Source: Emticicia sp. BO119
GTDB lineage: Bacteria; Bacteroidota; Bacteroidia; Cytophagales; Spirosomataceae
DNA length: 64,000 nucleotides
Assembly: GCF_013912375.1 (NCBI RefSeq)
Contig: NZ_JACETV010000001.1
Location: 806,001-870,000 of the forward strand
Direction: 5' to 3'
In this document: positions 1 to 64,000 of the stretch, piece after piece
Position numbering within the stretch: the first letter of the stretch is position 1
Layout of the letters: each line of letters opens with the position of its first letter
The notes under the pieces: model-generated
Database searches by the model: none
The model's input: the letters and a program-made list of their open reading frames with translations, nothing else
What the model was told of the DNA's origin: nothing
Translations under genes and position numbers: made by a program

Positions 1-869
1 CAGACTACTCTTCTGGGAGTATTTCCACCTAATTTTCTGGTCAGGTTAATCATTCCTTTGCTTTCAGCCTCAATAAACTCAGTAAAGGTTTCAGGCTTGG
101 GAAGGGTTGCTATAGTCACTTCTGTCCCGACGGGTAAATCGGCTGGTTTTGTTAACAGCCAGTTTCTGATATATTGTGCATCATGGTCTGTTAAATCCGG
201 AGAAGGAGAATCTGGCAGGCTCTCTACTACATCTGGTTTTATCTGCATATTTGATACAACCATGCCTCCGTCAAGAGCTAAAATTCCTTCTGTTGTATTG
301 CCTTCAAGTTTAGGGATCTGCAAAGCCGGGCGGTTCATATCATTTACGTACACACGCATTTGTTGCCCTGAGATAATCATTTTCAGATGATTAGTTTTAT
401 CTGCTTCAAAAAGCGCAGGAGCCTGGTATTCGGGATACATATCCCACATATTTACCCCACCAAGAATAGAAGCATATTGAATACCGTCATTAGCTGTCGG
501 TTTATTAGGCCGGGCTCTTATGTAAAAAATCTCAGTATCATTTTTTTGTGGATTTCCTCTGAAATAAACGGTTGGGGAAGAGCCTAATGTCATAGGTGAA
601 GCTGGTTCAAAATCAAATTCAATAGTGCCGTCTTTAAATACAACGTCTTTGAGCATTACAGCTCCCTGATTTCCCTGTCTGATGCGCATGGCTTTTATGC
701 CATTTTTGTCAAAAAACTCTACTTTACCCTCTTTGAACTCCCATTTTTCAGGACTGAGACTTACTGTGTAGTCGATGGGAACAGGGGATGTGCTTTGTGT
801 TTTGGTTTTATTCTTTTGACCAAAAACCATATTGCTTACCGATAATAGAATTAAGATTAACTTTTTCAT
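1..869 (-). CDS. Secreted LamG/DUF1080-like protein, 3' end cut by window edge
   Basis: I translated this frame by hand because it runs off the left edge. It starts at an ATG at 869 and stays open to base 1. The first 18 residues (MKKLILILLSVSNMVFGQ) are a Sec signal peptide. The following region is beta-rich with phrases such as VYFRGN, FYIRARP and LKMIISGQQMRVYVND, typical of concanavalin-like (LamG or DUF1080-type) sugar-binding or glycosidase domains. A second, more helical part follows near the edge. Function is inferred only at fold level. The nearest gene downstream of its promoter side starts 160 bases away. Confidence 0.7.
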   Translation of the reverse strand, partial: MKKLILILLSVSNMVFGQKNKTKTQSTSPVPIDYTVSLSPEKWEFKEGKVEFFDKNGIKAMRIRQGNQGAVMLKDVVFKDGTIEFDFEPASPMTLGSSPTVYFRGNPQKNDTEIFYIRARPNKPTANDGIQYASILGGVNMWDMYPEYQAPALFEADKTNHLKMIISGQQMRVYVNDMNRPALQIPKLEGNTTEGILALDGGMVVSNMQIKPDVVESLPDSPSPDLTDHDAQYIRNWLLTKPADLPVGTEVTIATLPKPETFTEFIEAESKGMINLTRKLGGNTPRRVV

Positions 870-1035
870 ATTTGCTTTTTTTTACAGCAAATAAATAAAA
901 GTAAAGATTATTTCAGGTGTCCAAAGCAATATCAAGTTTGTTCAAATTGGTGTCAAAACCTTCCAAAACAGAATGATTAATGGTCTTGTTTTGCTTATTG
1001 CTGAATTTAAGGAATATTGTTAAAGGTTTGCTATA

Positions 1036-2754
1036 TCAGGTTCTGGACTTTACTTTTTTAAAGACCAGGTCGTTTTTCGGGTTTCTTAATTGCTTCTCAT
1101 TTATGTTTAGGATAGAGTTGATCTGCGCTTTTACAAAGTCATAGCTACTGAAGAGGTTATCATCGGTTAACACAAATTTTAGCGCATAGTTTGTTACAGG
1201 AGCATCAGGTTCTGAGAAATCTATTGATGGTTTTTCCCCGCTTATATTCCATAATATAAAGTAGTTAAGTTTTTGTTTCTCAAAATTCATTTCAATCTGA
1301 GAAGCTACAAAATTGGTATCAGTATCAAAATGGCAACCTTTGAGCGAGTAATTAAGTAGTTTGCCGTTGTTTTCAAGCATCATATTTTTTTCAGCCATAT
1401 AGGACGGAATTTGTTCCTTAGAGAGTACCATTTTAAAACCAACGGTGTCGGTATTAGTAAAGTCATTCAAATAAGCCTTAATATATGGTTCAAGATTCTG
1501 GATTTTTGTTGCTCTGGTTGCTGAATAATTAAGCAATAAATTAATAGCTGTTTGCCCTTTGGCTTTTATATTTATTACATTTCCCTGAGACAGACAATCT
1601 AAGGTGTCGTCTTGAAAAGTATATGCACCTTTAAGCTCTTTTTTTAGTTTTAAGGGTAGTTTCCGGGTGTTTGGAGGCATTTTTATCTGGTCATTTTCAT
1701 AAATAAAATGTCTCATACGAGGGTCAACGAATACTCTGTCAAAAGTACCCATGGGTTGACTGGCATTACTTAGAAAATAATAGGTTATATGAGTATCGGT
1801 ATAGATACGAATAGTTGAATTAAACCCTCGTTCGGTACTTCCTATTATGTCAATAATGTTTCGGTTATTCAAGGTATAAGGAAAACAACCGTATCCATAA
1901 TTATTATCTTTGGCAATTTTAATATGTCTTGTTGTGAGTTTAACCCAACTTTCGTTGCTGATAATTTCCCCTTTCTGTATTGCTTCTAAAAACAATTTCA
2001 AATCATTTGTGGTAGAGCAAATGGAGCCTCCACCCCAAGTGCGGGCATTGAAATCAGGTCTGTCAGGCCCGCCGTTGTTTTGGATACCACGATAGCCAAT
2101 CGCAACCTGTTCATTCAGAAGTTTTTTATGCCCGTTTGTAAAAGTATGTTTCATCTTCAAGGGCTCAAAAAAGGTTTTTGAAAGATAATCGTAATAATTC
2201 AGGCCTGTAACTTTTTCTATCAGAGCGGCTAATAAGTTATAGCCTGCATTAGAATAGATAAATCTCGTTTTAGGTTTGGCCAACAGTGCTGTATTTAAAA
2301 TTTTATCAATCAGGTCAGACCGGGATATGGCTTGAAAATCGTCAACAATATCTCCACCTCTGATACCAGAGGTATGCGTAAGCAACTGATGTATGGTGAT
2401 ACCAGCTTTGTCTACAGAAACTGAAGGATAATATTGTGAAAGACTATCTTTGAGGTTTAATTTATTGTCTTCGGATAGCTTCATAATAGCGCATGCAGTA
2501 AAAAATTTACTTGCAGAAGCTATTTCAAATATTGTGTTGTCTGTGACTGGAATTTCTTTTTCCCGGTTCGCATAACCGTAATTTCTATTATATAAATTAT
2601 TTCCATTTCTGGTAATGAGTATCTGTCCGGCATTTCCCCAGTCTTCTACTTTATCAAGGTAGGGGTTAATCCGATGATTTAATGAATCATTGGCAAATGT
2701 ATTTAAGGGAAATAGACAGAACAGAATCTGAAGCGTCAAGTAATAGTTTTTCAT
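1036..2754 (-). CDS. Secreted beta-lactamase-family serine hydrolase
   Basis: A 572-residue protein with an N-terminal signal peptide. The class C beta-lactamase/D-alanyl-D-alanine carboxypeptidase fold is shown by SASK at residues 80-83 (catalytic Ser80 and Lys83), the LLTHTSG stretch that commonly follows, and a YSN motif around residue 166. About 200 C-terminal residues form an extra domain of unknown role. Such proteins are esterases or peptidases acting in the periplasm; the substrate cannot be told from sequence. It is a single-gene unit preceded by a hairpin at 2793-2820. Confidence 0.85.
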   Translation of the reverse strand: MKNYYLTLQILFCLFPLNTFANDSLNHRINPYLDKVEDWGNAGQILITRNGNNLYNRNYGYANREKEIPVTDNTIFEIASASKFFTACAIMKLSEDNKLNLKDSLSQYYPSVSVDKAGITIHQLLTHTSGIRGGDIVDDFQAISRSDLIDKILNTALLAKPKTRFIYSNAGYNLLAALIEKVTGLNYYDYLSKTFFEPLKMKHTFTNGHKKLLNEQVAIGYRGIQNNGGPDRPDFNARTWGGGSICSTTNDLKLFLEAIQKGEIISNESWVKLTTRHIKIAKDNNYGYGCFPYTLNNRNIIDIIGSTERGFNSTIRIYTDTHITYYFLSNASQPMGTFDRVFVDPRMRHFIYENDQIKMPPNTRKLPLKLKKELKGAYTFQDDTLDCLSQGNVINIKAKGQTAINLLLNYSATRATKIQNLEPYIKAYLNDFTNTDTVGFKMVLSKEQIPSYMAEKNMMLENNGKLLNYSLKGCHFDTDTNFVASQIEMNFEKQKLNYFILWNISGEKPSIDFSEPDAPVTNYALKFVLTDDNLFSSYDFVKAQINSILNINEKQLRNPKNDLVFKKVKSRT

Positions 2755-2792
2755 AATTTTATAAGAAGCATTAATTGCTATAGCAAAAGTAT

Positions 2793-2820
2793 TGGGTTAT
2801 GGTATTTATACCATAACCCA
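2793..2820. terminator. Perfect 12-bp hairpin, probable terminator
   Basis: TGGGTTATGGTA pairs with TACCATAACCCA around a four-base loop. It lies between the minus-strand gene ending at 3060 and the start of the serine hydrolase at 2754. It may end transcription of the upstream gene, although a long T-run is absent. Confidence 0.5.
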
Positions 2821-2888
2821 TTTAATGGGATTTTGGACATAAGGCTGTTTAAACTTATATAAAACTATACAATTGATGCTTGTTCTTA

Positions 2889-2990
2889 GCCTTACTTTTT
2901 GTCTTGATACAAAAAGTAACAAAAAAATCAAGAAAATTTAAACTCGCTGACGCTCAAACAGTAAATTTTCGGGATAGGCTTCTAAAAAAA
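2889..2990. repeat. Dispersed intergenic hairpin repeat of Bacteroidota type
   Basis: TTACTTTTTGT (2892-2902) and ACAAAAAGTAA (2909-2919) form a perfect 11-bp stem with loop CTTGAT. It is followed by an AAAAAATCAAG tract and an AACTCGCTGACGCTC stretch. I recall this combination as an abundant intergenic repeat in many Bacteroidota genomes. Only one copy is seen here. Confidence 0.5.
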
Positions 2991-3059
2991 AGAAAAGTTT
3001 AAACAGGTTCCATATAAAACCTCTCTTGTACTAATATTTAAGGGGGGTATCTTTATGTC

Positions 3060-3536
3060 TCATTTTTGCCCGACTTTTTTAGCGATATCGTTTGCTAATA
3101 TATTCGGATTTCCCTTGCCTGTGTTAATAAAAGGTAGTAAACTCCCATTCAGGTAGTAATTCCAACCACCAGAGCAATCTTTGAAACATTCAATTTCAGG
3201 TGTCAGGCCAAAATGTTTAAATTGAATTTTTGTCATACCCCCTTCCTCTGAAATTTCGAAACAGACTTTAGTGCCTGTCCATTCGCTTTTGTTTTCTAAA
3301 AAGCTTAGATGACTTTCAGTAACGAGCCAGACTATTTTCTGGTCTGGCATTAATTCTACCAGTTTTTGTCTCGAAAAATGAACATCGGCGAAACGTACTT
3401 CAAATTCATCATTGAGTTGATTTGAGGCACCAGTAAATTCTTCTGACCACCATTTTTTTACATTGTTGATTGATTTGTAGACATCATGAGTAGATTTCTG
3501 TGTCCATAGAGTAATAGCTAAATTCTGATTTTGCAT
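3060..3536 (-). CDS. SRPBCC (AHSA1/START-like) domain protein
   Basis: A 158-residue cytosolic protein. The layout (alternating polar beta strands, [16 protein letters not shown] in the middle, [11 protein letters not shown], then a long C-terminal helix with [15 protein letters not shown]) is typical of the AHSA1 branch of the SRPBCC superfamily, which binds hydrophobic ligands or Hsp90-like partners. The ligand is unknown. It is monocistronic, with about 237 featureless bases upstream. Confidence 0.7.
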
Positions 3537-3773
3537 GGTTTTATAAATTGGTTAATAATGGATTTATTAAGCAAAATTAGTAGCTAAAAGTGATATGGAG
3601 AGGGTGTAAAACAGACATTATACAGGGTTGATTCGGACAGTTTGAGACTTGTTTCGTTGAGAGAATAATTCAATTAATTATTAAAGAGTTTCTTTAATCT
3701 GAACCTGCTTTTGGGGATAATTCAGGATAATTAAATAATTGGAATGGTCATTATAGAATTTTACCTTTCAGAA

Positions 3774-4145
3774 CTATGAGTTTGGTTTCTTATACTTTTG
3801 CAGCTGGCTGCTGATTCTGACTAATTCTGGATTATGGATAGATATAGTAATAGGTAATTTATCTCCGGGTTTATATTTTTTATATAATTTATCTGTTATT
3901 TTTATTGCTTTGCTATAGCTTTTACCTCTGAACTTATACTCAATCTCAAAGCCTCTTCCCATTGCAAATACATCAATAATTTTTGCATCAATTTCATACG
4001 GATCACTCAAGATCAGGCTTGTTTTGTAATGATTATATTTATTATTGATCGATTTAAGTGAATAAACCAACAGACTCAATAGCAGAATCATAAAAAAGCC
4101 TACTACAAAAGATAAAATCTGAGAAGAAGATGGTTTAAGTTTCAT
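3774..4145 (-). CDS. Small membrane-anchored protein, function unknown
   Basis: I place the start at the internal ATG (residues MKLKPSSS), because an upstream extension to 4226 has an atypical composition. The N-terminal segment at about residues 9-30 is a clear membrane helix (VVGFFMILLLSLLVY). The rest is a beta-rich domain with GRGFEIEYKFRGKSY and a YKPGDKLPI stretch, resembling domains that tolerate DUF3592-type assignments. No catalytic motif is visible. Confidence 0.55.
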   Translation of the reverse strand: MKLKPSSSQILSFVVGFFMILLLSLLVYSLKSINNKYNHYKTSLILSDPYEIDAKIIDVFAMGRGFEIEYKFRGKSYSKAIKITDKLYKKYKPGDKLPITISIHNPELVRISSQLQKYKKPNS

Positions 4146-4378
4146 CAAATGGAGGGATTTAGTTCTTGAAAATTCAGCTATATTTAACACCCAAAATTTT
4201 GTACCACCATTTTTCTGTGACAGCATTATGCCTATAAATTTCGTCTCTATTAATACACTGCCTATAAACTATTTGCAAAATTTAATGGTTATTTAATCTG
4301 AATTGCCATTTATCTAATGGCAACTCAGTTTCGGCTTTTATCAACAATCTTAACTTATTGACCATAAATTCACACTTT

Positions 4379-5173
4379 ATGCGCATTGAAAATTATTTAG
4401 CTCGAATCAGCTATACGGATTTGCATCAACTAAGCCTTCCAAGCCTTTTTAAACTGCATCAGTTTCACGTTTATAATATACCATTTGAGTGTCTGGATAT
4501 TCATTTAGGTATTCCGATTGAACTGAATGTGGAGTCTATTTACAAAAAAGTAGTTAACTATTTTCGTGGAGGATTTTGTTATGAACTCAACACCTTGTTC
4601 AATTGGTTACTGAATCAGTTAGGTTATGAGGCAAATATTATTTCGGCACAGATTATTAACAATCATGAGCCGGGGCCTGAATATGACCATATGGCTATCT
4701 GGGTAAAGCTTGAGTCTGACTGGCTTTTAGATGTAGGTTATGGAGATTTATTTATTAATCCGATAGAGATAAAACCCGATGTGGTGCAGCACGACGGAGC
4801 CAATTATTTTATGATTAAACAGTTGGAAAATAATAGGTACAGCTTGTTGATGTCGGCTACGGGTACAAACTTTAAAGAAAGGTATGTGTTTAGTCTATCG
4901 GAAGTTGCGATTGAAAAATTTGAGTCTCAAAGTCAACTTAAACAGACTTCGGAGGACTCACATTTTGTAAAGAATCTGATTTGCACCAAACCGACCGAAA
5001 ATGGCAGAAAAACAATTTTCAACGATAAGTTTTTGCAAAGAAATAATGGTGAAAGACATATTTCTACTTTTGAAAGTGAAAGCGATCTGGTAAAGTGCCT
5101 GCGAGAAGAATTTGGCATTGATATTAAAAAATATCAGCAGCGATTGGAAGAAATGTTTCACTTCAGTTTTTAG
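4379..5173 (+). CDS. nat: Arylamine N-acetyltransferase
   Basis: Acetyl-CoA-dependent N-acetyltransferase of aromatic amines and hydrazines, cytosolic. The start is placed at the ATG at 4379 (MRIENYLARI), the usual N-terminus of the family; a TTG seven codons upstream is less likely. The Cys-His-Asp triad is visible: Cys67 in RGGFCYE, His104 in EYDHMAIW and Asp118 in LLDVGYG. At 264 residues it has the normal family length. It is monocistronic and ends at a long inverted repeat shared with the convergent small gene. Confidence 0.9.
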   Translation: MRIENYLARISYTDLHQLSLPSLFKLHQFHVYNIPFECLDIHLGIPIELNVESIYKKVVNYFRGGFCYELNTLFNWLLNQLGYEANIISAQIINNHEPGPEYDHMAIWVKLESDWLLDVGYGDLFINPIEIKPDVVQHDGANYFMIKQLENNRYSLLMSATGTNFKERYVFSLSEVAIEKFESQSQLKQTSEDSHFVKNLICTKPTENGRKTIFNDKFLQRNNGERHISTFESESDLVKCLREEFGIDIKKYQQRLEEMFHFSF

Positions 5174-5183
5174 TAATTGTATT

Positions 5184-5233
5184 ATATCGATTGCTGATTA
5201 ATAAATTTTTATCCAACAATCAGCAATCGATAT
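5184..5233. terminator. Bidirectional terminator, 16-bp perfect stem
   Basis: ATATCGATTGCTGATT (5184-5199) pairs perfectly with its complement at 5218-5233. It sits between the convergent NAT gene and the small membrane gene at 5241-5432, so it can serve both. Confidence 0.75.
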
Positions 5234-5240
5234 GCTATAA

Positions 5241-5432
5241 TTAATTGATTTTTCTTCTCCAGTAAATTACACCACCTAAAAGTAGCAGTAATACTATTAT
5301 ATCTCGGATAATATGAAAGGTTCTGTCTGATGAGATTTCATAGCCACTCGAAAATACGGAGATAGTAAGTGTGAGCTGGATAACTAATGCCAGGATAATT
5401 GCCCACTTAAGTATATTAAGGAAAATTTTCAT
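5241..5432 (-). CDS. Small two-helix membrane protein
   Basis: 63 residues starting MKIFLNILKWAII, with two hydrophobic segments separated by a short polar loop and a basic C-terminus (YWRRKIN). It is clearly related in layout to the next gene (5534-5734), which begins MKIILTILQ. The pair looks like a local duplication. Function unknown. Confidence 0.55.
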   Translation of the reverse strand: MKIFLNILKWAIILALVIQLTLTISVFSSGYEISSDRTFHIIRDIIVLLLLLGGVIYWRRKIN

Positions 5433-5533
5433 GTTAATTTTAATATCTGCAATTCTTAGCAGGATAATATAACCATTGCAAAGTAACGATTTGTAATAGA
5501 AGAAAGATTATTGTAGCCGACTTGAATTTGGTA

Positions 5534-5734
5534 TTAATCTTCTGATTTTTTTCTCCTTTTCAAAAAAAATAGTCCTATTATTACTACAATCAATATAATT
5601 ATATTTATTGAAAAAATATCAGTGGTTTGCTTAGGCATATTATGTCCACTTGCAATAGCCATAAACCACCAAAGCAATTGCATCGCAAGTAAAACAAACG
5701 CAACCGCTTGTAAAATTGTTAGTATGATTTTCAT
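5534..5734 (-). CDS. Small two-helix membrane protein, paralogue of neighbour
   Basis: 66 residues from the ATG at 5734, chosen because MKIILTILQ lines up with the start of the paralogue at 5432; an upstream ATG at 5770 would add 12 unmatched residues. It has two membrane spans and ends in FFLKRRKK. Function unknown. Confidence 0.55.
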   Translation of the reverse strand: MKIILTILQAVAFVLLAMQLLWWFMAIASGHNMPKQTTDIFSINIIILIVVIIGLFFLKRRKKSED

Positions 5735-5797
5735 TGAGAAGAGGTGATTATAGTATCGAATTAAGCACAATTATATTTACAATATCCATAAAATCAA

Positions 5798-5831
5798 AAG
5801 CATTCAGGATTTTCAATAACCCGAATGCTTT
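5798..5831. terminator. Terminator of the GH78 gene
   Basis: AAAGCATTC (5798-5806) pairs with GAATGCTTT (5823-5831). It lies just past the stop of the minus-strand rhamnosidase gene. Confidence 0.6.
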
Positions 5832-5852
5832 AATCATAATCTGAATTGATTC

Positions 5853-8800
5853 TTAATCTTTTATCTCAAATGTATAGTTTCCGCTATTGAGGATAATTCT
5901 GGCCTCACCATTTTCATAATTTATTCTTCTATTTTGTATAAGTGTTTTACCAGTTTCGCTGATTTTATTTAAAGCATTGGCAGGTAAATATAGTGTGGCT
6001 GTCGTATTGGCAGGAATGGTAGTTTTATAAGTCCATTTACCGATCTCTGTTTTCCACTCACTACTTATTCTACCATAAACACTATCATAATATCCTTTAG
6101 CCCATTTCATTTTTTTGTCTGGGTCAGGGATCGGTTTCAATACAAATTGTTTAAAGCCAGCTATATCAGGGCTTCGCTGAATTCCAAGTGAATAATTATA
6201 CATCCATGCAGCAACTGCGCCGAATGAATAATGGTTAAATGAGTTCATACTGTTATTTCCTCCAAAACCATTTTCAACGGTATAAGAGTTGAGACGTTCC
6301 CAGATGGAAGTAGCCCCGTTGACAACCGAGTATAGCCATGATGGATAACTATTCTGTTGAAGTAATCTATATGCTGTTGCACTTTGATTATTCTCAGAAA
6401 GAGCCTGCATGATAGACGCTGTGCCGATAAAACCTGTCATAAGTGAATAGGGGGGACGATCTACTCCGCTATCATCTTTATTAGATCTGGAGATACTTTC
6501 GTTTAGATGCCCGATGGCATATGTTTTGTTTGCTTCATTAAAAATACCTAAAGCTAAAGGAATAGCATAGGAAGCCTGTGTATCAATTACCTGTCCTTTA
6601 TCTGATGGCTGATTAGCGTTACGCTCATTTGGTGGACCCATAAACCCTGTTTTTACACCCGATTTAATAGTTTTGAATGAACCTTTATCAATGTAGACCT
6701 CATTAAAGTGTTTTTTAACGGCATTATGGCTTACCATAAATTCTGCTGCTTCGCTGGTTTTTCCCAAAAGTCGTGCTGTTTTGGCCATTATTTCCAAATC
6801 ATAAGCATAATGAGCCATCCAGAAAAGTGTATTGTCATTTCTGTTACCTTCAGGGCTTAACCAGTCTCCTAAAGGCCCTTCATTAAGAATTCCTTGTTCG
6901 TTTAGTTTTGTTTTCAGAAAAATCATATAATGGTTCATGGCATCATAGTTTTCTTCCAAAATCTTAATATCGCCATACTGTTGGTAAGTTTCCCAGGGTA
7001 CAACTATACCGGCACTACCCCAGAGTGTACCGCCAAAGCCACCACCTACCGGAGCCACATCAGTAAAGCGGCCGCTTTCAGGCTGAATATCACGCATGGC
7101 CAACATATGTCTTCTCAGAAATACATCTGCGTCAGTCAGGTAAGTAGCACTTCTTGAAAATACTGAAATGTCACCAGACCAACCCATACGTTCATTACGG
7201 GCCGGGGTATCAGTAGGTATTGATAAGAAATTGCTCCTTAAAGACCAGGTGATATTCTGCCATAGTTTATTCACTAAATCATTGGAGGTAGAATAGTTTG
7301 AAGAAAGACCTGTTATTGAACTCACTACCATTCCTTTAACTTCATAGATTGGAATCGCCGTATTGATGCCTGTTATTTCTAAATAACGGTAACCATGAAA
7401 AGTAAATCTTGGCTGAATGGTTTCATCTCCTCCTTTTAATAAATATGTGTCAGTTGTAAGAGCAGCTCTGATATTTTCCATCATAATCATTCCTTCATTA
7501 CCTTTATAATCAGGCAAATCAGGGTATTTCACCTCTGCATAGCGCAAAGTTATGAGTTGCCCTTTTTTACCATTTCTGATTTTTATCTGCGGAAAACCTA
7601 CCATATTCTGACCCATATCGTACACAAATACCTTTGGCCGTACTTCTTCCACAGATTTTGCCGTAAGTGTCATTACGATACCGGGATTTTCACCTAACTG
7701 ACCTGTTATTTTTAAATTATTGTAGTTAACAGGAGTTCTTCTGCCAGTCGGATCCGGGTTTTTATCAATATAAGCAGTGCCATCTAAAGGTACTTCAACA
7801 GTTCTTTTCCAGTTTTTATCATCATAGATAGCAGTTGACCAACCTTCAATAGTTTTTTCTTTGGTTGCATCATAAAATTCTCCCTGAAAAAAACTGCCAT
7901 ATCTAATGGGGCCTTCGGTAAATAATTTCCAGTCATTAGTATTTGATGTAATGGTTTGTTTGGTACCATCAGCATATATAATTTCTAATTTGCACAGGAG
8001 GGATTGCCGATCACCAAAAAAATTCCAGTTTTCTCCTGAATAGGTAATATTCCCTGACCACCAGCCTTCGCTCAGCCAAGCGCCTAAGGCGTTAGTTTTA
8101 CCTTCTTGTATATATTTGGTAACATCATAAGTTTGATACATCTGATGTTTATTATACTGTGTTAGTCCTGGATTGAAGTAATCGTTACCGATACGCTTGC
8201 CATTGAGATGCATTTCATAGATACCCCTTGCTGTTACGTATAACCTGGCCCTACTAATGGTCTTTGACGGGGTGACGAAGGTACTCCGTAGCATTGGAGC
8301 TGCGTTACGACTTGGGTCAGCTAATATTAAAGCACCACTATGTATTTTATACTGATTGTTTACGACTGAGAGTTTGTCGCTCCTGAATACTCCATTATAA
8401 GAGTTAATGGTCAGATTTTCAGTAAATAAGGGGTTAGATGGTAATCGATAGTTTCTGATAATCAAATCTGAGAAATAAGCTATCTGATTAGTGTTAGTCT
8501 GAAAACCAATATCTGCCAGCATCGGAAAACTTATATAGTTATTGCCTTTTCCAACAGGATTAAGGTTAATGCCATTGTTACCAAAAGGCGAAGGAGGCTC
8601 ATTGGTTTTTTCTGTAATTTTATTTTTGCCATCAATATAGAAATCAAAAAGCCCAAAATTACACTCTGCTAAAATGTGGTGTTTATCATATTTATTGGTC
8701 TGGTTAATTACGGTCTGTGGAATATCAAGACTTTTAAAAGCCTTTTCTTCACTATCAGTTTTGTCATAGCCCACCCTATAAATATTGAGTTTAGCTAACC

Positions 8801-9461
8801 CATCTGATAAATCAGATACACCAGAAATATCTAATTCGAGTTTGATATAATTTTTATTTCTTTGAGCTTCAACGCCCATCAGATTCAGGTCCTTATTCAT
8901 CAGACGGGCATCATTCCCTCCAAATACAAAAGCCGCTTTGGTACTATTTGAATTTTTGTCTAATTGAATCCCGTATTCAAATTTAAAGACCGAAAGGGCA
9001 TGAGCATAGAGTACCAAATCATCTGTACTACCCCCAATCCACTGGGCACCGCTCCATGCGGAAATATCCGTACTCACCAAGCCGGTTTCAAACCAAGCAG
9101 TTTTAGAAACTACTTCATCGAAATTATTCCAGACAGTCAATCTCCAGGTATAACGGGTTGTAGCTTCTAATGGGGTACCAGCATATACAATACCATGAGA
9201 AATACTGCTATTTATTTTTTTAGAATCCCATACGATCTTGTTTTGAGTGTTAGTTACTACAATCTGATAAGCAGTTTGAAAATAACCACGTCTGGTATCT
9301 AAGGCTTTCATCTGCCAGCTAAAATGAGGTATGCCGACATCAATTCCTAAAGGATTTGACTGATAATCAACTTGTAATTTTTCTAAAGAAATTTTACCAA
9401 ACGACACACTAATACAGAAATGAAGCAGGGTTATGATACAGGATATTTTTTGTTTCACCAT
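5853..9461 (-). CDS. Secreted GH78 alpha-L-rhamnosidase
   Basis: 1202 residues with an N-terminal signal peptide. It opens with the family's usual FSWQMK beta-sandwich region, then an inserted beta-rich segment (about residues 140-350). The Bac_rhamnosid_N-type carbohydrate domain (LYVTARGIYEMHLNGKRIG) follows, and then the alpha/alpha-barrel catalytic part. The barrel has the signature DTPARNERMGWSGD, WGSAGIVVPWETYQQYGD and a late SIWERLNSY stretch. It hydrolyses terminal alpha-L-rhamnose from plant or bacterial glycans, probably in the periplasm or at the surface. It stands alone rather than in a SusCD locus. Confidence 0.9.
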   Translation of the reverse strand: MVKQKISCIITLLHFCISVSFGKISLEKLQVDYQSNPLGIDVGIPHFSWQMKALDTRRGYFQTAYQIVVTNTQNKIVWDSKKINSSISHGIVYAGTPLEATTRYTWRLTVWNNFDEVVSKTAWFETGLVSTDISAWSGAQWIGGSTDDLVLYAHALSVFKFEYGIQLDKNSNSTKAAFVFGGNDARLMNKDLNLMGVEAQRNKNYIKLELDISGVSDLSDGLAKLNIYRVGYDKTDSEEKAFKSLDIPQTVINQTNKYDKHHILAECNFGLFDFYIDGKNKITEKTNEPPSPFGNNGINLNPVGKGNNYISFPMLADIGFQTNTNQIAYFSDLIIRNYRLPSNPLFTENLTINSYNGVFRSDKLSVVNNQYKIHSGALILADPSRNAAPMLRSTFVTPSKTISRARLYVTARGIYEMHLNGKRIGNDYFNPGLTQYNKHQMYQTYDVTKYIQEGKTNALGAWLSEGWWSGNITYSGENWNFFGDRQSLLCKLEIIYADGTKQTITSNTNDWKLFTEGPIRYGSFFQGEFYDATKEKTIEGWSTAIYDDKNWKRTVEVPLDGTAYIDKNPDPTGRRTPVNYNNLKITGQLGENPGIVMTLTAKSVEEVRPKVFVYDMGQNMVGFPQIKIRNGKKGQLITLRYAEVKYPDLPDYKGNEGMIMMENIRAALTTDTYLLKGGDETIQPRFTFHGYRYLEITGINTAIPIYEVKGMVVSSITGLSSNYSTSNDLVNKLWQNITWSLRSNFLSIPTDTPARNERMGWSGDISVFSRSATYLTDADVFLRRHMLAMRDIQPESGRFTDVAPVGGGFGGTLWGSAGIVVPWETYQQYGDIKILEENYDAMNHYMIFLKTKLNEQGILNEGPLGDWLSPEGNRNDNTLFWMAHYAYDLEIMAKTARLLGKTSEAAEFMVSHNAVKKHFNEVYIDKGSFKTIKSGVKTGFMGPPNERNANQPSDKGQVIDTQASYAIPLALGIFNEANKTYAIGHLNESISRSNKDDSGVDRPPYSLMTGFIGTASIMQALSENNQSATAYRLLQQNSYPSWLYSVVNGATSIWERLNSYTVENGFGGNNSMNSFNHYSFGAVAAWMYNYSLGIQRSPDIAGFKQFVLKPIPDPDKKMKWAKGYYDSVYGRISSEWKTEIGKWTYKTTIPANTTATLYLPANALNKISETGKTLIQNRRINYENGEARIILNSGNYTFEIKD

Positions 9462-9630
9462 AATTTAGATTATATAAATAGAATAATAGATTGCAGAGGT
9501 AAATTAAGAGAAAAAAAAGTAAATCTCTTTCATGCAGTTTCCTGTGTGACGATATATAGTGAAATAGTGCATGATGAATTAGTGGATAGAATAGAGGAAT
9601 GAAGAATCTTTTTCAGATATAAGTCTGAAA

Positions 9631-9650
9631 AATCCCCTCAAAAGGGGATT
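9631..9650. terminator. Short GC hairpin
   Basis: AATCCCCT and AGGGGATT are separated by CAAA, giving a perfect 8-bp stem in the 295-base gap (9462-9756) between the divergent rhamnosidase and adhesin genes. That gap otherwise holds no gene. The location suggests a transcriptional stop or a small regulatory hairpin. Confidence 0.4.
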
Positions 9651-9756
9651 GACCCTCATTATACTGATTGACTACTTTTGATAAAGAATAATGCTTAGAA
9701 ATATCTGTGAATTTAAGAAAACCCAAAACAAGTCCTGCCCATGACAGGCAGTAAAT

Positions 9757-11628
9757 ATGAAACCAATCTTTACAATTCTGCTATGTTTCAGTTTATTGGT
9801 CGTCAATGCTCAGATTTCTACCAATAATAAAGGTCCTGGTGGCGCAATTACGATAACACCCAAAGGTATTCAGGGAAAAACCAATAGTGCCACTGATTCG
9901 ACAAATGTGGCTTTAGGGCCAAATGCACTTATGAGTAATACTACAGGTAACAATAATCTTGCGATAGGATTCAATGCGCTAAGACAAAATACCTCAGGAC
10001 AGGATAATGTAGCAAATGGAGCAAGTGCTTTGCTGGCAAATACCTCTGGTAGTTATAACGTCGCTAATGGTTCAAAGGCACTCATGACTAATACCATAGG
10101 TAGCAATAATACAGCCAGCGGATATGCGGCATTAATGTCTAATTCAACTGGGGGTAATAATTCAGCTTTTGGAGCTAACGCTTTGTTTAGTAATACGACT
10201 GGCACTGATAATACTGCGCATGGAACAAATGCCCTTTATTCTAATACCACTGCAAGTCAGAACACAGCTTTTGGTAGTAAAGCATTGTACAACAATACGA
10301 TAGGTATAAATAATACTTCGGTTGGTTTTTCTTCATTGTTTTCTAATATTGATGGTAATAATAATACTGCCTTAGGCGTGAATGCTCTTAAAAGTAATAC
10401 AAGCGGTTCATTCAATACCGCTATTGGAGTCTCCGCACTTGATTTAAACTCTACTGGTGTCAACAATACAGCGGTGGGTAATGAGGCACTGAAGTCAAAC
10501 AGCACGGGTCAAAGCAATACCGCAATAGGATTTAAGTCACAGTTTGCCAATACAACTGGCAATAATAATACTTCAATTGGTAGTAATACTCTAATGAGTA
10601 ATACTACTGGTCAGGAAAATACTGCTACGGGAGTTGATGCCTTGAAAAGTAATACTACCGGAAATGGTAATACTGCTATTGGAAATTTTGCAATGCAAAA
10701 TAATATAACCGGCGATTCAAGCACGGCGATAGGCCATAATGCCTTGTCTTTAAACTCTACAGGCATAAACAATACGGCAGTTGGTGCGAGTGCATTATTA
10801 CGTAATTCAACAGGTAGTAGCAACACAGGATTTGGTAGCGGAGCATTGACGCTCAATGTGTCGGGAAGTAATAATACGGCGGTCGGGTACAGAGCGTTGA
10901 CAAATAGTACTCTTATAGAGGGAAATACAGCTGTAGGAACAACCATAATGTTTTATAATGAAACGGGGACGCATAATACGGCGGTGGGTTGGTCTACTTT
11001 ATGGAATAACCGCACAGGAAATTATAATTCAGCTATGGGGTTTAGTGCACTTTATGCCAATAGAACAGGAAGTAATAATGTGGCTATTGGCAGAGAAGCA
11101 GGCTATACTATTGTAGACAGCTCTGATAATACTTTTGTAGGAAGTTTCGCCAATGCATCCGGAGATTTCTCGAATGCCACAGCTATAGGTTATAATGCCA
11201 TTGTAAACGGCAGTAATAAAGTACGGATAGGCAATAGTAGTGTTACGGTTATTGAAGGACAAGTGCCCTGGAGTAATCCTTCTGACAGAAGATTGAAAGA
11301 GAACATCGTATATACTTCAAGGTTGGGACTCAATTTCATCAGTCGTTTACAAAGTGTATCCTATACTTATATAGAAGATAAAACAAGAACTCGATATGAT
11401 GGTTTTATTGCGCAGGATATTGAGAAAGTAATGATAGATTTAGACCTTCCTTTCAGCGGTCTGAAAAAATCAGCCAATGGTATGTATTCATTAGCCTATT
11501 CAGACTTTGTGATTCCACTTGTTAACGCTACAAAAGAGCAACAGCAGCAAATTATTGAATTAGAAAAGCAACTCAGGCAATTGAAACAGTTAGTCGCACA
11601 GATTCAACAACTGGTGGCATCAAAATAG
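9757..11628 (+). CDS. Repeat adhesin-like surface protein with S74 chaperone tail
   Basis: 623 residues with a signal peptide ending VVNAQ. From about residue 50 to 480 there is a tandem 17-residue repeat, roughly NTAIGxxALxxNTTGxx, which in related proteins folds as a trimeric left-handed beta-roll like YadA heads. The C-terminus is a Peptidase_S74 intramolecular chaperone domain: SDRRLKENI around residue 505, then the DGFIAQDIEK and YSLAYSDFVIPL blocks, and a final coiled coil. S74 domains assist trimer folding and then cleave themselves off. A tandem paralogue follows 125 bases downstream. Confidence 0.85.
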   Translation: MKPIFTILLCFSLLVVNAQISTNNKGPGGAITITPKGIQGKTNSATDSTNVALGPNALMSNTTGNNNLAIGFNALRQNTSGQDNVANGASALLANTSGSYNVANGSKALMTNTIGSNNTASGYAALMSNSTGGNNSAFGANALFSNTTGTDNTAHGTNALYSNTTASQNTAFGSKALYNNTIGINNTSVGFSSLFSNIDGNNNTALGVNALKSNTSGSFNTAIGVSALDLNSTGVNNTAVGNEALKSNSTGQSNTAIGFKSQFANTTGNNNTSIGSNTLMSNTTGQENTATGVDALKSNTTGNGNTAIGNFAMQNNITGDSSTAIGHNALSLNSTGINNTAVGASALLRNSTGSSNTGFGSGALTLNVSGSNNTAVGYRALTNSTLIEGNTAVGTTIMFYNETGTHNTAVGWSTLWNNRTGNYNSAMGFSALYANRTGSNNVAIGREAGYTIVDSSDNTFVGSFANASGDFSNATAIGYNAIVNGSNKVRIGNSSVTVIEGQVPWSNPSDRRLKENIVYTSRLGLNFISRLQSVSYTYIEDKTRTRYDGFIAQDIEKVMIDLDLPFSGLKKSANGMYSLAYSDFVIPLVNATKEQQQQIIELEKQLRQLKQLVAQIQQLVASK

Positions 11629-11753
11629 ATGCCTGTCTTGAAAATATCTTATTTCTATTCTGACTGGCTGAATTAAGTTTGTAGCATACCGAAACACAAC
11701 TGCCTTAGTTGCCATTTATGATTTTAAGCTATAAATTTTGCTTTTGAAACCCT

Positions 11754-13697
11754 ATGAAAACGCACCTGTTAATTATATATCTACTTAGTCTTTTATCTGT
11801 TCAGGCACAAATCTCAAGCAATGGTACAGATACGCTTAATATTGCTTTGACAATTACCCCATCAGGATTACACGGACAAAGCAATGGATTAGTTGATTCC
11901 ACAAACGTAGCATTAGGAACCAACGCTCATGCATCAAATAATGATTCATATACACGCCGCAACAACACGATGTTAGGAATAAAAGCTTTAAATAAAAATA
12001 TATCAGGCAACGAAAATTTAGCAATGGGTAATAATGTATTGCTCAATCCGGTTAAAGTCAATTATAATTCAATAATTGGGGTGGGTGCCAGGTCTGTGAA
12101 TGGTGATGGAGACTATGTAACGAGTATCGGGTACTCAACAATCACAAACAGTAGTAAAGGTGAAAACTCGGCCTATGGAGCGAATGCAATGAGGTTGGGA
12201 GCCGGATTTGAAAATAATGCAGTTGTAGGGGCAAATATTTTATTTTTTAATAATAATAGCAATACAAGTACCCTTGCTGGTAGCAATGTTTTATTTAATA
12301 ATGTTGTTGGCGATAATAATTCGATTATTGGTGCCGGGGCTTTCTATAATGCTACCAATGCTTCAAACAATAGCACTATTGGCAGCCAGAATTTCAAAAT
12401 AGGAAGTTATGTGGCTAATGGTATTGCCTTAGGAGCTTTTGCTTTAGATTCTGCCGCAGTTTCGAATGTTATTGGTATCGGGGCTGATGCCCTGTCAGGA
12501 CTTAAAACCGGGAGTCCAAATATTGGCATTGGATACAAGGCTTTAGTTAATGGTGGAAAAAGTAGAAATTCTATCGGAATAGGAGTGGGGACATTACTAA
12601 AAAGTAAAGATGGTGAAGAAAACGTGGCAATAGGGGTTGAGTCGTTGAGGAGTATTACAACAAGTAAAAACAATGTTGCTTTCGGATTCCAAGCTTTATA
12701 CAGCCATAATGGCCTTGGTTTTGTTGGTTTTAATGTAGCAGTTGGTCATAAAGCACTTTTTAGCAGTATTAATTCTGACTACCTGACGGCTGTTGGAGCA
12801 ATGGCATTGCAAAATAGTACAACTGGTATTTATAATTCGGCATTAGGGTTTAAAGCTCTTGCCGCTAATACCACCGGAGGCAGAAATACAGCAATTGGTA
12901 ATAAAGCTTTAGGAAGTAATACTTCTGGTGCGTTTAATGTGGCAGTTGGGTCAGAAGCCTTGTTTAATAATACTTCGGGAAATGTAAATGTGGCTGTTGG
13001 TTTGGCTGCAATTCATTCAAATAACAGCGGGTTTTATAATGTAGCTATCGGTGATAGTGCTTTGTATATGTTTGCACCTATAACAGAAAATCATGATAAT
13101 ATTGCCTTAGGCAAAGGAGCAGGGTATATGCTTGTTTCGGGAGATTATAACTTATTTATAGGTAGTTTTGCAGATGCTTCGGCTAATAGCATTTCAAATG
13201 CAAGCGCCATTGGGTCAGAAACAATAGTAAATACAAGCAATAAAGTGCGGATAGGTAATACAAGTATAACTGCAATTGAGGGACAGGTGCCTTTTAGCAG
13301 TGTGTCTGATAGACGTCTAAAAGAGAATATTCTTTATACCAATCGATTAGGATTGAATTTTATTCTGGGTTTGCAAAGTGCTTCATATCAGTATAGGTCT
13401 GATAATTCCCATATTGTCCACGATGGCTTTATTGCGCAGGATGTAGAAAAACTAATCAAGGATTTAAACCTGCCTTTTAGCGGATTGAAAAAAGCCGAAG
13501 ATGGTACCTATTCTTTAGCTTATACTGATTTTATTATTCCTTTGGTTAATGCGAAAAAAACACAGCAGCAAAAGCTGGATGATTTGAAAAAGGAGATCAG
13601 AGAACTTCAAAAAGCGTTAGTGGTTTTATCAGAGAGATTAATGGGAGCGAAAGACGTGAAAAAAGAGATTGATTCGTTGTTATTAAGCGAAAAGTGA
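11754..13697 (+). CDS. Second repeat adhesin-like protein with S74 tail
   Basis: 647 residues, signal peptide ending SVQAQ, paralogue of the preceding gene. The repeat units are more divergent in the first half (NVAIG, NTAIG and NSIIG variants) and more regular later. The S74 tail (VSDRRLKENI, DGFIAQDVEK, YSLAYTDFIIPL) is nearly the same as in the neighbour, and the C-terminal coiled coil is longer. The pair probably arose by duplication and may form homo- or hetero-trimers at the surface. Confidence 0.85.
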   Translation: MKTHLLIIYLLSLLSVQAQISSNGTDTLNIALTITPSGLHGQSNGLVDSTNVALGTNAHASNNDSYTRRNNTMLGIKALNKNISGNENLAMGNNVLLNPVKVNYNSIIGVGARSVNGDGDYVTSIGYSTITNSSKGENSAYGANAMRLGAGFENNAVVGANILFFNNNSNTSTLAGSNVLFNNVVGDNNSIIGAGAFYNATNASNNSTIGSQNFKIGSYVANGIALGAFALDSAAVSNVIGIGADALSGLKTGSPNIGIGYKALVNGGKSRNSIGIGVGTLLKSKDGEENVAIGVESLRSITTSKNNVAFGFQALYSHNGLGFVGFNVAVGHKALFSSINSDYLTAVGAMALQNSTTGIYNSALGFKALAANTTGGRNTAIGNKALGSNTSGAFNVAVGSEALFNNTSGNVNVAVGLAAIHSNNSGFYNVAIGDSALYMFAPITENHDNIALGKGAGYMLVSGDYNLFIGSFADASANSISNASAIGSETIVNTSNKVRIGNTSITAIEGQVPFSSVSDRRLKENILYTNRLGLNFILGLQSASYQYRSDNSHIVHDGFIAQDVEKLIKDLNLPFSGLKKAEDGTYSLAYTDFIIPLVNAKKTQQQKLDDLKKEIRELQKALVVLSERLMGAKDVKKEIDSLLLSEK

Positions 13698-13789
13698 AAA
13701 TACTGTCGTGTTTATATATGATTTTTATAAAACCATATATGAAGAATTTTAAAACAAGGTTCGAAAATCAGTAACTTATTGGCAAACTT

Positions 13790-16700
13790 TCAGGGGGTGG
13801 GTGCAAACTTCAATATAAAAGTAGTTCCAATATCAACCGTACTATCTACTTCAATGGTTCCTTGCAGGCTTTCCATTTGCGATTTTATGAGGTATAATCC
13901 TAATCCTTTACTATTCGGACGATCGTGGAAACGCTGGTATAAACCGAATACTTTTGATTTATGACGCTCTACATCAAAGCCAATGCCATTATCTGTAAAA
14001 GTTAGAACAATGCCATCGTCGGTGTGGTGGCTTTCAATTCTGATTTTAAGTTTTCTTTCATAAGAACGGTATTTAACGGCATTAGTCAGCAAATTCATGA
14101 AAATACTTTCAAGATATGTTTCATTAAAAACAACTTGTGGAGCCTTTTCAAAATGCAATTCAATTATGGGTTGGACTTCTTCAATTAAACTTTTAAGCTG
14201 CCCTTTAACTTGTAAGAACATATTATTGAACCCGATTTCCTTTTGCTCGATTGAGTCGCTGTCTCTTATTATCAGAATTTTAACGAGGTCGTTTACTGTA
14301 TTGTTTAATAGTATCGTAGATGCTTTGAAGCCCTCGATAATTGGCTTTAGTGAGGGGTCTTCAATTAAAGTATAGTCTAATAAATCAATAAAGCCCATCA
14401 GATTTGATAAGGGAGCCTTCAGGTTATGAGAAGTGATATAGGAGAAATTCCGAAGGTCATTATTGTTCTGATTCAAAGTTTTAATCAATTGTTCACGTTC
14501 AATTTCCTGATTTTTACGTTCGGTTATATCTCTGTAATTTATCACAATTGCACCTACTGCGGGTTCATATAAAAGGTTCTGGCAACAGGCTTCTAACCAT
14601 TTATAAGTTCCATCTTTAGTCAGACTTCGATACTCAAAATTGCGCGTTTTTTCAGGGTCTTCAATTACATCAATAAATGCCTGGGATACGTGTTCCAGAT
14701 CATCTGGATGAATAAGATCATATCTTGCCTGACCAATCATTTCATCTTCTTCAAAGCCAGTAATTTTCTTTCCGGTCGGGCTTATTTCAAGCATTACACC
14801 ATCAACAGTCAGAAGGCTTAACCCATCATTGCTATTTTGTAACAGACTCCTGAATCTCTTTTCATTGTTTTTTATGGTATCTTCGGCTTTCTTTTTATCT
14901 GAAATATCACGGGCGATTTTTGATGCGCCGGTAATACGTCCATTACTGTCTTTGATTGGAGAAATTATAAGCGAAATATCAGTTAATTGTCCATTCTTGT
15001 TTAGTCTTTGTGTTTCGTAAAAATTTACAGAAATGCCTTTTTTTATCTTGTCTATAATCTCGATTTCTTCTTGGTAACGATCTTGCGGAAGAATCAGGTT
15101 ACAGTTCTGGCCAATTACTTCTTCGGCGGTATAATTAAAGAGTTTTTCTGCGCCCTTATTCCAGGTAAGAATTATGTTTTCTAAACTGATACTTAAGATG
15201 GCATCCTCAGAAGAATTAACGATTGACACAAAAAGAGCTTGTTGTTCTTCAAAAAGTTTACGTTCGGTAATATCTCTGAAATTTGCTACCATTACGTTTA
15301 TATCCGGGTTAGGCAGCATATTGGTTAGTGTCCCTTCAAGCCATACATAAGAGCCATCTCTTTTCTGTTTTCTGAACCTAATAGAAACCGGAACATCAGG
15401 ATTATGAAAAGCTTCTCTCAATTGGTGCATGACATTTTCAAAATCGTGTGGGTGAATACTGTCAAGGATATTTTGTATTTCTACTTCATGGCTCTCGTAG
15501 CCGAATAATCTTTCGATAGCCGGGCTTAAGAATTCTATCTTACCCTCAGCATCAAAAAGAAAGAGCATATCATGGCTGTTTTTAAGAATAGACCTAAATC
15601 TAAGTTCTCTTTTCGTTAATTCTTCTTCTGCTAATTTTCGAGCTGTAATGTCTCTACCAGTTATACATAGGCCTGCGCTCTGGCCATTCTCAACAACCAA
15701 TTTAATCGAAAAATCAACCCAATAAATTTCACCATTATCATGTTGATACATACGGTCATATTGAAGGTGTTCTCCACCTAAGGCCCTGTCAAATAATGAT
15801 TTTACAAAGTCTTTTCTTGAATCGTCAATAAAATCTAACGCATCATACCCTATTTTTAATTCTCTGTCTCTATTCAGAAAACCAATTTTCTTTGCATTAC
15901 TGTTAAAGGCTTTTACAATACGATTGGTATCCATCAATAAAAATGCCTCGGAGGTATTTTCAAAAATAGTAGTAAGATTTATTTCAGATTGTCTGATAAG
16001 TTCGGCAGCTTTTATTCTTTCTGTAATATCATGGTAGTTAGATACAATGGCCTGCACATTATCGTCATGCAATAAATTGGTGATGTAACCTTCAACCCAG
16101 ATATAATGCCCGTTTTTATGTTTCAGGCGGTTTATTCTTGGAATAGCCAGCCCAGGTGTTTTTAATAATTTTTTAAATATAGCTTTGGTTTCATGCGCCT
16201 GCTCGGGGTGCATTAAGGGCATATTCGGCCCGCCTACTATTTCGTTGGCGTTGAATCCAGTAAGTTTTTCGAATGAAGGGCTGACATACAGAATAATACC
16301 ATCGGCGTTTAAAAGTATAATAATATCTTCGGCATTTTCAACTAATGCCTGAAAGCGATTTTCTATTTTTATTGCCTGAGCTTCGGCTGCTTTACGGCGG
16401 CTTATGTCGCGATAATTAGATACGATAGCAGCTACGTTTTCGACATCGAGCATATTGGTGATAACGCCTTCTAACCATATGTAATGCCCTGATTTATGAC
16501 GAAACTGGAGGAGTCTTGAAATGGGTACTCCCGGGTTTGCTAATGATTCATAATAAGTAATTTTAACGTCTTTCGTAAAGTCGGGGTGTATAGCGGTAAC
16601 TACTATCTGTGGATTTTTATGGATTTCATCCAGATTATAACCTGTTACTCTTGAAAATGCCGGACTTGCATAAAGTATCATTCCTTTTGCATCAGTCAGT

Positions 16701-17587
16701 AAAATAATATCTGTGGTATTTTCAATGAGTGCTCTGAAACGCTTTTCGCTTAACTCAATAATTTTTTCAGCGTTTTTTCTGATAGATATATCGCTAATAA
16801 AAGTACCAACTTTTGTTTCGTCGTTTATGTCCTGATATAAAACAGAAGAAAATTCCAACGGAAACTTATTCCCGCTTTTATGGATACCCATAGCTTCGCC
16901 TTTCAATTTATCAGGTATCTGTCTGTCGTTTAAATGCGCTGTAAAGCTTGGATCGTTATAATTTATTAAATCGTGATGTTTTAACAGTTTAAATTCTTCG
17001 GGGTTATATCCGAAAATATTCATGGCAGCATTATTGACTTCAATAATGGAGCCGTCCGGGTTGCTGAGAAAAAAGGCATCTATGGAGTTTTCAATGATTG
17101 AATGATACCTGTTTTCATGCTTATTGATTTCCTGTTGAGCTTTTTTTGTAGGCGTAATGTTAAAAGAAGAAACAAAAACACCTATAATTTGTCCTGCGTT
17201 ATCGTAAATTGCCTTGTATTTGTTCAGACAACAATAAGAAATGCCATTTTGTAAAGGAATTTCAATTTCAAGTTCGAAGGTATTTCCTTGTAAAGCTTTT
17301 TGATAGGTTTTTTTTGCTATTTCAACTCTGTTTGCAGGGGCATAATCGAGAATGTTTTTGCCTTTCAGGATTTCTTTTCCAAAGTATTGCTGGTATTGTT
17401 TACTGAAATTATTGCTGAAATTGATAATTACCAAATCAGTATCTACAATCAGAAAACTCTCTTCTGAATATTGTATTAATAAATCGTTTAAAGCAAACGA
17501 TGTTATTTGTTTTGCTTGTTCAACGGGTACCTCAATCATTTGCGTAGTAGAAAAGTGATTGGCCAATATTGATGCTTTATTTCTCAT
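13790..17587 (-). CDS. Soluble histidine kinase with eight PAS domains
   Basis: 1265 residues without a signal peptide or membrane helix. I count eight PAS/PAC units by their closing motifs (SSFNITPTKK, ISDISIRK, YRDISRRK, YHDITERI, GRDITARK, FRDITERK, ARDISDKK, YRDITERK). The C-terminus has an H-box (SHNLKAPLSN), an N-box (FMNLLTNAVKYRS), and G-boxes (DNGIGFDV and KGLGLYL). It autophosphorylates on the H-box histidine in response to cytosolic cues that cannot be named. The response regulator gene starts 149 bases upstream on the same strand and is the likely partner. Confidence 0.9.
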   Translation of the reverse strand: MRNKASILANHFSTTQMIEVPVEQAKQITSFALNDLLIQYSEESFLIVDTDLVIINFSNNFSKQYQQYFGKEILKGKNILDYAPANRVEIAKKTYQKALQGNTFELEIEIPLQNGISYCCLNKYKAIYDNAGQIIGVFVSSFNITPTKKAQQEINKHENRYHSIIENSIDAFFLSNPDGSIIEVNNAAMNIFGYNPEEFKLLKHHDLINYNDPSFTAHLNDRQIPDKLKGEAMGIHKSGNKFPLEFSSVLYQDINDETKVGTFISDISIRKNAEKIIELSEKRFRALIENTTDIILLTDAKGMILYASPAFSRVTGYNLDEIHKNPQIVVTAIHPDFTKDVKITYYESLANPGVPISRLLQFRHKSGHYIWLEGVITNMLDVENVAAIVSNYRDISRRKAAEAQAIKIENRFQALVENAEDIIILLNADGIILYVSPSFEKLTGFNANEIVGGPNMPLMHPEQAHETKAIFKKLLKTPGLAIPRINRLKHKNGHYIWVEGYITNLLHDDNVQAIVSNYHDITERIKAAELIRQSEINLTTIFENTSEAFLLMDTNRIVKAFNSNAKKIGFLNRDRELKIGYDALDFIDDSRKDFVKSLFDRALGGEHLQYDRMYQHDNGEIYWVDFSIKLVVENGQSAGLCITGRDITARKLAEEELTKRELRFRSILKNSHDMLFLFDAEGKIEFLSPAIERLFGYESHEVEIQNILDSIHPHDFENVMHQLREAFHNPDVPVSIRFRKQKRDGSYVWLEGTLTNMLPNPDINVMVANFRDITERKLFEEQQALFVSIVNSSEDAILSISLENIILTWNKGAEKLFNYTAEEVIGQNCNLILPQDRYQEEIEIIDKIKKGISVNFYETQRLNKNGQLTDISLIISPIKDSNGRITGASKIARDISDKKKAEDTIKNNEKRFRSLLQNSNDGLSLLTVDGVMLEISPTGKKITGFEEDEMIGQARYDLIHPDDLEHVSQAFIDVIEDPEKTRNFEYRSLTKDGTYKWLEACCQNLLYEPAVGAIVINYRDITERKNQEIEREQLIKTLNQNNNDLRNFSYITSHNLKAPLSNLMGFIDLLDYTLIEDPSLKPIIEGFKASTILLNNTVNDLVKILIIRDSDSIEQKEIGFNNMFLQVKGQLKSLIEEVQPIIELHFEKAPQVVFNETYLESIFMNLLTNAVKYRSYERKLKIRIESHHTDDGIVLTFTDNGIGFDVERHKSKVFGLYQRFHDRPNSKGLGLYLIKSQMESLQGTIEVDSTVDIGTTFILKFAPTP

Positions 17588-17736
17588 GCCTGTATTAGTC
17601 CATTTGCAATATGATTACTGTTAATGATGAAATTGTGGACTAAAATTATTTTGTACAGTGTATAGTATAAGATGGGTAGAGCCAGCTATATATTGTAGTA
17701 TCAGGCCAAAGTATCAGCTAATTTCTTATAAGCGCC

Positions 17737-18138
17737 TTATATCCTAATACTTCTTAACGCATTAATAGTAAGAGGTTTTGTCAGGTAATCAATAATCATT
17801 GGGTACATTTTTGCCCTTGCTCTTTCTTCAGGGTCTGTTGACGAAGAAAGAATCACTATTTTAGTTTGACTAAATTTCTTATAAAAACCTTTAGCGAATT
17901 CATCTAAGAAATCCCAACCACCCATTACCGGCATATTCAAATCTAAAAAAATCAATTCTGGATACCTTTCTTTTACCGGACTTCCGTCTATACTGTCATA
18001 ATAATCTAATGCTTCTTTGCCATTCATTTTAGTAATGACTTCTTCTGCAAAAGAGGCTTTTTCAACAACCAGTTTAATCAATGTTAAAGTTATCTTGTCA
18101 TCATCAACACAAAGAAGTTTTTTTATCATCATGCTCAA
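17737..18138 (-). CDS. CheY-like single-domain response regulator
   Basis: 133 residues comprising only a receiver domain. The acidic pocket is VDDDK near the N-terminus, the phospho-acceptor Asp lies in LIFLDLNMPV, the switch residue is in ILSSS, and the conserved Lys in LTKPL. There is no output domain, so it must act by protein contact or phosphotransfer. A slightly later ATG (MIKKLLCVDDD) is possible. It precedes the PAS kinase on the same strand. Confidence 0.9.
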   Translation of the reverse strand: MSMMIKKLLCVDDDKITLTLIKLVVEKASFAEEVITKMNGKEALDYYDSIDGSPVKERYPELIFLDLNMPVMGGWDFLDEFAKGFYKKFSQTKIVILSSSTDPEERARAKMYPMIIDYLTKPLTINALRSIRI

Positions 18139-18363
18139 GCGTTGGTTACTCTCTAAATCTTAATAAATTGTCATTTTTGCTTAGAATTAAGTATTCCAAA
18201 GCATTTATTATATAAACCCCAATAGCTTGCATTCTTAATATACACCAGAATAAATACTAATTAAAAAAAAAGCAAAATCAATGCCATTTTAGATTGTTTT
18301 AGGTGTAAAGAGCTATGGCTTTAATAATTTAGAATTATTATGTATTTAATTATTTTAATGGTG

Positions 18364-18600
18364 TTATTTGAAAATTGTAAGAGTTAACTCCCAGGTTTCA
18401 GGACAAAACGAACATTGGTAGTTAAGTTTTTGATTTTTAAATTCATTTATTATGTTTTTGAGTTTTGATGATTGGGTCTGATGATCAAAAATGATAATCA
18501 GGCTGTCTCGTCTCTCACTCTCTTTCATTACGGCATACACAACCTGATACTTATGCAAAGTATAAGTAATTTTCTTTCTGAGATGTGTAAGTGGGTTCAT
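18364..18600 (-). CDS. Small protein of a local paralogous family
   Basis: 78 residues, no membrane segment. The layout is an N-terminal helix, a strand, a central helix (SKLKNIINEFKNQKLNYQC) and a final strand ending LTLTIF. The same layout recurs in the genes at 18810-19046 and 20661-20903. Function unknown. Confidence 0.5.
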   Translation of the reverse strand: MNPLTHLRKKITYTLHKYQVVYAVMKESERRDSLIIIFDHQTQSSKLKNIINEFKNQKLNYQCSFCPETWELTLTIFK

Positions 18601-18809
18601 TTATCGGATGTTATTAAGCGGCATGGCTTAATTATTTAGCAAAAGTTTACGATTTTTTATGGTAAGGTAATATTGAGTAGTATCGCCGAGGGATTAAACC
18701 CGATCAAAAATAAAATATAGGACAGAGGTTTTCAAGCAGAAGAAAGTAAACTTATCAAGCGGATATATTCTTCTGAAATCAGTCTGTAAAAACCGATTCA
18801 GAAGAATAA

Positions 18810-19046
18810 TTAATATTTAAATATAGAAATACTTATTGATTGCACCTGAGATGAGACTGAAGATTTAACTCTTAATTTTTCAGCTTTGAGTAAATTACTT
18901 AAGTTTTTCAAGTATTCAGGGTTTTTTTCATCATTTGCGATAGAAAAGGTAATAGCGGTATCATGCTCGATAATTTCTTCGGGTTTGATATGGCTATTTT
19001 CTATGGCATTATAGACGTTTCTTTTAAATTCTTCATTGGTTTTCAT
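18810..19046 (-). CDS. Small protein of the same paralogous family
   Basis: 78 residues with the pattern helix, strand (TAITFSIAND), helix (LKNLSNLLKAEKLRVKSSV), strand ending SISISIFKY. It matches the neighbouring 78- and 80-residue proteins in length and layout, with low identity. Function unknown. Confidence 0.5.
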   Translation of the reverse strand: MKTNEEFKRNVYNAIENSHIKPEEIIEHDTAITFSIANDEKNPEYLKNLSNLLKAEKLRVKSSVSSQVQSISISIFKY

Positions 19047-19241
19047 GATAGATATTCAATCTAAGTAAAGGAAAAAAACAGTACCAATAGAGATTATAAG
19101 TTATCGGGAAAGGAAATTTGAATACAAGGATTATCAGGCGTGAGCGATTGTCTATAGCAAATATAGGTTATTGTTTAGAATTTTCCTAAAGAAAAAGATG
19201 AAAAGTTCAACAATGCGGCAATTCGGTTCTGATTCAGAAAA

Positions 19242-19276
19242 CAATAAATCCCCTAAATAGTTTAAGGGATTTATTG
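19242..19276. terminator. Terminator of the aldolase gene
   Basis: CAATAAATCCC pairs with GGGATTTATTG in a perfect 11-bp stem, just beyond the minus-strand stop of the FBP aldolase gene. Confidence 0.7.
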
Positions 19277-19294
19277 AAATAATCTGAAATTAGA

Positions 19295-20353
19295 TTATGC
19301 CAAATCAATTTCTTTGGCCAGATAAACATCCTGAACCGCGTTGAGTAACTGAATGCCCTTGTCAAGCGGACGCTGGAATGCTTTTCTTCCTAAGATAAGG
19401 CCCATGCCACCGGCGCGTTTGTTAATTACTGCTATTCTTACTGATTCTTCCAGATCGGATTCTCCTTTAGACTCACCACCTGAATTAATGAGCCCAATAC
19501 GACCCATATAACAATTGGCTACCTGATAACGACACAAATCAATAGGATGATCTGAAGATAACTGGTTATACATTTGTGGAGCACTTTTAGAAAAACCGAT
19601 AGCTGTAAAGCCGCCATTGCTTTCTGGCATTTTCTGTTTGATGACATCAGCCTGTATGGTAACTCCTAAATGATTGGCCTGACCTGTGATATCGGCAGAA
19701 GTTTCGTAGTTAATACCGTCTTTTTTAAAATCATTATTACGTGTATAGCACCATAAGATGGTTGCCATACCCAGTTCATGAGCTTTTTCAAAGGCTTTTG
19801 CTACTTCAATAATCTGACGGTTTGAACCTTCAGAACCGAAATAAATAGTAGCCCCTACAGCCACAGCACCTAAATTCCAGGCATCTTCTACCGCTCCGAA
19901 CATAATCTGTTCGTATTTGGTTGGATAAGTAAGCAACTCGTTATGATTGATTTTAACAACAAATGGAATCTTATGGGCGTATTTACGAGCCACGATAGCC
20001 AGGTTGCCAAAGGTAGTAGCTACAGCATTGCAGCCCCCTTCAATGGCAAGCTTCACAATATTTTCGGGATCGAAATAGATGGGATTTTTAGCAAATGATG
20101 CACCAGCCGTGTGCTCAATTCCCTGATCTATTGGTAAAATCGAGAGGAATCCTGTATGAGCTAACCGCCCATGCCCATATAATGCAGCCAGGCTCCTAAT
20201 TGTCTGAATACTCCGATTGCTGCCTTGAAATACCTCATCCAGATAATGAGGAGATGGCGTATGCAATAGTTTTTTATCAATGGTCTGGCTCTTATGATTC
20301 AGCAAATAGTCGGCATCATTGCCTAAATATCTGACAATATTCTGATAACTCAT
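19295..20353 (-). CDS. fbaB: Fructose-bisphosphate aldolase class I (DhnA/FbaB type)
   Basis: 352 residues, the usual length for the bacterial class I enzyme. It reversibly cleaves fructose 1,6-bisphosphate into dihydroxyacetone phosphate and glyceraldehyde 3-phosphate through a lysine Schiff base. Conserved blocks include [55 protein letters not shown] and [15 protein letters not shown]. Cytosolic, in glycolysis/gluconeogenesis. Flanked by members of a small paralogous family of unknown role. Confidence 0.92.
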
Positions 20354-20660
20354 AATTTTGTTCTGATTTGGTATAGTACTTATCTAACTATTAACTTAAA
20401 AGATTGTTAGATTAAAATAGGTGTTTCATTCGCATGATGATTAATCAGGGGATTTAAAATGAATCAGCCACTGAAGGAGTTCCTATTAATTTTATTTTTG
20501 TTATTTTGATTTTCAGCAATAATTATTCTATTTTTGTTAAGCTGTAAAGGCAATAGTTTCTCCTTAACCTCTACTGTTTATCCTGCCATAAGAGTGCTTT
20601 TCATTATATAAAGTTGCATAACGAATAATTTTCAGGTGTTATTTGCGGAAGGTTTCGTCT
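20354..20660. other. Divergent promoter region, no gene seen
   Basis: 307 AT-rich bases between the aldolase start and the divergent small gene. No reading frame, repeat or hairpin stands out; it presumably holds both promoters. Confidence 0.4.
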
Positions 20661-20903
20661 ATGAAAAAAACAATAAATAGTTTAAAAGGTGATGTAACTT
20701 ACCTTTTGGAAAGATATGATTTGCTGCATGAAGAAATCAACCCCAGTACTACTAAAGACGGGGTTACCGTAACGTTTACGCGTAAAAATGACTCAAGAAA
20801 GTTTCAACAATTTATACATTATTTGAACGCAGAAAATATTAACTATTATGCCTATTTCTGCCCGATTGTAAAACGCATTAAAGTGAGTATTTTTTTGGAG
20901 TAA
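20661..20903 (+). CDS. Small protein, third member of the local family
   Basis: 80 residues from the ATG at 20661; an upstream TTG is less likely. The pattern is helix, strand (GVTVTFTRKND), helix (RKFQQFIHYLNAENINYYAYF) and final strand (IKVSIFLE). It shares length, layout and the NY-C/YF motif with the 18364 gene. Function unknown. Confidence 0.5.
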   Translation: MKKTINSLKGDVTYLLERYDLLHEEINPSTTKDGVTVTFTRKNDSRKFQQFIHYLNAENINYYAYFCPIVKRIKVSIFLE

Positions 20904-21005
20904 GGAACAGTTGATTACTTCTATTGGTTTTTAACAAATACTCATCAGTCTAAAACCGGATAGAACTGAACTGATTTCAGGGAAGATAATCTTATTGAGT
21001 TTGTA

Positions 21006-21512
21006 TTAGTTAAATTTCTTTTCTTTCAGACCCAAAGATTGAAAATAAGCCAATAATTCTTCTGCTTTTTTACCTCCTTTCTCTGCATGATGTAAAAGCG
21101 AAAGCCCGTGTGGACCTTTTGAATAAAGCAGGTTGGGATAATCGCTCAGTAAAGATTTCACGATTGCTGTTTTACCTAACATGGTTAAAACAAAAATATC
21201 TGTTCTGGCTCCTTTTGCGATCAGATAATCAGCCGTTTCGGTTAGTCCCATGTGTCCAGCTGCACCAATTGCCGTTTCAAAGTCACCATTACCCCAATCC
21301 CATGCAGCATTTAAGAGATTCGGTGTTGTTTCGAGCATCTCTTTTAATTTGTTCAAGTCAGAATGAGCTATTCTTACAAATTCATTCACTAATTTGCTAT
21401 CAACAGGGTCGGCGGCATAAGATTTATGAGCAACAGCTGGAATAAGGCTGGCACCAACAGATAAAACAAAGCCACTTGCAATAAAAGTTCTTCTTGAGTT
21501 TTGCTTTTTCAT
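21006..21512 (-). CDS. Tat-exported ankyrin-repeat protein
   Basis: 168 residues. The N-terminus KKQNSRRTFIASGF is a twin-arginine signal, followed by a hydrophobic stretch and a likely cleavage after SYAA. The mature part has ankyrin-type repeats (DLNKLKEMLETTPNLLNAAWDWG, ETAIGAAGHMGLTETADYLIAKGA, LSLLHHAEKGG). It is probably a small periplasmic protein-binding module. Partner unknown. Confidence 0.75.
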   Translation of the reverse strand: MKKQNSRRTFIASGFVLSVGASLIPAVAHKSYAADPVDSKLVNEFVRIAHSDLNKLKEMLETTPNLLNAAWDWGNGDFETAIGAAGHMGLTETADYLIAKGARTDIFVLTMLGKTAIVKSLLSDYPNLLYSKGPHGLSLLHHAEKGGKKAEELLAYFQSLGLKEKKFN

Positions 21513-21748
21513 AATTCAGATTGTTTTATTTTTTTCTTAAACACTGTTACCCAAATTTAGAAAATATTTGCTACAGAATCGTTCTAAATTAGACGATTTA
21601 TTGAGATTAATAGAATTATTTATTAAATCTGTAAAGCTAATATCAGGTGCTGTTTCTGATAGCGAAGCAATAAATAATTTCAAATTATGATTATCTTGCA
21701 TGCTTTGCAACCAATACCGGAGCCACGATAATTAATAGCACTAATTAA

Positions 21749-22351
21749 ATGGACGATTTCCTGAAAAGTATAGAAAAGAAAATAGTAAAATTATCTTTTA
21801 AACAACAGGTTTTATTTGCTGTACTTACCTGCGAAAAGCTATTGCCTAATTACAGGGAATTTAGTAGTATAGTCAGGTGGGGAAGTATTGAAGTTCTGGA
21901 AGAAGCTATTGTGATGATTTATCAATATCTACAAGATATTGAATTAGATGATACTGAGCTCGATGGAATCTATGAAAAGATTATTGAAATTACTCCTAAC
22001 ATTGAAAACTTTGAAAGTGATTTAGCTTCTTATGCTTTGGACACCTGCTCTGCAATTTCAGATGCTATAGAATTTCTTTTGAGTGAAGACCAGAGTTATG
22101 TGTTAAATATCGCATCTATTGCCAGAGATACTGTTGATATGTTTATACAGGAATCAATTTATTCTGAGATTTTGCCTGATGATTCAGAAGCTAAAATAGC
22201 TGAAAATGAATATATGAAAAAGGAATACAGACGGCAGCATGATATTCTTCGCAAATTATTAGGAGCAGAGATAACTTTGCCTTTTATTTCTACTATGAGA
22301 GAATTGAATAATAGTAGCGGCTCCATTATAGAATTATCTTTGGTAATTTGA
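21749..22351 (+). CDS. DUF416 (YjaG-like) protein
   Basis: 200 residues, all-helical and cytosolic. The opening KLSFKQQVLFAVLTCEKLLPNY and the WGSIEVLEEAI block match the DUF416 family as I recall it, as does the acidic middle (YALDTCSAISDAIEFLL). The family has no established biochemical role. It is monocistronic. Confidence 0.7.
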   Translation: MDDFLKSIEKKIVKLSFKQQVLFAVLTCEKLLPNYREFSSIVRWGSIEVLEEAIVMIYQYLQDIELDDTELDGIYEKIIEITPNIENFESDLASYALDTCSAISDAIEFLLSEDQSYVLNIASIARDTVDMFIQESIYSEILPDDSEAKIAENEYMKKEYRRQHDILRKLLGAEITLPFISTMRELNNSSGSIIELSLVI

Positions 22352-22537
22352 AGTCTTGTTCAGGGTTTAATCAGAGATTGGCTGTGCATATACCTGGTGG
22401 CGCATTTCTTACTAAGATAAAATAATTATAGTCTATGAATCAAGTGTTGTATTGCCAATCATATCTTATTTGCATAAGCCTTGTAAGAAGTATTTATTCT
22501 GTGAGATAATGTTAAACGAGTTCTGAGTTAATCAAAA

Positions 22538-22894
22538 ATGAGTTTAGAATTAAGAAAACATTTTGAGAAAATTACTTCTGTTACTGACCAGGAGTTTGAA
22601 TATATATTGTCGCATTTTGTCAGAAAAAAATTAAAAAAGCACCAGTTTTTAGTTCAGGCAGGTAACTTAGTACCATTCGATTTTTTCGTAATAAAAGGTT
22701 TGATTAAAGCTTATTATATTAATGAAGATGGCAAAGAGCATATTCTGCAATTTGCTATGGAAGACTGGTGGGTTTCTGATTATCAGGCTTATTTCAATCA
22801 GACAGAAGCAACCCTTACTATCGATTGCATCGAAGAAGTTGAGGTGCTTTGCCTTTTACAAAGACCTTTCAGAAGCATGAAACACAACCATTAA
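22538..22894 (+). pseudogene. Truncated Crp/Fnr-family regulator
   Basis: 118 residues of the N-terminal cyclic-nucleotide-binding-type beta-roll (FLVQAGNLVPFDFFVIKGLIKAYY, then HILQFAMEDWW). The homology stops near residue 108 and the DNA-binding helix-turn-helix is missing. The last residues (RPFRSMKHNH) read into unrelated sequence that, in another frame, encodes the end of a short-chain dehydrogenase. A deletion joining two genes is the simplest explanation. Confidence 0.75.
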
Positions 22895-23051
22895 GGAGGT
22901 GGAGAAGAATTTCTTTAAAGAAACCTGTCCTACTTCGCCGTTGCAACGCTTTGCTGATGTATCAGAAATAGCGGATACTGTAGCCTATTATGCAAGCCCT
23001 TTGTCGTCACCTACTAATGGTGCTTCAATAAGGGTTGATGGAGGGATCTGA
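22887..23051 (+). pseudogene. C-terminal fragment of a short-chain dehydrogenase
   Basis: The frame beginning at 22887 encodes about 54 residues ending in the SDR C-terminal signature: PLQRFADVSEIADTVAYYASP, then NGASIRVDGGI and a stop. The Rossmann fold and catalytic Tyr-Lys are absent. It lies directly after the truncated Crp-type gene, in a different frame, and marks the other side of the same deletion. Confidence 0.75.
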
Positions 23052-23115
23052 AAACTATTGGATAGATAATCAGTGTTGTAGTTATCCTGATAGATTCGGA
23101 ATAAGAGCCTGGTTC

Positions 23116-23301
23116 TTATTTCAACTTTATCAGGATACTTTCTGTTCCACTATGTTTCAGTTCAAAAGCTGTATTAAAAGCCATCAGTTTTAGATCTCCT
23201 GCTGGTGTGATATTGGTAATGATTTCTTTACCATCTTCAAAAGTAATCACTACCATTTCTTTTCCATTCTGGTCTTTTTTTATTTCAATTACCGGACTCA
23301 T
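23116..23301 (-). CDS. Small soluble protein, unknown function
   Basis: 61 residues from the ATG at 23301 (MSPVIEIKKDQNG), preferred over an upstream start whose extra 28 residues look non-coding. It is rich in beta strands (MVVITFEDGKEIITNI) with no recognised motif. The stop lies upstream of a strong shared terminator at 23405-23448. Confidence 0.45.
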   Translation of the reverse strand: MSPVIEIKKDQNGKEMVVITFEDGKEIITNITPAGDLKLMAFNTAFELKHSGTESILIKLK

Positions 23302-23404
23302 AGCTATTGACGTTTTGTGTGAATAAATACGTATATAACTCCTGTTATTAAAATTTGTTTTCGAGGGTTTCTGATTTATTGACAATGGTTTTTGTAGAGT
23401 GATT

Positions 23405-23448
23405 AAAACAAAACTGCCTCAACTTTTTAGCTGAGGCAGTTTTGTTTT
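23405..23448. terminator. Strong hairpin with A/T-flanked GC stem
   Basis: ACAAAACTGCCTCA (408-421) pairs perfectly with TGAGGCAGTTTTGT (432-445), giving a 14-bp stem bordered by A and T tracts. It lies past the end of the 61-residue gene's promoter side and just past the end of the vWA lipoprotein gene, acting on the minus strand. Confidence 0.7.
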
Positions 23449-23458
23449 AATTGTATTC

Positions 23459-24505
23459 TTAATAACAATTACTTGTCAACCCATTGGCATCGAATGTGGT
23501 CGTATAAGTACCCTTTTTAGCATCGTAGGCTACCACCAATACCAGGCCTACTTTTCCGGCTCTTTTGGGCGAACAATATTCAAATAAATAATAACTATTG
23601 GCTTCGCCTCTTACGACTCTGGCTAATTCGATAAACTTCGCTTCCAGTTCATTTTTATTCTGTGGAAAAACGGAGCCATTTTTACCAATAGTGGTTAACA
23701 CAGCTTTGTCTATTTCAGTACCTAACCCAATGGTAAATACTGATATTTTAGAATTGGCTTTGCTTACTTTGTCTAATGCTACCTGCTTCGAATAGCGGGC
23801 GGCCTGATCTGTGCCGTCGGTAAATACTACTATCGAATAAGCCGATATATAACTTTCTTTCTGCAAATCTTTTAATCTCTGTTCCGCCTTATCCACCGAC
23901 TTGATAACCGCACCGTATAAATCTGTTGATGGGTCTTTAGAAATACTCGCACTCAGATTCTGAACGGCGTTTGTAAGCTGACTTTTATTAGAAGTAAAGT
24001 CAACGAGTGTATTCAGTTTATCTTCGCCGTCAAACCATGCGATGCTTACCAGATAAGAATCATCTCCAGAGGTGGTAATAATATTATTGATAAAACTAAT
24101 GGTAGAACTTTTGAGTTGCGTTAAGGCTGTTGAGGTGACACTGGCACTTAAATCAAGCACAATCATGGTATTATGCCTGAATTTCTGCGGACTTGGTGAG
24201 AATTGCTTGTTAGCCTCACTTTCAGAAATAGCATTAGCGCATTCGTCGTTTGAGCCTTGTTCATATACTTTAAAATTTCCTGTTGTCAGGCCGGAAACGG
24301 GAAGGAATCTGCTTGAATTTTCATTCACTTTTAAAATCATACTCAATTTACTGCTACCTGGTACAATTTTAGGGGCTGAGATAGCCGTAATGACTAAGTC
24401 ATTATAAAAAATATCGGGACAGTTGCGATTATGGTCTGGTTCACAGGAGTTGAAAAGGAGGGCACAAAAGATTAGTAAACCGCCAAGGAAAATCTTCTTT
24501 GTCAT
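23459..24505 (-). CDS. von Willebrand factor A domain lipoprotein
   Basis: 348 residues with a lipoprotein signal peptide and lipobox LLFNSC, so it is anchored to a membrane facing the periplasm or surface. After an N-terminal beta domain, the vWA domain has an intact MIDAS motif DLSAS (about residue 133), a TDLYGAVIKSVDKA block and FTDGTDQA. It probably binds protein ligands through a metal ion. Monocistronic. Confidence 0.85.
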   Translation of the reverse strand: MTKKIFLGGLLIFCALLFNSCEPDHNRNCPDIFYNDLVITAISAPKIVPGSSKLSMILKVNENSSRFLPVSGLTTGNFKVYEQGSNDECANAISESEANKQFSPSPQKFRHNTMIVLDLSASVTSTALTQLKSSTISFINNIITTSGDDSYLVSIAWFDGEDKLNTLVDFTSNKSQLTNAVQNLSASISKDPSTDLYGAVIKSVDKAEQRLKDLQKESYISAYSIVVFTDGTDQAARYSKQVALDKVSKANSKISVFTIGLGTEIDKAVLTTIGKNGSVFPQNKNELEAKFIELARVVRGEANSYYLFEYCSPKRAGKVGLVLVVAYDAKKGTYTTTFDANGLTSNCY

Positions 24506-24975
24506 GGTGAAAATAGGTTTTATTTAGTATAAGCACGTAAAAGTCTTGCAAATTAAGTATTTGTATTGGTAGGTTTCTGTATTTCTAACGAAAAATAACA
24601 GTAAATGTGATAACGTGGCCCAAATTTTAAGTTTAGCTTATTGATTTTTGTTTTATCAAGAGGAAAACCAACTGGTGCTTTATCTAATCTGGAAGTCTGC
24701 AGAGACGTAGATAAAGGCTTGAGTTTCACCATCTTAATATTTTTTTAATTGGTAGTTTCGGTATGATTGAATAAGTTTGAAAAAGTTTAGAAAGGATATT
24801 TACCGAAAGAGATGATAAAAGGGAGAGGAAGAAGACACCCTTATTTACATAAAAGAACTTAATAAACGTACGCTTATTAAGACTGTTCCATAGAGCAGTT
24901 AATTGTTAATTGTTTGATTAAGGAAAGACCTCTGCTCATGGCGGAGGTCTTTTTATTTAGAAAAGATAAACCGGA
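24506..24975. other. 470-base gap without a gene
   Basis: No convincing reading frame. There is a short inverted repeat (CTTAATAA ... TTATTAAG) around 24859-24882 and the terminator at 24924-24952. The rest is AT-rich and unremarkable. Confidence 0.5.
24924..24952. terminator. Terminator hairpin
   Basis: AAAGACCTC (24924-24932) pairs with GAGGTCTTT (24944-24952), followed by a T-run on the plus strand. It follows the minus-strand VOC gene. Confidence 0.65.
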
Positions 24976-25353
24976 TTATTCACTTGTAATCCACTGCCTG
25001 AATCTTAGTGTATTGCCGCTTGAGTCAGTTACATAAAATTCTCTTGCACCCCAGGTCTGGTCTATGGGGCCTTGGTGAACAGGTGAGTTTGCTTTGCCAG
25101 AAATATCCAAACCCCGGTCAAGATAGCGTTGAAATCTTTCATCAATATCCGTTACCGGAATATTTATGACACTACCGTATAGTGTTTCACTTTCATGGGT
25201 GGTTAATTGCAACTCCGCACCTTCATTGATTAAATCCACTACTGGATCATCGGCTGTTTCTTCGGGGTATTTCTGTTTGAAATCTAATATTTGGGTATAG
25301 AAGTCGATTGCTTCCTGCATATTGTGGACTTTGAAGAGGGGGATGAGTTTCAT
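24976..25353 (-). CDS. VOC (glyoxalase/bleomycin-resistance fold) protein
   Basis: 125 residues, a single two-module VOC domain: KVHNMQEAIDFYTQILDF at the start, AELQLTTHES, IPVTDIDERFQRYLDRG, and FYVTDSSGNTLRFRQW at the end. Members include metal-dependent lyases, dioxygenases and drug-binding resistance proteins; which applies here cannot be told. Cytosolic, monocistronic. Confidence 0.8.
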   Translation of the reverse strand: MKLIPLFKVHNMQEAIDFYTQILDFKQKYPEETADDPVVDLINEGAELQLTTHESETLYGSVINIPVTDIDERFQRYLDRGLDISGKANSPVHQGPIDQTWGAREFYVTDSSGNTLRFRQWITSE

Positions 25354-25418
25354 TGCAATTAAGAGAATAAAATATGGTACGCTTTTGTAAATCTTTTACT
25401 TATTAATTTATAGGTTCA

Positions 25419-26270
25419 TTATTCAGAAGTCTTAAGTGATTCAGGGATGTTAAATCCATGTTCAACAAAAAAGTCTCTTAATATTTGCCTTACCATTCCC
25501 AAATACTGTCTTTTAGAGTTGTTAAATTCTAAAAGTATCTGGATTTCCCTTTTTACTTTTTCCTCAAGCTTAATAGTTAATCCTTTAGGATAATTATACA
25601 ACTTTTGATAATTTTCTATGGCTTTTTTTGTGAATTCAATTTGTGCCAATAACAATATTAAAACCTTTTCTCTTTCATGTACTAATTCTATTCTCTGTAA
25701 TTTATAGACATTTATAGAAGTTTCAGCCATTATCTTTTTTCTGGAATTATTTTGAACTGTTTGCCTTGGTTTTATTATTGCTTCTTTTAAGTCATACTCA
25801 AAGTAATTTTCAGGGTCTTCTATGCAAGGATTAATTAATAAACGATAATTAGTTTCTTCTTCAATAAACTTTTCCTTTTCAGAATAAGTATAAATAAAAT
25901 CATTTTTAGATAGGGGGAATTCGTCATTTTTTCCTGTTCTATTACATTTTTCGCAAGCAAATAGTAAATTATTCCAGTCCGCAGCAAACCACCAGTATTT
26001 TGATTTTGGTCGGAAATGCTCAACATCTCCTGCTGAAATGTGTGTAACATTACTATCACAATATGCGCATTTGTGGTTAAAGATTTCAATGAGCTTATTT
26101 TTTATGATAGGATTTCTGTAACAAGTAAATTCAGGCTTTTGAGCTTTATCTTTCGTTGGATTTGAATAATAATCTTTAGCAGTTTCAAACTCTATTTTTA
26201 GCTTGTCGTGAAAATCTTTTGGCTTATTAACAAAGGTTAAATCAGCCTCCTGCCTTTTTGCTTTAATCAT
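25419..26270 (-). CDS. HNH endonuclease, PtuB-like subunit of a Septu-like system
   Basis: 283 residues. The HNH fold is intact: zinc pairs C68xxC71 and C106xxC109, the catalytic block VEHFRPKS with His85, and Asn101 in DWNNLL. This arrangement is the PtuB/TIGR02646 type found beside PtuA ATPases in the Septu anti-phage system. The start overlaps the stop of the ATPase gene by four bases, so the two are translationally coupled. It is the likely DNA- or RNA-cutting effector. Confidence 0.85.
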   Translation of the reverse strand: MIKAKRQEADLTFVNKPKDFHDKLKIEFETAKDYYSNPTKDKAQKPEFTCYRNPIIKNKLIEIFNHKCAYCDSNVTHISAGDVEHFRPKSKYWWFAADWNNLLFACEKCNRTGKNDEFPLSKNDFIYTYSEKEKFIEEETNYRLLINPCIEDPENYFEYDLKEAIIKPRQTVQNNSRKKIMAETSINVYKLQRIELVHEREKVLILLLAQIEFTKKAIENYQKLYNYPKGLTIKLEEKVKREIQILLEFNNSKRQYLGMVRQILRDFFVEHGFNIPESLKTSE

Positions 26271-28465
26271 AATTCTAATAAAGATTCGTCCAATGTTTTT
26301 ATTAAATCATTTATCTTATTTTTTACTTCTTCTTTAAGTATTTCTTTAGGTTTTAGCCCTCCATTCTTAATATTCTTAGCAATTAGTTCATCAATTACAT
26401 AATAGAATAACTCTTCTCTTAAATTATCACCTAGCTGTTTTAGTGATTTTAAATTGTCCTGCAAATCACTAATTCTCTTATTTTCTTCACTAGTACGTTC
26501 GTTGTCAGTTTTTGATAATAGTAGATAATATTCTTTAAAAGTTTCTTCAGTTTTACTATCAATTGTGCTGTTGAGTCCAAAGTATTTAGAGGTAAGAATC
26601 TGATCAATTCTTAATCCTTCATGTGGTGGGATATCTTCTAACGAAATGATTTTGTTTTGTTCAGAGTCTTTTTTCAGAATAATTACTTCTTTATCTCTGA
26701 TACCACGCAAACATAAGGGCTCATGCGTGGTAACAATAAAAAAAACTTTAGGTAAAGCTTTTCGCAACCTCTCAACAATTTCCATTTTCCATCTGGGGTG
26801 AAGATGAGTTCCAATTTCATCAATCAAAACGAGTCCACTTGCATAGGTCCCTACATCAGTATATCTTGCATCCGGCCTTAGGGTTGAAAATGTAATTAAC
26901 AGGTCAACAGCCAGGGCAAATAGCGTTTTGTACCCATCACTTAATTGAGATAGCTCTACATTATTATCATCCTCATTAGTATAAACTTCACCGTTTTCTC
27001 TATCTCTAGTTAGGTCTTTTTTTAGTGAAAGTAAAATTTTTATATATGTGCAGGCTTGATTAAACTTGTCTTGCGGTAATTCCAAAAGCCATCGTTTGCC
27101 ATCTGTAAGTGCAATACTATAATCAAAGAAATTCTGAACTTTTATTTTACTGGTAATCTGTTCTACTACTAAATTACCTTTAGGTAAGAGCCTGGTAGCC
27201 CCATAAGCTATTAAGTAATCTTGGTAAGAGTCTAAATTACTTTCAATCTCCCCTTCTTTATTAAATTTGAAATATATAGTAGTTTCATCTATCGTTATTT
27301 CTACAGAACCTTCCTGTTCTCCATATTTTAATATATTATTGTCTTTTAAATACTTTTTACGCAAAGTGTCAGGTAGCAATGTTAGAATAATGGCCTGTAG
27401 TACAGAACTTTTACCAACACCATTTTCACCTAAAATTAACATCCACGATTCCCTATAGGTTTTAGAAGGGTCTTCAAATGGAAATTTTTCCAACGAATAC
27501 GACCTATTTTCTTCAAAAGTCCTTAACCTGAAATTTAGCAAATCAATAGATTTAAAATTTTTTATATTTACACTACAAGATGAGAACTTATTTATAGGAA
27601 TACCATTAGATTTCGTTGAAGGGATTAATTTATCATTAACAGGAGTTTTGGGAACAATATCTATAGTGTTTTTAATACTAAGTTGTAAATTATTTTGAAA
27701 GTCAAATATTTGGGTGAAATTTAATAAGGGTGATTTGGGATTTTCAGATAAATATTTGTTTAAAGCCCATCTATTCATTCCAGTAAATTGAGTATTTGGT
27801 TTTATTCTTTCTATAATTTGATTAATTAATTCTTCATGTAATGCTTCTTCATTAATTGAATTATAAGAATCTAAAAAAGTATTAAACATAATATATTCAC
27901 CATATCTTAATTTTCTTAATTCGGCTCTATTTAGACCCAATATTCCAATAGATATTTTACCTCTTTCAGAAATCGGAATAATAATCACCTCTTTGGAGTT
28001 AATTTCGTAAGACAAATGTTCTTCGGGATTATCAATACAGGGGTCCAGAAGTAAAGGTTCTTCCATTCGATTTAATTCTTGAACAGATTTTGTTTGCATT
28101 ATATCAAGTGGGTGAGTATTTCTTACGGGAAATGAGATAGATTTATATAGTTGATTACAAATTCGACAAATGCAAAATAAATTTTCCCACTCATATGCTA
28201 ACCACCAATATATACTCTTTGGTCTATAAGTTTCTAACTCTCCTAAAGAGACTGTGGTTAGATTAGATTCACAATAAGCACATTTGTTAAAGGACATTTT
28301 TCTCAATATTTCCATTACCCCTTTTTGCCTATATAGTTTGTATTGATTATACCTACTTTGAGCATTAGAAGGGTTTAAATGGAATTCCTTAATTTTTAGA
28401 ATTTCTCCTTCCACAGCTTTTGAATTAAGAATAGCTGGTTTAGGAGGACGTGTTAAGTGTATCAT
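26267..28465 (-). CDS. AAA ATPase fused to a degenerate HNH domain, PtuA-like
   Basis: 732 residues. Residues 1-230 are an HNH-type domain homologous to the downstream subunit (C62xxC65, C100xxC103), but the catalytic VEHF block reads LETY, so the histidine is Thr79. Residues about 295-650 are an ABC/RecF-type ATPase: Walker A GENGVGKS at 346-353, a signature-like QLSDGYKTL, Walker B LVLIDEIGTHLHP and the H-loop TTHEP. It would sense infection and control the partner nuclease. The operon lies immediately outside the prophage. Confidence 0.85.
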   Translation of the reverse strand: MIHLTRPPKPAILNSKAVEGEILKIKEFHLNPSNAQSRYNQYKLYRQKGVMEILRKMSFNKCAYCESNLTTVSLGELETYRPKSIYWWLAYEWENLFCICRICNQLYKSISFPVRNTHPLDIMQTKSVQELNRMEEPLLLDPCIDNPEEHLSYEINSKEVIIIPISERGKISIGILGLNRAELRKLRYGEYIMFNTFLDSYNSINEEALHEELINQIIERIKPNTQFTGMNRWALNKYLSENPKSPLLNFTQIFDFQNNLQLSIKNTIDIVPKTPVNDKLIPSTKSNGIPINKFSSCSVNIKNFKSIDLLNFRLRTFEENRSYSLEKFPFEDPSKTYRESWMLILGENGVGKSSVLQAIILTLLPDTLRKKYLKDNNILKYGEQEGSVEITIDETTIYFKFNKEGEIESNLDSYQDYLIAYGATRLLPKGNLVVEQITSKIKVQNFFDYSIALTDGKRWLLELPQDKFNQACTYIKILLSLKKDLTRDRENGEVYTNEDDNNVELSQLSDGYKTLFALAVDLLITFSTLRPDARYTDVGTYASGLVLIDEIGTHLHPRWKMEIVERLRKALPKVFFIVTTHEPLCLRGIRDKEVIILKKDSEQNKIISLEDIPPHEGLRIDQILTSKYFGLNSTIDSKTEETFKEYYLLLSKTDNERTSEENKRISDLQDNLKSLKQLGDNLREELFYYVIDELIAKNIKNGGLKPKEILKEEVKNKINDLIKTLDESLLEL

Positions 28466-28570
28466 TTTCTGAAAAGAAATGGGTATTTATAAAACTCACT
28501 AAATTCTAATAGGAAGAATAAAAATAAAGAATGTTCTTAGAAAAAGAAAGAAAGAGAAGTATGAAATAAC

Positions 28571-28607
28571 AACAAAAAAGCCAGGAGAAATCTTGGCTTT
28601 TTTGTTG
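28571..28607. terminator. Bidirectional terminator
   Basis: AAAAAAGCCA and TGGCTTTTTT form the stem around a GGAGAAATCT-type centre. On the minus strand it directly follows a possible tRNA 3' end, where a native tRNA terminator would be expected. Confidence 0.65.
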
Positions 28608-28610
28608 TTG

Positions 28611-28626
28611 AGCCCCCAGCCGGGAA
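28611..28626 (-). other. Possible tRNA 3'-end remnant (candidate attachment site)
   Basis: Read on the minus strand, CCCGGCTGGGGGCTC resembles the T-stem 3' strand plus acceptor 3' strand of a tRNA beginning GCCCCCA. The match breaks off inside the T-loop. The rest of a tRNA is not present here, as expected if an element inserted at the tRNA and moved the body to its other end. The match is short. Confidence 0.3.
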
Positions 28627-28678
28627 CTGACAAAATGCCTCTACAGATATTGTACAACATGAAATGCACTCGCATTTC

Positions 28679-29056
28679 TTAAGGGTGGGTTACTTTATGA
28701 CCCAATTTGGTTAAAAAAAATGGGTCAATAGTTGGCAATAACACACCCTTAGTTTTTCCCAACTCTAATTTTATACCATTTAGAGCAAGTAATTCAACTG
28801 CCTTAAAATATTTCCTTTCTAAATCTTTTTCTGCTTGAGATGTAATAATATTATTACTTCCGTCGATTAGAAATGTTACAGGAACGTCTAAATAATCTGC
28901 GAATTTTTGTAACGTGTTTAGATTTATACTCTCTCTCTTAAACATGTTTAAATAAGATTGACGTGGTATATCAATCGCTACAAGCACATTTTCTCTAATT
29001 AAACCTTTCTGTTTAATTGTGTCTTCAATGTTGTTTCTGATTTTTTGATAGTTCAT
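28679..29056 (-). CDS. Phage-type HTH repressor
   Basis: 125 residues. Residues about 5-60 form a lambda-repressor-like helix-turn-helix (IDIPRQSYLNMFKRE then INLNTLQKFADYLDVPVTFLI). The C-terminal half is helical without a LexA-type autoprotease motif, so induction by RecA self-cleavage is unlikely. It is divergent from the rightward early genes, with palindromic operators between, like a CI-type lysogeny switch. Confidence 0.75.
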   Translation of the reverse strand: MNYQKIRNNIEDTIKQKGLIRENVLVAIDIPRQSYLNMFKRESINLNTLQKFADYLDVPVTFLIDGSNNIITSQAEKDLERKYFKAVELLALNGIKLELGKTKGVLLPTIDPFFLTKLGHKVTHP

Positions 29057-29060
29057 ATTT

Positions 29061-29119
29061 ATTTACTTTTAAAAATACATTGTAAATATTTTGCTTTTTA
29101 TGTAAATAATTATTTACAT
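29061..29119. promoter_or_regulatory. Operator cluster in the repressor-early region
   Basis: ATGTAAATAATTATTTACAT at 29100-29119 is a perfect 20-bp palindrome. Further half-sites of type GTAAATA lie at 29081 and, inverted, at about 29061, with another at about 29186. They sit between the divergent repressor and early genes, as expected for repressor operators. Confidence 0.6.
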
Positions 29120-29219
29120 TTGTGTGAAATATCACTTTGCTATGTCGAAATAACGTAAACTTTTTGAAATGGCAATCAATCAAAGTAAATATTTTTCATC
29201 ATTAACAACCCTTTAACAA

Positions 29220-29549
29220 ATGAAAGACTTAGCATCACTAATAGAACATGAAAGTTCCAATGCGGAAAAAGAGGCTCAAAGTAAACTAGACCCAAATTCG
29301 ATTGGGACAGTTCGTACATATTCATCAAAGCTAAGTCCTGAACTAAAGGAGAGTTTGAAAAATACCAATAAGTCAGGTGATTTTATGACTACTATAGTTA
29401 TTAATCGAAAAATTGATATTAAGGAGTATTTGACAGGACCAATAGTTATCAAGCTCTTCTTTCCCAAAGATTATGTTAAAAGAGGTTCTATTGTTTTGCG
29501 GAGTCTTTCGGTCTTAAGAGTTCTAAAACCCCCTCAAGAGCCTCTATGA
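29220..29549 (+). CDS. First rightward early gene, unknown
   Basis: 109 residues, soluble. No family recognised. Its position, first gene across from the repressor, is that of a cro-like or anti-repressor gene, but no helix-turn-helix is evident. The 3' end overlaps the convergent gene by 62 bases, which is unusual and makes the C-terminus less certain. Confidence 0.5.
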   Translation: MKDLASLIEHESSNAEKEAQSKLDPNSIGTVRTYSSKLSPELKESLKNTNKSGDFMTTIVINRKIDIKEYLTGPIVIKLFFPKDYVKRGSIVLRSLSVLRVLKPPQEPL

Positions 29550-29961
29550 TTTGCTCAATTTCAAGGCCGTAGGGGATAAGTTCTGCGGAGAGGTCTTTGT
29601 TTAATCCAATTACCATTAGGTAATCATTCTGGTTCCATACCCTATTTACCTCTTCTGCAAATTCAGTATCATCAAGTTCAGTGTTAATCTTAATAGATTT
29701 TGTGGTTATGAGTTTGTCTTTTACAAATTGTTGCAAATAGTAGTCGAAAGTATTTGCAATTCGTGCGAAGTCAAGGTTAAAGTTAATCATTTTATCAGTG
29801 TCCGCTTTCTCATCAAGCCCAATTGCGATAAAATGTGTGGACTCGTCAAACAGATTGTTTAGGTCGCTTTTGAATTTGTCTCTGTTGGTGGGTGTAGTAG
29901 TGATTTCAGAGTTCCTTGAAGTAGTTTCTTTTTTGTCGTCAGTAGATTGGTTGTTTTTCAT
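29488..29961 (-). CDS. Two-repeat alpha-beta protein, unknown function
   Basis: 157 residues. After a polar Ser/Thr-rich N-terminus there are two similar units of about 50 residues: FKSDLNNLFDESTHFIAIGL and FAEEVNRVWNQNDYLMVIGL, each followed by a second helix. The same single unit seems to occur in the small proteins at 31835 and 37295. It is read leftward from the conserved hairpin at 29971-30043. Function unknown. Confidence 0.55.
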   Translation of the reverse strand: MKNNQSTDDKKETTSRNSEITTTPTNRDKFKSDLNNLFDESTHFIAIGLDEKADTDKMINFNLDFARIANTFDYYLQQFVKDKLITTKSIKINTELDDTEFAEEVNRVWNQNDYLMVIGLNKDLSAELIPYGLEIEQIIEALEGVLELLRPKDSAKQ

Positions 29962-29970
29962 TTTTTAGTT

Positions 29971-30043
29971 AGCAAAGGTTGGAAAAAGGGGGAGGGGTGA
30001 AGACTCTCCCTGACCTTTGAGATAAGCAAGTTATTTAGTTTTT
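29971..30043. repeat. Conserved divergent hairpin, copy 1
   Basis: A nested inverted repeat: outer arms CAAAGGT and ACCTTTG, inner arms AGGGGGAG and CTCTCCCT (one G-T pair) around a GGGGTGAAGA loop, then TTATTTAGTTTTT. A second copy with the same inner stem lies at 31712-31784. Both sit between a leftward and a rightward gene. It could be a replication origin, a bidirectional promoter or an operator. Confidence 0.65.
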
Positions 30044-30080
30044 CAATCATTTTCAATATCAAATTTTAACTTTTAAACAA

Positions 30081-30500
30081 ATGAATACATACGCTATAAA
30101 TACTGAAAATGACATTCAGTTAAACGAAGTCTCTCCGGGCTATCATTCTTCTCCCATGAAAAGTTTAGCTATTACGCTTAGGCTTCCCTCTAAGCAAATG
30201 CACTCAGACGACGAAGTAAGAAACAATATTTTCTTACCCATCATCAATGCAATCCTATTGGTTCACAGTGCTGGAGTAGAATCGGTAGAAAGCAAGATTT
30301 CTACTGAAAATGAAAACTTGATTTGTCACGCAAGATTTTACGGCATGGTAGATATAGCGGCAGTAGAAAAAGATTGGAATAGTATTCTGGATTCATTTGG
30401 ATACGCACAGGCCGCTATTAGCCTTGATGCTTCATTAGGTAGGGTCAATTTGAAAAGAGAGTCTTTTTATCCTGCTTCAACTTTTATCGCTGAATATTAA
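30081..30500 (+). CDS. Catalytically degenerate HUH Rep-fold protein
   Basis: 139 residues. Residues about 28-50 (LAITLRLPSKQMHSDDEV) align with the first HUH-Rep strand of the two Rep homologues downstream (ITLTLPSKQVHTDQ). The later DWNSILDSFGY aligns with their KWNQYIERLGY. The HUH signature itself is lost (CHAR instead of HFH) and there is no C-terminal tyrosine region. It may be a decoy or regulator that binds the origin. The next gene starts 12 bases downstream. Confidence 0.6.
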   Translation: MNTYAINTENDIQLNEVSPGYHSSPMKSLAITLRLPSKQMHSDDEVRNNIFLPIINAILLVHSAGVESVESKISTENENLICHARFYGMVDIAAVEKDWNSILDSFGYAQAAISLDASLGRVNLKRESFYPASTFIAEY

Positions 30501-30512
30501 TCCTGTACCAAT

Positions 30513-31301
30513 ATGAATAGCACACTCAGTCATTCAGGCGTATATAACGGTCATCTCTCACCAGAAACCAAAAAGCAAATTAAAGAGAGATTGGATAAAT
30601 GGTTAGCTGACCTTTCAAAAAAAGCAGAGTTGAAAAACTTGCCTAAAGATTTTGACCCTGCTCAACCTTATCCAACATTTATTACCCTCACGCTTCCATC
30701 AAAACAGGTTCATACCGACCAGATTATTAAAGAGAAGTGTTTCTTATTCTTCTTTGACCGGCTCTCTGTTCAGTATGATATAAAAAATTACTTCTGGAAA
30801 GCTGACTACGAGGAAAATGGCAATATACGCTTTCATCTGGTAATAGATAAATACATTCATTCGGACAAGCTACGAGCGCAATGGAATCATGCAATTGAGT
30901 TTTTAGGCTACGTCACTCGCTACAGAAAAACTATGCTTGAGTTCCATAAAGACGGATTCGCTATAGATGGACAGCGCTTAGAAAAGGATTTAGCTTCTTT
31001 CCAGCGAATTGTAAATAAGTTCAATACTACTGGCAAAATGCCAAAGATATGTAATGCTCAGTTGCTTGAGTTGTTAAAAGAATCTAAGTCTAAAAGCATC
31101 TCCATAACAGAAGACCATATTATGATTATTGCTCAAAATGTTCAGATGGATGCATATTATTTGGGGCAATATGACAACTGGGCCAACCCTAGTACTACCC
31201 AGATAGATTCAATATTGAAGTTTAATCGAAGTCTTCGTTTTCTAAATCTTCATCATCATTGTTTAACCGAGCAATTTGGTAAGCCTCCCAGACAAGGTTA
31301 A
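30513..31301 (+). pseudogene. Truncated Rep homologue with a broken HUH motif
   Basis: 262 residues, closely similar to residues 95-330 of the intact Rep at 38083. Shared blocks include YPTFITLTLPSKQ, NYFWKADYEENGN and LGYVTRYRKTM. The HUH signature reads RFH instead of HFH. The homology stops at NPSTTQIDSI, just before the catalytic tyrosines. The last 26 codons run antisense over the leftward gene ending at 31222. This looks like a partial duplicate, probably non-catalytic. Confidence 0.65.
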
Positions 31302-31701
31302 AAAGAGATTCTCCCTTTTCAGGTAAGCCAAATGAATAGAAGTCCGATGAGAAATTCAATACATTGATGTCGTCAACTATCAATACTACAGATTTAGCGT
31401 CAATGAGGATTGTCTGAATATTTTTTAGGAAGTGGGTTCTGCTGTGGTTTGGAACAGGTTGTTTGTGGGTTTTAGCAAGTATTCTTTTCTCAGGGCTTTT
31501 TAATTGAAGACTGCGGCCATAAAGTTCATTACTAAGTGGTGCCGGATTTTCGTCCAAAGCATAGAAATTGATGGAAAGTTCGCCGCTATCGTCATTATAA
31601 ATTAGAAAAGCAGCTTTTGAATTATTAATTGCCTCAATAGCAGATTTTAGGAATAAGTCTCTAGTTGGAAAGGATTGAATGTAATGGTTTTTAGATAGCA
31701 T
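31222..31701 (-). CDS. Two-repeat alpha-beta protein, second divergent module
   Basis: 159 residues from the ATG at 31701. I chose this start because it lies the same distance from the conserved hairpin as the start of the gene at 29961; a longer frame to 31767 would read through the hairpin. It has two units (RDLFLKSAIEAINNSKAAFLIYND and RTHFLKNIQTILIDAKSVVLIVDD) and an acidic tail. It is the positional counterpart of the 29488 gene. Function unknown. Confidence 0.55.
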   Translation of the reverse strand: MLSKNHYIQSFPTRDLFLKSAIEAINNSKAAFLIYNDDSGELSINFYALDENPAPLSNELYGRSLQLKSPEKRILAKTHKQPVPNHSRTHFLKNIQTILIDAKSVVLIVDDINVLNFSSDFYSFGLPEKGESLFNLVWEAYQIARLNNDDEDLENEDFD

Positions 31702-31711
31702 TTTTATAGTC

Positions 31712-31784
31712 AGCAAAGGTTGAATATAGGGGGAGGGGTGGTGTACTCTCCCTAGCCTTTGAGACACGCAAAATATTTAGTTTT
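31712..31784. repeat. Conserved divergent hairpin, copy 2
   Basis: Same architecture as copy 1: AGCAAAGG with CCTTTG outside, AGGGGGAG with CTCTCCCT inside, loop changed to GGGTGGTGTA, followed by ATTTAGTTTTT. The stem bases are kept while loop and spacer bases vary, which argues for selection on structure or on a protein-binding site. Confidence 0.65.
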
Positions 31785-31834
31785 TCTTTAATAATCAATA
31801 CCAAAAAAATAACATTTCTAACTCTACTAAAATT

Positions 31835-32068
31835 ATGGCTCACGTGATTACTGAACAAGTCTCAAAGCAGATAAAGGATGAATTTGAGGAGATTTTGAAA
31901 AATCATGGAATTGAAGAATATATGTTCCTGATAAGCGATGGTAGAATACTGGCTCAGGAAGCCTCAATAAAAGAAGGAACGCTCATAGGAGCTATTGCTA
32001 CTTCCATTGAAAATATGGTGTCTGAAACTTGTGTGATTCTACCACCGTCTCGTAAGCATCTTAATTAA
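31835..32068 (+). CDS. Small helix-strand protein, one-unit relative of the two-repeat genes
   Basis: 77 residues: helix (IKDEFEEILKNHG), strand pair (EEYMFLISDGRILA), helix (LIGAIATSIENMV). It resembles the 67-residue protein at 37295 (EALLKKHGVDNYYIMFGD). Read rightward from hairpin copy 2. Function unknown. Confidence 0.55.
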   Translation: MAHVITEQVSKQIKDEFEEILKNHGIEEYMFLISDGRILAQEASIKEGTLIGAIATSIENMVSETCVILPPSRKHLN

Positions 32069-32078
32069 TATAACTAAT

Positions 32079-32441
32079 ATGACAAAGCCCAGAGCAGAAT
32101 TAAACGGATTCAGCGATAAAAGCGAACCCGTTTCAATCTTCAACATCATCGGTCAACGATACCAATCAGCAACTATAGCCGAAAAGGAACAATTCATTGC
32201 CATTGCAGAAACCAAAGCATTGGAGTTAGGGAGTGAGCAAAACAACTTCGCTCAGATGTTCCGCCAAACCCAGAGTAAGCTACCGATTGCGAATGTTAAA
32301 ACTTACTTCCTCCATGCTGCCCATTTAGTGTGGGGTTTAGAATTCGACTTAACAGTTAAGGCCCGTTCAAAAGACGCTAAAACGATTTATTCAGAATTCG
32401 AGGGCAAATCTATTGCCGTCACTATCGAACCTGTCTTATGA
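32079..32441 (+). CDS. Unknown early phage protein
   Basis: 120 residues, soluble, helical. No family recognised. It is followed by a tightly packed series of small genes leading to the exonuclease, the stop overlapping the next start (ATGA). It probably belongs to the early DNA-metabolism operon. Confidence 0.55.
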   Translation: MTKPRAELNGFSDKSEPVSIFNIIGQRYQSATIAEKEQFIAIAETKALELGSEQNNFAQMFRQTQSKLPIANVKTYFLHAAHLVWGLEFDLTVKARSKDAKTIYSEFEGKSIAVTIEPVL

Positions 32442-32590
32442 AAGCCTTTCCTCTACTAATCTCACTACTTCCAATTACGCTTTTAATTCTGTGTGTAGTT
32501 ATAGCGATTCTTAAGTTTTTAACAATCGCTATCCATAGTTTTTTGAAAGAGCAATACAACCGTTTCCGGTATGGACGACCTTCAAAATAG
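32438..32590 (+). CDS. Small membrane protein
   Basis: 50 residues starting with an ATGA overlap. A single hydrophobic span (LLISLLPITLLILCVVIAI) is followed by a basic, aromatic tail. Length and layout are those of small phage inner-membrane proteins. Function unknown. Confidence 0.5.
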   Translation: MKAFPLLISLLPITLLILCVVIAILKFLTIAIHSFLKEQYNRFRYGRPSK

Positions 32591-32690
32591 CCAAGCTTTG
32601 CAAAAACTGATAGACGAAATAGAATACTTTATCTGGTACTATATCACGATCTGTCAGCCCACTGAATCAGATAAAGACTTACCATTCTGA
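32571..32690 (+). CDS. Tiny acidic protein
   Basis: 39 residues (MDDLQNSQALQKLIDEIEYF start), overlapping the preceding gene by 20 bases and ending two bases before the next start. The tight packing supports it, but its size makes it uncertain. Confidence 0.4.
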   Translation: MDDLQNSQALQKLIDEIEYFIWYYITICQPTESDKDLPF

Positions 32691-32692
32691 CT

Positions 32693-33142
32693 ATGGCAGC
32701 AAATACTACCTACGACCCTTTATTAACCATCAGAAGGTATTTAGGGATTGATTCAAATAAGTATCTGAGTTCTGTTCCAACAATATTTGACCCTGTACTA
32801 ACAGCTAAATTATCCCTGAAAATGATACATGTACCACCCTCATTAATACCGACTGGTAAGACAATTGTCAGGCATAGAATTACTCCAACCAAGAAAGGCA
32901 CAGCAGAGCATGCTGAATGGCTTGATTTGGCTAAGATTATTCATTGCTTAGAGAAACTGATTGATTTTGATGAAAGAGGCCGTAAAGTCGTGGTAGATGT
33001 ATTAAATGATGCTCTTTCAAGACAGGTAATTACTGAAAGCGGTAAGGAGTATATTTTGACTAACCTGAGTAAGAAGCTGGAACAATTGCATGTAGATGTA
33101 GAAAATAAGTTTACTAAACCTAAAACGGAAGTAAAACAATGA
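32693..33142 (+). CDS. Unknown early phage protein
   Basis: 149 residues, soluble, mainly helical C-terminus (KEYILTNLSKKLEQLHVDVE). No family recognised. Overlaps the exonuclease start by four bases, suggesting coupled translation and a related role in DNA metabolism. Confidence 0.55.
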   Translation: MAANTTYDPLLTIRRYLGIDSNKYLSSVPTIFDPVLTAKLSLKMIHVPPSLIPTGKTIVRHRITPTKKGTAEHAEWLDLAKIIHCLEKLIDFDERGRKVVVDVLNDALSRQVITESGKEYILTNLSKKLEQLHVDVENKFTKPKTEVKQ

Positions 33143-33897
33143 TACTTCACCGCCCTATAGTTTTTTTCGACTGTGAAACTACCGGAGTAGACAAGGAAAA
33201 CGACCGCATTATCGAACTGGCCCTATGCAAACTCCATCCTGATTGGACAAGAGAAACCAAATGCCGAAGATTAAACCCTGAAATGCCTATTCCTCCGAAA
33301 TCTACCGAAGTGCATGGCATTACCGATGCTGATGTAAAAGATTGCCCGACTTTCAGACAGGTTTCTAAATCAGTATTTCAATTTTTCGAGGGATGCGATT
33401 TGGGTGGCTTCAATTCTAATGCTTTTGATATTCCAGTACTATTTAATGAGTTCGCCCGTGTGGGTATGTATTTCCCTTACAAGAACAGACGCTTCATTGA
33501 TGCTGGTAATATCTTTAAGATTCAGGAACCTCGCACCCTGAGTGCAGCTGTAAAATTCTATACAGGTAAAACCCTAAACAATGCTCACAATGCCGAAGCG
33601 GATATTTTAGGGACTGTAGATGTATTTGAAGCACAAATTCAAAAGTATCCTGAACTGCCCCATGACCTGGACGAATTGCATAAATTCTGCAATTTCGGTA
33701 AACCTATTCTTGATTTATCAGGCAAGTTCACTACGAACGACCAGGGCGAAGTAATTATCAATTTCAGCAAGTCTCATAAAGGCAAACTAGCACACGAAAA
33801 TTTAGATTTTCTGGCATGGATGGTATCGGCGAATTTTCCGGCTGACACGGTTGAAATCGCCAAAGGTATTTTACAAGAACATGAATTTCACTATTAA
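33139..33897 (+). CDS. DEDDh 3'-5' exonuclease (DNA Pol III epsilon-like)
   Basis: 252 residues. Exo I motif FFDCETTGVD gives Asp11 and Glu13. The middle EVHGITDADV is typical of the epsilon branch, Exo II is in FNSNAFDIPVL, and Exo III is HNAEADILG with its His and Asp. It degrades single-stranded 3' ends and probably acts in phage replication or repair. No polymerase gene accompanies it here, so the host enzyme would be used. It directly precedes the DGR. Confidence 0.88.
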   Translation: MILHRPIVFFDCETTGVDKENDRIIELALCKLHPDWTRETKCRRLNPEMPIPPKSTEVHGITDADVKDCPTFRQVSKSVFQFFEGCDLGGFNSNAFDIPVLFNEFARVGMYFPYKNRRFIDAGNIFKIQEPRTLSAAVKFYTGKTLNNAHNAEADILGTVDVFEAQIQKYPELPHDLDELHKFCNFGKPILDLSGKFTTNDQGEVIINFSKSHKGKLAHENLDFLAWMVSANFPADTVEIAKGILQEHEFHY

Positions 33898-33912
33898 ACA
33901 ATCATACAATCA

Positions 33913-34356
33913 ATGAAAGCAAAAGTAAAAGTCAATGATGGGGACACTGTAGAAATCGAACTGACTCCTGAACAAATCACAGAATATGAGCGCAAATCTA
34001 AAGGTTTTCGCAGCATCAAAACCGTAGAAGATGCCTTTGAATTTCTAGGTATTAACTATCAGGAATGGCTTGATAAACGCAACAATTTAGAACCCCATGA
34101 AATCGCCTATGGACAACTCACCATCATTGCAAAAGCCTTGAATGGCGGAGAATGGATGACCTATGATGATACCGACAAATATAAGTATTATCCTTGGTTT
34201 CACGCTAAAGGTTCTGGCTCTGGTTTCGCGTTTGACGACTACGGCTGCGGTGGCGCGTATTCGGGTGTGGGTTCCCGCCTCTGTTCTAAATCGCGTGAAA
34301 TCGCCGAATATGCAGGTAAACAATTCTTAAATATCTATAACCAATACATCAATTAA
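33913..34356 (+). CDS. DGR variable protein 1
   Basis: 147 residues. The variable repeat lies at residues about 100-124 (SGSGFAFDDYGCGGAYSGVG then SRLC), followed by an invariant tail (SREIAEYAGKQFLNIYNQ). The upstream part includes GEWMTYDDTD and YYPWF, which recur in variable protein 2. Differences from the template repeat occur only at adenines. It probably displays a diversified binding surface. It is not encoded in the structural region, so its ligand and location are open. Confidence 0.88.
   Translation: MKAKVKVNDGDTVEIELTPEQITEYERKSKGFRSIKTVEDAFEFLGINYQEWLDKRNNLEPHEIAYGQLTIIAKALNGGEWMTYDDTDKYKYYPWFHAKGSGSGFAFDDYGCGGAYSGVGSRLCSKSREIAEYAGKQFLNIYNQYIN
34210..34283 (+). repeat. Variable repeat 1 (VR1)
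   Basis: From GGTTCTGGCTCTGG at 34210. In the 38-base variable core starting at 34234 I count 12 differences from the template repeat, all at its 16 adenines (11 to G, 1 to T), while 22 non-adenine positions are unchanged. It ends with GTTCCCGCCTC, shared with VR2 but not with the template. Confidence 0.93.
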
Positions 34357-34361
34357 AACTC

Positions 34362-34738
34362 ATGAAAAATCTCGAAACCTTTGAAGCCGCTACTATTAGC
34401 TTAGGCATTGACCCAACCATTTTGCCCCAAGTGGAAGGTATTGAACCCGGACACGGCAAAGCGATTACCTCGCAATACAAACTTTATGTCATTAGTCAGG
34501 CTGCATGGAAGGCCGAAGGTAAACTGATCGACTGGAACGACTATGACCAGGCTAAATATTATCCGTGGTTTGATATGGAAAATTCGTCGGGTTCTGGCTC
34601 TGGTTTCGCGTTTGCGGCTACGGCTGCGTTAACACGCATTCGGATGTGGGTTCCCGCCTCGTGTATCCAAGCCGCAAAGCGGCCGAATTCGTAGGCGAAA
34701 CGCATTTGGGATTGTATAAAGACTGGATGGTACTATAA
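34362..34738 (+). pseudogene. DGR variable protein 2, frameshifted inside its variable repeat
   Basis: Paralogue of variable protein 1, starting five bases after its stop. The frame runs normally to FAF in the variable repeat. One adenine-position base is then missing relative to the template, and the frame ends at 34694 after an unrelated tail. With the base restored, the protein would continue through DVGSRLVYPSRKAAEFVGE and end at 34738 (about 125 residues), matching paralogue 1. Either retrohoming introduced the deletion or it is an assembly error. Confidence 0.8.
34583..34660 (+). repeat. Variable repeat 2 (VR2)
   Basis: Shares TTCGTCGGGTTCTGG with the template at its 5' end, slightly further upstream than VR1. 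The variable core has 9 substitutions and one single-base deletion, all at template adenines. The 3' end GGTTCCCGCCTC agrees with VR1. Confidence 0.93.
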
Positions 34739-34763
34739 AGAAATAGGTGGTATGCTGTAGTGC

Positions 34764-34841
34764 TTCGTCGGGTTCTGGCTCTGGTTTCGCGTTTAACGAC
34801 TACAACTACGATAACACGAATTCGAATGTAGGTTCCCATCA
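34764..34841 (+). repeat. DGR template repeat (TR)
   Basis: Non-coding repeat between variable protein 2 and the reverse transcriptase. Its core is rich in AAC, AAT and TAC codons when read in the target frame (N-D-Y-N-Y-D-N-T-N-S-N), the usual way a template maximises amino-acid diversity. It ends GGTTCCCATCAC where both VRs have GGTTCCCGCCTC. Confidence 0.93.
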
Positions 34842-34949
34842 CTGCTATTAAAGATTTAACAGTATACACCTTGGCAACAAGCCAAAAAATAAAAGTTTGA
34901 ACGGGCGCTGGTACTCAACAGGAACGCGACTAACTAAAGCAGAGGCAAT

Positions 34950-35918
34950 ATGAAAAGAATAGGAAATTTATTTGAAACAGTTTATAGCATTGGCAATTTG
35001 TATAAGGCCGATAATCTGGCACAACGTGGCAAGGCTAAACAGTTTGGGGTAGTTCTTCATAACTCCACCCAGGACGAAAACTTGTTGAAGCTTCAAACGA
35101 TGCTAGTCAATAAAACCTACCAAACCTCTGACTATAAAGTTTTCAAGGTATATGAGCCGAAAGAGAGGGAAGTGTATCGTTTGCCTTACTTCCCAGATAG
35201 AATCACACATTATGCGATAATGAATGTATTAGAGCCAATTTTTATGTCTGTCTTTACAGCTGACACTTACAGTTGCATCAAAGGCAAGGGCATTCATTCG
35301 GCACTACGAAACCTGAAAGAAGCCTTGAAAGATGTGGAAGGCACAACGTATTGTTTGAAATTTGATATTACTAAATTTTACCCGTCCGTTGATCACGATA
35401 TTTTAAAGGTTCTACTAAGAAAGAAATTTAAAGACAACGATTTGCTATGGCTGTTAGATGAAATCATTGACAGCGCACCAGGATTACCCATAGGAAATTA
35501 CCTCAGCCAATTTTTCGCTAATTTCTACCTTACCTACTTTGACCACTGGCTGAAAGAACAAAAAGGAGTGAAGTATTACTTCCGTTACGCTGATGACATT
35601 GTGATACTATCTGACAACAAACTAAAGCTTCACATTTTGCTATCAGAATGTAGGCAGTATCTCAGTCAAAATTTAAAACTCCAGATTAAACCTGATTATC
35701 AGATTTTTCCGGTTAAAGCCCGGGGTATTGACTTTGTTGGCTACAAATGTTTTCACACGCATACGTTGCTTAGAAAGTCGATTAAAAAACGGTTTGCAAA
35801 AGCTATCAAAGCGGGTAAGGGAAAAGAAACCTTAGCGAGTTATCTGGGCTGGGCAAAACATGCTGACACTATAAACTTATTGACTAAACTATTAAATGAA
35901 CCAGTTCAAAGAATTTAA
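34950..35918 (+). CDS. DGR reverse transcriptase
   Basis: 322 residues. Motif A is KFDITKF with Asp139. Motif 4 is GLPIGNYLSQ (178-187), whose IGxxxSQ form rather than QGxxxSP is characteristic of diversity-generating reverse transcriptases. The active site is YADD (213-216). There is no maturase or endonuclease domain, so it is not a group II intron enzyme. It copies the template RNA with adenine-directed errors and delivers the cDNA to the VRs. It starts about 109 bases after the template repeat and overlaps the next gene by 23 bases. Confidence 0.93.
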   Translation: MKRIGNLFETVYSIGNLYKADNLAQRGKAKQFGVVLHNSTQDENLLKLQTMLVNKTYQTSDYKVFKVYEPKEREVYRLPYFPDRITHYAIMNVLEPIFMSVFTADTYSCIKGKGIHSALRNLKEALKDVEGTTYCLKFDITKFYPSVDHDILKVLLRKKFKDNDLLWLLDEIIDSAPGLPIGNYLSQFFANFYLTYFDHWLKEQKGVKYYFRYADDIVILSDNKLKLHILLSECRQYLSQNLKLQIKPDYQIFPVKARGIDFVGYKCFHTHTLLRKSIKKRFAKAIKAGKGKETLASYLGWAKHADTINLLTKLLNEPVQRI

Positions 35919-36189
35919 CATCATTGCTGAAAACAGCACTTTCATTGGCGATAAGGTCAAAATTAGTAAAGTGCTTAATAGAAAAATTGAAGTACACACT
36001 TATAAAGTAGAAGACTCTAAACACAACCCTGGTAAGTGCTTATGCTTGCAAATTAAAATGGATGGAAAAGACCATATCATTTTTACAGGTTCAACAGTAT
36101 TACTGGCTACCATCCAAAAAGTGCCAAAGGATAAATTTCCTTTTGAAACAACCATCATTGAAGAAAACAAAATGTTTCAGTTTACCTAA
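35896..36189 (+). CDS. Small partner gene overlapping the DGR reverse transcriptase
   Basis: 97 residues, beta-rich, soluble: KCLCLQIKMDGKDHIIFTGS in the middle and PFETTIIEENKMFQFT at the end. I recall similar small proteins next to reverse transcriptases of this DGR subtype in Bacteroidota phages. Its start overlaps the reverse transcriptase gene. It does not resemble the Avd accessory protein, a four-helix bundle, and may take its place. Confidence 0.6.
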   Translation: MNQFKEFNIIAENSTFIGDKVKISKVLNRKIEVHTYKVEDSKHNPGKCLCLQIKMDGKDHIIFTGSTVLLATIQKVPKDKFPFETTIIEENKMFQFT

Positions 36190-36200
36190 TTGCCAATAAA

Positions 36201-36536
36201 ATGAGCATGACCCTGAACACCGAATTGACCTTGATAGACAAGATTCAAGCCGCTTTAAAAACACGAAATAAGGACGATTTAAAGGCAGTCACTTACCTGT
36301 TAAGAATCAAATGCCATCAGTCGGGAACAGATATGTTGGAGTTTCTTGCAGATAAGATTTTTGTGCCTTCTACGGCCTTAGAAACGGATAAATCAGATTT
36401 TGCCTGCCCTTATTGTCCGCAAGATTCAGCGCAGGTTTACAACGGTTTTGCAGGTCTGAAAACCCACATTAGCAAAAAGCATTCACAACACTTTCAGGAG
36501 TGGAAGAAAACAATAAATCCTGTTCACTTAATCTAA
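36201..36536 (+). CDS. C2H2 zinc-finger protein
   Basis: 111 residues. The C-terminal part has a classical C2H2 finger: CPYC, a 12-residue-type spacer containing FAGLKTH, and the pair THISKKH. The N-terminal 60 residues are helical. Single-finger proteins of this sort occur in phages and plasmids and are thought to bind nucleic acid. The next frame overlaps its 3' end. Confidence 0.65.
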   Translation: MSMTLNTELTLIDKIQAALKTRNKDDLKAVTYLLRIKCHQSGTDMLEFLADKIFVPSTALETDKSDFACPYCPQDSAQVYNGFAGLKTHISKKHSQHFQEWKKTINPVHLI

Positions 36537-36544
36537 CTATTGAT

Positions 36545-36772
36545 ATGTGTCATGGACAATGCAGATTTCAAACCCACAGCAATTTTACAACTTGTATAGC
36601 CTGTGGATTCACTGCTAAAACGGCAGTATTCGAAGCGGCCTTTGAGGAAAATGAAGAAACCAATTTCGATTATTCTCAATGGGCGCAACAGCAACATGAT
36701 TGGAACGAACCTATAAACGACCATTGGGACGAATATGGAAAAGAAAATACCAACCAAGCAGGAGAAGAATAA
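36545..36772 (+). CDS. Small Cys-rich acidic protein
   Basis: 75 residues from the internal ATG (MCHGQCRFQTH), chosen because it avoids overlap with the zinc-finger gene; a longer frame starts at 36500. Cysteines in CHGQC and CIAC could form a zinc ribbon. The rest is acidic. Function unknown. Confidence 0.45.
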   Translation: MCHGQCRFQTHSNFTTCIACGFTAKTAVFEAAFEENEETNFDYSQWAQQQHDWNEPINDHWDEYGKENTNQAGEE

Positions 36773-36860
36773 GAAGTACTATCTTATCAAATCTGCAAAA
36801 AAACTCAATCCATTAGATTTTTACATAAGTGCCGGACTGTTTTCATTAGCGAGCATATAG
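36735..36860 (+). CDS. Small basic protein
   Basis: 41 residues (MEKKIPTKQEKNKKYYLIKS start), overlapping the preceding gene by 38 bases in another frame. The basic composition contrasts with the acidic neighbour. It is supported only by position and an uninterrupted frame. Confidence 0.3.
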   Translation: MEKKIPTKQEKNKKYYLIKSAKKLNPLDFYISAGLFSLASI

Positions 36861-36953
36861 TGCCGTCAAAATACATTTACTCCCTTAGAGATAGTTTCGG
36901 GTATTCTATTCAACTAACCGCTTTGTAAGTAAACACAAATTAATCTTAACTCT

Positions 36954-37283
36954 ATGAATGCAAGAGTAAAACAACTTTGGATTGATGCCTTAAGGAGTGG
37001 TAGATATTATCAAACCTTTCATGAATTTCGAGTTCAATTTATTAACGATTGCGATTGTTATTGTGCATCTGGTGTGCTAATGCATCTCTATAGCCAAGAG
37101 GTTACTAGAATTTCAAATTGGGATAGTATTCCAATCGAGGTTTTAGAATGGGCAGAACTTCCAACAGCGACCCCTAGTCCGAATGATTCTGCTAACGAAT
37201 TCAGTATTTACGATGTAATTGAATTGAATGATGGGTTAAAATCATTTGCTGAAATAGCTGATTTTATTGAAGAACACTTTTAA
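36954..37283 (+). CDS. Conserved phage/plasmid small protein of unknown function
   Basis: 109 residues. The pattern WIDALRSGRYYQ, then a Cys-containing CASGVLMHLY, then VLEWAEL, and finally ELNDGLKSFAEIADFIEEHF is one I recall from many phage and plasmid hypothetical proteins. No function has been assigned to it as far as I know. A promoter probably lies in the 93-base gap upstream, which contains TAGTTTCGGG. Confidence 0.6.
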   Translation: MNARVKQLWIDALRSGRYYQTFHEFRVQFINDCDCYCASGVLMHLYSQEVTRISNWDSIPIEVLEWAELPTATPSPNDSANEFSIYDVIELNDGLKSFAEIADFIEEHF

Positions 37284-37294
37284 CAATCTCAATT

Positions 37295-37498
37295 ATGACT
37301 AACAAGAAAGCCAATGAAGTAAAGCAAGATATTGAGGCATTGCTTAAGAAACATGGGGTTGATAATTATTACATAATGTTTGGCGATACTAACGATGTTT
37401 TCGTAAAAGGTCATGTAAAAGATGGAACTCAACTATCAATGTATTGTAGTGCTTTTACAGCGGTATTAATTGCTAATGGTGAAACTAAGAAATATTAG
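37295..37498 (+). CDS. Small helix-strand protein, relative of the 31835 gene
   Basis: 67 residues: helix VKQDIEALLKKHG, strands NYYIMFGD and DVFVKGHVKDG, helix SAFTAVLI. Similar to the 77-residue protein at 31835 and to single units of the two-repeat proteins at 29488 and 31222. Function unknown. Confidence 0.55.
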   Translation: MTNKKANEVKQDIEALLKKHGVDNYYIMFGDTNDVFVKGHVKDGTQLSMYCSAFTAVLIANGETKKY

Positions 37499-37502
37499 AA
37501 AA

Positions 37503-37940
37503 ATGGAAAATCTAACTGAAAAGCAACAAGAAGCATACATACACTTCTTAGAACATTATCCCAAAGCCGTAGATAGGTATATATATGGTGGTATGGCTAA
37601 AGACCATGTTATTTCTCAATCAATTGTAAGCATTCTAATCAAGAAAGGTTATTTAGTTAACGCGAAGCCTAAGCTAAACGCTTATGAGAGGTCGTTATTT
37701 CTTGCTATTCCACAAGATGAAGATTTAATCAATCTGCCATTAGAAGTTGGTTTGGCTTTTGATAATGGGTTTCGTTTAACAGAAGTCTTAAGGGTTAATG
37801 AAAAGATAGTAGTTGCAAAAATTACTTATCCATCAGGGCATCAATACAATGCTCATTGGCCTATCAAACATACCCTTTGGGGCATTCCTGAGGATTTGAA
37901 GCCCAAGTTACGTTCAAACGAGCAGGAATCTATGTTCTAA
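37503..37940 (+). CDS. Unknown phage protein
   Basis: 145 residues from the ATG at 37503 (MENLTEKQQEAYIHF), preferred to an upstream start that would overlap the previous gene by 29 bases. Soluble; the N-terminal half is helical, the C-terminal half beta-rich with GHQYNAHWPIKHTLWG. No family recognised. Confidence 0.55.
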   Translation: MENLTEKQQEAYIHFLEHYPKAVDRYIYGGMAKDHVISQSIVSILIKKGYLVNAKPKLNAYERSLFLAIPQDEDLINLPLEVGLAFDNGFRLTEVLRVNEKIVVAKITYPSGHQYNAHWPIKHTLWGIPEDLKPKLRSNEQESMF

Positions 37941-37990
37941 GCCTTTGGCTTGTCTAACGCTCGGTTTTACCTTTTTTTCTCTTTTACAAT

Positions 37991-38070
37991 AACTCGGAGA
38001 CTCCATGCATTCACGTCGTAAATGGCGTCAATGCCGGCAATAACGCCGAATGTGGAGTTAAATGCAGCTA
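37991..38070. repeat. AACGCCA-family element upstream of rep
   Basis: Contains AACGCCGAATGTGGAGTTA at 38042-38060, followed by GCAGCTA, and an inverted relative (ATGGCGTCA) at 38022-38030, preceded by ACTCCATGCAT. The same AACGCCA-N5-GGAGTTA core recurs at 40771 (inverted), 49390 and 49637. Because it covers an upstream ATG at 38062, the Rep start is better placed at 38083. Confidence 0.6.
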
Positions 38071-38082
38071 AATAAATCGGTT

Positions 38083-39615
38083 ATGAGTCAATTTGATATT
38101 TTCGGTAACGTAGCCACGCCAAAAAAGGCGTTGGCAACTGCATTGAAAAATAGTATGCTAAAGCAGGTCAGCAAAAGTCATGATGATGATAACGACACTA
38201 CCCGCGTATTAGCTACAATCAAAACTACTGCAACTATTAAACCTCACGTGATTGTTGTTAGTAGCAAATTCGGAAAAGCTTCCTATCCAGGAAGCCCGGA
38301 AGAGGCCGCTAAATACATTCAATCACAGAACTCATTAAAAAACCTATTACAAGAAACTGATAAGTTGTATAATGGTTATCTCTCGCCGAATACTAAGCGT
38401 ATGATCAAGAAAAGGCTTGACAATTGGCTTACAAGTATCTCAGAGAACGTAAAATTCAAGTATTTAAAAAAAGAGGTCAATAGAAATCAAGTATATCCTA
38501 CTTTCATCACCCTTACCTTACCTGATAAACAAAAACATAAAGACCAAACTATAAAAGATAGGTGTTTCATGCCTTTTATAGAATGGTTAACCAGTGCGTC
38601 TCAGGAAGTTGACCGTAAAGGAAACCCTAAAGGCTGCGGGGTACAATGCTACTTCTGGCGTGCAGAAACACAGAAAAACGGCAATGTTCATTTTCACCTG
38701 ATAGTAGATAGATATATACCCTACGACAGACTTCGAAAAAAGTGGAATCAATACATTGAAAGACTCGGGTATGTGACCCGGTATCGCCAAAAAATGCAGT
38801 TTATCTATGAAAATGGCTTTGTAGTGAATACTAAGCAACAAATGTTTGAAGTTCAGCGATTGAGAAAAATTGCAGACAGGTTCAATAAAACCAAGAAAAT
38901 GCCTAAAATCTCGATGCAAAGATATAGCCGTTTGCTGGATGAAATGAAAGAAGCAACCCGGCTTAACCGTAAGGTATCAGAAGATACTTTGTATGCTGTA
39001 GCGGAAGAAATGCAAAGAGATGCCTATTTCATGGGACAGGATAATAACTGGTCTAATCCTAATACAACCGATATTAAAAAAGTAGATAATATTGCCTCGT
39101 TAGCCTCTTATGTATGCAAATACATAGCCAAAGATGTAGAAACTGCTCCGCTTTTAGCTAATCAGACCTTTGAAGAATCCAACGGAAAAAAGTATGTAGT
39201 TACTGCTACTCAGGAAGACGGAATAACTTTCATAGTTAGTAAGGAAGAATACAAACCCGTTTTCCTCGTCCGTAAAGTTCGGGGCCGTATTTGGGGCTGT
39301 TCTGATAATCTACGTTCAAAAGAAGTAGAATATCCTAAATATGAATTAGTTGAAGAGGAACGCGTATTGGATAGTGACCCTAAAGCTGTTAAAAAGTTCT
39401 ATAATCGTACGCTTGGTAGGAATTACATAGCTACTGAATGCGTAGATGCCGTCAAAAGTGACAAGAAGCATGTACGCGAATTTAGGGTTAATGACTTCTG
39501 TGTAACATATTCAAGCAAACAGGGCATAAAACCTTTACTCACTAAACCCATACAGCAAGACTACACGATTCATTACCAGAACTTATTTAGAAATCTGTAT
39601 GGTACAAGCACCTGA
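38083..39615 (+). CDS. HUH-endonuclease replication initiator (Rep)
   Basis: 510 residues from the ATG at 38083. Motif 1 is PTFITLTLPDKQ, motif 2 (HUH) is NVHFHLIVD with His203 and His205, and motif 3 is ASYVCKYIAK with Tyr343 and Tyr347. The two tyrosines four residues apart are the pattern of phiX174 A and P2 A proteins. It would nick an origin, stay covalently bound to the 5' end and drive rolling-circle replication. Two degenerate homologues lie at 30081 and 30513. This is the only complete initiator in the element. Confidence 0.85.
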   Translation: MSQFDIFGNVATPKKALATALKNSMLKQVSKSHDDDNDTTRVLATIKTTATIKPHVIVVSSKFGKASYPGSPEEAAKYIQSQNSLKNLLQETDKLYNGYLSPNTKRMIKKRLDNWLTSISENVKFKYLKKEVNRNQVYPTFITLTLPDKQKHKDQTIKDRCFMPFIEWLTSASQEVDRKGNPKGCGVQCYFWRAETQKNGNVHFHLIVDRYIPYDRLRKKWNQYIERLGYVTRYRQKMQFIYENGFVVNTKQQMFEVQRLRKIADRFNKTKKMPKISMQRYSRLLDEMKEATRLNRKVSEDTLYAVAEEMQRDAYFMGQDNNWSNPNTTDIKKVDNIASLASYVCKYIAKDVETAPLLANQTFEESNGKKYVVTATQEDGITFIVSKEEYKPVFLVRKVRGRIWGCSDNLRSKEVEYPKYELVEEERVLDSDPKAVKKFYNRTLGRNYIATECVDAVKSDKKHVREFRVNDFCVTYSSKQGIKPLLTKPIQQDYTIHYQNLFRNLYGTST

Positions 39616-39838
39616 GCCCCTAAAACGGTTCGGATGCTGGCAGGTTTTCCCCGGTGGAGATATGGAAAATGAAGCCCTTGGATATGAGATTACAGCCGAC
39701 CGACTTATTGAGTCGGACTGGTGGGTTTCGTTCCTTACCGAACCGAAATTTGATTGGAACACCTTTATCCATGCGTATTTCTTCGCATGCCAAGAAGCAA
39801 AAGTTGAAATGATTAATCTTAAGATGAATTTTTTATAG
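39599..39838 (+). CDS. Small unknown protein overlapping rep
   Basis: 79 residues, overlapping the rep 3' end by 17 bases and touching the start of the methyltransferase gene. Aromatic and acidic (DWWVSFLTEPKFDWNTFIHAYF). No family recognised; it may be translationally coupled in the operon. Confidence 0.5.
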   Translation: MVQAPEPLKRFGCWQVFPGGDMENEALGYEITADRLIESDWWVSFLTEPKFDWNTFIHAYFFACQEAKVEMINLKMNFL

Positions 39839-40560
39839 TGGAAAAACCATTCGAGACATATTTTGGCGGAAAAGGCTCACAGGGAACTTATCAGGCCATC
39901 ATCAACCATATTCGTCCACATCAACGTTTCGTAGAAGTCTTTGCCGGGAATGCTACTATTTCCAGAAAAATGAAACGGGCTGACGAAAATATTTTAATTG
40001 ACCTGAACCCAACAGTGTGCGAACGATTAGTTGAATGTATGGAAGGGTATAAAGTTGTTAATCAATCAGGCATTGAGTTTTTGAAAAATGAGTTAATAAA
40101 TCCAAGTCTATTAAAAACGGCCTATTTTATTGACCCTCCTTATTTGATGGAAACTCGTAAGTCGGCTAATCAATATGAATTTGAATTAATACCCGCAGAG
40201 CATGAAGAATTATTACAGGTAGCAGTTAAACTTGATAATCCGAATAATGATTTACTAATCTGTACCTATCCCCATGATTTGTATAAAGACTATCTAAAAG
40301 GATGGTTTTTATATGAATATCAAAGCACCACACGCGGAGGATTGGCTACAGAATGGTTATTTATGAATTACCATGAATCTGACATTACCGATTTACATGA
40401 TTATACTCATCTTGGTGGCGGACACAGAGAAAGGCAGTTATATCGCAAGAAAATGAAGCGTTGGTTAGAGAATTTTGGCGAATTACCTCAACTGTTCCAA
40501 AACCAACTATTGGCAGAATTGCTCAAGGAGCACCAAATACGGCGTGAGGTGATGAAATAG
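39838..40560 (+). CDS. D12-class adenine DNA methyltransferase (Dam-like)
   Basis: 240 residues from a GTG start. Motif I type block RFVEVFAGNATIS around residue 31-43, and catalytic DPPY at 99-102 (FIDPPYLMET). It transfers a methyl group from S-adenosylmethionine to adenine N6. The specificity is unknown. No restriction gene is adjacent, so it is an orphan enzyme probably protecting phage DNA or regulating it. Confidence 0.85.
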   Translation: MEKPFETYFGGKGSQGTYQAIINHIRPHQRFVEVFAGNATISRKMKRADENILIDLNPTVCERLVECMEGYKVVNQSGIEFLKNELINPSLLKTAYFIDPPYLMETRKSANQYEFELIPAEHEELLQVAVKLDNPNNDLLICTYPHDLYKDYLKGWFLYEYQSTTRGGLATEWLFMNYHESDITDLHDYTHLGGGHRERQLYRKKMKRWLENFGELPQLFQNQLLAELLKEHQIRREVMK

Positions 40561-40856
40561 CTGCAGTAACGCCAATACTGGCGTGCAGGTACCGAAGCGT
40601 GACTCCGCAGCGGCAGGGGATTCAAAGAATTTCACAACTCTGCCTTTAGCGTGACTCGAGTGACTGTATAAATAGCGTGATGAGATCTGAATGTGAAAAA
40701 GCTCAGAACGGTAATGTAATAGTTTTCACGGTAGATATCACAACGCCATTAAAAGAGTGAAACCATGGTCTTAACTCCATTTATGGCGTTTTAGGCCCTT
40801 GAAAATAACAGGAAAAATCATTCCTGATTATAACGCCAAAAACAGCGTGCAGGACC
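40561..40856. repeat. Intergenic region packed with phage repeat elements
   Basis: No gene in these 296 bases. AACGCCA-family elements: 40568-40589, 40742-40760, 40771-40790 (inverted) and 40832-40853. One 39-bp TGTGA element at 40692-40730 (last base G instead of A). CCATGG occurs twice next to the elements. Confidence 0.7.
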
Positions 40857-41732
40857 ATGGAACAATCAAAGACAACGCCATTAATGCAGTTTATTCCGGA
40901 TAAAATATCAATACAAGATTCAGGCTTTCAGCAATTAGTGTTGAGCCTGTTTCCAAATATTGGTATGCTTGATTCAGGTTTTGTGCGAAATGGCTTTACT
41001 GTAGTTACTGCTCCTGATAAGATTGTAAATGGTGAGATTAGAGATTTTAAAGGAGTGCCTGGGCGGTTTGATGGTATCATAGGCGGCTCACCTTGTCAGG
41101 ATTTTAGCGGTTTGAATAGAAATCCCGGTACACTCAGTCAAGAAATGCTTGACGAATATAAACGAATAGTTCGGGAGTGTCAGCCAGATTGGTTCTTATT
41201 GGAAAATGTAACTCGTGTACCTGATGTAGAGATTGAGGGATACTATGTACAAAGATTCAATCTCTCACCAACCGATTTAGGGTTTGAACAATCACGCAAT
41301 AGAACCTTTCAGTTTGGAACTAAAGACGGTCGGATTATCGAACTCCCTGAACCTGTCAAGTATAATGGCAAACGTGAAAGGTGTGTAACAGCTAGTGAAG
41401 GGAATAAACCTGACAGACGGACATTTGAAGAATTTTGTAAGCTACAAGGTTTCACCGAAGTGCCTGAACTCGGCAGTTTTACCAAGTCAGCAAAGTACCA
41501 AGCAATAGGCAACGGAGTGCATTTAGGGGTTTCGTATGTGATAGCACGTTATTTGAAAAACGCCATTTTTTCACGGTATCCTAAGACGATTTTTAATACT
41601 AAAGTATGTGCCTGTGGATGTGGTAGAATTGTCTCTGGAAGAAAGCTAAGTTACAATGATGCTTGTAGGAAAAGAGTACAATTAAAACGTGAAGTTACCT
41701 GGAATGATAACAGTAAAATTGTCACAGTTTGA
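40857..41732 (+). CDS. C5-cytosine DNA methyltransferase (Dcm-like)
   Basis: 291 residues. Motif IV is GGSPCQDFS with catalytic Cys80, motif VI is LENVTR, motif VIII is QSRNRTFQF, and motif X is YQAIGNGVHLGVSYVIA. The target-recognition region is short. The C-terminus has a Cys cluster (CACGCG and NDACRKR) that could bind zinc. The 5' end overlaps an AACGCCA-type element (40873-40891). Orphan enzyme, no cognate nuclease nearby. Confidence 0.88.
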   Translation: MEQSKTTPLMQFIPDKISIQDSGFQQLVLSLFPNIGMLDSGFVRNGFTVVTAPDKIVNGEIRDFKGVPGRFDGIIGGSPCQDFSGLNRNPGTLSQEMLDEYKRIVRECQPDWFLLENVTRVPDVEIEGYYVQRFNLSPTDLGFEQSRNRTFQFGTKDGRIIELPEPVKYNGKRERCVTASEGNKPDRRTFEEFCKLQGFTEVPELGSFTKSAKYQAIGNGVHLGVSYVIARYLKNAIFSRYPKTIFNTKVCACGCGRIVSGRKLSYNDACRKRVQLKREVTWNDNSKIVTV

Positions 41733-42013
41733 TCTAAAAATGTGAGCCTCCGGAAGTAATTATTTGAGCATTATTCACAGACAAGTTTAAACAAGTGTGA
41801 CAGACCAGGAGAGACCAAGTAGCAAAGACTCACATTTTGTCACAGTTGAAAAATGTATAAATGATTGTTTTCAGAAAGATACTTGATTAATAATCAAGTG
41901 CTTATATAATGTTTGCGGCATCAATGTCGCAAACATTAAATGTGATTCGGCAGCCGTGATTTAACCGGTACAATTCACAATGAATTTTTCACAGAAATTG
42001 TTATTTAATAAAT
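41733..42013. repeat. Repeat-rich intergenic region, candidate origin
   Basis: 281 bases. 39-bp TGTGA elements at 41741-41779, 41796-41834 and 41941-41979. Two perfect inverted repeats: ACTTGATT with AATCAAGT (41881-41899), and AATGTTTGCG with CGCAAACATT (41908-41937). The density of palindromes is the highest in the window, which fits an origin or a packaging site. Confidence 0.65.
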
Positions 42014-42292
42014 ATGGCACTACATAAACTAAAAACATGGCCTGAATATTTTCAGGCAGTATGGGCAAAGGAAAAAACGTTTGAAGTCCGTTTAAACGAC
42101 CGAAATTTTAAAGTTGGTAATAAGCTTTGGCTACAGGAATTTGACAATAAAAAGAATGAATTTACTGGTAGATATATCCAAACTAGAATCACTTATATAT
42201 TATTGGGTGGCTCTTTTGGTGTGATTGAGGGTTATTGTGTATTGGGTATTTCAGAAGAAATAGTAGGATTCAATTTTAGTAAGCCATTGTAA
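42014..42292 (+). CDS. DUF3850 (ASCH/PUA-like) protein
   Basis: 92 residues. The sequence HKLKTWPEYFQAVWAKEKTFEVRLNDRNF followed by VGNKLWLQEFD and YILLGGSFGVIEGY is the DUF3850 pattern, a PUA-like beta barrel related to ASCH domains that bind RNA. Such genes are frequent in phages. No catalytic residue is established. Confidence 0.75.
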   Translation: MALHKLKTWPEYFQAVWAKEKTFEVRLNDRNFKVGNKLWLQEFDNKKNEFTGRYIQTRITYILLGGSFGVIEGYCVLGISEEIVGFNFSKPL

Positions 42293-42304
42293 TAGTTTAA
42301 GATT

Positions 42305-42490
42305 ATGGCAGGACAAACTACAAATTTGCCACTAAACAGAGACGAATTTTGCCAACGTTATAGATGCTCAAAAAAAACATTCCAAAGATGGATTACTATC
42401 TATGGATTAGAATCTGCTGTGCCTAATATTAGAAAAATCAAATCTTTTACCCGTAATCAAAGTCAGCTAATTGTGGATATACTAGGTTAG
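42305..42490 (+). CDS. Small HTH DNA-binding protein
   Basis: 61 residues with a helix-turn-helix (RDEFCQRYRCSKKTFQRWITIYGL). No other domain. It may act as a phage regulator or excisionase-like factor. A 10-bp hairpin follows at 42562-42592. Confidence 0.55.
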   Translation: MAGQTTNLPLNRDEFCQRYRCSKKTFQRWITIYGLESAVPNIRKIKSFTRNQSQLIVDILG

Positions 42491-42561
42491 TTAAAATTTA
42501 TATCAATCTGGCTATTTGTGGACAATTATGGTTTGATATGGCCATAATTTGGAAGCGATTC

Positions 42562-42592
42562 TTAAGACTTTGTAATTTTAGTAAAGTCTTAA
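42562..42592. promoter_or_regulatory. Perfect 10-bp hairpin in front of a GTG start
   Basis: TTAAGACTTT (42562-42571) pairs with AAAGTCTTAA (42583-42592), 13 bases before the GTG start at 42606. Its position in front of the start could make it a terminator for the upstream gene or a translational control element. Confidence 0.5.
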
Positions 42593-42605
42593 AAATCTAC
42601 CAATC

Positions 42606-43157
42606 GTGAACCAATCCAATCACCCGACAAAAGAAATCGCTGAAAATGTAAGCAATTGCTTAAAGGCAATCACTATTGCTGATGCCGCAAATGATAGAAT
42701 CGGAGGCGTGTCCATCACTTCTAAACAAAAAGCCTTAATTTCTGCGATTTCTGTCTCTCTCAATTCGGATGAAAATCAAATATCCGAACAATTAATACTT
42801 CGAAAGATCTTGGAAGCTTTGGCAATAGGCGCGTTAATTCCTGCTTCTTCTCTATCTCGGTCATTATCTGCAATAAATAACTATCTGCCTGTTCAGGCAT
42901 TTGACCCGAATCAATACGTCGAAAGGGCGGTATATGATGAACTCAGGTCAGAGTACGACCAGATTTATGCTGATGCAGGCTCAGATAATATAGTAATTAT
43001 GAGTAGAGAAGAATACGAAGAATTAGGATTATCCGAAGAACAAATCGGGGAGATTGTCAACATTGCTCAGCAATATGAGTACCCTACAGCCGTACAGATT
43101 GTTAAACAATACCTATCAGACGAAGAAAATGACGAAGACGTATCTAGCGGTTATTGA
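42606..43157 (+). CDS. Unknown helical phage protein
   Basis: 183 residues beginning at a GTG. Mostly helical, acidic at the C-terminus (REEYEELGLSEEQIGEIVN and a DEENDED tail). No family recognised. Overlaps the next gene by 29 bases. Confidence 0.55.
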   Translation: MNQSNHPTKEIAENVSNCLKAITIADAANDRIGGVSITSKQKALISAISVSLNSDENQISEQLILRKILEALAIGALIPASSLSRSLSAINNYLPVQAFDPNQYVERAVYDELRSEYDQIYADAGSDNIVIMSREEYEELGLSEEQIGEIVNIAQQYEYPTAVQIVKQYLSDEENDEDVSSGY

Positions 43158-43599
43158 GTACTCCGATAAGGGAATCGTAGTGATAGAATCGGAAGAGAAA
43201 TCGTTAGAAGAAATTGCACGATTTTATCAGTATCACGAGGCAATCGAAGCTGAATTGGAACGGGTAACGAAAGAGAACGAATTTCTGCGAAATACCTTAG
43301 AATCGGGCACAATTCGCAATGAACAATTCCTGACTTCTTTGCTCCAAATCTTTACAGCAATCGGGGTTTACGATTCTAAGAAAAACACTTTGAACCTCGA
43401 ACCGATTTTAAAGCCCTATTTTGAAAAAATGCTGGCTGATAATCTGAAAAACGAAAGAAAGAAAAGTAGGCTGGCGCGTAAGTGGGAATTGTGGAGATAT
43501 AAGGCAGGAGTAGATGCCAAAAGCAACATTCTGAATGCCGGATTTAAAGTAGCAATGTTCTTCCTTTTTAAAAAATCAAAAGCCAAAGAAACCAAATGA
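43129..43599 (+). CDS. Coiled-coil phage protein with hydrophobic C-terminus
   Basis: 156 residues from the ATG at 43129 (MTKTYLAVIEYSDKGIV). A coiled coil spans about residues 35-60 (AIEAELERVTKENEFLRNTL). The end is basic and hydrophobic (GFKVAMFFLFKKSK), possibly membrane-associated. Overlaps both neighbours. Function unknown. Confidence 0.55.
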   Translation: MTKTYLAVIEYSDKGIVVIESEEKSLEEIARFYQYHEAIEAELERVTKENEFLRNTLESGTIRNEQFLTSLLQIFTAIGVYDSKKNTLNLEPILKPYFEKMLADNLKNERKKSRLARKWELWRYKAGVDAKSNILNAGFKVAMFFLFKKSKAKETK

Positions 43600-44357
43600 C
43601 CTTTAAAGAAAAGATTTTAGATAAAGTTTTCAATACAGCTACCGATAAAGTAACAAGCGTAGCTGAAAACTTGGTCAATAAAGGTATTGACCAGGCGGCG
43701 GCCAATGTAGCTACAAATTTAGGATTGCAATTTGCCAAACCTGCACCCTATACAAATCAACAAATCATTGAGAGTTACAGAAGCCAAAGGCCCGCTGAAC
43801 AATATGAACAGGTACAACAGCAAGTTCCTCAGCAACCTGTACAACAGCCAATGCAACAATTCTCGAATCCTTTCCTGAATCCAAACTTTGGACAAGTGCA
43901 ATTAGCTTTTGAGCCGCAGGTAATTAACCGATTGGACGAAGTGCAGGTGGAACGATTGGCTAAATACAAAACACAGATGTTTTTTCAGATAAATAACATC
44001 GGTAAAAATGCTATCAGGTTTTTGGGTCAGAAATTCTTTAGTTACAATCTGGAACAAAGTAAGCAGATTGTTGAGGAGTATGAAGCTGGAAGATTTGACG
44101 ATGAGAAGGCTTACAAAAAAGCGAAGTACAAAATCGAAAAAGTTGAGCAGTTGGAAAACATGAAAGATGATGCAGAGCAGGAGAAACTATTTCGTGATTT
44201 TGTAGCTGATGTGATTCTGGATGAACTCAAGAAAAAGAATGAGAGAGGAGAATTGCAGATGCCAACCATGTGGGACATTGCTTTGCAGCAATTCGGGTTT
44301 CATACCTGGGCGGTTTTTTCTCCTGACCTGACTTTAGAGTCTTACTTAGGCGTGTAA
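43596..44357 (+). CDS. Unknown phage protein with Gln/Pro linker
   Basis: 253 residues. After a helical N-terminus there is a QQQVPQQPVQQPMQQ linker (about residues 70-90) and then a helical, charged C-terminal domain (KAKYKIEKVEQLENM). A domain-linker-domain layout of this kind is common in scaffold or assembly proteins, but no family is recognised. It ends at a cluster of 39-bp elements. Confidence 0.5.
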   Translation: MTFKEKILDKVFNTATDKVTSVAENLVNKGIDQAAANVATNLGLQFAKPAPYTNQQIIESYRSQRPAEQYEQVQQQVPQQPVQQPMQQFSNPFLNPNFGQVQLAFEPQVINRLDEVQVERLAKYKTQMFFQINNIGKNAIRFLGQKFFSYNLEQSKQIVEEYEAGRFDDEKAYKKAKYKIEKVEQLENMKDDAEQEKLFRDFVADVILDELKKKNERGELQMPTMWDIALQQFGFHTWAVFSPDLTLESYLGV

Positions 44358-44517
44358 GTGTGATAGATCGATAAATGGTAGAGCCTTAATTTTCACAGAT
44401 GTGATTCATCAGGATAGACCAGGTAGCAATGATTCACATTTATTCACAGATAAAATGTGAACGCCCGGCTGTGATGCAGCTCTCAATATTCACACAACTT
44501 TTTTCACAGGTAATTGA
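44358..44517. repeat. Three consecutive 39-bp TGTGA elements
   Basis: Copies at 44359-44397, 44400-44438 and 44456-44494, plus an extra TTCACA between and after. They separate the gene ending at 44357 from the ATPase gene, whose ATG follows directly. The third copy has the internal TGTGA at offset 14. Confidence 0.75.
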
Positions 44518-45267
44518 ATGCAAAAGATAAGATTATCGGATACTGAATTGGTTAAGGGTTCTAACACAGGTGTATATGGGGCAATGAAAGTCGGGAAAAG
44601 TCATTTCACCAAAATCTTGGCTCTTAATTATTATCTGCAAGGAAAGCCTGTTTTTATCCTAGACCATAATTTCAATGATGATACCTATGGAGATTTCTGG
44701 GGGATTAAACCGGAGATTGTCACACTTGAAGAATTTACCAGCATCAATTGGGCATACGAAAGTAGAGACTTAGTGGTACGTGTCCAGAAAGAACACCCGA
44801 TGGCAGAGTTTGACCATAATGCCTTTTTTGCCTGTGCGGGAGCAATGAAATACAATGTTTTTATCCTGGACGATTTGGGAGATATTTTCGGTAATCAGGC
44901 AACAACTGCCATTAAGAATTTTCCGGCTACGACAGTAAACAATTACAATGAGGTGTTTTACCAGTTCCATAACCTGTACCAGGCGCACCCATTTTTAAGA
45001 GGCAAACTTCAAAATATTGTGTTAAAGTCTTTACCTATTGATTCAACAATACCAGAAGATTTTTTAACACCGTCGAAAATTATTCGTGCCTGTTTGAAAG
45101 AAATTGAGGTAGAAAATAAACCTCTGCCATTTAAGAAAAAGTTTGCATGGCGCTACCTGCACGCCGATGACCAGTTAGTTACTATGCCTAAAAAGTTACG
45201 TATCGACGGCCAAAGAGAAGAATATGTAACCTATTTACAAAGTGAATATTTCGAAAATAAACTATAG
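44518..45267 (+). CDS. P-loop ATPase, candidate genome-packaging or assembly motor
   Basis: 249 residues, no membrane span. Walker A GAMKVGKS is at residues 21-28 and Walker B is in FILDDLGDIFG. The size and the absence of other domains fit FtsK/HerA-type packaging ATPases of tailless phages such as PRD1 P9. Inovirus Zot/pI proteins are an alternative, but they carry a membrane span. It opens the late structural block, which supports a packaging or assembly role. Confidence 0.7.
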   Translation: MQKIRLSDTELVKGSNTGVYGAMKVGKSHFTKILALNYYLQGKPVFILDHNFNDDTYGDFWGIKPEIVTLEEFTSINWAYESRDLVVRVQKEHPMAEFDHNAFFACAGAMKYNVFILDDLGDIFGNQATTAIKNFPATTVNNYNEVFYQFHNLYQAHPFLRGKLQNIVLKSLPIDSTIPEDFLTPSKIIRACLKEIEVENKPLPFKKKFAWRYLHADDQLVTMPKKLRIDGQREEYVTYLQSEYFENKL

Positions 45268-45272
45268 TTCTT

Positions 45273-45893
45273 ATGAATCAGTACCAACAAATCACACAAA
45301 GTCAAGCCACTGACGCACAATTATTCGATCGTTTCCAGATGGAAAAGTTTCAGGAATGGAAACACTCCCGATATCCATACCGCAATCAATTGGAAGAATC
45401 ACAGAGCAATACTTGGAAATGGGTGCTTGGTATTTTCTTATGCGTGGTAGTAGGAGTGGTTAGTTTCCTTTTGTTTAAAAACAGAGGTAAAATCTTAAAA
45501 CCTGCGATGAAGAAACCTATTCTTGAAAATCAGGAAAACGAAGTTGAGCAGTTTATTCAGGAAGATTTATCTACCAGAAATGGCAAAAAGCCAAGTCCTA
45601 AATTCTTTTCAAAGTTGCAACAACATCAGCATTTCAGAGATGAAAATTTGGCTGATATGCAATCAGGAAAACAAACATTTCCAGAATTTACAGCATGGCT
45701 AGTGTCAGTGCAAGGCTTTGAAAAAGTCACAGATAACTTTTATGAGAATAAAGAAAAGGAATGTGAGATTAAAGTACTTAAGAACGGCATCAACATCTAT
45801 CCAGATGGTAGTACAGACCCCACATTCAGAGCCTTCACCGAAATCGAAAGCTTAAGTTTCAGAGAGGAGTTCTTAAATATCATTGCGCCATGA
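45273..45893 (+). CDS. Single-span membrane protein after the ATPase
   Basis: 206 residues. One membrane helix at about 48-68 (VLGIFLCVVVGVVSFLLF). The C-terminal part is soluble, with an acidic then mixed composition. It is five bases after the ATPase gene and overlaps the M23 gene by four. It may anchor the ATPase to a membrane. Function unknown. Confidence 0.55.
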   Translation: MNQYQQITQSQATDAQLFDRFQMEKFQEWKHSRYPYRNQLEESQSNTWKWVLGIFLCVVVGVVSFLLFKNRGKILKPAMKKPILENQENEVEQFIQEDLSTRNGKKPSPKFFSKLQQHQHFRDENLADMQSGKQTFPEFTAWLVSVQGFEKVTDNFYENKEKECEIKVLKNGINIYPDGSTDPTFRAFTEIESLSFREEFLNIIAP

Positions 45894-46459
45894 AAAAGAA
45901 AACGCTCCTGATTGCTACGGGAATAGCTGCTACAGTAGCAGGATTATTCGCTTTTAACCGAAAGAAAAGCATTGTTTCTCCTCTGAAAATCCGGGTAGAT
46001 TCTCAGGGTAACGGCAATTTCGGTGCCAGTCGGACAGGATTCGGCAAACACTATGGCATTGACCTCGTTGTTACCGAGGGGCAAAAGGTATATGCACCCT
46101 TTTCTGGTTCGGTGAATATCATTGAAAATGCACTTTCTGATAAAAAAGGGTACAAAGGAGTAAGAATATTTGCAGAAAACAATTTGCAGATAGATGTTCT
46201 GTATATCATACCTGCTGTGGCAAATAACTCAATCGTCAAAAAAGGTCAACTCATTGGCTATGCCCAGAATATTACAAAGGCGTATAACCAAAGTATGCTA
46301 AATCATATCCACGTCGAACATTACGACCGGGCAAAAAGCATCTTCTTGAATCCGACTGATTATTATTTTGGCTCAATTCTGACAGCCTCATCAGGTAAGA
46401 CGTATCTGGAAATGACTCCCGAAGAGTATGCAAATTATGTAGCACACCAATTTGAATAA
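45890..46459 (+). CDS. Membrane-anchored M23 metallopeptidase
   Basis: 189 residues. N-terminal membrane helix (about 5-22), then an M23 (lysostaphin-like) domain with HYGID at 54-58 and HIH at 139-141, the expected zinc ligands. It would cut peptide cross-links in peptidoglycan. Its location in the structural block suggests a virion-associated entry enzyme. Confidence 0.82.
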   Translation: MKKKTLLIATGIAATVAGLFAFNRKKSIVSPLKIRVDSQGNGNFGASRTGFGKHYGIDLVVTEGQKVYAPFSGSVNIIENALSDKKGYKGVRIFAENNLQIDVLYIIPAVANNSIVKKGQLIGYAQNITKAYNQSMLNHIHVEHYDRAKSIFLNPTDYYFGSILTASSGKTYLEMTPEEYANYVAHQFE

Positions 46460-46461
46460 CC

Positions 46462-46713
46462 ATGATTTTTAATACCCTCTACAATTCCGAAACTGGAAAT
46501 TTCCGTATCGCGACCGTCAAACAAATCAGAGAAATCTATTTTGAGGGTATGTCGCAGCATACGTTTATTAACCTTTTTACCCCCCAAAATAGAAAGGATT
46601 TGGCTAATGCTGGATTCAGAAGTTTTAAGGGCTATCAAAACCCTCAAGTGGTTGAATATATCGTCGTAACTGTCGGAAGGATCAACGTAAAAAGAGGAAA
46701 TGACAGGAAATAA
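46462..46713 (+). CDS. Small unknown protein ending in a decamer array
   Basis: 83 residues, starting two bases after the M23 stop. Soluble, basic C-terminus. Its last codons and stop lie inside the purine-rich decamer array at 46691-46760, so the C-terminal residues may be constrained by that DNA signal. Function unknown. Confidence 0.5.
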   Translation: MIFNTLYNSETGNFRIATVKQIREIYFEGMSQHTFINLFTPQNRKDLANAGFRSFKGYQNPQVVEYIVVTVGRINVKRGNDRK

Positions 46714-46760
46714 GAGGAAATGAGAGGAAACAACAGGAAGCGAGAGGAAACGAGCGAAAA
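46691..46760 (+). repeat. Seven-unit purine-rich decamer array
   Basis: Units of exactly 10 bases with core AGAGGAAA or ACAGGAAA (AAAGAGGAAA, TGACAGGAAA, TAAGAGGAAA, TGAGAGGAAA, CAACAGGAAG, CGAGAGGAAA, CGAGCGAAAA). The spacing is near one helical turn and each unit contains an AGGA box. It lies 60 bases before the candidate major structural gene. Confidence 0.75.
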
Positions 46761-46820
46761 TTTTTGACTGAGGACACTTCTACTTTGAGCCTAAAATTCA
46801 AAAATTTAACTCTTTAGACA

Positions 46821-47471
46821 ATGGCAAAAACTTTAAGCGTCAGTAAGCAGGTTCTTATTGCTAACTATAAATCTGATCTCAATGCTAACTCTGGTATTGA
46901 AGCTGGTTATGTAATTACACCAGCGACCGACGGCACAGCAGGTCTGAAAATCTACGGTAGAGTTCGTCCAGATGTAAACCGCGTGGATTTGCTTCCTAAA
47001 ACTGCATTAGGTTCTCGTGGTATCACTGAAACTGCCGCGCAAGATAAATATATGGCAGATTTAGCTGCATTGAAAACATTCTTCGGTTTGGTAAATGCTG
47101 GCGATACAGCTACTGCAATTAGTATGCCTTGGATTAAATTGGATGCTTCTGGTGTGTATTGGGACCCACAAGTAGCTACGTTCCCAGAAACGGCGGTATA
47201 TTCCGTTGCTACAACTGATGGTGTAACGACCGATTCTTCAAACACGCACAAATACTTGAACTACTTTGACCCTAAAACGGGTGATTTCGGTTCAATTCCG
47301 GTAAAAGCTACTGCTGATGGTACGCCAACTACAGAAACCTTCTTCCAGAAGTATAAAAACTGGTTTATCGGTGGTGGTATCGTTGCTGCTGTAGGTGTTT
47401 TGGCTGCTCTGCTCTGGCCGAAAAAAGTGAAGCGCATTCTTCCAAAAGCCCTCAAACGAGGTCGCAGATAA
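46821..47471 (+). CDS. Candidate major structural protein with C-terminal membrane anchor
   Basis: 216 residues. A beta-rich Ala/Thr/Asp-rich domain, no signal peptide, then a membrane helix at about 181-200 (GGGIVAAVGVLAALLW) and a very basic tail (KKVKRILPKALKRGRR). The gene is isolated, with its own upstream control region and a strong terminator, as usual for an abundant virion protein. Candidate promoter TTGAC at 46764, TACTTTG at 46780. The fold is not recognised, so the role is inferred. Confidence 0.55.
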   Translation: MAKTLSVSKQVLIANYKSDLNANSGIEAGYVITPATDGTAGLKIYGRVRPDVNRVDLLPKTALGSRGITETAAQDKYMADLAALKTFFGLVNAGDTATAISMPWIKLDASGVYWDPQVATFPETAVYSVATTDGVTTDSSNTHKYLNYFDPKTGDFGSIPVKATADGTPTTETFFQKYKNWFIGGGIVAAVGVLAALLWPKKVKRILPKALKRGRR

Positions 47472-47496
47472 TCTAAAATATTTTTATTGTCATAAG

Positions 47497-47536
47497 AAAT
47501 GGCGTAGTGTGAAAACCATGCTACGCCATTTTTCTA
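47497..47536 (+). terminator. Strong intrinsic terminator
   Basis: AATGGCGTAG pairs perfectly with CTACGCCATT, followed by a T-run. It directly follows the candidate major structural gene and would isolate it from the downstream genes. Confidence 0.8.
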
Positions 47537-47549
47537 AGTAGCCAAAAGG

Positions 47550-48062
47550 ATGGAAGAGAATAAAAACAGTAATGCAAATGCGATAGATAGTTTAGCCTCT
47601 GCTGCTTCTAAGGGAATAAACGCATTTCGGATTCAGAAAGAATTAAAGCTTTGGTTGATTCTGGCGGTTGTAGGTGGAGTAATAATCTTTTTCATTGTCC
47701 GTGCAATCAAAAAATCGGCCTTGAATGATATTCCTCTTCCCGAATTGCCTACTGGTGGTGACCCCATCGCTGACCCTGATACCTACAAACAGGATGCGGA
47801 AATTACCGCAAAATCGGTAAAAGATGTAACAGAGGGTTGGTTTACGCTTGCCTCTACAAAAGAATCAGTTTTCAGAAAACTATATGCAATGTCTGACCGG
47901 GATTTAGTGTATGTGTATCGGGTATATAGTAACCTGTACTACAAAAAATCTCAGGAAACCATGACGGCCGCTATTGATTCGGAATCGAATTATATACCAG
48001 AATGGCAGGGAGGTGTAAAAGTGAAATTAGTGAACCGATTAAATCTATTAGGCGCAAAATAA
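47550..48062 (+). CDS. Single-span membrane protein
   Basis: 170 residues. Membrane helix at about 34-51 (LWLILAVVGGVIIFFIV) followed by a basic stretch (RAIKK), then a soluble domain with a proline/glycine linker. It begins a second late operon after the terminator. Function unknown; a virion membrane protein is likely from context. Confidence 0.5.
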   Translation: MEENKNSNANAIDSLASAASKGINAFRIQKELKLWLILAVVGGVIIFFIVRAIKKSALNDIPLPELPTGGDPIADPDTYKQDAEITAKSVKDVTEGWFTLASTKESVFRKLYAMSDRDLVYVYRVYSNLYYKKSQETMTAAIDSESNYIPEWQGGVKVKLVNRLNLLGAK

Positions 48063-48063
48063 G

Positions 48064-48249
48064 ATGAATGATATAGATAAAATCTACGAGATAGTACAGG
48101 ATAGCAAAAACGGTAAGTTAAAGCTTCCTGAAATCACTATTTCTCTGGATAATCAGACTATCGGTTTGATTGTCGCAGGTGTGGGTGGGCTTTTCGGGCT
48201 CATGTTTTTGGGTGTCTATTGGTTAATCAAATCGACGCTTAAAAAATGA
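48064..48249 (+). CDS. Small single-span membrane protein
   Basis: 61 residues with one membrane helix (IGLIVAGVGGLFGLMFLGVYWLI) and a short basic end. It starts one base after the previous stop. Length and form match phage minor membrane components. Confidence 0.5.
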   Translation: MNDIDKIYEIVQDSKNGKLKLPEITISLDNQTIGLIVAGVGGLFGLMFLGVYWLIKSTLKK

Positions 48250-48386
48250 AACTCAGACTAGGCACAGTCGCGGTAGTCATTAGCTTAATCGCTTCCGTGA
48301 TGTCGATTACTTGGATAGGGTACAACTGGAGAAAAGAGTACAAAGCCTTAAAAGCAAATGAGAAAACCCCAACTGACACAGTTTAG
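48246..48386 (+). CDS. Very small membrane protein
   Basis: 46 residues: MKLRLGTVAVVISLIASVM start, one membrane span, polar end. Starts with a four-base overlap and ends inside the next gene's 5' end. The tight packing supports it. Confidence 0.45.
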   Translation: MKLRLGTVAVVISLIASVMSITWIGYNWRKEYKALKANEKTPTDTV

Positions 48387-48912
48387 AAAGCACAATCAAA
48401 GAAGCATTATTACTTTGATTGTCGGGTCAATTCTCTTTCTCTGGGTTCTTATTTCTCAGTTACCTCCTGTAAAAGACAGCAAACAAAAATCTTATTTAGG
48501 TCAGGCGAATTTGCCACGTGGGGTTCGCAATAACAACCCCGGCAATATCCGATACAATCCTGCTAATGCCTGGAAAGGTAAAATACCACTGACACAAAAG
48601 TCAGACCTCGCATTCGAGGAATTTATTGAGTACAGATATGGGGTTCGTGCGCTCTTGATTCTATTGAAAAACTTCATTTTCTCATACGGCACAATCGAAA
48701 AGATTATCAGCCGATACGCTCCGGCCAATGAAAATGAAACTGAAAGATATGTTAGGGCTGTAGCGGCCGAAACGGGAATCCCTCGCGATCAGGCACTAAC
48801 CAGTACACAAGAAACGCTCCGAAAACTGTCTATTGCCATCACTCGTCAGGAAGTTGGCAACGGCTATGAAATTTCAAACGAAGATTTTTTAAACGCTTAT
48901 AATATTATTTAA
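48358..48912 (+). CDS. Membrane-anchored phage transglycosylase-like protein
   Basis: 184 residues. Membrane helix at about 17-33, then GVRNNNPGNIRY (around residues 56-67), the opening of a domain annotated in virion-associated lytic enzymes. The middle FEEFIEYRYGVRALL and the NENETERYV block fit a lysozyme-like helical fold. It probably degrades peptidoglycan during entry or assembly, as do membrane-linked transglycosylases in PRD1-type and related phages. Confidence 0.7.
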   Translation: MRKPQLTQFRKHNQRSIITLIVGSILFLWVLISQLPPVKDSKQKSYLGQANLPRGVRNNNPGNIRYNPANAWKGKIPLTQKSDLAFEEFIEYRYGVRALLILLKNFIFSYGTIEKIISRYAPANENETERYVRAVAAETGIPRDQALTSTQETLRKLSIAITRQEVGNGYEISNEDFLNAYNII

Positions 48913-48915
48913 TCA

Positions 48916-49365
48916 ATGGCAACTAAAGAATTTAACCGTAATAAAACAGCCTTGAAAAATGCTGTTAAGCAAACAAAAGCACAGTTAAAAGGAGTGGCTA
49001 AGGAAGTGACAGTTACAACTTATCCAAAAGGAGTCTGGAAAAAGACTTTAAAGAAAAACTTCGAAAAGAATGTGACTTTGTTAGGAGGTAAACCAGCAAA
49101 AGAAGCGCCTGCTAAGAAAGTTACAACTGAGACAATCACTCCGAAAAAACGAATTGAATGGACACCTATGCTAAAAAAGAAAGCGGCCGCAGAATTATTG
49201 GTAGTAGTCAACCGTCAGGAAACTGCCAAAGTTGACCATTTGGCCGGACTTACAAATGATAGATTCGGAAATATGGTATACAAAGGGAAGAAATATACTT
49301 ATTCGGCTAAACCCTATCGGTATCAAGGTAAAGGCCCTGTCCTTTTTAACGTAAGAGTGGATTAG
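48916..49365 (+). CDS. Basic protein, paralogue of the 49425 gene
   Basis: 149 residues, strongly basic, Lys/Ala-rich in the first two thirds. The C-terminal 60 residues (WTPMLKKKAAAELL then GKKYTYSAKPYRY) align with the whole of the 66-residue protein next door (WTGKLKKAASTALL then HNYTIW). It may bind nucleic acid. Function unknown. Confidence 0.5.
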   Translation: MATKEFNRNKTALKNAVKQTKAQLKGVAKEVTVTTYPKGVWKKTLKKNFEKNVTLLGGKPAKEAPAKKVTTETITPKKRIEWTPMLKKKAAAELLVVVNRQETAKVDHLAGLTNDRFGNMVYKGKKYTYSAKPYRYQGKGPVLFNVRVD

Positions 49366-49389
49366 AATTAAATCGTATTCAACTTGAGT

Positions 49390-49408
49390 AACACCAAATA
49401 AGGAGTCA
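49390..49408 (+). repeat. AACGCCA-family element (variant AACACCA)
   Basis: AACACCAAATAAGGAGTCA, between two paralogous small basic genes. Contains a GGAG that could serve as a ribosome-binding site. Confidence 0.55.
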
Positions 49409-49424
49409 TTAATAAATATCAATC

Positions 49425-49625
49425 ATGGCAAAAAATGTTAAATGGACAGGAAAGCTTAAAAAAGCTGCCTCAACCGCGCTCTTAGGAATTGCAAACGCCT
49501 ATGAGACTAAAAGACGCACACGTTTAGTAGGAGTAAAATTTAGCAGTGATGGTTCTGCAAAATGGAGTGGTCATGCTCATAATTATACTATTTGGGCAGA
49601 AGATTTAAAGCCAGATTCTAAATAA
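49425..49625 (+). CDS. Small basic protein, paralogue
   Basis: 66 residues, basic and aromatic, homologous to the C-terminal third of the preceding protein. An AACGCCA-type element (49390-49408) precedes it and another (49637-49655) follows. Function unknown. Confidence 0.5.
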   Translation: MAKNVKWTGKLKKAASTALLGIANAYETKRRTRLVGVKFSSDGSAKWSGHAHNYTIWAEDLKPDSK

Positions 49626-49636
49626 TTAGCTGAAGC

Positions 49637-49655
49637 AACGCCAAATAAGGAGTTA
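49637..49655 (+). repeat. AACGCCA-family element
   Basis: AACGCCAAATAAGGAGTTA, followed by TCCGCAGCTA. It matches the element upstream of rep (38042-38060) in core and downstream GCAGCTA. Confidence 0.6.
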
Positions 49656-49691
49656 TCCGCAGCTATAAACTCATTCAAATTGTCAAAAATC

Positions 49692-49958
49692 ATGAAAGAT
49701 AAAATTAAACCATTTCAAAAATTACCAGAAGCCAAGAAAGTTTTCATTTTCGACAGTGGTGTTCAGGGGTACGTTGAAACCGAAGACGGATTGTTACACA
49801 CCTTCGCCAGTCATGCGGCTCCGCACGTAACCGCTGAAAGTAAACTGGATTTGTGTACCAATGCCGAAACCCCTGCCAAATACAAAGCCGTTGCGGCCAA
49901 AGCTTTAGCGGCTTATCGCAAAGAGGGCAAAACAGGGGACATCGAAGAAAGCCTTTAA
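49692..49958 (+). CDS. Unknown small phage protein
   Basis: 88 residues from the ATG at 49692 (MKDKIKPFQKLPEAKK). The C-terminal half is Ala/Lys-rich and helical (YKAVAAKALAAYRKEGK). No family recognised. It ends two bases before the next gene. Confidence 0.5.
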   Translation: MKDKIKPFQKLPEAKKVFIFDSGVQGYVETEDGLLHTFASHAAPHVTAESKLDLCTNAETPAKYKAVAAKALAAYRKEGKTGDIEESL

Positions 49959-49960
49959 TC

Positions 49961-50428
49961 ATGGCCCTGATTGGTTTTGAACACGCAATAGCGGAGAAAA
50001 ATCTTTGGAGAAAGTTTATGCTCAGTCTGGGCAATCGCAATGAGATTATTCATTGTGAGTTCATTTTTCCTAATGCTAATCTCCGTTTGAGTTCGTGGCA
50101 AGATAAAGGGGTACAGTTCAAACCTCTTTCTGAAATCAATAAAAGGGAGTTTCTGCTTTTCGATTTGGGTAGTTCAGTCGATGCGCAAATCATGGATTTT
50201 TTTACACTGAACAATGGGAAAGGGTATGACAAATCAGCATTGATTACAGATTTGATTCTCAGAATGCAGTGGAAAAACAACGACAGGTTTTTCTGTAGTG
50301 AGATTTGTTACATACTTCTGAAATATAAATTAGGTCTGAATCTTCCTGAACGAATTCCTTCACAAGTCAGCCCGCAAGAATTGTATAAAATGGTTCAAAA
50401 GACAGGTATACCACAGGTTTATCTATGA
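49961..50428 (+). CDS. Permuted papain-like (NlpC/P60, YiiX-type) hydrolase
   Basis: 155 residues from the ATG at 49961; a longer frame would overlap the previous gene. His31 in EIIHCEFIF comes before Cys112 in FFCSEICYILL, the circularly permuted order of YiiX/NlpC-P60-like enzymes. Members hydrolyse amide or thioester bonds, including peptidoglycan peptides. It may be another cell-wall or maturation enzyme of the virion. Confidence 0.65.
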   Translation: MALIGFEHAIAEKNLWRKFMLSLGNRNEIIHCEFIFPNANLRLSSWQDKGVQFKPLSEINKREFLLFDLGSSVDAQIMDFFTLNNGKGYDKSALITDLILRMQWKNNDRFFCSEICYILLKYKLGLNLPERIPSQVSPQELYKMVQKTGIPQVYL

Positions 50429-50943
50429 AAAAAAAGATTCGAAATAAAATCATTGGGGCTGTTTCTATCATTGGGGTAGTGGGAATCACCGTCGCTATTA
50501 TCAGGTATTTTTCTAAAAAAAAATCTACGCCTGTAATCCTTGATAAATCTTCAACAGTGGTAGTAGGTGCTAGTGGTGGGGGAGGTAGTGGGACAGGTAC
50601 GCCTAACGTGCCTCCATCAAACACACTCAGTGCCTTTACAATTAAAAAAGCTTATCTGGATAATGGTATTTATTTGTCTTATGTTTCAATAGATGAGGCT
50701 CTTGACAAGAACTTAGACGAAGAGGTTACCAACCAGAACGGAACGGTTTACACGACCAGTATGGATGATGGAAGCATCGCTTTTAATGAGGTCAGTGGAA
50801 ATACTTTCTATCCGACCGGATTCTATTTCTACGAACCTACAACTGAAATGCTCCTGATTGACCAACAGGGGGTAATGCATTTCTACCATGACATTGATAA
50901 AAACGGATTAAACGCACAACCAATTAAAGACGGTACTGTATGA
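50425..50943 (+). CDS. N-terminally anchored protein, unknown
   Basis: 172 residues. Membrane helix at about 8-27 preceded by KKKIRNK and followed by SKKKS. Then a Ser/Gly linker (GASGGGGSGTG) and a beta-rich domain. The linker may let the domain reach through the cell wall or capsid. Overlaps both neighbours by four bases. Function unknown. Confidence 0.5.
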   Translation: MKKKIRNKIIGAVSIIGVVGITVAIIRYFSKKKSTPVILDKSSTVVVGASGGGGSGTGTPNVPPSNTLSAFTIKKAYLDNGIYLSYVSIDEALDKNLDEEVTNQNGTVYTTSMDDGSIAFNEVSGNTFYPTGFYFYEPTTEMLLIDQQGVMHFYHDIDKNGLNAQPIKDGTV

Positions 50944-53048
50944 AAAAAATATGGCTCATATTATTACTCATTTCAACTGCTGTTTTCTCACAAACGAAAT
51001 ACAGTAGCTTAAATGATGCTTGTACTAAAAATGCTTTAGGCTCTGGGTTTAATAATTCAGACAAAACGATTTACATTCCGGCAGTTAGTGTCGGAAATTA
51101 TGCTTTTTTAAATAATAGTAATCGCTCATTCCGAAGATTGGCCAGAGGTTATTATTATTATCCTTCTACCAATTCAGCCTTTCAGACGAATCTGCGTGGT
51201 ATGATTACCGATATGCAGAGTTGTGCAATGGGTGCAGGTAGTCTTAGTGTAGTCAATCAGTTTTCCACCGGGCTAACCGGAGATTCAGGTTATCAGGTTG
51301 ATAATGGTGGATCATACTGGTATTATCAGCCTAACAATGAGTTTTATAGTCAGTTCTCTGTTACACCTACAGTCAACAACTTTGTACAGGTTGCTTTAGA
51401 TACCAGAGGTTTCGGGAATGGTCAGGGAGTTGTCAAATACAAAGTTGAAAATTCAATCAACTGGTTGACTAAGCAACAATTGGAAGCTATCGACTTTTCG
51501 AATATGAAAGGTCGTGATGTCAGCATCATGGCTTGTATGTTTGATGGAAACAATATTACTGAAACCAAACAGAGCATTGTCCATTTTAAAGGCGACAACA
51601 CTTCAAAAGTAGCCAGTTTTTACAAACGAAATTCGACGAACCGGTTACCTCAATTGCCATACGTTTTTCCTGAATTTGGTACCCTTACCGATAAATATAA
51701 TATTTTAGGTTTCGGTCAATTAGACGGTTCTTACAACTACCAGAATCAAAACTATTTGACAAGGGGTTTCAATGTGATTGACTGGAAGTTGAACAACAGC
51801 ATACCACTTATCAATCGCATCGGTGCCTCTTATGATGAATGGGCGTACGATAACGGCGCGCCAAGGCTTAACGGTCCGGGTGCAACCCAATGGGTAGCTA
51901 ATACACCTATTCAAAATCTCTATGGTTGGTTTAATTCTTATGTGATTCAACCCGCCGCTAATCACAAATTCTTTTTTGTCGATTTTGAAGCATGGTCATA
52001 TTATATTTTAGATAATCAGGTTGCTGCTGATAAAATGGCAAGCCTTTTTCGCGCTTTTAAACAAGCAAATCCGAATGTATTATTGATGTCTTATGTGGGT
52101 ACAAGGGGTTTTAAATCCTCAACCCTACAACAGATTACACAACCGGAAATGTTGGCCGAAAATAACAAGTATAATCAATCGCTTGCGCAGGTTGCCAAAG
52201 AATTTGAGACAAAGACGGTAAACTACATAAACGTCAGTACCGGACAGTATGATGGTACATCTGGTTATTTGAGTGAATATATTGATGTAATTAATGCTGG
52301 TGATTATCAGCATTTTATTAGTCATTCATGGTTTTATTCTACGATTCAGGAATTTGAATTAGCCAAACTTTATCATCCAAGCAAAAAAGTTCTAGCCCTT
52401 AATTGGAGTTATGTCGAAACTGTTCCGGGCTCTGATTTTAATAGTGTTCGTAGGTATCATAAGAAAACCAATGATTCGGCCTATTATTTCGTAGACTACA
52501 AAGTAGCTGTACCATTCTCTCATATGTATAATGTCACTGCCTGGGCAAACTTTATCGGAGATGGTACTTGGAATTGGCATGACCCCTATAATGCAGTTGA
52601 GGGATTTGATTACCACGGCCTCGCCGGAAAAGACCCAATAAGTGGGCAGAAAAAGCCAGGCTTATATAGTACAAATGTGGGAATGATGGAAGTGTCAACT
52701 TGTATCGGGTATGATCAGGTAGCAATGGCTTTGTATGAACTCAAGCAAAACGATACCATTCTGGTAGGTAATCAACCAATTCAAAGAGTGGATTTCTCAA
52801 CGGACAACGGCAATTCTTATTATACAGGGGAACAGTTAAAACCTGCTTCGGCCGACTTTTACCATATACCTGTGGTTCGTGTGAAGAAACATCCATCTAA
52901 GAATGAATGGTTGCTACTGGCTGTAAATCGCTATAACGAAATGTGGCAGAATCAGACTATCAAAGTGAAAATACCGGGTACAGGTCAGACAGTCGATGTG
53001 ATTCTGTACGGGCAGTATACCAGTATCAGAAGAATCAAATTAGAATAA
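50940..53048 (+). CDS. Large Sec-exported protein, possible TIM-barrel hydrolase or receptor-binding protein
   Basis: 702 residues with a clear signal peptide (IWLILLLISTAVFSQ). The central region around residues 350-560 (FFFVDFEAWSYYI, VLLMSYVGTRGF, VLALNWSYV, TWNWHDPYN) has the strand-acidic residue rhythm of glycoside-hydrolase-like barrels. No family is named with confidence. In the late operon of a phage it may bind or cut a surface polysaccharide. A Sec signal on a virion protein is unusual. Confidence 0.6.
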   Translation: MKKIWLILLLISTAVFSQTKYSSLNDACTKNALGSGFNNSDKTIYIPAVSVGNYAFLNNSNRSFRRLARGYYYYPSTNSAFQTNLRGMITDMQSCAMGAGSLSVVNQFSTGLTGDSGYQVDNGGSYWYYQPNNEFYSQFSVTPTVNNFVQVALDTRGFGNGQGVVKYKVENSINWLTKQQLEAIDFSNMKGRDVSIMACMFDGNNITETKQSIVHFKGDNTSKVASFYKRNSTNRLPQLPYVFPEFGTLTDKYNILGFGQLDGSYNYQNQNYLTRGFNVIDWKLNNSIPLINRIGASYDEWAYDNGAPRLNGPGATQWVANTPIQNLYGWFNSYVIQPAANHKFFFVDFEAWSYYILDNQVAADKMASLFRAFKQANPNVLLMSYVGTRGFKSSTLQQITQPEMLAENNKYNQSLAQVAKEFETKTVNYINVSTGQYDGTSGYLSEYIDVINAGDYQHFISHSWFYSTIQEFELAKLYHPSKKVLALNWSYVETVPGSDFNSVRRYHKKTNDSAYYFVDYKVAVPFSHMYNVTAWANFIGDGTWNWHDPYNAVEGFDYHGLAGKDPISGQKKPGLYSTNVGMMEVSTCIGYDQVAMALYELKQNDTILVGNQPIQRVDFSTDNGNSYYTGEQLKPASADFYHIPVVRVKKHPSKNEWLLLAVNRYNEMWQNQTIKVKIPGTGQTVDVILYGQYTSIRRIKLE

Positions 53049-53064
53049 CCAAACCCTTATAAAT

Positions 53065-53283
53065 ATGACCGCAAACGGTAATAATGATAGCATAAACATT
53101 CCTTTTGTGGGAGGTTTGATTATGTCCCTAATAGAACCACTGAAACATCTTTTTATTGAACCTAGCACATTTATGACATTCGATATTTTTAAAACCATTT
53201 TTCTTGGTTTTGTAGGTGCTATCGCATCGGGGATTGGTTCGCTGGTTTGGAATAAATATTTGAAAAAACGCTTTAAACCTTAA
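53065..53283 (+). CDS. Small membrane protein, holin candidate
   Basis: 72 residues with two hydrophobic segments (LIMSLIEPLKHLF and FLGFVGAIASGIGSLVW) and a basic tail (KKRFKP). Immediately upstream of a second small membrane gene and the endolysin, the usual position for holin genes. Confidence 0.5.
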   Translation: MTANGNNDSINIPFVGGLIMSLIEPLKHLFIEPSTFMTFDIFKTIFLGFVGAIASGIGSLVWNKYLKKRFKP

Positions 53284-53288
53284 CATTC

Positions 53289-53579
53289 ATGGAACAGCTT
53301 TTCAATGCGGAATTTATACAACTGTCTATTTTGGGGCTGGTAGGAATTCTGGTTAGTTATCTGGAACAAATGGACAATGCTAAAAAACAGGGTTTGAGAT
53401 TTCACTTGAAAAATCAGTTAACCAGTGTTTTAATGACAATCGTCTTAACTATAGTAACAATTTTCTTAAGGGAAGATATAAAAGAAATCTATGTGGTGAC
53501 CAATGTCGGTGCAATCGCATTGGGCTATACAGGTAGTAGTTTTCTTTTTGCAGTCCTCAAATCCAAAGCCCCTAAGTAA
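53289..53579 (+). CDS. Three-span membrane protein, holin candidate
   Basis: 96 residues with likely spans at about 10-24, 50-65 and 75-90. It overlaps the endolysin gene start by one base. Small three-span proteins next to endolysins are typical class I holins, which set the time of lysis by opening holes in the inner membrane. Confidence 0.6.
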   Translation: MEQLFNAEFIQLSILGLVGILVSYLEQMDNAKKQGLRFHLKNQLTSVLMTIVLTIVTIFLREDIKEIYVVTNVGAIALGYTGSSFLFAVLKSKAPK

Positions 53580-54064
53580 TGGAACTATCAGCAAAAAGTT
53601 TATTCGAACTGAAAAAGTCGGAGGCGTTCAGGTCGAAGCCTTACCGAGATAAAGTCGGCATATGGACAATCGGTTATGGTAGTACCTATTATCCGAATGG
53701 AATGAAGGTTAGCGAATTCGACTCGCCTATAACAGAAGCGGAGGCGAGTAAATTAATGATGGATTTATTCAAAAAGGATTTTGCTCCTCATATACCTCAA
53801 AATGTTAATCAACAACAATTTGACGCTCTGGGTCAATTGATTTATAATATAGGTTCAAGCAATTTCAATATGTCTACTTTAAAGAAAAAAGTGTTGGCTA
53901 ATCCAAATGACCCAACTATCAGAGATGAGTTTTTAAAGTGGAACAAAGGTACTATCAATGGTCAAAAGGTGGTTATACCTGGCTTAACAATACGCCGAAA
54001 AAGAGAAGCTGAATGGTATTTCAAAAAAGAAATGAAATTTTCAGCAACGCCATATAAAGTGTGA
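53579..54064 (+). CDS. GH24 (T4-lysozyme-type) endolysin
   Basis: 161 residues, without signal peptide. The catalytic triad corresponds to T4 lysozyme E-D-T: Glu15 in KKSEAF, Asp24 in YRDKVGIWTIGYG and Thr30. It cleaves the beta-1,4 bond of peptidoglycan. Without an export signal it needs a holin to reach the wall, consistent with the two membrane genes just upstream. An AACGCCA-type element overlaps its 3' end (54046-54064). Confidence 0.9.
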   Translation: MELSAKSLFELKKSEAFRSKPYRDKVGIWTIGYGSTYYPNGMKVSEFDSPITEAEASKLMMDLFKKDFAPHIPQNVNQQQFDALGQLIYNIGSSNFNMSTLKKKVLANPNDPTIRDEFLKWNKGTINGQKVVIPGLTIRRKREAEWYFKKEMKFSATPYKV

Positions 54065-54084
54065 GACGTTCGAAAATTTTCACT
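54060..54084. repeat. Short 25-bp form of the TGTGA element
   Basis: TGTGA-N15-TCACT over 25 bases, spanning the endolysin stop. It has the spacing of the inner half of the 39-bp element. A second 25-bp form is at 60717-60741. Confidence 0.5.
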
Positions 54085-54101
54085 AGAACTATTATCAAGC
54101 T

Positions 54102-54338
54102 ATGAATGAGAAATGGAAGCAAATATTAAAGGTTGCAACAGGTGCATTACTCTATACTGTATTTGTCTTTGCCGTAGGGTTTTGCAGAGGCGAAAAGCAC
54201 TCCGAAGCCAAGAGACAGAAAGAGATTCAAACAGCAAAACAAACTCTTGAAGATAATGAAGCTAAAATTGATACTATTCGCAATGAGTCTGATGCTGACG
54301 CTATTAAGCGGTTCCATCAGGACAATGGCCCAAGATGA
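54102..54338 (+). CDS. Rz-like inner-membrane spanin candidate
   Basis: 78 residues: N-terminal membrane helix (VATGALLYTVFVFAVGF) followed by a charged coiled-coil-like helix. It follows the endolysin gene and its 3' half is overlapped in another frame by the next gene, as in lambda Rz/Rz1. Family identity cannot be shown at this size. Confidence 0.5.
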   Translation: MNEKWKQILKVATGALLYTVFVFAVGFCRGEKHSEAKRQKEIQTAKQTLEDNEAKIDTIRNESDADAIKRFHQDNGPR

Positions 54339-54585
54339 TATGGTGCAAGTGGCTGTATCTGAAATCAGAAAGGCCAATGAAACCAAAGCAAAATTGAATG
54401 TGGCTAATGCCGCTGTGTTATTATTGACTATTGACCTGAAAACTTATAAAGATTCAACGGCTCATTGGAAATCAATAGCCATAAGGGAAACCAGAAGAAA
54501 GAAAGGTTGGCGAAAAGTCGCTATCGTTTCAATTCTGGTGAATGTAGCCGAAAACAGTTTTTTATTCTTAAGACGTAAACAATAA
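54256..54585 (+). CDS. Out-of-frame nested gene in the lysis cassette
   Basis: 109 residues from the ATG at 54256. A signal-like N-terminus (LKLILFAMSLMLTLLSG), a helical middle, then a second hydrophobic segment and basic end (LFLRRKQ). The first 83 bases lie inside the previous gene. The overlap resembles Rz1 in Rz, but there is no lipobox, so it is not a standard o-spanin. Confidence 0.5.
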   Translation: MKLKLILFAMSLMLTLLSGSIRTMAQDDMVQVAVSEIRKANETKAKLNVANAAVLLLTIDLKTYKDSTAHWKSIAIRETRRKKGWRKVAIVSILVNVAENSFLFLRRKQ

Positions 54586-54590
54586 TCAAA

Positions 54591-55001
54591 ATGAAAAAAA
54601 TAGGCATAGTCGCACTTATCTCAGGTATTGGTTACCTCTTATATAAGTTGTTCAGTAATTTGAGCATCCCCAAAGTCGGTACTTCTTCCACTACTATAAC
54701 GGGAAGTATTACTCCGACAGTGATAAACACTCAGCTAAGTTTTGCATCTGTATACAATAATTTCACAAGAAGCGAGTCTAGTACATCTGGAAGTATTTCT
54801 GCCGGGAAAAGTTTTATTAAAATTTCTAATATCGGAGATGCTGCGGGTACAATCAATGTTGGCAATGGCAATACTTCATTAGGTGTTGGTCAGACATGGC
54901 AATTCCCAGTTTTATTAGGGCAGATACAACAATTAAGTACGGTCGTTAGTTTTGATGCAAGTGGAACCATATTTTTAGTAGAAACTTCAACACCAGTTTA
55001 A
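54591..55001 (+). CDS. N-terminally anchored beta-rich protein
   Basis: 136 residues. Membrane helix at about 3-20, then a Ser/Thr-rich beta domain (SGSISAGKSFIKISNIGDAAGT) ending in VETSTPV. It is placed directly before the spike gene and may be its base or anchor. No family recognised. Confidence 0.5.
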   Translation: MKKIGIVALISGIGYLLYKLFSNLSIPKVGTSSTTITGSITPTVINTQLSFASVYNNFTRSESSTSGSISAGKSFIKISNIGDAAGTINVGNGNTSLGVGQTWQFPVLLGQIQQLSTVVSFDASGTIFLVETSTPV

Positions 55002-55003
55002 TC

Positions 55004-57166
55004 ATGAAAAAAATACTCATATTTCTGTTTTTTATCATTGTTTTTGATTCGGTTGCCCAATCGACTTCTCAACCTGGGCCACTTGAAAAAGGGTATACCT
55101 TACAGCAGTTAAGAGGTTTAACAATTACTCAGCTAAACGGCAAAAATCTCTTGTATGTCAGTGATAAAAATAAAGAGGGATTCTTTCAGTACGACCCGAC
55201 TGATACCACATCGCCCGATAATGTAGGTACGGTTATAGTTACCAGTTCAGGCAAACGCTTAAAGCGTGTCTATAACGGTGATGTGAATGTAAAATGGTTT
55301 GGCGCCAAAGGCGACGGGGTCACAGATGATACAACCCCAATTCAAAATAGTTTAAATGCAACCGCTACACAGGATGGCGGCATAAGCCTCCCCTTAGGTA
55401 CTTACAAAATAACCAGTACGCTGACTTATACAGGCAATAATTTGTCAGTCAAAGGAAACGGTAGCGTCATTACCCATACTACCAATGACACAACAACTAT
55501 TAATGTAAACGGTACAACTATATTAGCTGCTAATGTTGCACCTATTGCGGCAAAGTCCTTAACAATTTCTCTCAATACGGTTTCTGGCTTCGCTAAAGGT
55601 GATGTGTTATTTATACAAGCAATTTCTACCGATTCACTCTGGAGTCTTGAGCGACCTGATTACATAAAGGGCGAATTCGCTGAAATTGAATCAGTAGACA
55701 TGTTAACAGCTATTGTTACACTCAAATCGCCTATTCTAGATAGTTACATCGTAGGAGCTTCCATCAGGAAACTGAACTATAAAAACGTTACTATTGACGG
55801 CTTGACGATTAAGCGAAATAATGATATGCGTTGTCTTTCTGTCCATGAGATGAGCAATGTGATAATTTCAAACTGTAATATTTCTGGCGCAAACGAGAGA
55901 GCAATATATGTTTATAATAGTTACAATGTGCTCATCAGTAATTGTATCACCAATGGCAGTTATTATGCTTCTGCACCAACAGCCTATGGGCTTTCAATTG
56001 CTTCCTGTCAGAATGTGAACATTGTTGGCGGGTATTACCGAGCTGGCAGACATGGCATTATGTTTGGAGGCACTATCCCCAATCGGTTTATATCAATCAC
56101 GGGTTGTGTAACAGATAATGACCCCGCACAGGCGTTTCCACAGGCTGCCTTTGATTTCCATTCAAATGTGCAATTCGCCACCATAACCAATGTGCTTTCA
56201 AAAAATGGTTACTCACTAGGAGGTATTAATATATCGGTATCCAATTGTGTGTCAATCGCCCGCAATTATTATGGGTTTGCCTTTTTTTCTAGCAGAAATG
56301 CAGACAATACGCTTACTGTAAATGGATTGAGTATTACTAGCAATAGTGCCTATTCGCCTTTTAATTTTACATCAGTTGGAAATGGAAGTACCTACCGTTT
56401 TAATGTGGGCAATGTACAGGTGTCTAATGTAAGTGTTATCTCCAATGTGGTGGCTCCGGGACCCGCATTAGTAATGATTGGCGGAACTGCCGCCAATCAG
56501 ATTAGTTATAAATATCTGGGAATCAACGGCGTGAGCGTGTATTCTACGGTAGAGCAGTCTACTTCTAGTTATGGATTAGGAATTGGATTGTTTTCATCAA
56601 CACTTAACGCGGATGCAATTGTTAATATTTCTAATTGTAATATAGATGCTAAATGTCGTGGCTACATTACTGCTGCCGGTAATCTGGGCACAAGCATCAG
56701 CATCTCTAATTGTTATTTCAAAGCTTCTTTTGCAAACCCTGTATCCTATTGTGCAAGACTAGGTTTAGGGAATTATAAGATTTCGGATACAATCTTCGAC
56801 GGTGGTAGTACCTCTTATGTAGAGGGTACAGGAGGTCATTACGAGTTTACTAACTGTGCCTTTAACAATATGCTTACACAGTGTTTGCAGGCTAATAATG
56901 CGACTTATGTAAGTATTACCAATCCTACAAAAAATAATAGTGTGGCTCTGTATTCAGGAACAGGGACGAGCCCGGCTCTGATAGATTATGTCGTTTCGAC
57001 GAATGCGAAAATCAGATTTGCATCGGCAGCCCCTAGCACAGGCACATGGGCTATTGGGGATATAGTATATAATTCTGCACCGATCGCTGGCGGTACGATG
57101 GGCTGGGTATGCACTACGGCGGGTACTCCTGGTACTTGGAAAACATTCGGTTCAATTGCGCCTTGA
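55004..57166 (+). CDS. Pectate-lyase-type beta-helix spike protein with signal peptide
   Basis: 720 residues. Signal peptide ending SVAQS, then a short head and WFGAKGDGVTDDTTP at about residue 98, the start of the Pectate_lyase_3 beta helix used in phage tailspikes. Repeated strands with N/I/S ladders run to about residue 620, and the end is a small tail with WKTFGSIAP. It probably recognises or degrades surface polysaccharide. A Sec signal implies export before assembly, unlike tailed-phage spikes. Confidence 0.75.
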   Translation: MKKILIFLFFIIVFDSVAQSTSQPGPLEKGYTLQQLRGLTITQLNGKNLLYVSDKNKEGFFQYDPTDTTSPDNVGTVIVTSSGKRLKRVYNGDVNVKWFGAKGDGVTDDTTPIQNSLNATATQDGGISLPLGTYKITSTLTYTGNNLSVKGNGSVITHTTNDTTTINVNGTTILAANVAPIAAKSLTISLNTVSGFAKGDVLFIQAISTDSLWSLERPDYIKGEFAEIESVDMLTAIVTLKSPILDSYIVGASIRKLNYKNVTIDGLTIKRNNDMRCLSVHEMSNVIISNCNISGANERAIYVYNSYNVLISNCITNGSYYASAPTAYGLSIASCQNVNIVGGYYRAGRHGIMFGGTIPNRFISITGCVTDNDPAQAFPQAAFDFHSNVQFATITNVLSKNGYSLGGINISVSNCVSIARNYYGFAFFSSRNADNTLTVNGLSITSNSAYSPFNFTSVGNGSTYRFNVGNVQVSNVSVISNVVAPGPALVMIGGTAANQISYKYLGINGVSVYSTVEQSTSSYGLGIGLFSSTLNADAIVNISNCNIDAKCRGYITAAGNLGTSISISNCYFKASFANPVSYCARLGLGNYKISDTIFDGGSTSYVEGTGGHYEFTNCAFNNMLTQCLQANNATYVSITNPTKNNSVALYSGTGTSPALIDYVVSTNAKIRFASAAPSTGTWAIGDIVYNSAPIAGGTMGWVCTTAGTPGTWKTFGSIAP

Positions 57167-57196
57167 TTAGATAGCTAACTAATAAATTTTAAATAA

Positions 57197-57775
57197 ATGG
57201 CACTAGGAATAAAAATAAAAAAAGGCGTAGAACAGGGCGATATTATTCAATGTGATGGCCAGGTAAAAATATTTCAAAAAATCGGGCTTGAAGCAATTGA
57301 GTATGACAATGCTGTCTTAGGTGACAGAATAGGTTATGCTACCGGGCAAACCGTAAAAATTGGAACTACAAGCTATATTGAGTTTGTAATGATTAACAGA
57401 GTGTTGGCAAGTCAATCACCTGATTTCTCATCGGATAAATTCTACATTCGATCAAATGAACCAGTCAGTTTTAAAGCTAATCCTGATTACAATTATCTGA
57501 CTACAGCTGTAGCATCTGGTAATACTAATTTCTGGGGCAGTTTGGGTAGTATCCTGAATACTGTTTTGGGTATTTTTTCAGGTAATAGAACTACTGTAAC
57601 GGGGCCTACAGCGAATGATTCAAATTCTATCGGTAATAATAATGCTGTAGTAACACAAGAACAGCCGCAAGAAAGTTGGTTGAAAAAAAATGCACTTTTG
57701 GTTGGCTCAGGTGTAGTGATTGCTGTTACGGTGATAGTCTTTGTCGTAGTAGGCAAGAAAAAGGATAAAAAATAG
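57197..57775 (+). CDS. C-terminally anchored protein, paralogue of the 58084 gene
   Basis: 192 residues. The N-terminal domain (GIKIKKGVEQGDIIQ) aligns with that of the 58084 protein (GIKYYKTVEKGDILT). Membrane helix at about 165-186 (LLVGSGVVIAVTVIVFVVV) with tail GKKKDKK. No signal peptide. Virion membrane protein by context. Confidence 0.55.
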   Translation: MALGIKIKKGVEQGDIIQCDGQVKIFQKIGLEAIEYDNAVLGDRIGYATGQTVKIGTTSYIEFVMINRVLASQSPDFSSDKFYIRSNEPVSFKANPDYNYLTTAVASGNTNFWGSLGSILNTVLGIFSGNRTTVTGPTANDSNSIGNNNAVVTQEQPQESWLKKNALLVGSGVVIAVTVIVFVVVGKKKDKK

Positions 57776-58083
57776 AACTGTCAACGCTATTGGGGCGTGC
57801 CTTGAGTAACTCCATTTGTAGCGTTAATTACCATGGTAACTGTGATAAATCGATTGTGATTCAGCAGCCTAAATTCACAGAGAAATTTTCACAAAATGTG
57901 AATGTCCGGCTATGATAAAGCTTTAAATGTTCACATGAACTTTTTCACGATGTGATTAATCAGGTGTGATAGACCTGGAATAAATCACACTAAAAATTCA
58001 CATCTGCAGTAACGCCATAAAAAGCGTGCAACCCAGGAAACAACGCCAGAAAAGAAGTTATATCCGGCTAAAAATCTAAGAAA
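57776..58083. repeat. Intergenic region with both phage repeat families
   Basis: 308 bases without a gene. 39-bp elements at 57841-57879, 57897-57935 and 57951-57989. AACGCCA-family copies at 57783-57826 (an inverted pair), 58011-58030 and 58042-58060. CCATGG is at about 57831. Ends just before the next gene. Confidence 0.75.
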
Positions 58084-58542
58084 ATGGCTAAAGGAATCAA
58101 GTATTATAAAACGGTTGAAAAAGGCGATATTCTTACCGCTAATGAGACGACTAAAATTTATCAGTTACAAGACAATGGTTCATTGAATGTCATTGATACC
58201 AGTTTCAAAGGCGACTTGATGGGCTTTTATACTGGGGGTATCTATGTCTATAATGGGGTACAGTACCTAGAGTTTCTGTCTTCTGATTCCGTTCTTTCTG
58301 ATGGCTCCATAGATTTCAGTCGTGACCACTTGTACTATAAATGGGATTTTAGTGATGTACTATATACGCCCAATCCTAACTACTTCTATCCTGATAGACC
58401 GGGTGTCGTGCAAAAAGAAATGGGAGTAGTAACATGGGTAGCTGATAATAGTACAAAACTCTGGATTGGCTTAGGTGTCGTGGTTGTTGCTGTTACTGCT
58501 TACTTCTTAGGTAAAAAACGAAAAGCTAAAGCCAGAAAATGA
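58084..58542 (+). CDS. C-terminally anchored protein, paralogue of the 57197 gene
   Basis: 152 residues. The N-terminal beta-rich domain is related to that of the 57197 gene. Membrane helix at about 125-143 (WIGLGVVVVAVTAYFL) followed by GKKRKAKARK. Overlaps the next gene by four bases. Confidence 0.55.
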   Translation: MAKGIKYYKTVEKGDILTANETTKIYQLQDNGSLNVIDTSFKGDLMGFYTGGIYVYNGVQYLEFLSSDSVLSDGSIDFSRDHLYYKWDFSDVLYTPNPNYFYPDRPGVVQKEMGVVTWVADNSTKLWIGLGVVVVAVTAYFLGKKRKAKARK

Positions 58543-59342
58543 TAAACATAGGTATCATAGATTTAACAGGCCGAATATCCTTTACAGACATGCAAAGGGC
58601 TATTGCTGCTTTTCAGATACAAGTTGACCGTGATTTATTTCCAGCGTATGGCAAAGAAGCGAAGATTAACTACTATTCAACGCAAAGCGATGCTCCGGCA
58701 GGAACTTGGCTAACGTGGATTGTAGATAGTATGGATACGGAGGGTTTAAACGGGTATCATTTCATAGACAACATTTCATCGAAAATAGTAGGGACAGGTA
58801 TCAAAGGGTACGCCGTTGGGAATAATAGTGGCAACCCCTTTGGCCTTGTAAAGTATTCCGCTAACTGGACAATTACTTGTTCCCATGAAGTACTAGAAAA
58901 GCTGGTTAACCCCTATATCAAGATTCAGGTTAAGTTAGATGCTGATGGGGATGGTGTATCAGACGAAGAATTGCTCATGGAAATTGCTGACCCGGTACAG
59001 GCCAATGCTTATGAAATAGACGGGGTAAAGGTTTCAAATTTTGTTTATCCTGCTTACTACTCTGATTTAGCGGCTGTTCCTGGTCGGAAATATGATTACA
59101 TGGGTATTATCACCCGTCCGAAAGAAATTGCTGAAGGCGGGTATTTTAGTTTCAAGCGTGCAGGGCAATGGATTCAAGGCTATAGATTCAGGAACATTGT
59201 CACCTTTAAAAAACTGTTGGGTGGCGACTCATTGTCAAGTGATGAAATGGGCCTATTACTTAAGCAGGTACTAATTGGGGTTGTCTCTATACTAGGTGTT
59301 GTAATTATTGTAAAACTTTTAAAGAGAAAAAGAAATGGCTAA
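58539..59342 (+). CDS. Membrane-anchored protein with HEVLE zincin-like motif
   Basis: 267 residues. CSHEVLEKLVNP puts His116, Glu117 and Glu120 in a HExxE arrangement, followed by LLMEIADPVQ and VSNFVYPAYY. I recall this set of blocks from hypothetical proteins of bacteria and phages in the form SHEVLEMLADP. A metal-dependent peptidase is possible but the second His of a HExxH is absent. Membrane helix at about 241-260, tail KLLKRKRNG. Confidence 0.55.
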   Translation: MINIGIIDLTGRISFTDMQRAIAAFQIQVDRDLFPAYGKEAKINYYSTQSDAPAGTWLTWIVDSMDTEGLNGYHFIDNISSKIVGTGIKGYAVGNNSGNPFGLVKYSANWTITCSHEVLEKLVNPYIKIQVKLDADGDGVSDEELLMEIADPVQANAYEIDGVKVSNFVYPAYYSDLAAVPGRKYDYMGIITRPKEIAEGGYFSFKRAGQWIQGYRFRNIVTFKKLLGGDSLSSDEMGLLLKQVLIGVVSILGVVIIVKLLKRKRNG

Positions 59343-59850
59343 TAAGTTGCCTCAAACAATTGGCGAAGATGTTTACGCCGCCCAAGATGGTGTATTTGTG
59401 TACAAAGATGCCAATCTTGACTCAGAAAAGTTAGGTAATGTGTTTACTGGTGGTGATAAAGTATTCAATAAAAATGCTTTTATAGGTAGCTATAATGGCG
59501 TAAAAAACGGTAGTTTCTTGCAACTTACTGTAAGCTATCAAGTAAAGGCTTTATTTATTACCTCTACAAAGACAGTTTCGGCTTGGGTATTGGGTAGTCA
59601 GGTTACAACTGAAATACAAGAAACTTTGATTCAGCAGGATGAAAAGAAAAATGAGGATTTAGAGAAATATTTAGCTGACATTACCGGAGATGCTGATACA
59701 AAAAAGAGTTTATCGGGTAGCGGTTCAGGTGAGGGTTCTGGAACTTCTAGCTTATCGACTACTAACATCGTTCTTGGTTTTGCTCTAATTACGGCAATAG
59801 GGTTGATAATTGCCGGATTTGTCAAAAGAAACTCAAAAGCAAAGAACTAA
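59335..59850 (+). CDS. C-terminally anchored protein with Gly/Ser linker
   Basis: 171 residues. Beta-rich N-terminal domain, an acidic helix, a GSGSGEGSGTSS linker at about 126-137, a membrane helix at about 144-164 and tail VKRNSKAKN. Same general design as its neighbours, suggesting a common location in a virion membrane. Overlaps the previous gene by eight bases. Confidence 0.55.
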   Translation: MANKLPQTIGEDVYAAQDGVFVYKDANLDSEKLGNVFTGGDKVFNKNAFIGSYNGVKNGSFLQLTVSYQVKALFITSTKTVSAWVLGSQVTTEIQETLIQQDEKKNEDLEKYLADITGDADTKKSLSGSGSGEGSGTSSLSTTNIVLGFALITAIGLIIAGFVKRNSKAKN

Positions 59851-59854
59851 TACA

Positions 59855-60190
59855 ATGCCAATACTCGCTACCATACTCGCAACCGTTGGTTCATTGGCTA
59901 AGCCAATAGCCGATATTTTCGTTGCTAAGGAAAATACTAAACTTTCTAAAATCTCTGTAGAGCAATTAGAGGAACAGATAAAATTAGCCGAAGCTGAACA
60001 GGATACACAAAAGATTGCTCTGGCTAGTAAGGCTCTGGAACTCAAACAGGAAGAGGCTAAACAGGAAACTAACCAGCAAGTAGTCCAATGGTTAATAGTT
60101 GCTTCGGCTTTAGGATTGTTAGGGTTCATTGCATGGCTTTTATTCGGAACCAAGAAAGAGAAAAAGACTGCACAATCAAGTAGTAAATAA
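59855..60190 (+). CDS. Coiled-coil protein with C-terminal anchor
   Basis: 111 residues from the ATG at 59855, chosen over an upstream frame that overlaps the previous gene. A long coiled coil (SVEQLEEQIKLAEAEQDTQK) precedes the membrane helix (WLIVASALGLLGFIAWLLFG) and the basic tail. Could be a tape, spike or vertex component. Confidence 0.5.
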   Translation: MPILATILATVGSLAKPIADIFVAKENTKLSKISVEQLEEQIKLAEAEQDTQKIALASKALELKQEEAKQETNQQVVQWLIVASALGLLGFIAWLLFGTKKEKKTAQSSSK

Positions 60191-60235
60191 GTTTTCACAA
60201 TTAATAAATCAGCACTCAAAAGTTTCGTCAGTTTT

Positions 60236-60264
60236 AAAATCCTCTTGATTTTCAGGGGGATTTT
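60236..60264 (+). terminator. Possible terminator
   Basis: AAAATCC pairs with GGATTTT around a 15-base loop, followed by TATTGG. It follows the membrane-protein operon that ends at 60190. Confidence 0.45.
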
Positions 60265-60299
60265 ATTGGTTTAGGTTATCACTATAAATTAGCAACAAC

Positions 60300-60614
60300 A
60301 TGGATAATATCTTTGATAAATTTAGGGCATTTGGTCAATTCGTAAAAGGATTGAACAGAGAGATGGTAGCCGATATTGGAAAGCAAACGGTAAAGTATGC
60401 TGTCAAGAAAATGGCAGAACAACACGCTGACAAGAAATACAAAACCTCTTTGGTTAATCAGCAGGGAGAAACTGAATGCGAATTTATTATTATTCCTAAA
60501 AGTAATAACTATGTAGCTGGATTAGGAAACTTGATAAAAGACAGGTTTGAATTTCAGTCAGGAAAGCTAAAAGTGGATATTCAGCTAATGCCTGATGAAT
60601 CAAAATGTGAGTAA
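60300..60614 (+). CDS. Unknown soluble phage protein
   Basis: 104 residues. N-terminal helices (MVADIGKQTVKYAVKKMAEQ) and a beta-rich C-terminal half (ECEFIIIPKSNNYV). No family recognised. The stop lies inside the first 39-bp element of the next cluster. Confidence 0.5.
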   Translation: MDNIFDKFRAFGQFVKGLNREMVADIGKQTVKYAVKKMAEQHADKKYKTSLVNQQGETECEFIIIPKSNNYVAGLGNLIKDRFEFQSGKLKVDIQLMPDESKCE

Positions 60615-60756
60615 CCGGCTGTGATTATCCCGGATATTTTCACACCTAGTTTTTCACAAATGTGACTCATCAGGTGTGAAAGACCAGGATAATATCACAC
60701 AACATTTTTCACAAGTTGTGAATTAACCGGTTATTTTCACAGATATTTATTCACAA
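60606..60756. repeat. Cluster of two 39-bp elements and one 25-bp short form
   Basis: Copies at 60606-60644 and 60661-60699, both with internal TGTGA at offset 14, plus a 25-bp form (TGTGA-N15-TCACA) at 60717-60741 and extra TTCACA boxes at 60653 and about 60751. Upstream of a single-gene unit. Confidence 0.75.
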
Positions 60757-60776
60757 GGGATTTTAAAGATAGTTGT

Positions 60777-60784
60777 TATATTTG
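60777..60784 (+). promoter_or_regulatory. Candidate Bacteroidota -7 box
   Basis: TATATTTG matches the TAnnTTTG promoter -7 consensus of Bacteroidota and lies about 30 bases before the start at 60814, with a repeat cluster just upstream. No clear -33 TTG is seen. Confidence 0.45.
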
Positions 60785-60813
60785 TTCTCCTAAAAACTTA
60801 AACAACTATCGCG

Positions 60814-61206
60814 ATGGACTCAGATTTACCGAAGAAAGAAGGTGAAGTGCAAGCTATTCTTAAGGAGGTTCAGCCACTACTGGCGCAATGGAACGAAGCC
60901 AAATTGGAACAGGCTAAACCTGAACATGAACAACAAATGCTTATGACAAAGTTAGACGCAGAAAACGAAAAGCAAAGACTGATTGGAGAATCGGAATTTG
61001 ATAGACGTAACAAAATGTTTGTTGCCTACGCTTTAGGTATTACTATTTTGGCTGTAACTGTTCTCGCTTGTTTCGATAAGCTCAATGACGGGTTGCTCTC
61101 CATCTTCTCTATGCTCATTGGTAGTTTTTTTACTGCTTACGCTTCTGGGTTGCAGATAGTCGGCAAAAACAAGCCCGGCAAGGAAGAACACGCCGCCAAC
61201 GAGTAG
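60814..61206 (+). CDS. Two-span membrane protein with coiled coil
   Basis: 130 residues. Helical coiled-coil N-terminus (about 10-60), two membrane helices (FVAYALGITILAVTVLACF and LLSIFSMLIGSFFTAYASG) and a polar end. Its own promoter and repeats suggest separate regulation. Function unknown. Confidence 0.5.
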   Translation: MDSDLPKKEGEVQAILKEVQPLLAQWNEAKLEQAKPEHEQQMLMTKLDAENEKQRLIGESEFDRRNKMFVAYALGITILAVTVLACFDKLNDGLLSIFSMLIGSFFTAYASGLQIVGKNKPGKEEHAANE

Positions 61207-62032
61207 TGGGTCTGGTGTTTGGATGTTTCTTCTTGAAATATGTTTTCTCCTCATTGAAGCTATTGATTATGTTGCAATTTACAATAAATCAGTTATTTTT
61301 AATAAAGTAAAGTGTGAATTGGCCTGGAATGTAAATACAGTTAAATTCACACTTTTGTTTTATCGATGCACACTGAATGTAGCGTTATTTTCCGGAAGAA
61401 TATTTTTGTATATATACTGAAAACTATAAAACTTGATTGATAAAAGGATAGTGAATCTATACCTTGTGTAAATTGAATTGGTTGAATACGCAATTGATTT
61501 AAGAATAATTATCATTGACTGAAATCTGCATTGTTATTTTTTTATTTAACTGAAAAAATAAATTGGTTCAAAATATTTTATTTTCTTTGTGCCAAACTTA
61601 ATGGATTTCTTGATACAAAATCTCTAAGCGAGCCCTCTTGAGAGGGCTTTATTTTTTAGTGCTATTTGGGAAAGTAAAATTTTCGAATATTGCAGAGACA
61701 CGATAGGTTAAAAAGCAACTTAGTATTGACTGGGTAAAATTGAAACTACTCAAATAAGTAGCCTTGTTTGACTAATTTACTAAGACTAAAAAGTATATAA
61801 AATCGGCAATTATTAGCAAAATTAAAGTGTAAATTGGCTTGTTGAGTTAATATGGGTAATTATACTTTTTGCATTCACCTTTAAATATTGCTCAGTTTGT
61901 CCTGATAATCAGTTGCAGAAAGCTGCTATGAACCTCAAGAACTTGATGACTGAAATTCGTGAACAAATTGGCACCACTTAGGGTTTTTGAAGTAGAATTT
62001 TATATTAAGCAGAATTAAAAACAATATTCAAC
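61207..62032. other. 826-base gap with one 39-bp element and a terminator
   Basis: A 39-bp TGTGA element at 61313-61351, here with its inverted arms extended to AAAGTGTGAATT and AAATTCACACTTT. A degenerate relative at about 61829-61867. An intrinsic terminator is at 61631-61657. A short plus-strand frame near 61908-61980 (ending MNLKNLMTEIREQIGTT) may be a gene remnant. No intact gene seen. Confidence 0.55.
61631..61657 (+). terminator. Intrinsic terminator
   Basis: GCCCTC and GAGGGC around TTGA, followed by TTTATTTTTT. It ends the rightward transcription of the late region. Confidence 0.8.
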
Positions 62033-63040
62033 ATGAAAAAGAATATCAAAATTTCAATCTTTTTATTAACTGTATTATTGATAAACTGTAAAAATGAAAA
62101 GGTAAATACAGACCCAAATGTTGAAAAATGGAAGAATTTGTCTATTAACTTAATAGAAGCTACAATTAAAAATGATACAGTTCCTGAAACCATTGTTAAT
62201 ACGTATTCTTCTTTAACCCATGCAATAGCAATTATAAAAGGATGGGATAATAATGAAAGTAAAAAATACTTAAATAAAACGTATGATATAATTGATAGTT
62301 TAGGCTATGGATTGGGCTATGAGTGGGATGCATTTCAAGATGGAACTGTTAATAGCAAGTATACTAACTATACCGTAACTATGGCTGACCACGTAGGTTT
62401 TACATTTGTTGCAGGTTATAAAGCTGGCATAATTCCAAGAAGAAGGTTGACCCATCTTCTTGAATCTATAAATAAAATTCCTTACGCAGATAATTTAATA
62501 AATGGTAAGTGCTTGGCGTACTCAGATAGTAAGAATGATATTATTGGGTGTGTTCATAATGTTAATATAGGAGTTGCTTATATTTTCCAAGAAATGAAAA
62601 ATATTGGTTTGGTATCTAATGAGTTAGATGGAAAAATAAAGGATATTATAGATAGAGAAATAGATAGTTATTTAATTGATAAAAACAGCTATTTGTATTG
62701 GGATAAATCACCAAATTTAAGTGATCAAAATCATTTAGCTTATCAAGCATGGTGTTTAATACAACTTCCAAATTCGAGAACGAAGCAAATAGGTATATCA
62801 TTAATAAATGGAATTAGCGCAGATAAGAAAAAAGACATTAGTTCACTGGTTGGTCAACTTCGTATTCTACCTTATGAAGATTCTGATGCTGAATATTTGT
62901 ATTCAATTGTGAAGAAATTATTAGAGAATCAAAAAACTGAATATTCGCCAATAGGTGTATACAACATAAATAACCCTAGAATTTTAGCACAGCTGTCTTT
63001 ATGGGTCGCTAAATACTATGAATATTTAAAAAATAAGTAG
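62033..63040 (+). CDS. Lipoprotein of unknown function within the element
   Basis: 335 residues. Signal peptide with lipobox LLINC. The rest is helical, with aromatic repeats (GYGLGYEWDAFQDG, WCLIQLPNSRTK), possibly an alpha/alpha toroid. No family recognised. It lies between copies of the 39-bp elements (61313 and 63145), so it belongs to the element, probably as cargo that alters the host envelope. It is more AT-rich than its neighbours. Confidence 0.6.
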   Translation: MKKNIKISIFLLTVLLINCKNEKVNTDPNVEKWKNLSINLIEATIKNDTVPETIVNTYSSLTHAIAIIKGWDNNESKKYLNKTYDIIDSLGYGLGYEWDAFQDGTVNSKYTNYTVTMADHVGFTFVAGYKAGIIPRRRLTHLLESINKIPYADNLINGKCLAYSDSKNDIIGCVHNVNIGVAYIFQEMKNIGLVSNELDGKIKDIIDREIDSYLIDKNSYLYWDKSPNLSDQNHLAYQAWCLIQLPNSRTKQIGISLINGISADKKKDISSLVGQLRILPYEDSDAEYLYSIVKKLLENQKTEYSPIGVYNINNPRILAQLSLWVAKYYEYLKNK

Positions 63041-63084
63041 AAAGTAAAATGGGGTTGGGAATGCACAAAATGTTAGTAAAAAAA

Positions 63085-63227
63085 ACACGCCATAAACAAC
63101 ATGCATTGAGTAACGCTATCTATGGCGTGAAGATAGCTAAGAAATGTGAATGATCTCAGATTAATGCTTTGATAAAATTCACAGTTGATGTGATTGTACC
63201 AGGTGTACAGGCTTAACTAAATTCACA
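63085..63227. repeat. Right-most cluster of both repeat families
   Basis: AACGCCA-type elements at 63085-63104 (ACACGCCATAAACAACATGC) and 63112-63130, then 39-bp elements at 63145-63183 and 63189-63227. These set the minimum right limit of the element. Confidence 0.7.
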
Positions 63228-63269
63228 AAAGAAAAGGGTAAATACCTCCTCTGTAATGTTTATACATAA

Positions 63270-63794
63270 TCACGGTTTGACGTATAATCCTTTGACCTGA
63301 CGATCTGAATTAATGAAGTCTTTTGTGTCTTTTGATGATAACATAAGCATTGTTTTATACCCTTCTATTACTTCATAGGGCACATCGTCATAAATAAGTT
63401 TGTTCTCTCCATCAAATATATAAATACCGGAATGTTGCCTGTAAAACATAATTTTCTTCTTATCTAATTCTCCTTCTTCAAATTGAATAGCAATCGTGCC
63501 CTGTTCAGTTGCTTTACAGACTCCTGCAAGTTTTGTTGCTCCTGAACTGAAAGCAATTCTTTCTCTTATGGTTGTGCTGTTCCTTGATAAACTTCCCTGT
63601 TGGAGTTCAGCCGTGTTCTTTTCAGCATACCTTTTTAGAACGATATTTTTTTCTGAATAGAATTGTATTTTTTTTAAGTCAACTCCTTGTTGTTCTAAAT
63701 TTTGTCTTATGTCCTCTGTAAAAGGAATATAAGTAGTTGTAACACATGAAGTAGTAAGAAAAGTAACTAATAAGTAGCAGAATATTTTTTTCAT
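63270..63794 (-). CDS. Lipoprotein, unknown
   Basis: 174 residues, signal peptide with a TTSC lipobox. Beta-rich mature part (KKIMFYRQHSGIYIFDGENK). No family recognised. It runs opposite to the phage genes and may be host or cargo; the boundary is unclear. Confidence 0.6.
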   Translation of the reverse strand: MKKIFCYLLVTFLTTSCVTTTYIPFTEDIRQNLEQQGVDLKKIQFYSEKNIVLKRYAEKNTAELQQGSLSRNSTTIRERIAFSSGATKLAGVCKATEQGTIAIQFEEGELDKKKIMFYRQHSGIYIFDGENKLIYDDVPYEVIEGYKTMLMLSSKDTKDFINSDRQVKGLYVKP

Positions 63795-63857
63795 ATCACA
63801 GGTTTTAAATTGTTTGTAATTTTTGCAAATGTAAAAATAATAATTTGGTATTGTAAT

Positions 63858-64000
63858 CTACCGTTCTCGTAAATGTTCAGTTTCTCGGATAATCGTTGAA
63901 TCTTCTATAACAATGTATTTTGTTTCAGTAAGACTGTTTAATGTATGGCTCAATTGCGTATGTACCAAGATTTTAGCAGAAGTGGCTTTTATGTCAACGC
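63858..64000 (-). CDS. 3' end of a gene cut by the right edge
   Basis: On the minus strand a frame stays open from the window edge to a TAG at 63858-63860, encoding about 46 residues (VDIKATSAKILVHTQ start, TEHLRER end). It is too short to identify, and could be chance. Confidence 0.35.
   Translation of the reverse strand, partial: VDIKATSAKILVHTQLSHTLNSLTETKYIVIEDSTIIRETEHLRER

Follow-up and report, generated by a model that had tools for sequence, protein, structure and literature searches.

A two-target diversity-generating retroelement with a candidate reverse transcriptase companion in Emticicia sp. BO119

Organization of the retroelement

The stretch of DNA analysed here, referred to as the window, comprises 64,000 nt of the genome of Emticicia sp. 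BO119 and carries on its forward strand the genes and repeats of a diversity-generating retroelement (DGR). Two small target genes come first, target 1 (33913..34356; 147 aa, intact, phrog_11581 family with a PHROG match of E 1.8e-21) and target 2 (34362..34694; 110 aa as the ORF now reads), and are followed by a 74-nt template repeat (TR, 34764..34837), by a reverse transcriptase gene (RT, 34950..35918; 322 aa) that begins 112 bp after the end of the TR, and by a short gene that overlaps the RT stop codon (ORF97, 35896..36189; phrog_19665, of unknown function). Two variable repeats align to the TR. VR1 (34210..34276; aligned to TR positions 34771-34837) is internal to target 1, with a C-terminal helical segment after it, and VR2 (34583..34655; aligned to 34764-34837) lies inside target 2.

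Over its 67 aligned bases VR1 mismatches the TR at 12, all among the 16 TR adenines (11 A>G and one A>T), and is unchanged at every one of the other template bases (0/51), a pattern with P ~3e-10 under random placement of mismatches. VR2 has nine substitutions, 9/9 at adenines, and in addition lacks one adenine (34795 or its neighbour; P ~1e-7 for the adenine-only pattern). An earlier note on this DNA, which had proposed aligning the three repeats as a check, had described adenine-only differences at 12 of 16 adenines in VR1 and nine substitutions plus one deletion, again at adenines only, in VR2; our realignment found the repeats at the positions it gave and returned the same counts. Translated in the target frame the TR reads SSGSGSGFAFNDYNYDNTNSNVGS, and a stop codon cannot be reached in this frame by any substitution of its adenines.

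Directly 3' of the repeats lies an IMH-like block that reads CCCGCCTC in VR1 and VR2 vs CCCATCAC in the TR, so that non-adenine differences between VR and TR are present there. The full block, assigned by analogy, is GTGGGTTCCCGCCTC in both VR1 (34267..34281) and VR2 (34646..34660) and differs from its IMH*-like counterpart in the TR, GTAGGTTCCCATCAC (34828..34842). The asymmetry corresponds, by analogy with other DGRs, to the usual VR/TR border of IMH vs IMH*, and it is repeated in a second DGR of the same genome (on contig C24, see below). No inverted repeat of at least 7 bp was found downstream of VR1 or VR2; a stem-loop is not a defining DGR feature, because even in BPP-1 it is not an absolute requirement (PMC12875486).

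The conserved frame of target 2 would run to 34738, and the 1-nt deletion in VR2 brings it to a stop at 34694, so that of the two targets at this locus one is intact and the other frameshifted. The target 2 orthologue in the second DGR (G000:C24:44704-45084) is intact. The earlier note was right that the two targets share one template and had missed the frameshift. Comparable VR indels exist elsewhere, namely a 1-nt insertion that breaks the target at locus L072 and an in-frame insertion at L065, which suggests that the process itself gives rise to a VR indel now and then. It is improbable that the DGR once diversified both targets and is now an inactive relic, with the frameshift as the start of its loss: the deletion does break the frame, and other loci nearly always have unbroken targets (146 short-TR pairs fall within intact small target ORFs), but RT, TR, target 1 and ORF97 have all kept open frames, other loci have VR indels of their own, and the BPP-1 DGR refilled an 18-nt gap in its target when reconstituted in E. 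coli (PMC12875486). The loss of target 2 could be reversible because retrohoming copies the TR, which keeps the frame, and a further round of retrohoming might in principle overwrite the frameshifted gene from the intact TR. It is likewise unlikely that the deletion reflects faulty sequencing or assembly and that target 2 is really intact, since the assembly tells the three repeats apart elsewhere and L072 has a VR indel of like kind, even though errors often take the form of one missing base and similar repeated sequence 182 bp apart favours misassembly.

The reverse transcriptase and its lineage

The RT matches phrog_1423 (E 6.9e-122) and carries the motifs IGNYLSQ at 35490, which is of the I/V/LGxxxSQ type, and YADD at 35586. 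The closest solved RT in the PDB is that of the BPP-1 DGR (8ub7, E 4.7e-48), against only ~1e-14 for the retron-type and group II intron RTs there. In a maximum-likelihood tree of 96 RTs, which holds group II-like RTs and no certified retron and in which some deep long-branch joins are unsure, the window RT is sister to the RT of the other DGR of the genome (100/100) and falls among DGR RTs, separate from the group II-like RTs of the family. It also scores below the cut-off for TIGR04416 and for the retron models, and a retron or group II intron was rejected on the strength of the PDB values, these scores and the tree. The class that the earlier note had assigned to the RT from its two motifs is thereby borne out, as is the grouping with DGR RTs, rather than group II-like RTs, for which it had suggested a phylogeny.

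Relatives of the RT were drawn from 80 viral and 64 genomic loci; the lineage is represented by 146 RT-bearing loci. Across 197 distinct TR-VR pairs of related loci, 2833 of 4356 template adenines were changed vs 36 of 11856 other bases, a ratio that is biased toward a DGR because mismatches outside adenines are penalised in the scan. When G was set as the mutable base, the scan recovered the same pairs in the opposite direction, which A>G changes would lead one to expect, and with C it recovered none. The gene order in the lineage is target1-target2-TR-RT-ORF97, and two layouts can be told apart. In layout A, to which the window belongs, the TR is ~65-88 nt, the VR is internal and the targets are ~120-170 aa (a few are longer), usually with at least two of them immediately before the TR at distances that vary little (TR at ~-175, VR2 at ~-370 and VR1 at ~-760 from the RT start). 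Layout B has a longer TR, of ~110-140 nt, and a large target with a terminal VR. Among the aligned layout-A targets 98/102 matched phrog_11581, a family of unknown function.

Sequence comparison thus places the window DGR as one member of a coherent and widespread lineage of Bacteroidota phage DGRs. Two targets on one template are conserved in this lineage and are not unusual among DGRs generally, several VRs being reported for ~29% of DGRs (PMC6642488). The multi-VR cassettes G2 and G4 described there resemble the window DGR in that a single TR serves several VRs, but they are defined by repeat arrangement only. The BPP-1 DGR (brt, avd, TR, mtd) shares with the window a DGR-type RT, adenine-only change, the IMH/IMH* asymmetry and a TR just upstream of the RT. 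It differs in having one 381-aa tail-protein target with the VR at the gene end, whereas the window has two targets of the ~120-170-aa class with internal VRs, in its longer TR (134 vs 74 nt), in its downstream stem-loop, of which the window VRs have no equivalent of at least 7 bp, and in having Avd, whereas the window DGR has ORF97 and gave no Avd match.

Possible role of the target proteins

The AlphaFold2 model of target 1 is mostly helical and confident overall (pLDDT 88.7), with the VR forming a low-confidence loop (~55). Foldseek found no PDB match for this fold (best E 1.8, with the VR loop modelled at low confidence) and, among viral models, returned uncharacterised phage proteins only. 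Neither Pfam nor PDB sequences gave a match to the target, and no C-type lectin domain is recognised around the VR, whose loop is again of low confidence in the model. A published survey describes annotated VR regions as consistently adopting a C-type lectin fold, placed C-terminally in the target (PMC8144416), and the last ~27 VR residues resemble large lectin-type tail targets (hhalign probability 91), so a derived or truncated lectin-like element is possible. The idea of a wholly new VR scaffold fold was downgraded, as this profile comparison ties the last residues to lectin-type VRs.

The neighbours of layout-A cassettes are replication, transposition, Mu-Gam, packaging and head genes, and no tail family is present among their commonest matches. 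In LoVEphage, a Bacteroides phage, the homologous target has methyltransferases, a restriction-alleviation gene and a tRNA ligase as its neighbours and is well separated from the tail genes; compared with the TR beside the RT ~16 kb away it has 11 of 25 adenines changed and no other base. By family assignment this target agrees with the non-structural DGR target reported for Quimbyvirus (PMC8008677), both belonging to phrog_11581. The Quimbyvirus/LoVEphage DGR (PMC8008677) shares with the window a phrog_11581 target, adenine-only rewriting and an ORF97 domain next to the RT, which is frameshifted there. It differs in that its first target is tail-linked, its TR is longer (a 112-nt match) and its second target is ~16 kb away, whereas both window targets are phrog_11581 members directly upstream of the TR.

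Gene position, the lack of recognised tail domains and this one published case together suggest that the layout-A targets probably act inside the cell and are non-structural. The targets would then be small cytoplasmic early proteins, not tail fibres, and their variable loop would bind changing host factors, perhaps defence components. The alternative that they are minor virion or adhesion proteins, and that the DGR alters host attachment as in BPP-1, has in its favour that tail proteins are most viral DGR targets (PMC8144416) and that the end of the VR is like large tail-type targets; we hold it to be doubtful, as the genes sit with replication and packaging genes and no common tail family nearby, the proteins are of only ~120-170 aa without a recognised virion domain, and the LoVEphage homologue is found in a methyltransferase/anti-restriction region at a distance from the tail genes.

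ORF97, a candidate companion of the reverse transcriptase

A homologue of ORF97 abuts the RT in 85 related loci and lies within 1.2 kb of it in another 21. The ORF97 domain is fused to the C-terminus of the RT in 11 loci (L141-L148, L113, L117 and L073), giving proteins of mostly ~411-436 aa in Bacteroides and other DGRs, and in LoVEphage it adjoins a frameshifted RT. Our scan of 295 sampled genomes of the class gave six ORF97 matches, all beside or fused to a DGR-type RT. Two archaeal viruses, ANMV-1 and vir525, also have a homologue after the RT. The ANMV-1 DGR (PMC4372165) has the RT directly followed by the ORF97 homologue, as in the window, but its single target, AdtA, is large and adjoins tail genes. 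The homologues directly after the archaeal-virus DGR RTs (KP703175.1 36106-36402 and BK063673.1 38029-38316) are annotated as hypothetical.

ORF97 has no sequence match in Pfam, NCBIfam or the PDB. Its model is confident and beta-rich (pLDDT 91), and Foldseek gave weak, non-significant matches only, several of them to OB-type nucleic-acid-binding domains (best E 0.068). With NF033474 as the probe no Avd was detected at E 0.01 in the whole genome, nor in LoVEphage, ANMV-1 or vir525, and the Avd of BPP-1 was recovered as the positive control; NF033474 replaced PF05635 because the latter misses BPP-1's own Avd. Like the accessory proteins Avd (NF033474), HRDC and MSL, ORF97 is a small gene tied to a DGR RT, but in contrast to them it is predicted to be beta-rich and matches no NCBIfam or Pfam model.

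The adjacency to the RT, the fusions, the occurrence with DGR RTs only in the sampled genomes and the absence of an Avd match make ORF97 look like an alternative RT companion. On association and fusion, we propose that it is probably an unrecognised companion of the RT, and in DGRs with no Avd match it would form part of the RT complex, as a separate subunit or as a domain. That ORF97 merely travels downstream of the RT by chance seems to us unlikely: neighbouring phage genes can be co-inherited and the function of ORF97 is not known, but it accompanies RTs in archaeal viruses as well as in Bacteroidota phages, forms a C-terminal fusion with the RT in 11 loci and never stands apart from a DGR RT in the 295 genomes. 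Our literature search, whose range ended short of the DGR accessory-gene survey 10.1093/nar/gkx1150, turned up no published name for ORF97, so an earlier description of it is possible.

Proposed mechanism and significance

By its sequence the system is a DGR, as seen in the adenine-only change, the DGR-type RT, the stop-free TR/VR frame, the IMH/IMH* asymmetry and the conserved cassette. The earlier note had named it correctly, as a complete DGR with two variable repeats, on adenine-only change and a DGR-type RT with the TR nearby. It had not picked up the unusual carrier, ORF97 or the genome's second DGR. The explanation that joins these observations, a complete two-target, one-template DGR of a Bacteroidota phage lineage with ORF97 as the putative partner of the RT and with presumably intracellular targets, is in our judgement very probable. 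By analogy with BPP-1, the RT would copy TR RNA and make errors where the template has adenine, and the resulting cDNA would then take the place of the VR in one or the other small target gene, as far as the IMH site within the coding sequence; target 2 would at present be switched off by the deletion in VR2.

The best studied DGRs alter surface-binding proteins and depend on Avd. The lineage described here departs from that form in its small tandem targets among early genes and in a different, unnamed candidate partner of the RT. We tentatively extend the explanation to a joint reading, plausible though somewhat short of probable, in which ORF97 may be a core DGR component that replaces Avd and this branch of DGRs may diversify small intracellular phage proteins. 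In that case ORF97 would bind nucleic acid, either as a partner of the RT or as one of its domains, both in Bacteroidota phages and in archaeal viruses, and the cassette would be a phage hypermutation system directed at intracellular host factors. If confirmed, phages would hypermutate proteins that act inside the cell, and the RT plus ORF97 would provide a compact system for targeted mutagenesis. A DGR with two VRs is already known in kind, and the small, probably non-structural targets extend a single published case more widely; the candidate RT companion and the carrier merit attention, ORF97 being the newest point.

The carrier element and mobility of the cassette

The DGR is carried by an integrated element whose approximate extent, judged from gene content, is 28679..61206 (~32 kb). 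It encodes a repressor-like gene (28679-29056), an HUH Rep (38062-39615; PF23343, E 9.7e-9), a P-loop ATPase (44518-45267), an M23 peptidase (45890-46459) and a pectate-lyase-type spike (55004-57166), together with lysozyme-like genes and many one-TM proteins. No terminase, portal or major capsid was present among the PHROG matches listed (25 of 43). The ATPase had no relative in viral contigs and its profile no match in the PDB, and the Rep had no relative in the phage collection. A conserved protein of 216 aa from the carrier is found in this genome only, among 291 of its order.

The second complete two-target DGR of the genome (G000:C24:44234-46532; L004, L150) has both targets intact, and its RT is 78% identical to the window RT. 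The two cassettes share 70% DNA identity from 34015 to 36189 of the window, ending at the stop codon of ORF97. The C24 carrier reads as a tailed prophage, with ORFs that look like portal, terminase and tape-measure genes. A sister element of the window carrier, at G000:C1 ~289.5-327 kb (L208-L210), is syntenic and has no DGR. The tailed C24 prophage, the HUH-Rep element of the window and this DGR-less sister indicate by comparison that the cassette target1-target2-TR-RT-ORF97 has moved as a unit between unrelated elements. Two copies of it on unrelated elements in one genome make it possible to compare directly how cassettes of this kind move.

Several further observations concern the carrier and its surroundings. 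The carrier possibly represents an undescribed group of non-tailed viruses, and it is nearly unique in its order. The DGR is placed between two Rep-like genes (30513-31301 and 38062-39615), which are 43% identical over 240 aa, the first being a truncated paralogue. At the position of the window's pectate-lyase spike the C1 sister has a 1041-aa fibre-like gene, a possible swap of the receptor-binding protein. Beside the carrier, on the reverse strand, lies a Septu-type defence pair (25419-28465; PtuB- and PtuA-like, PADLOC E 8.9e-64 and 7.3e-178). Two large neighbouring genes, 9757-11628 and 11754-13697, have recurring NTAxG-type motifs and a C-terminus that may be an intramolecular chaperone, with relatives also near C24:31-37 kb.
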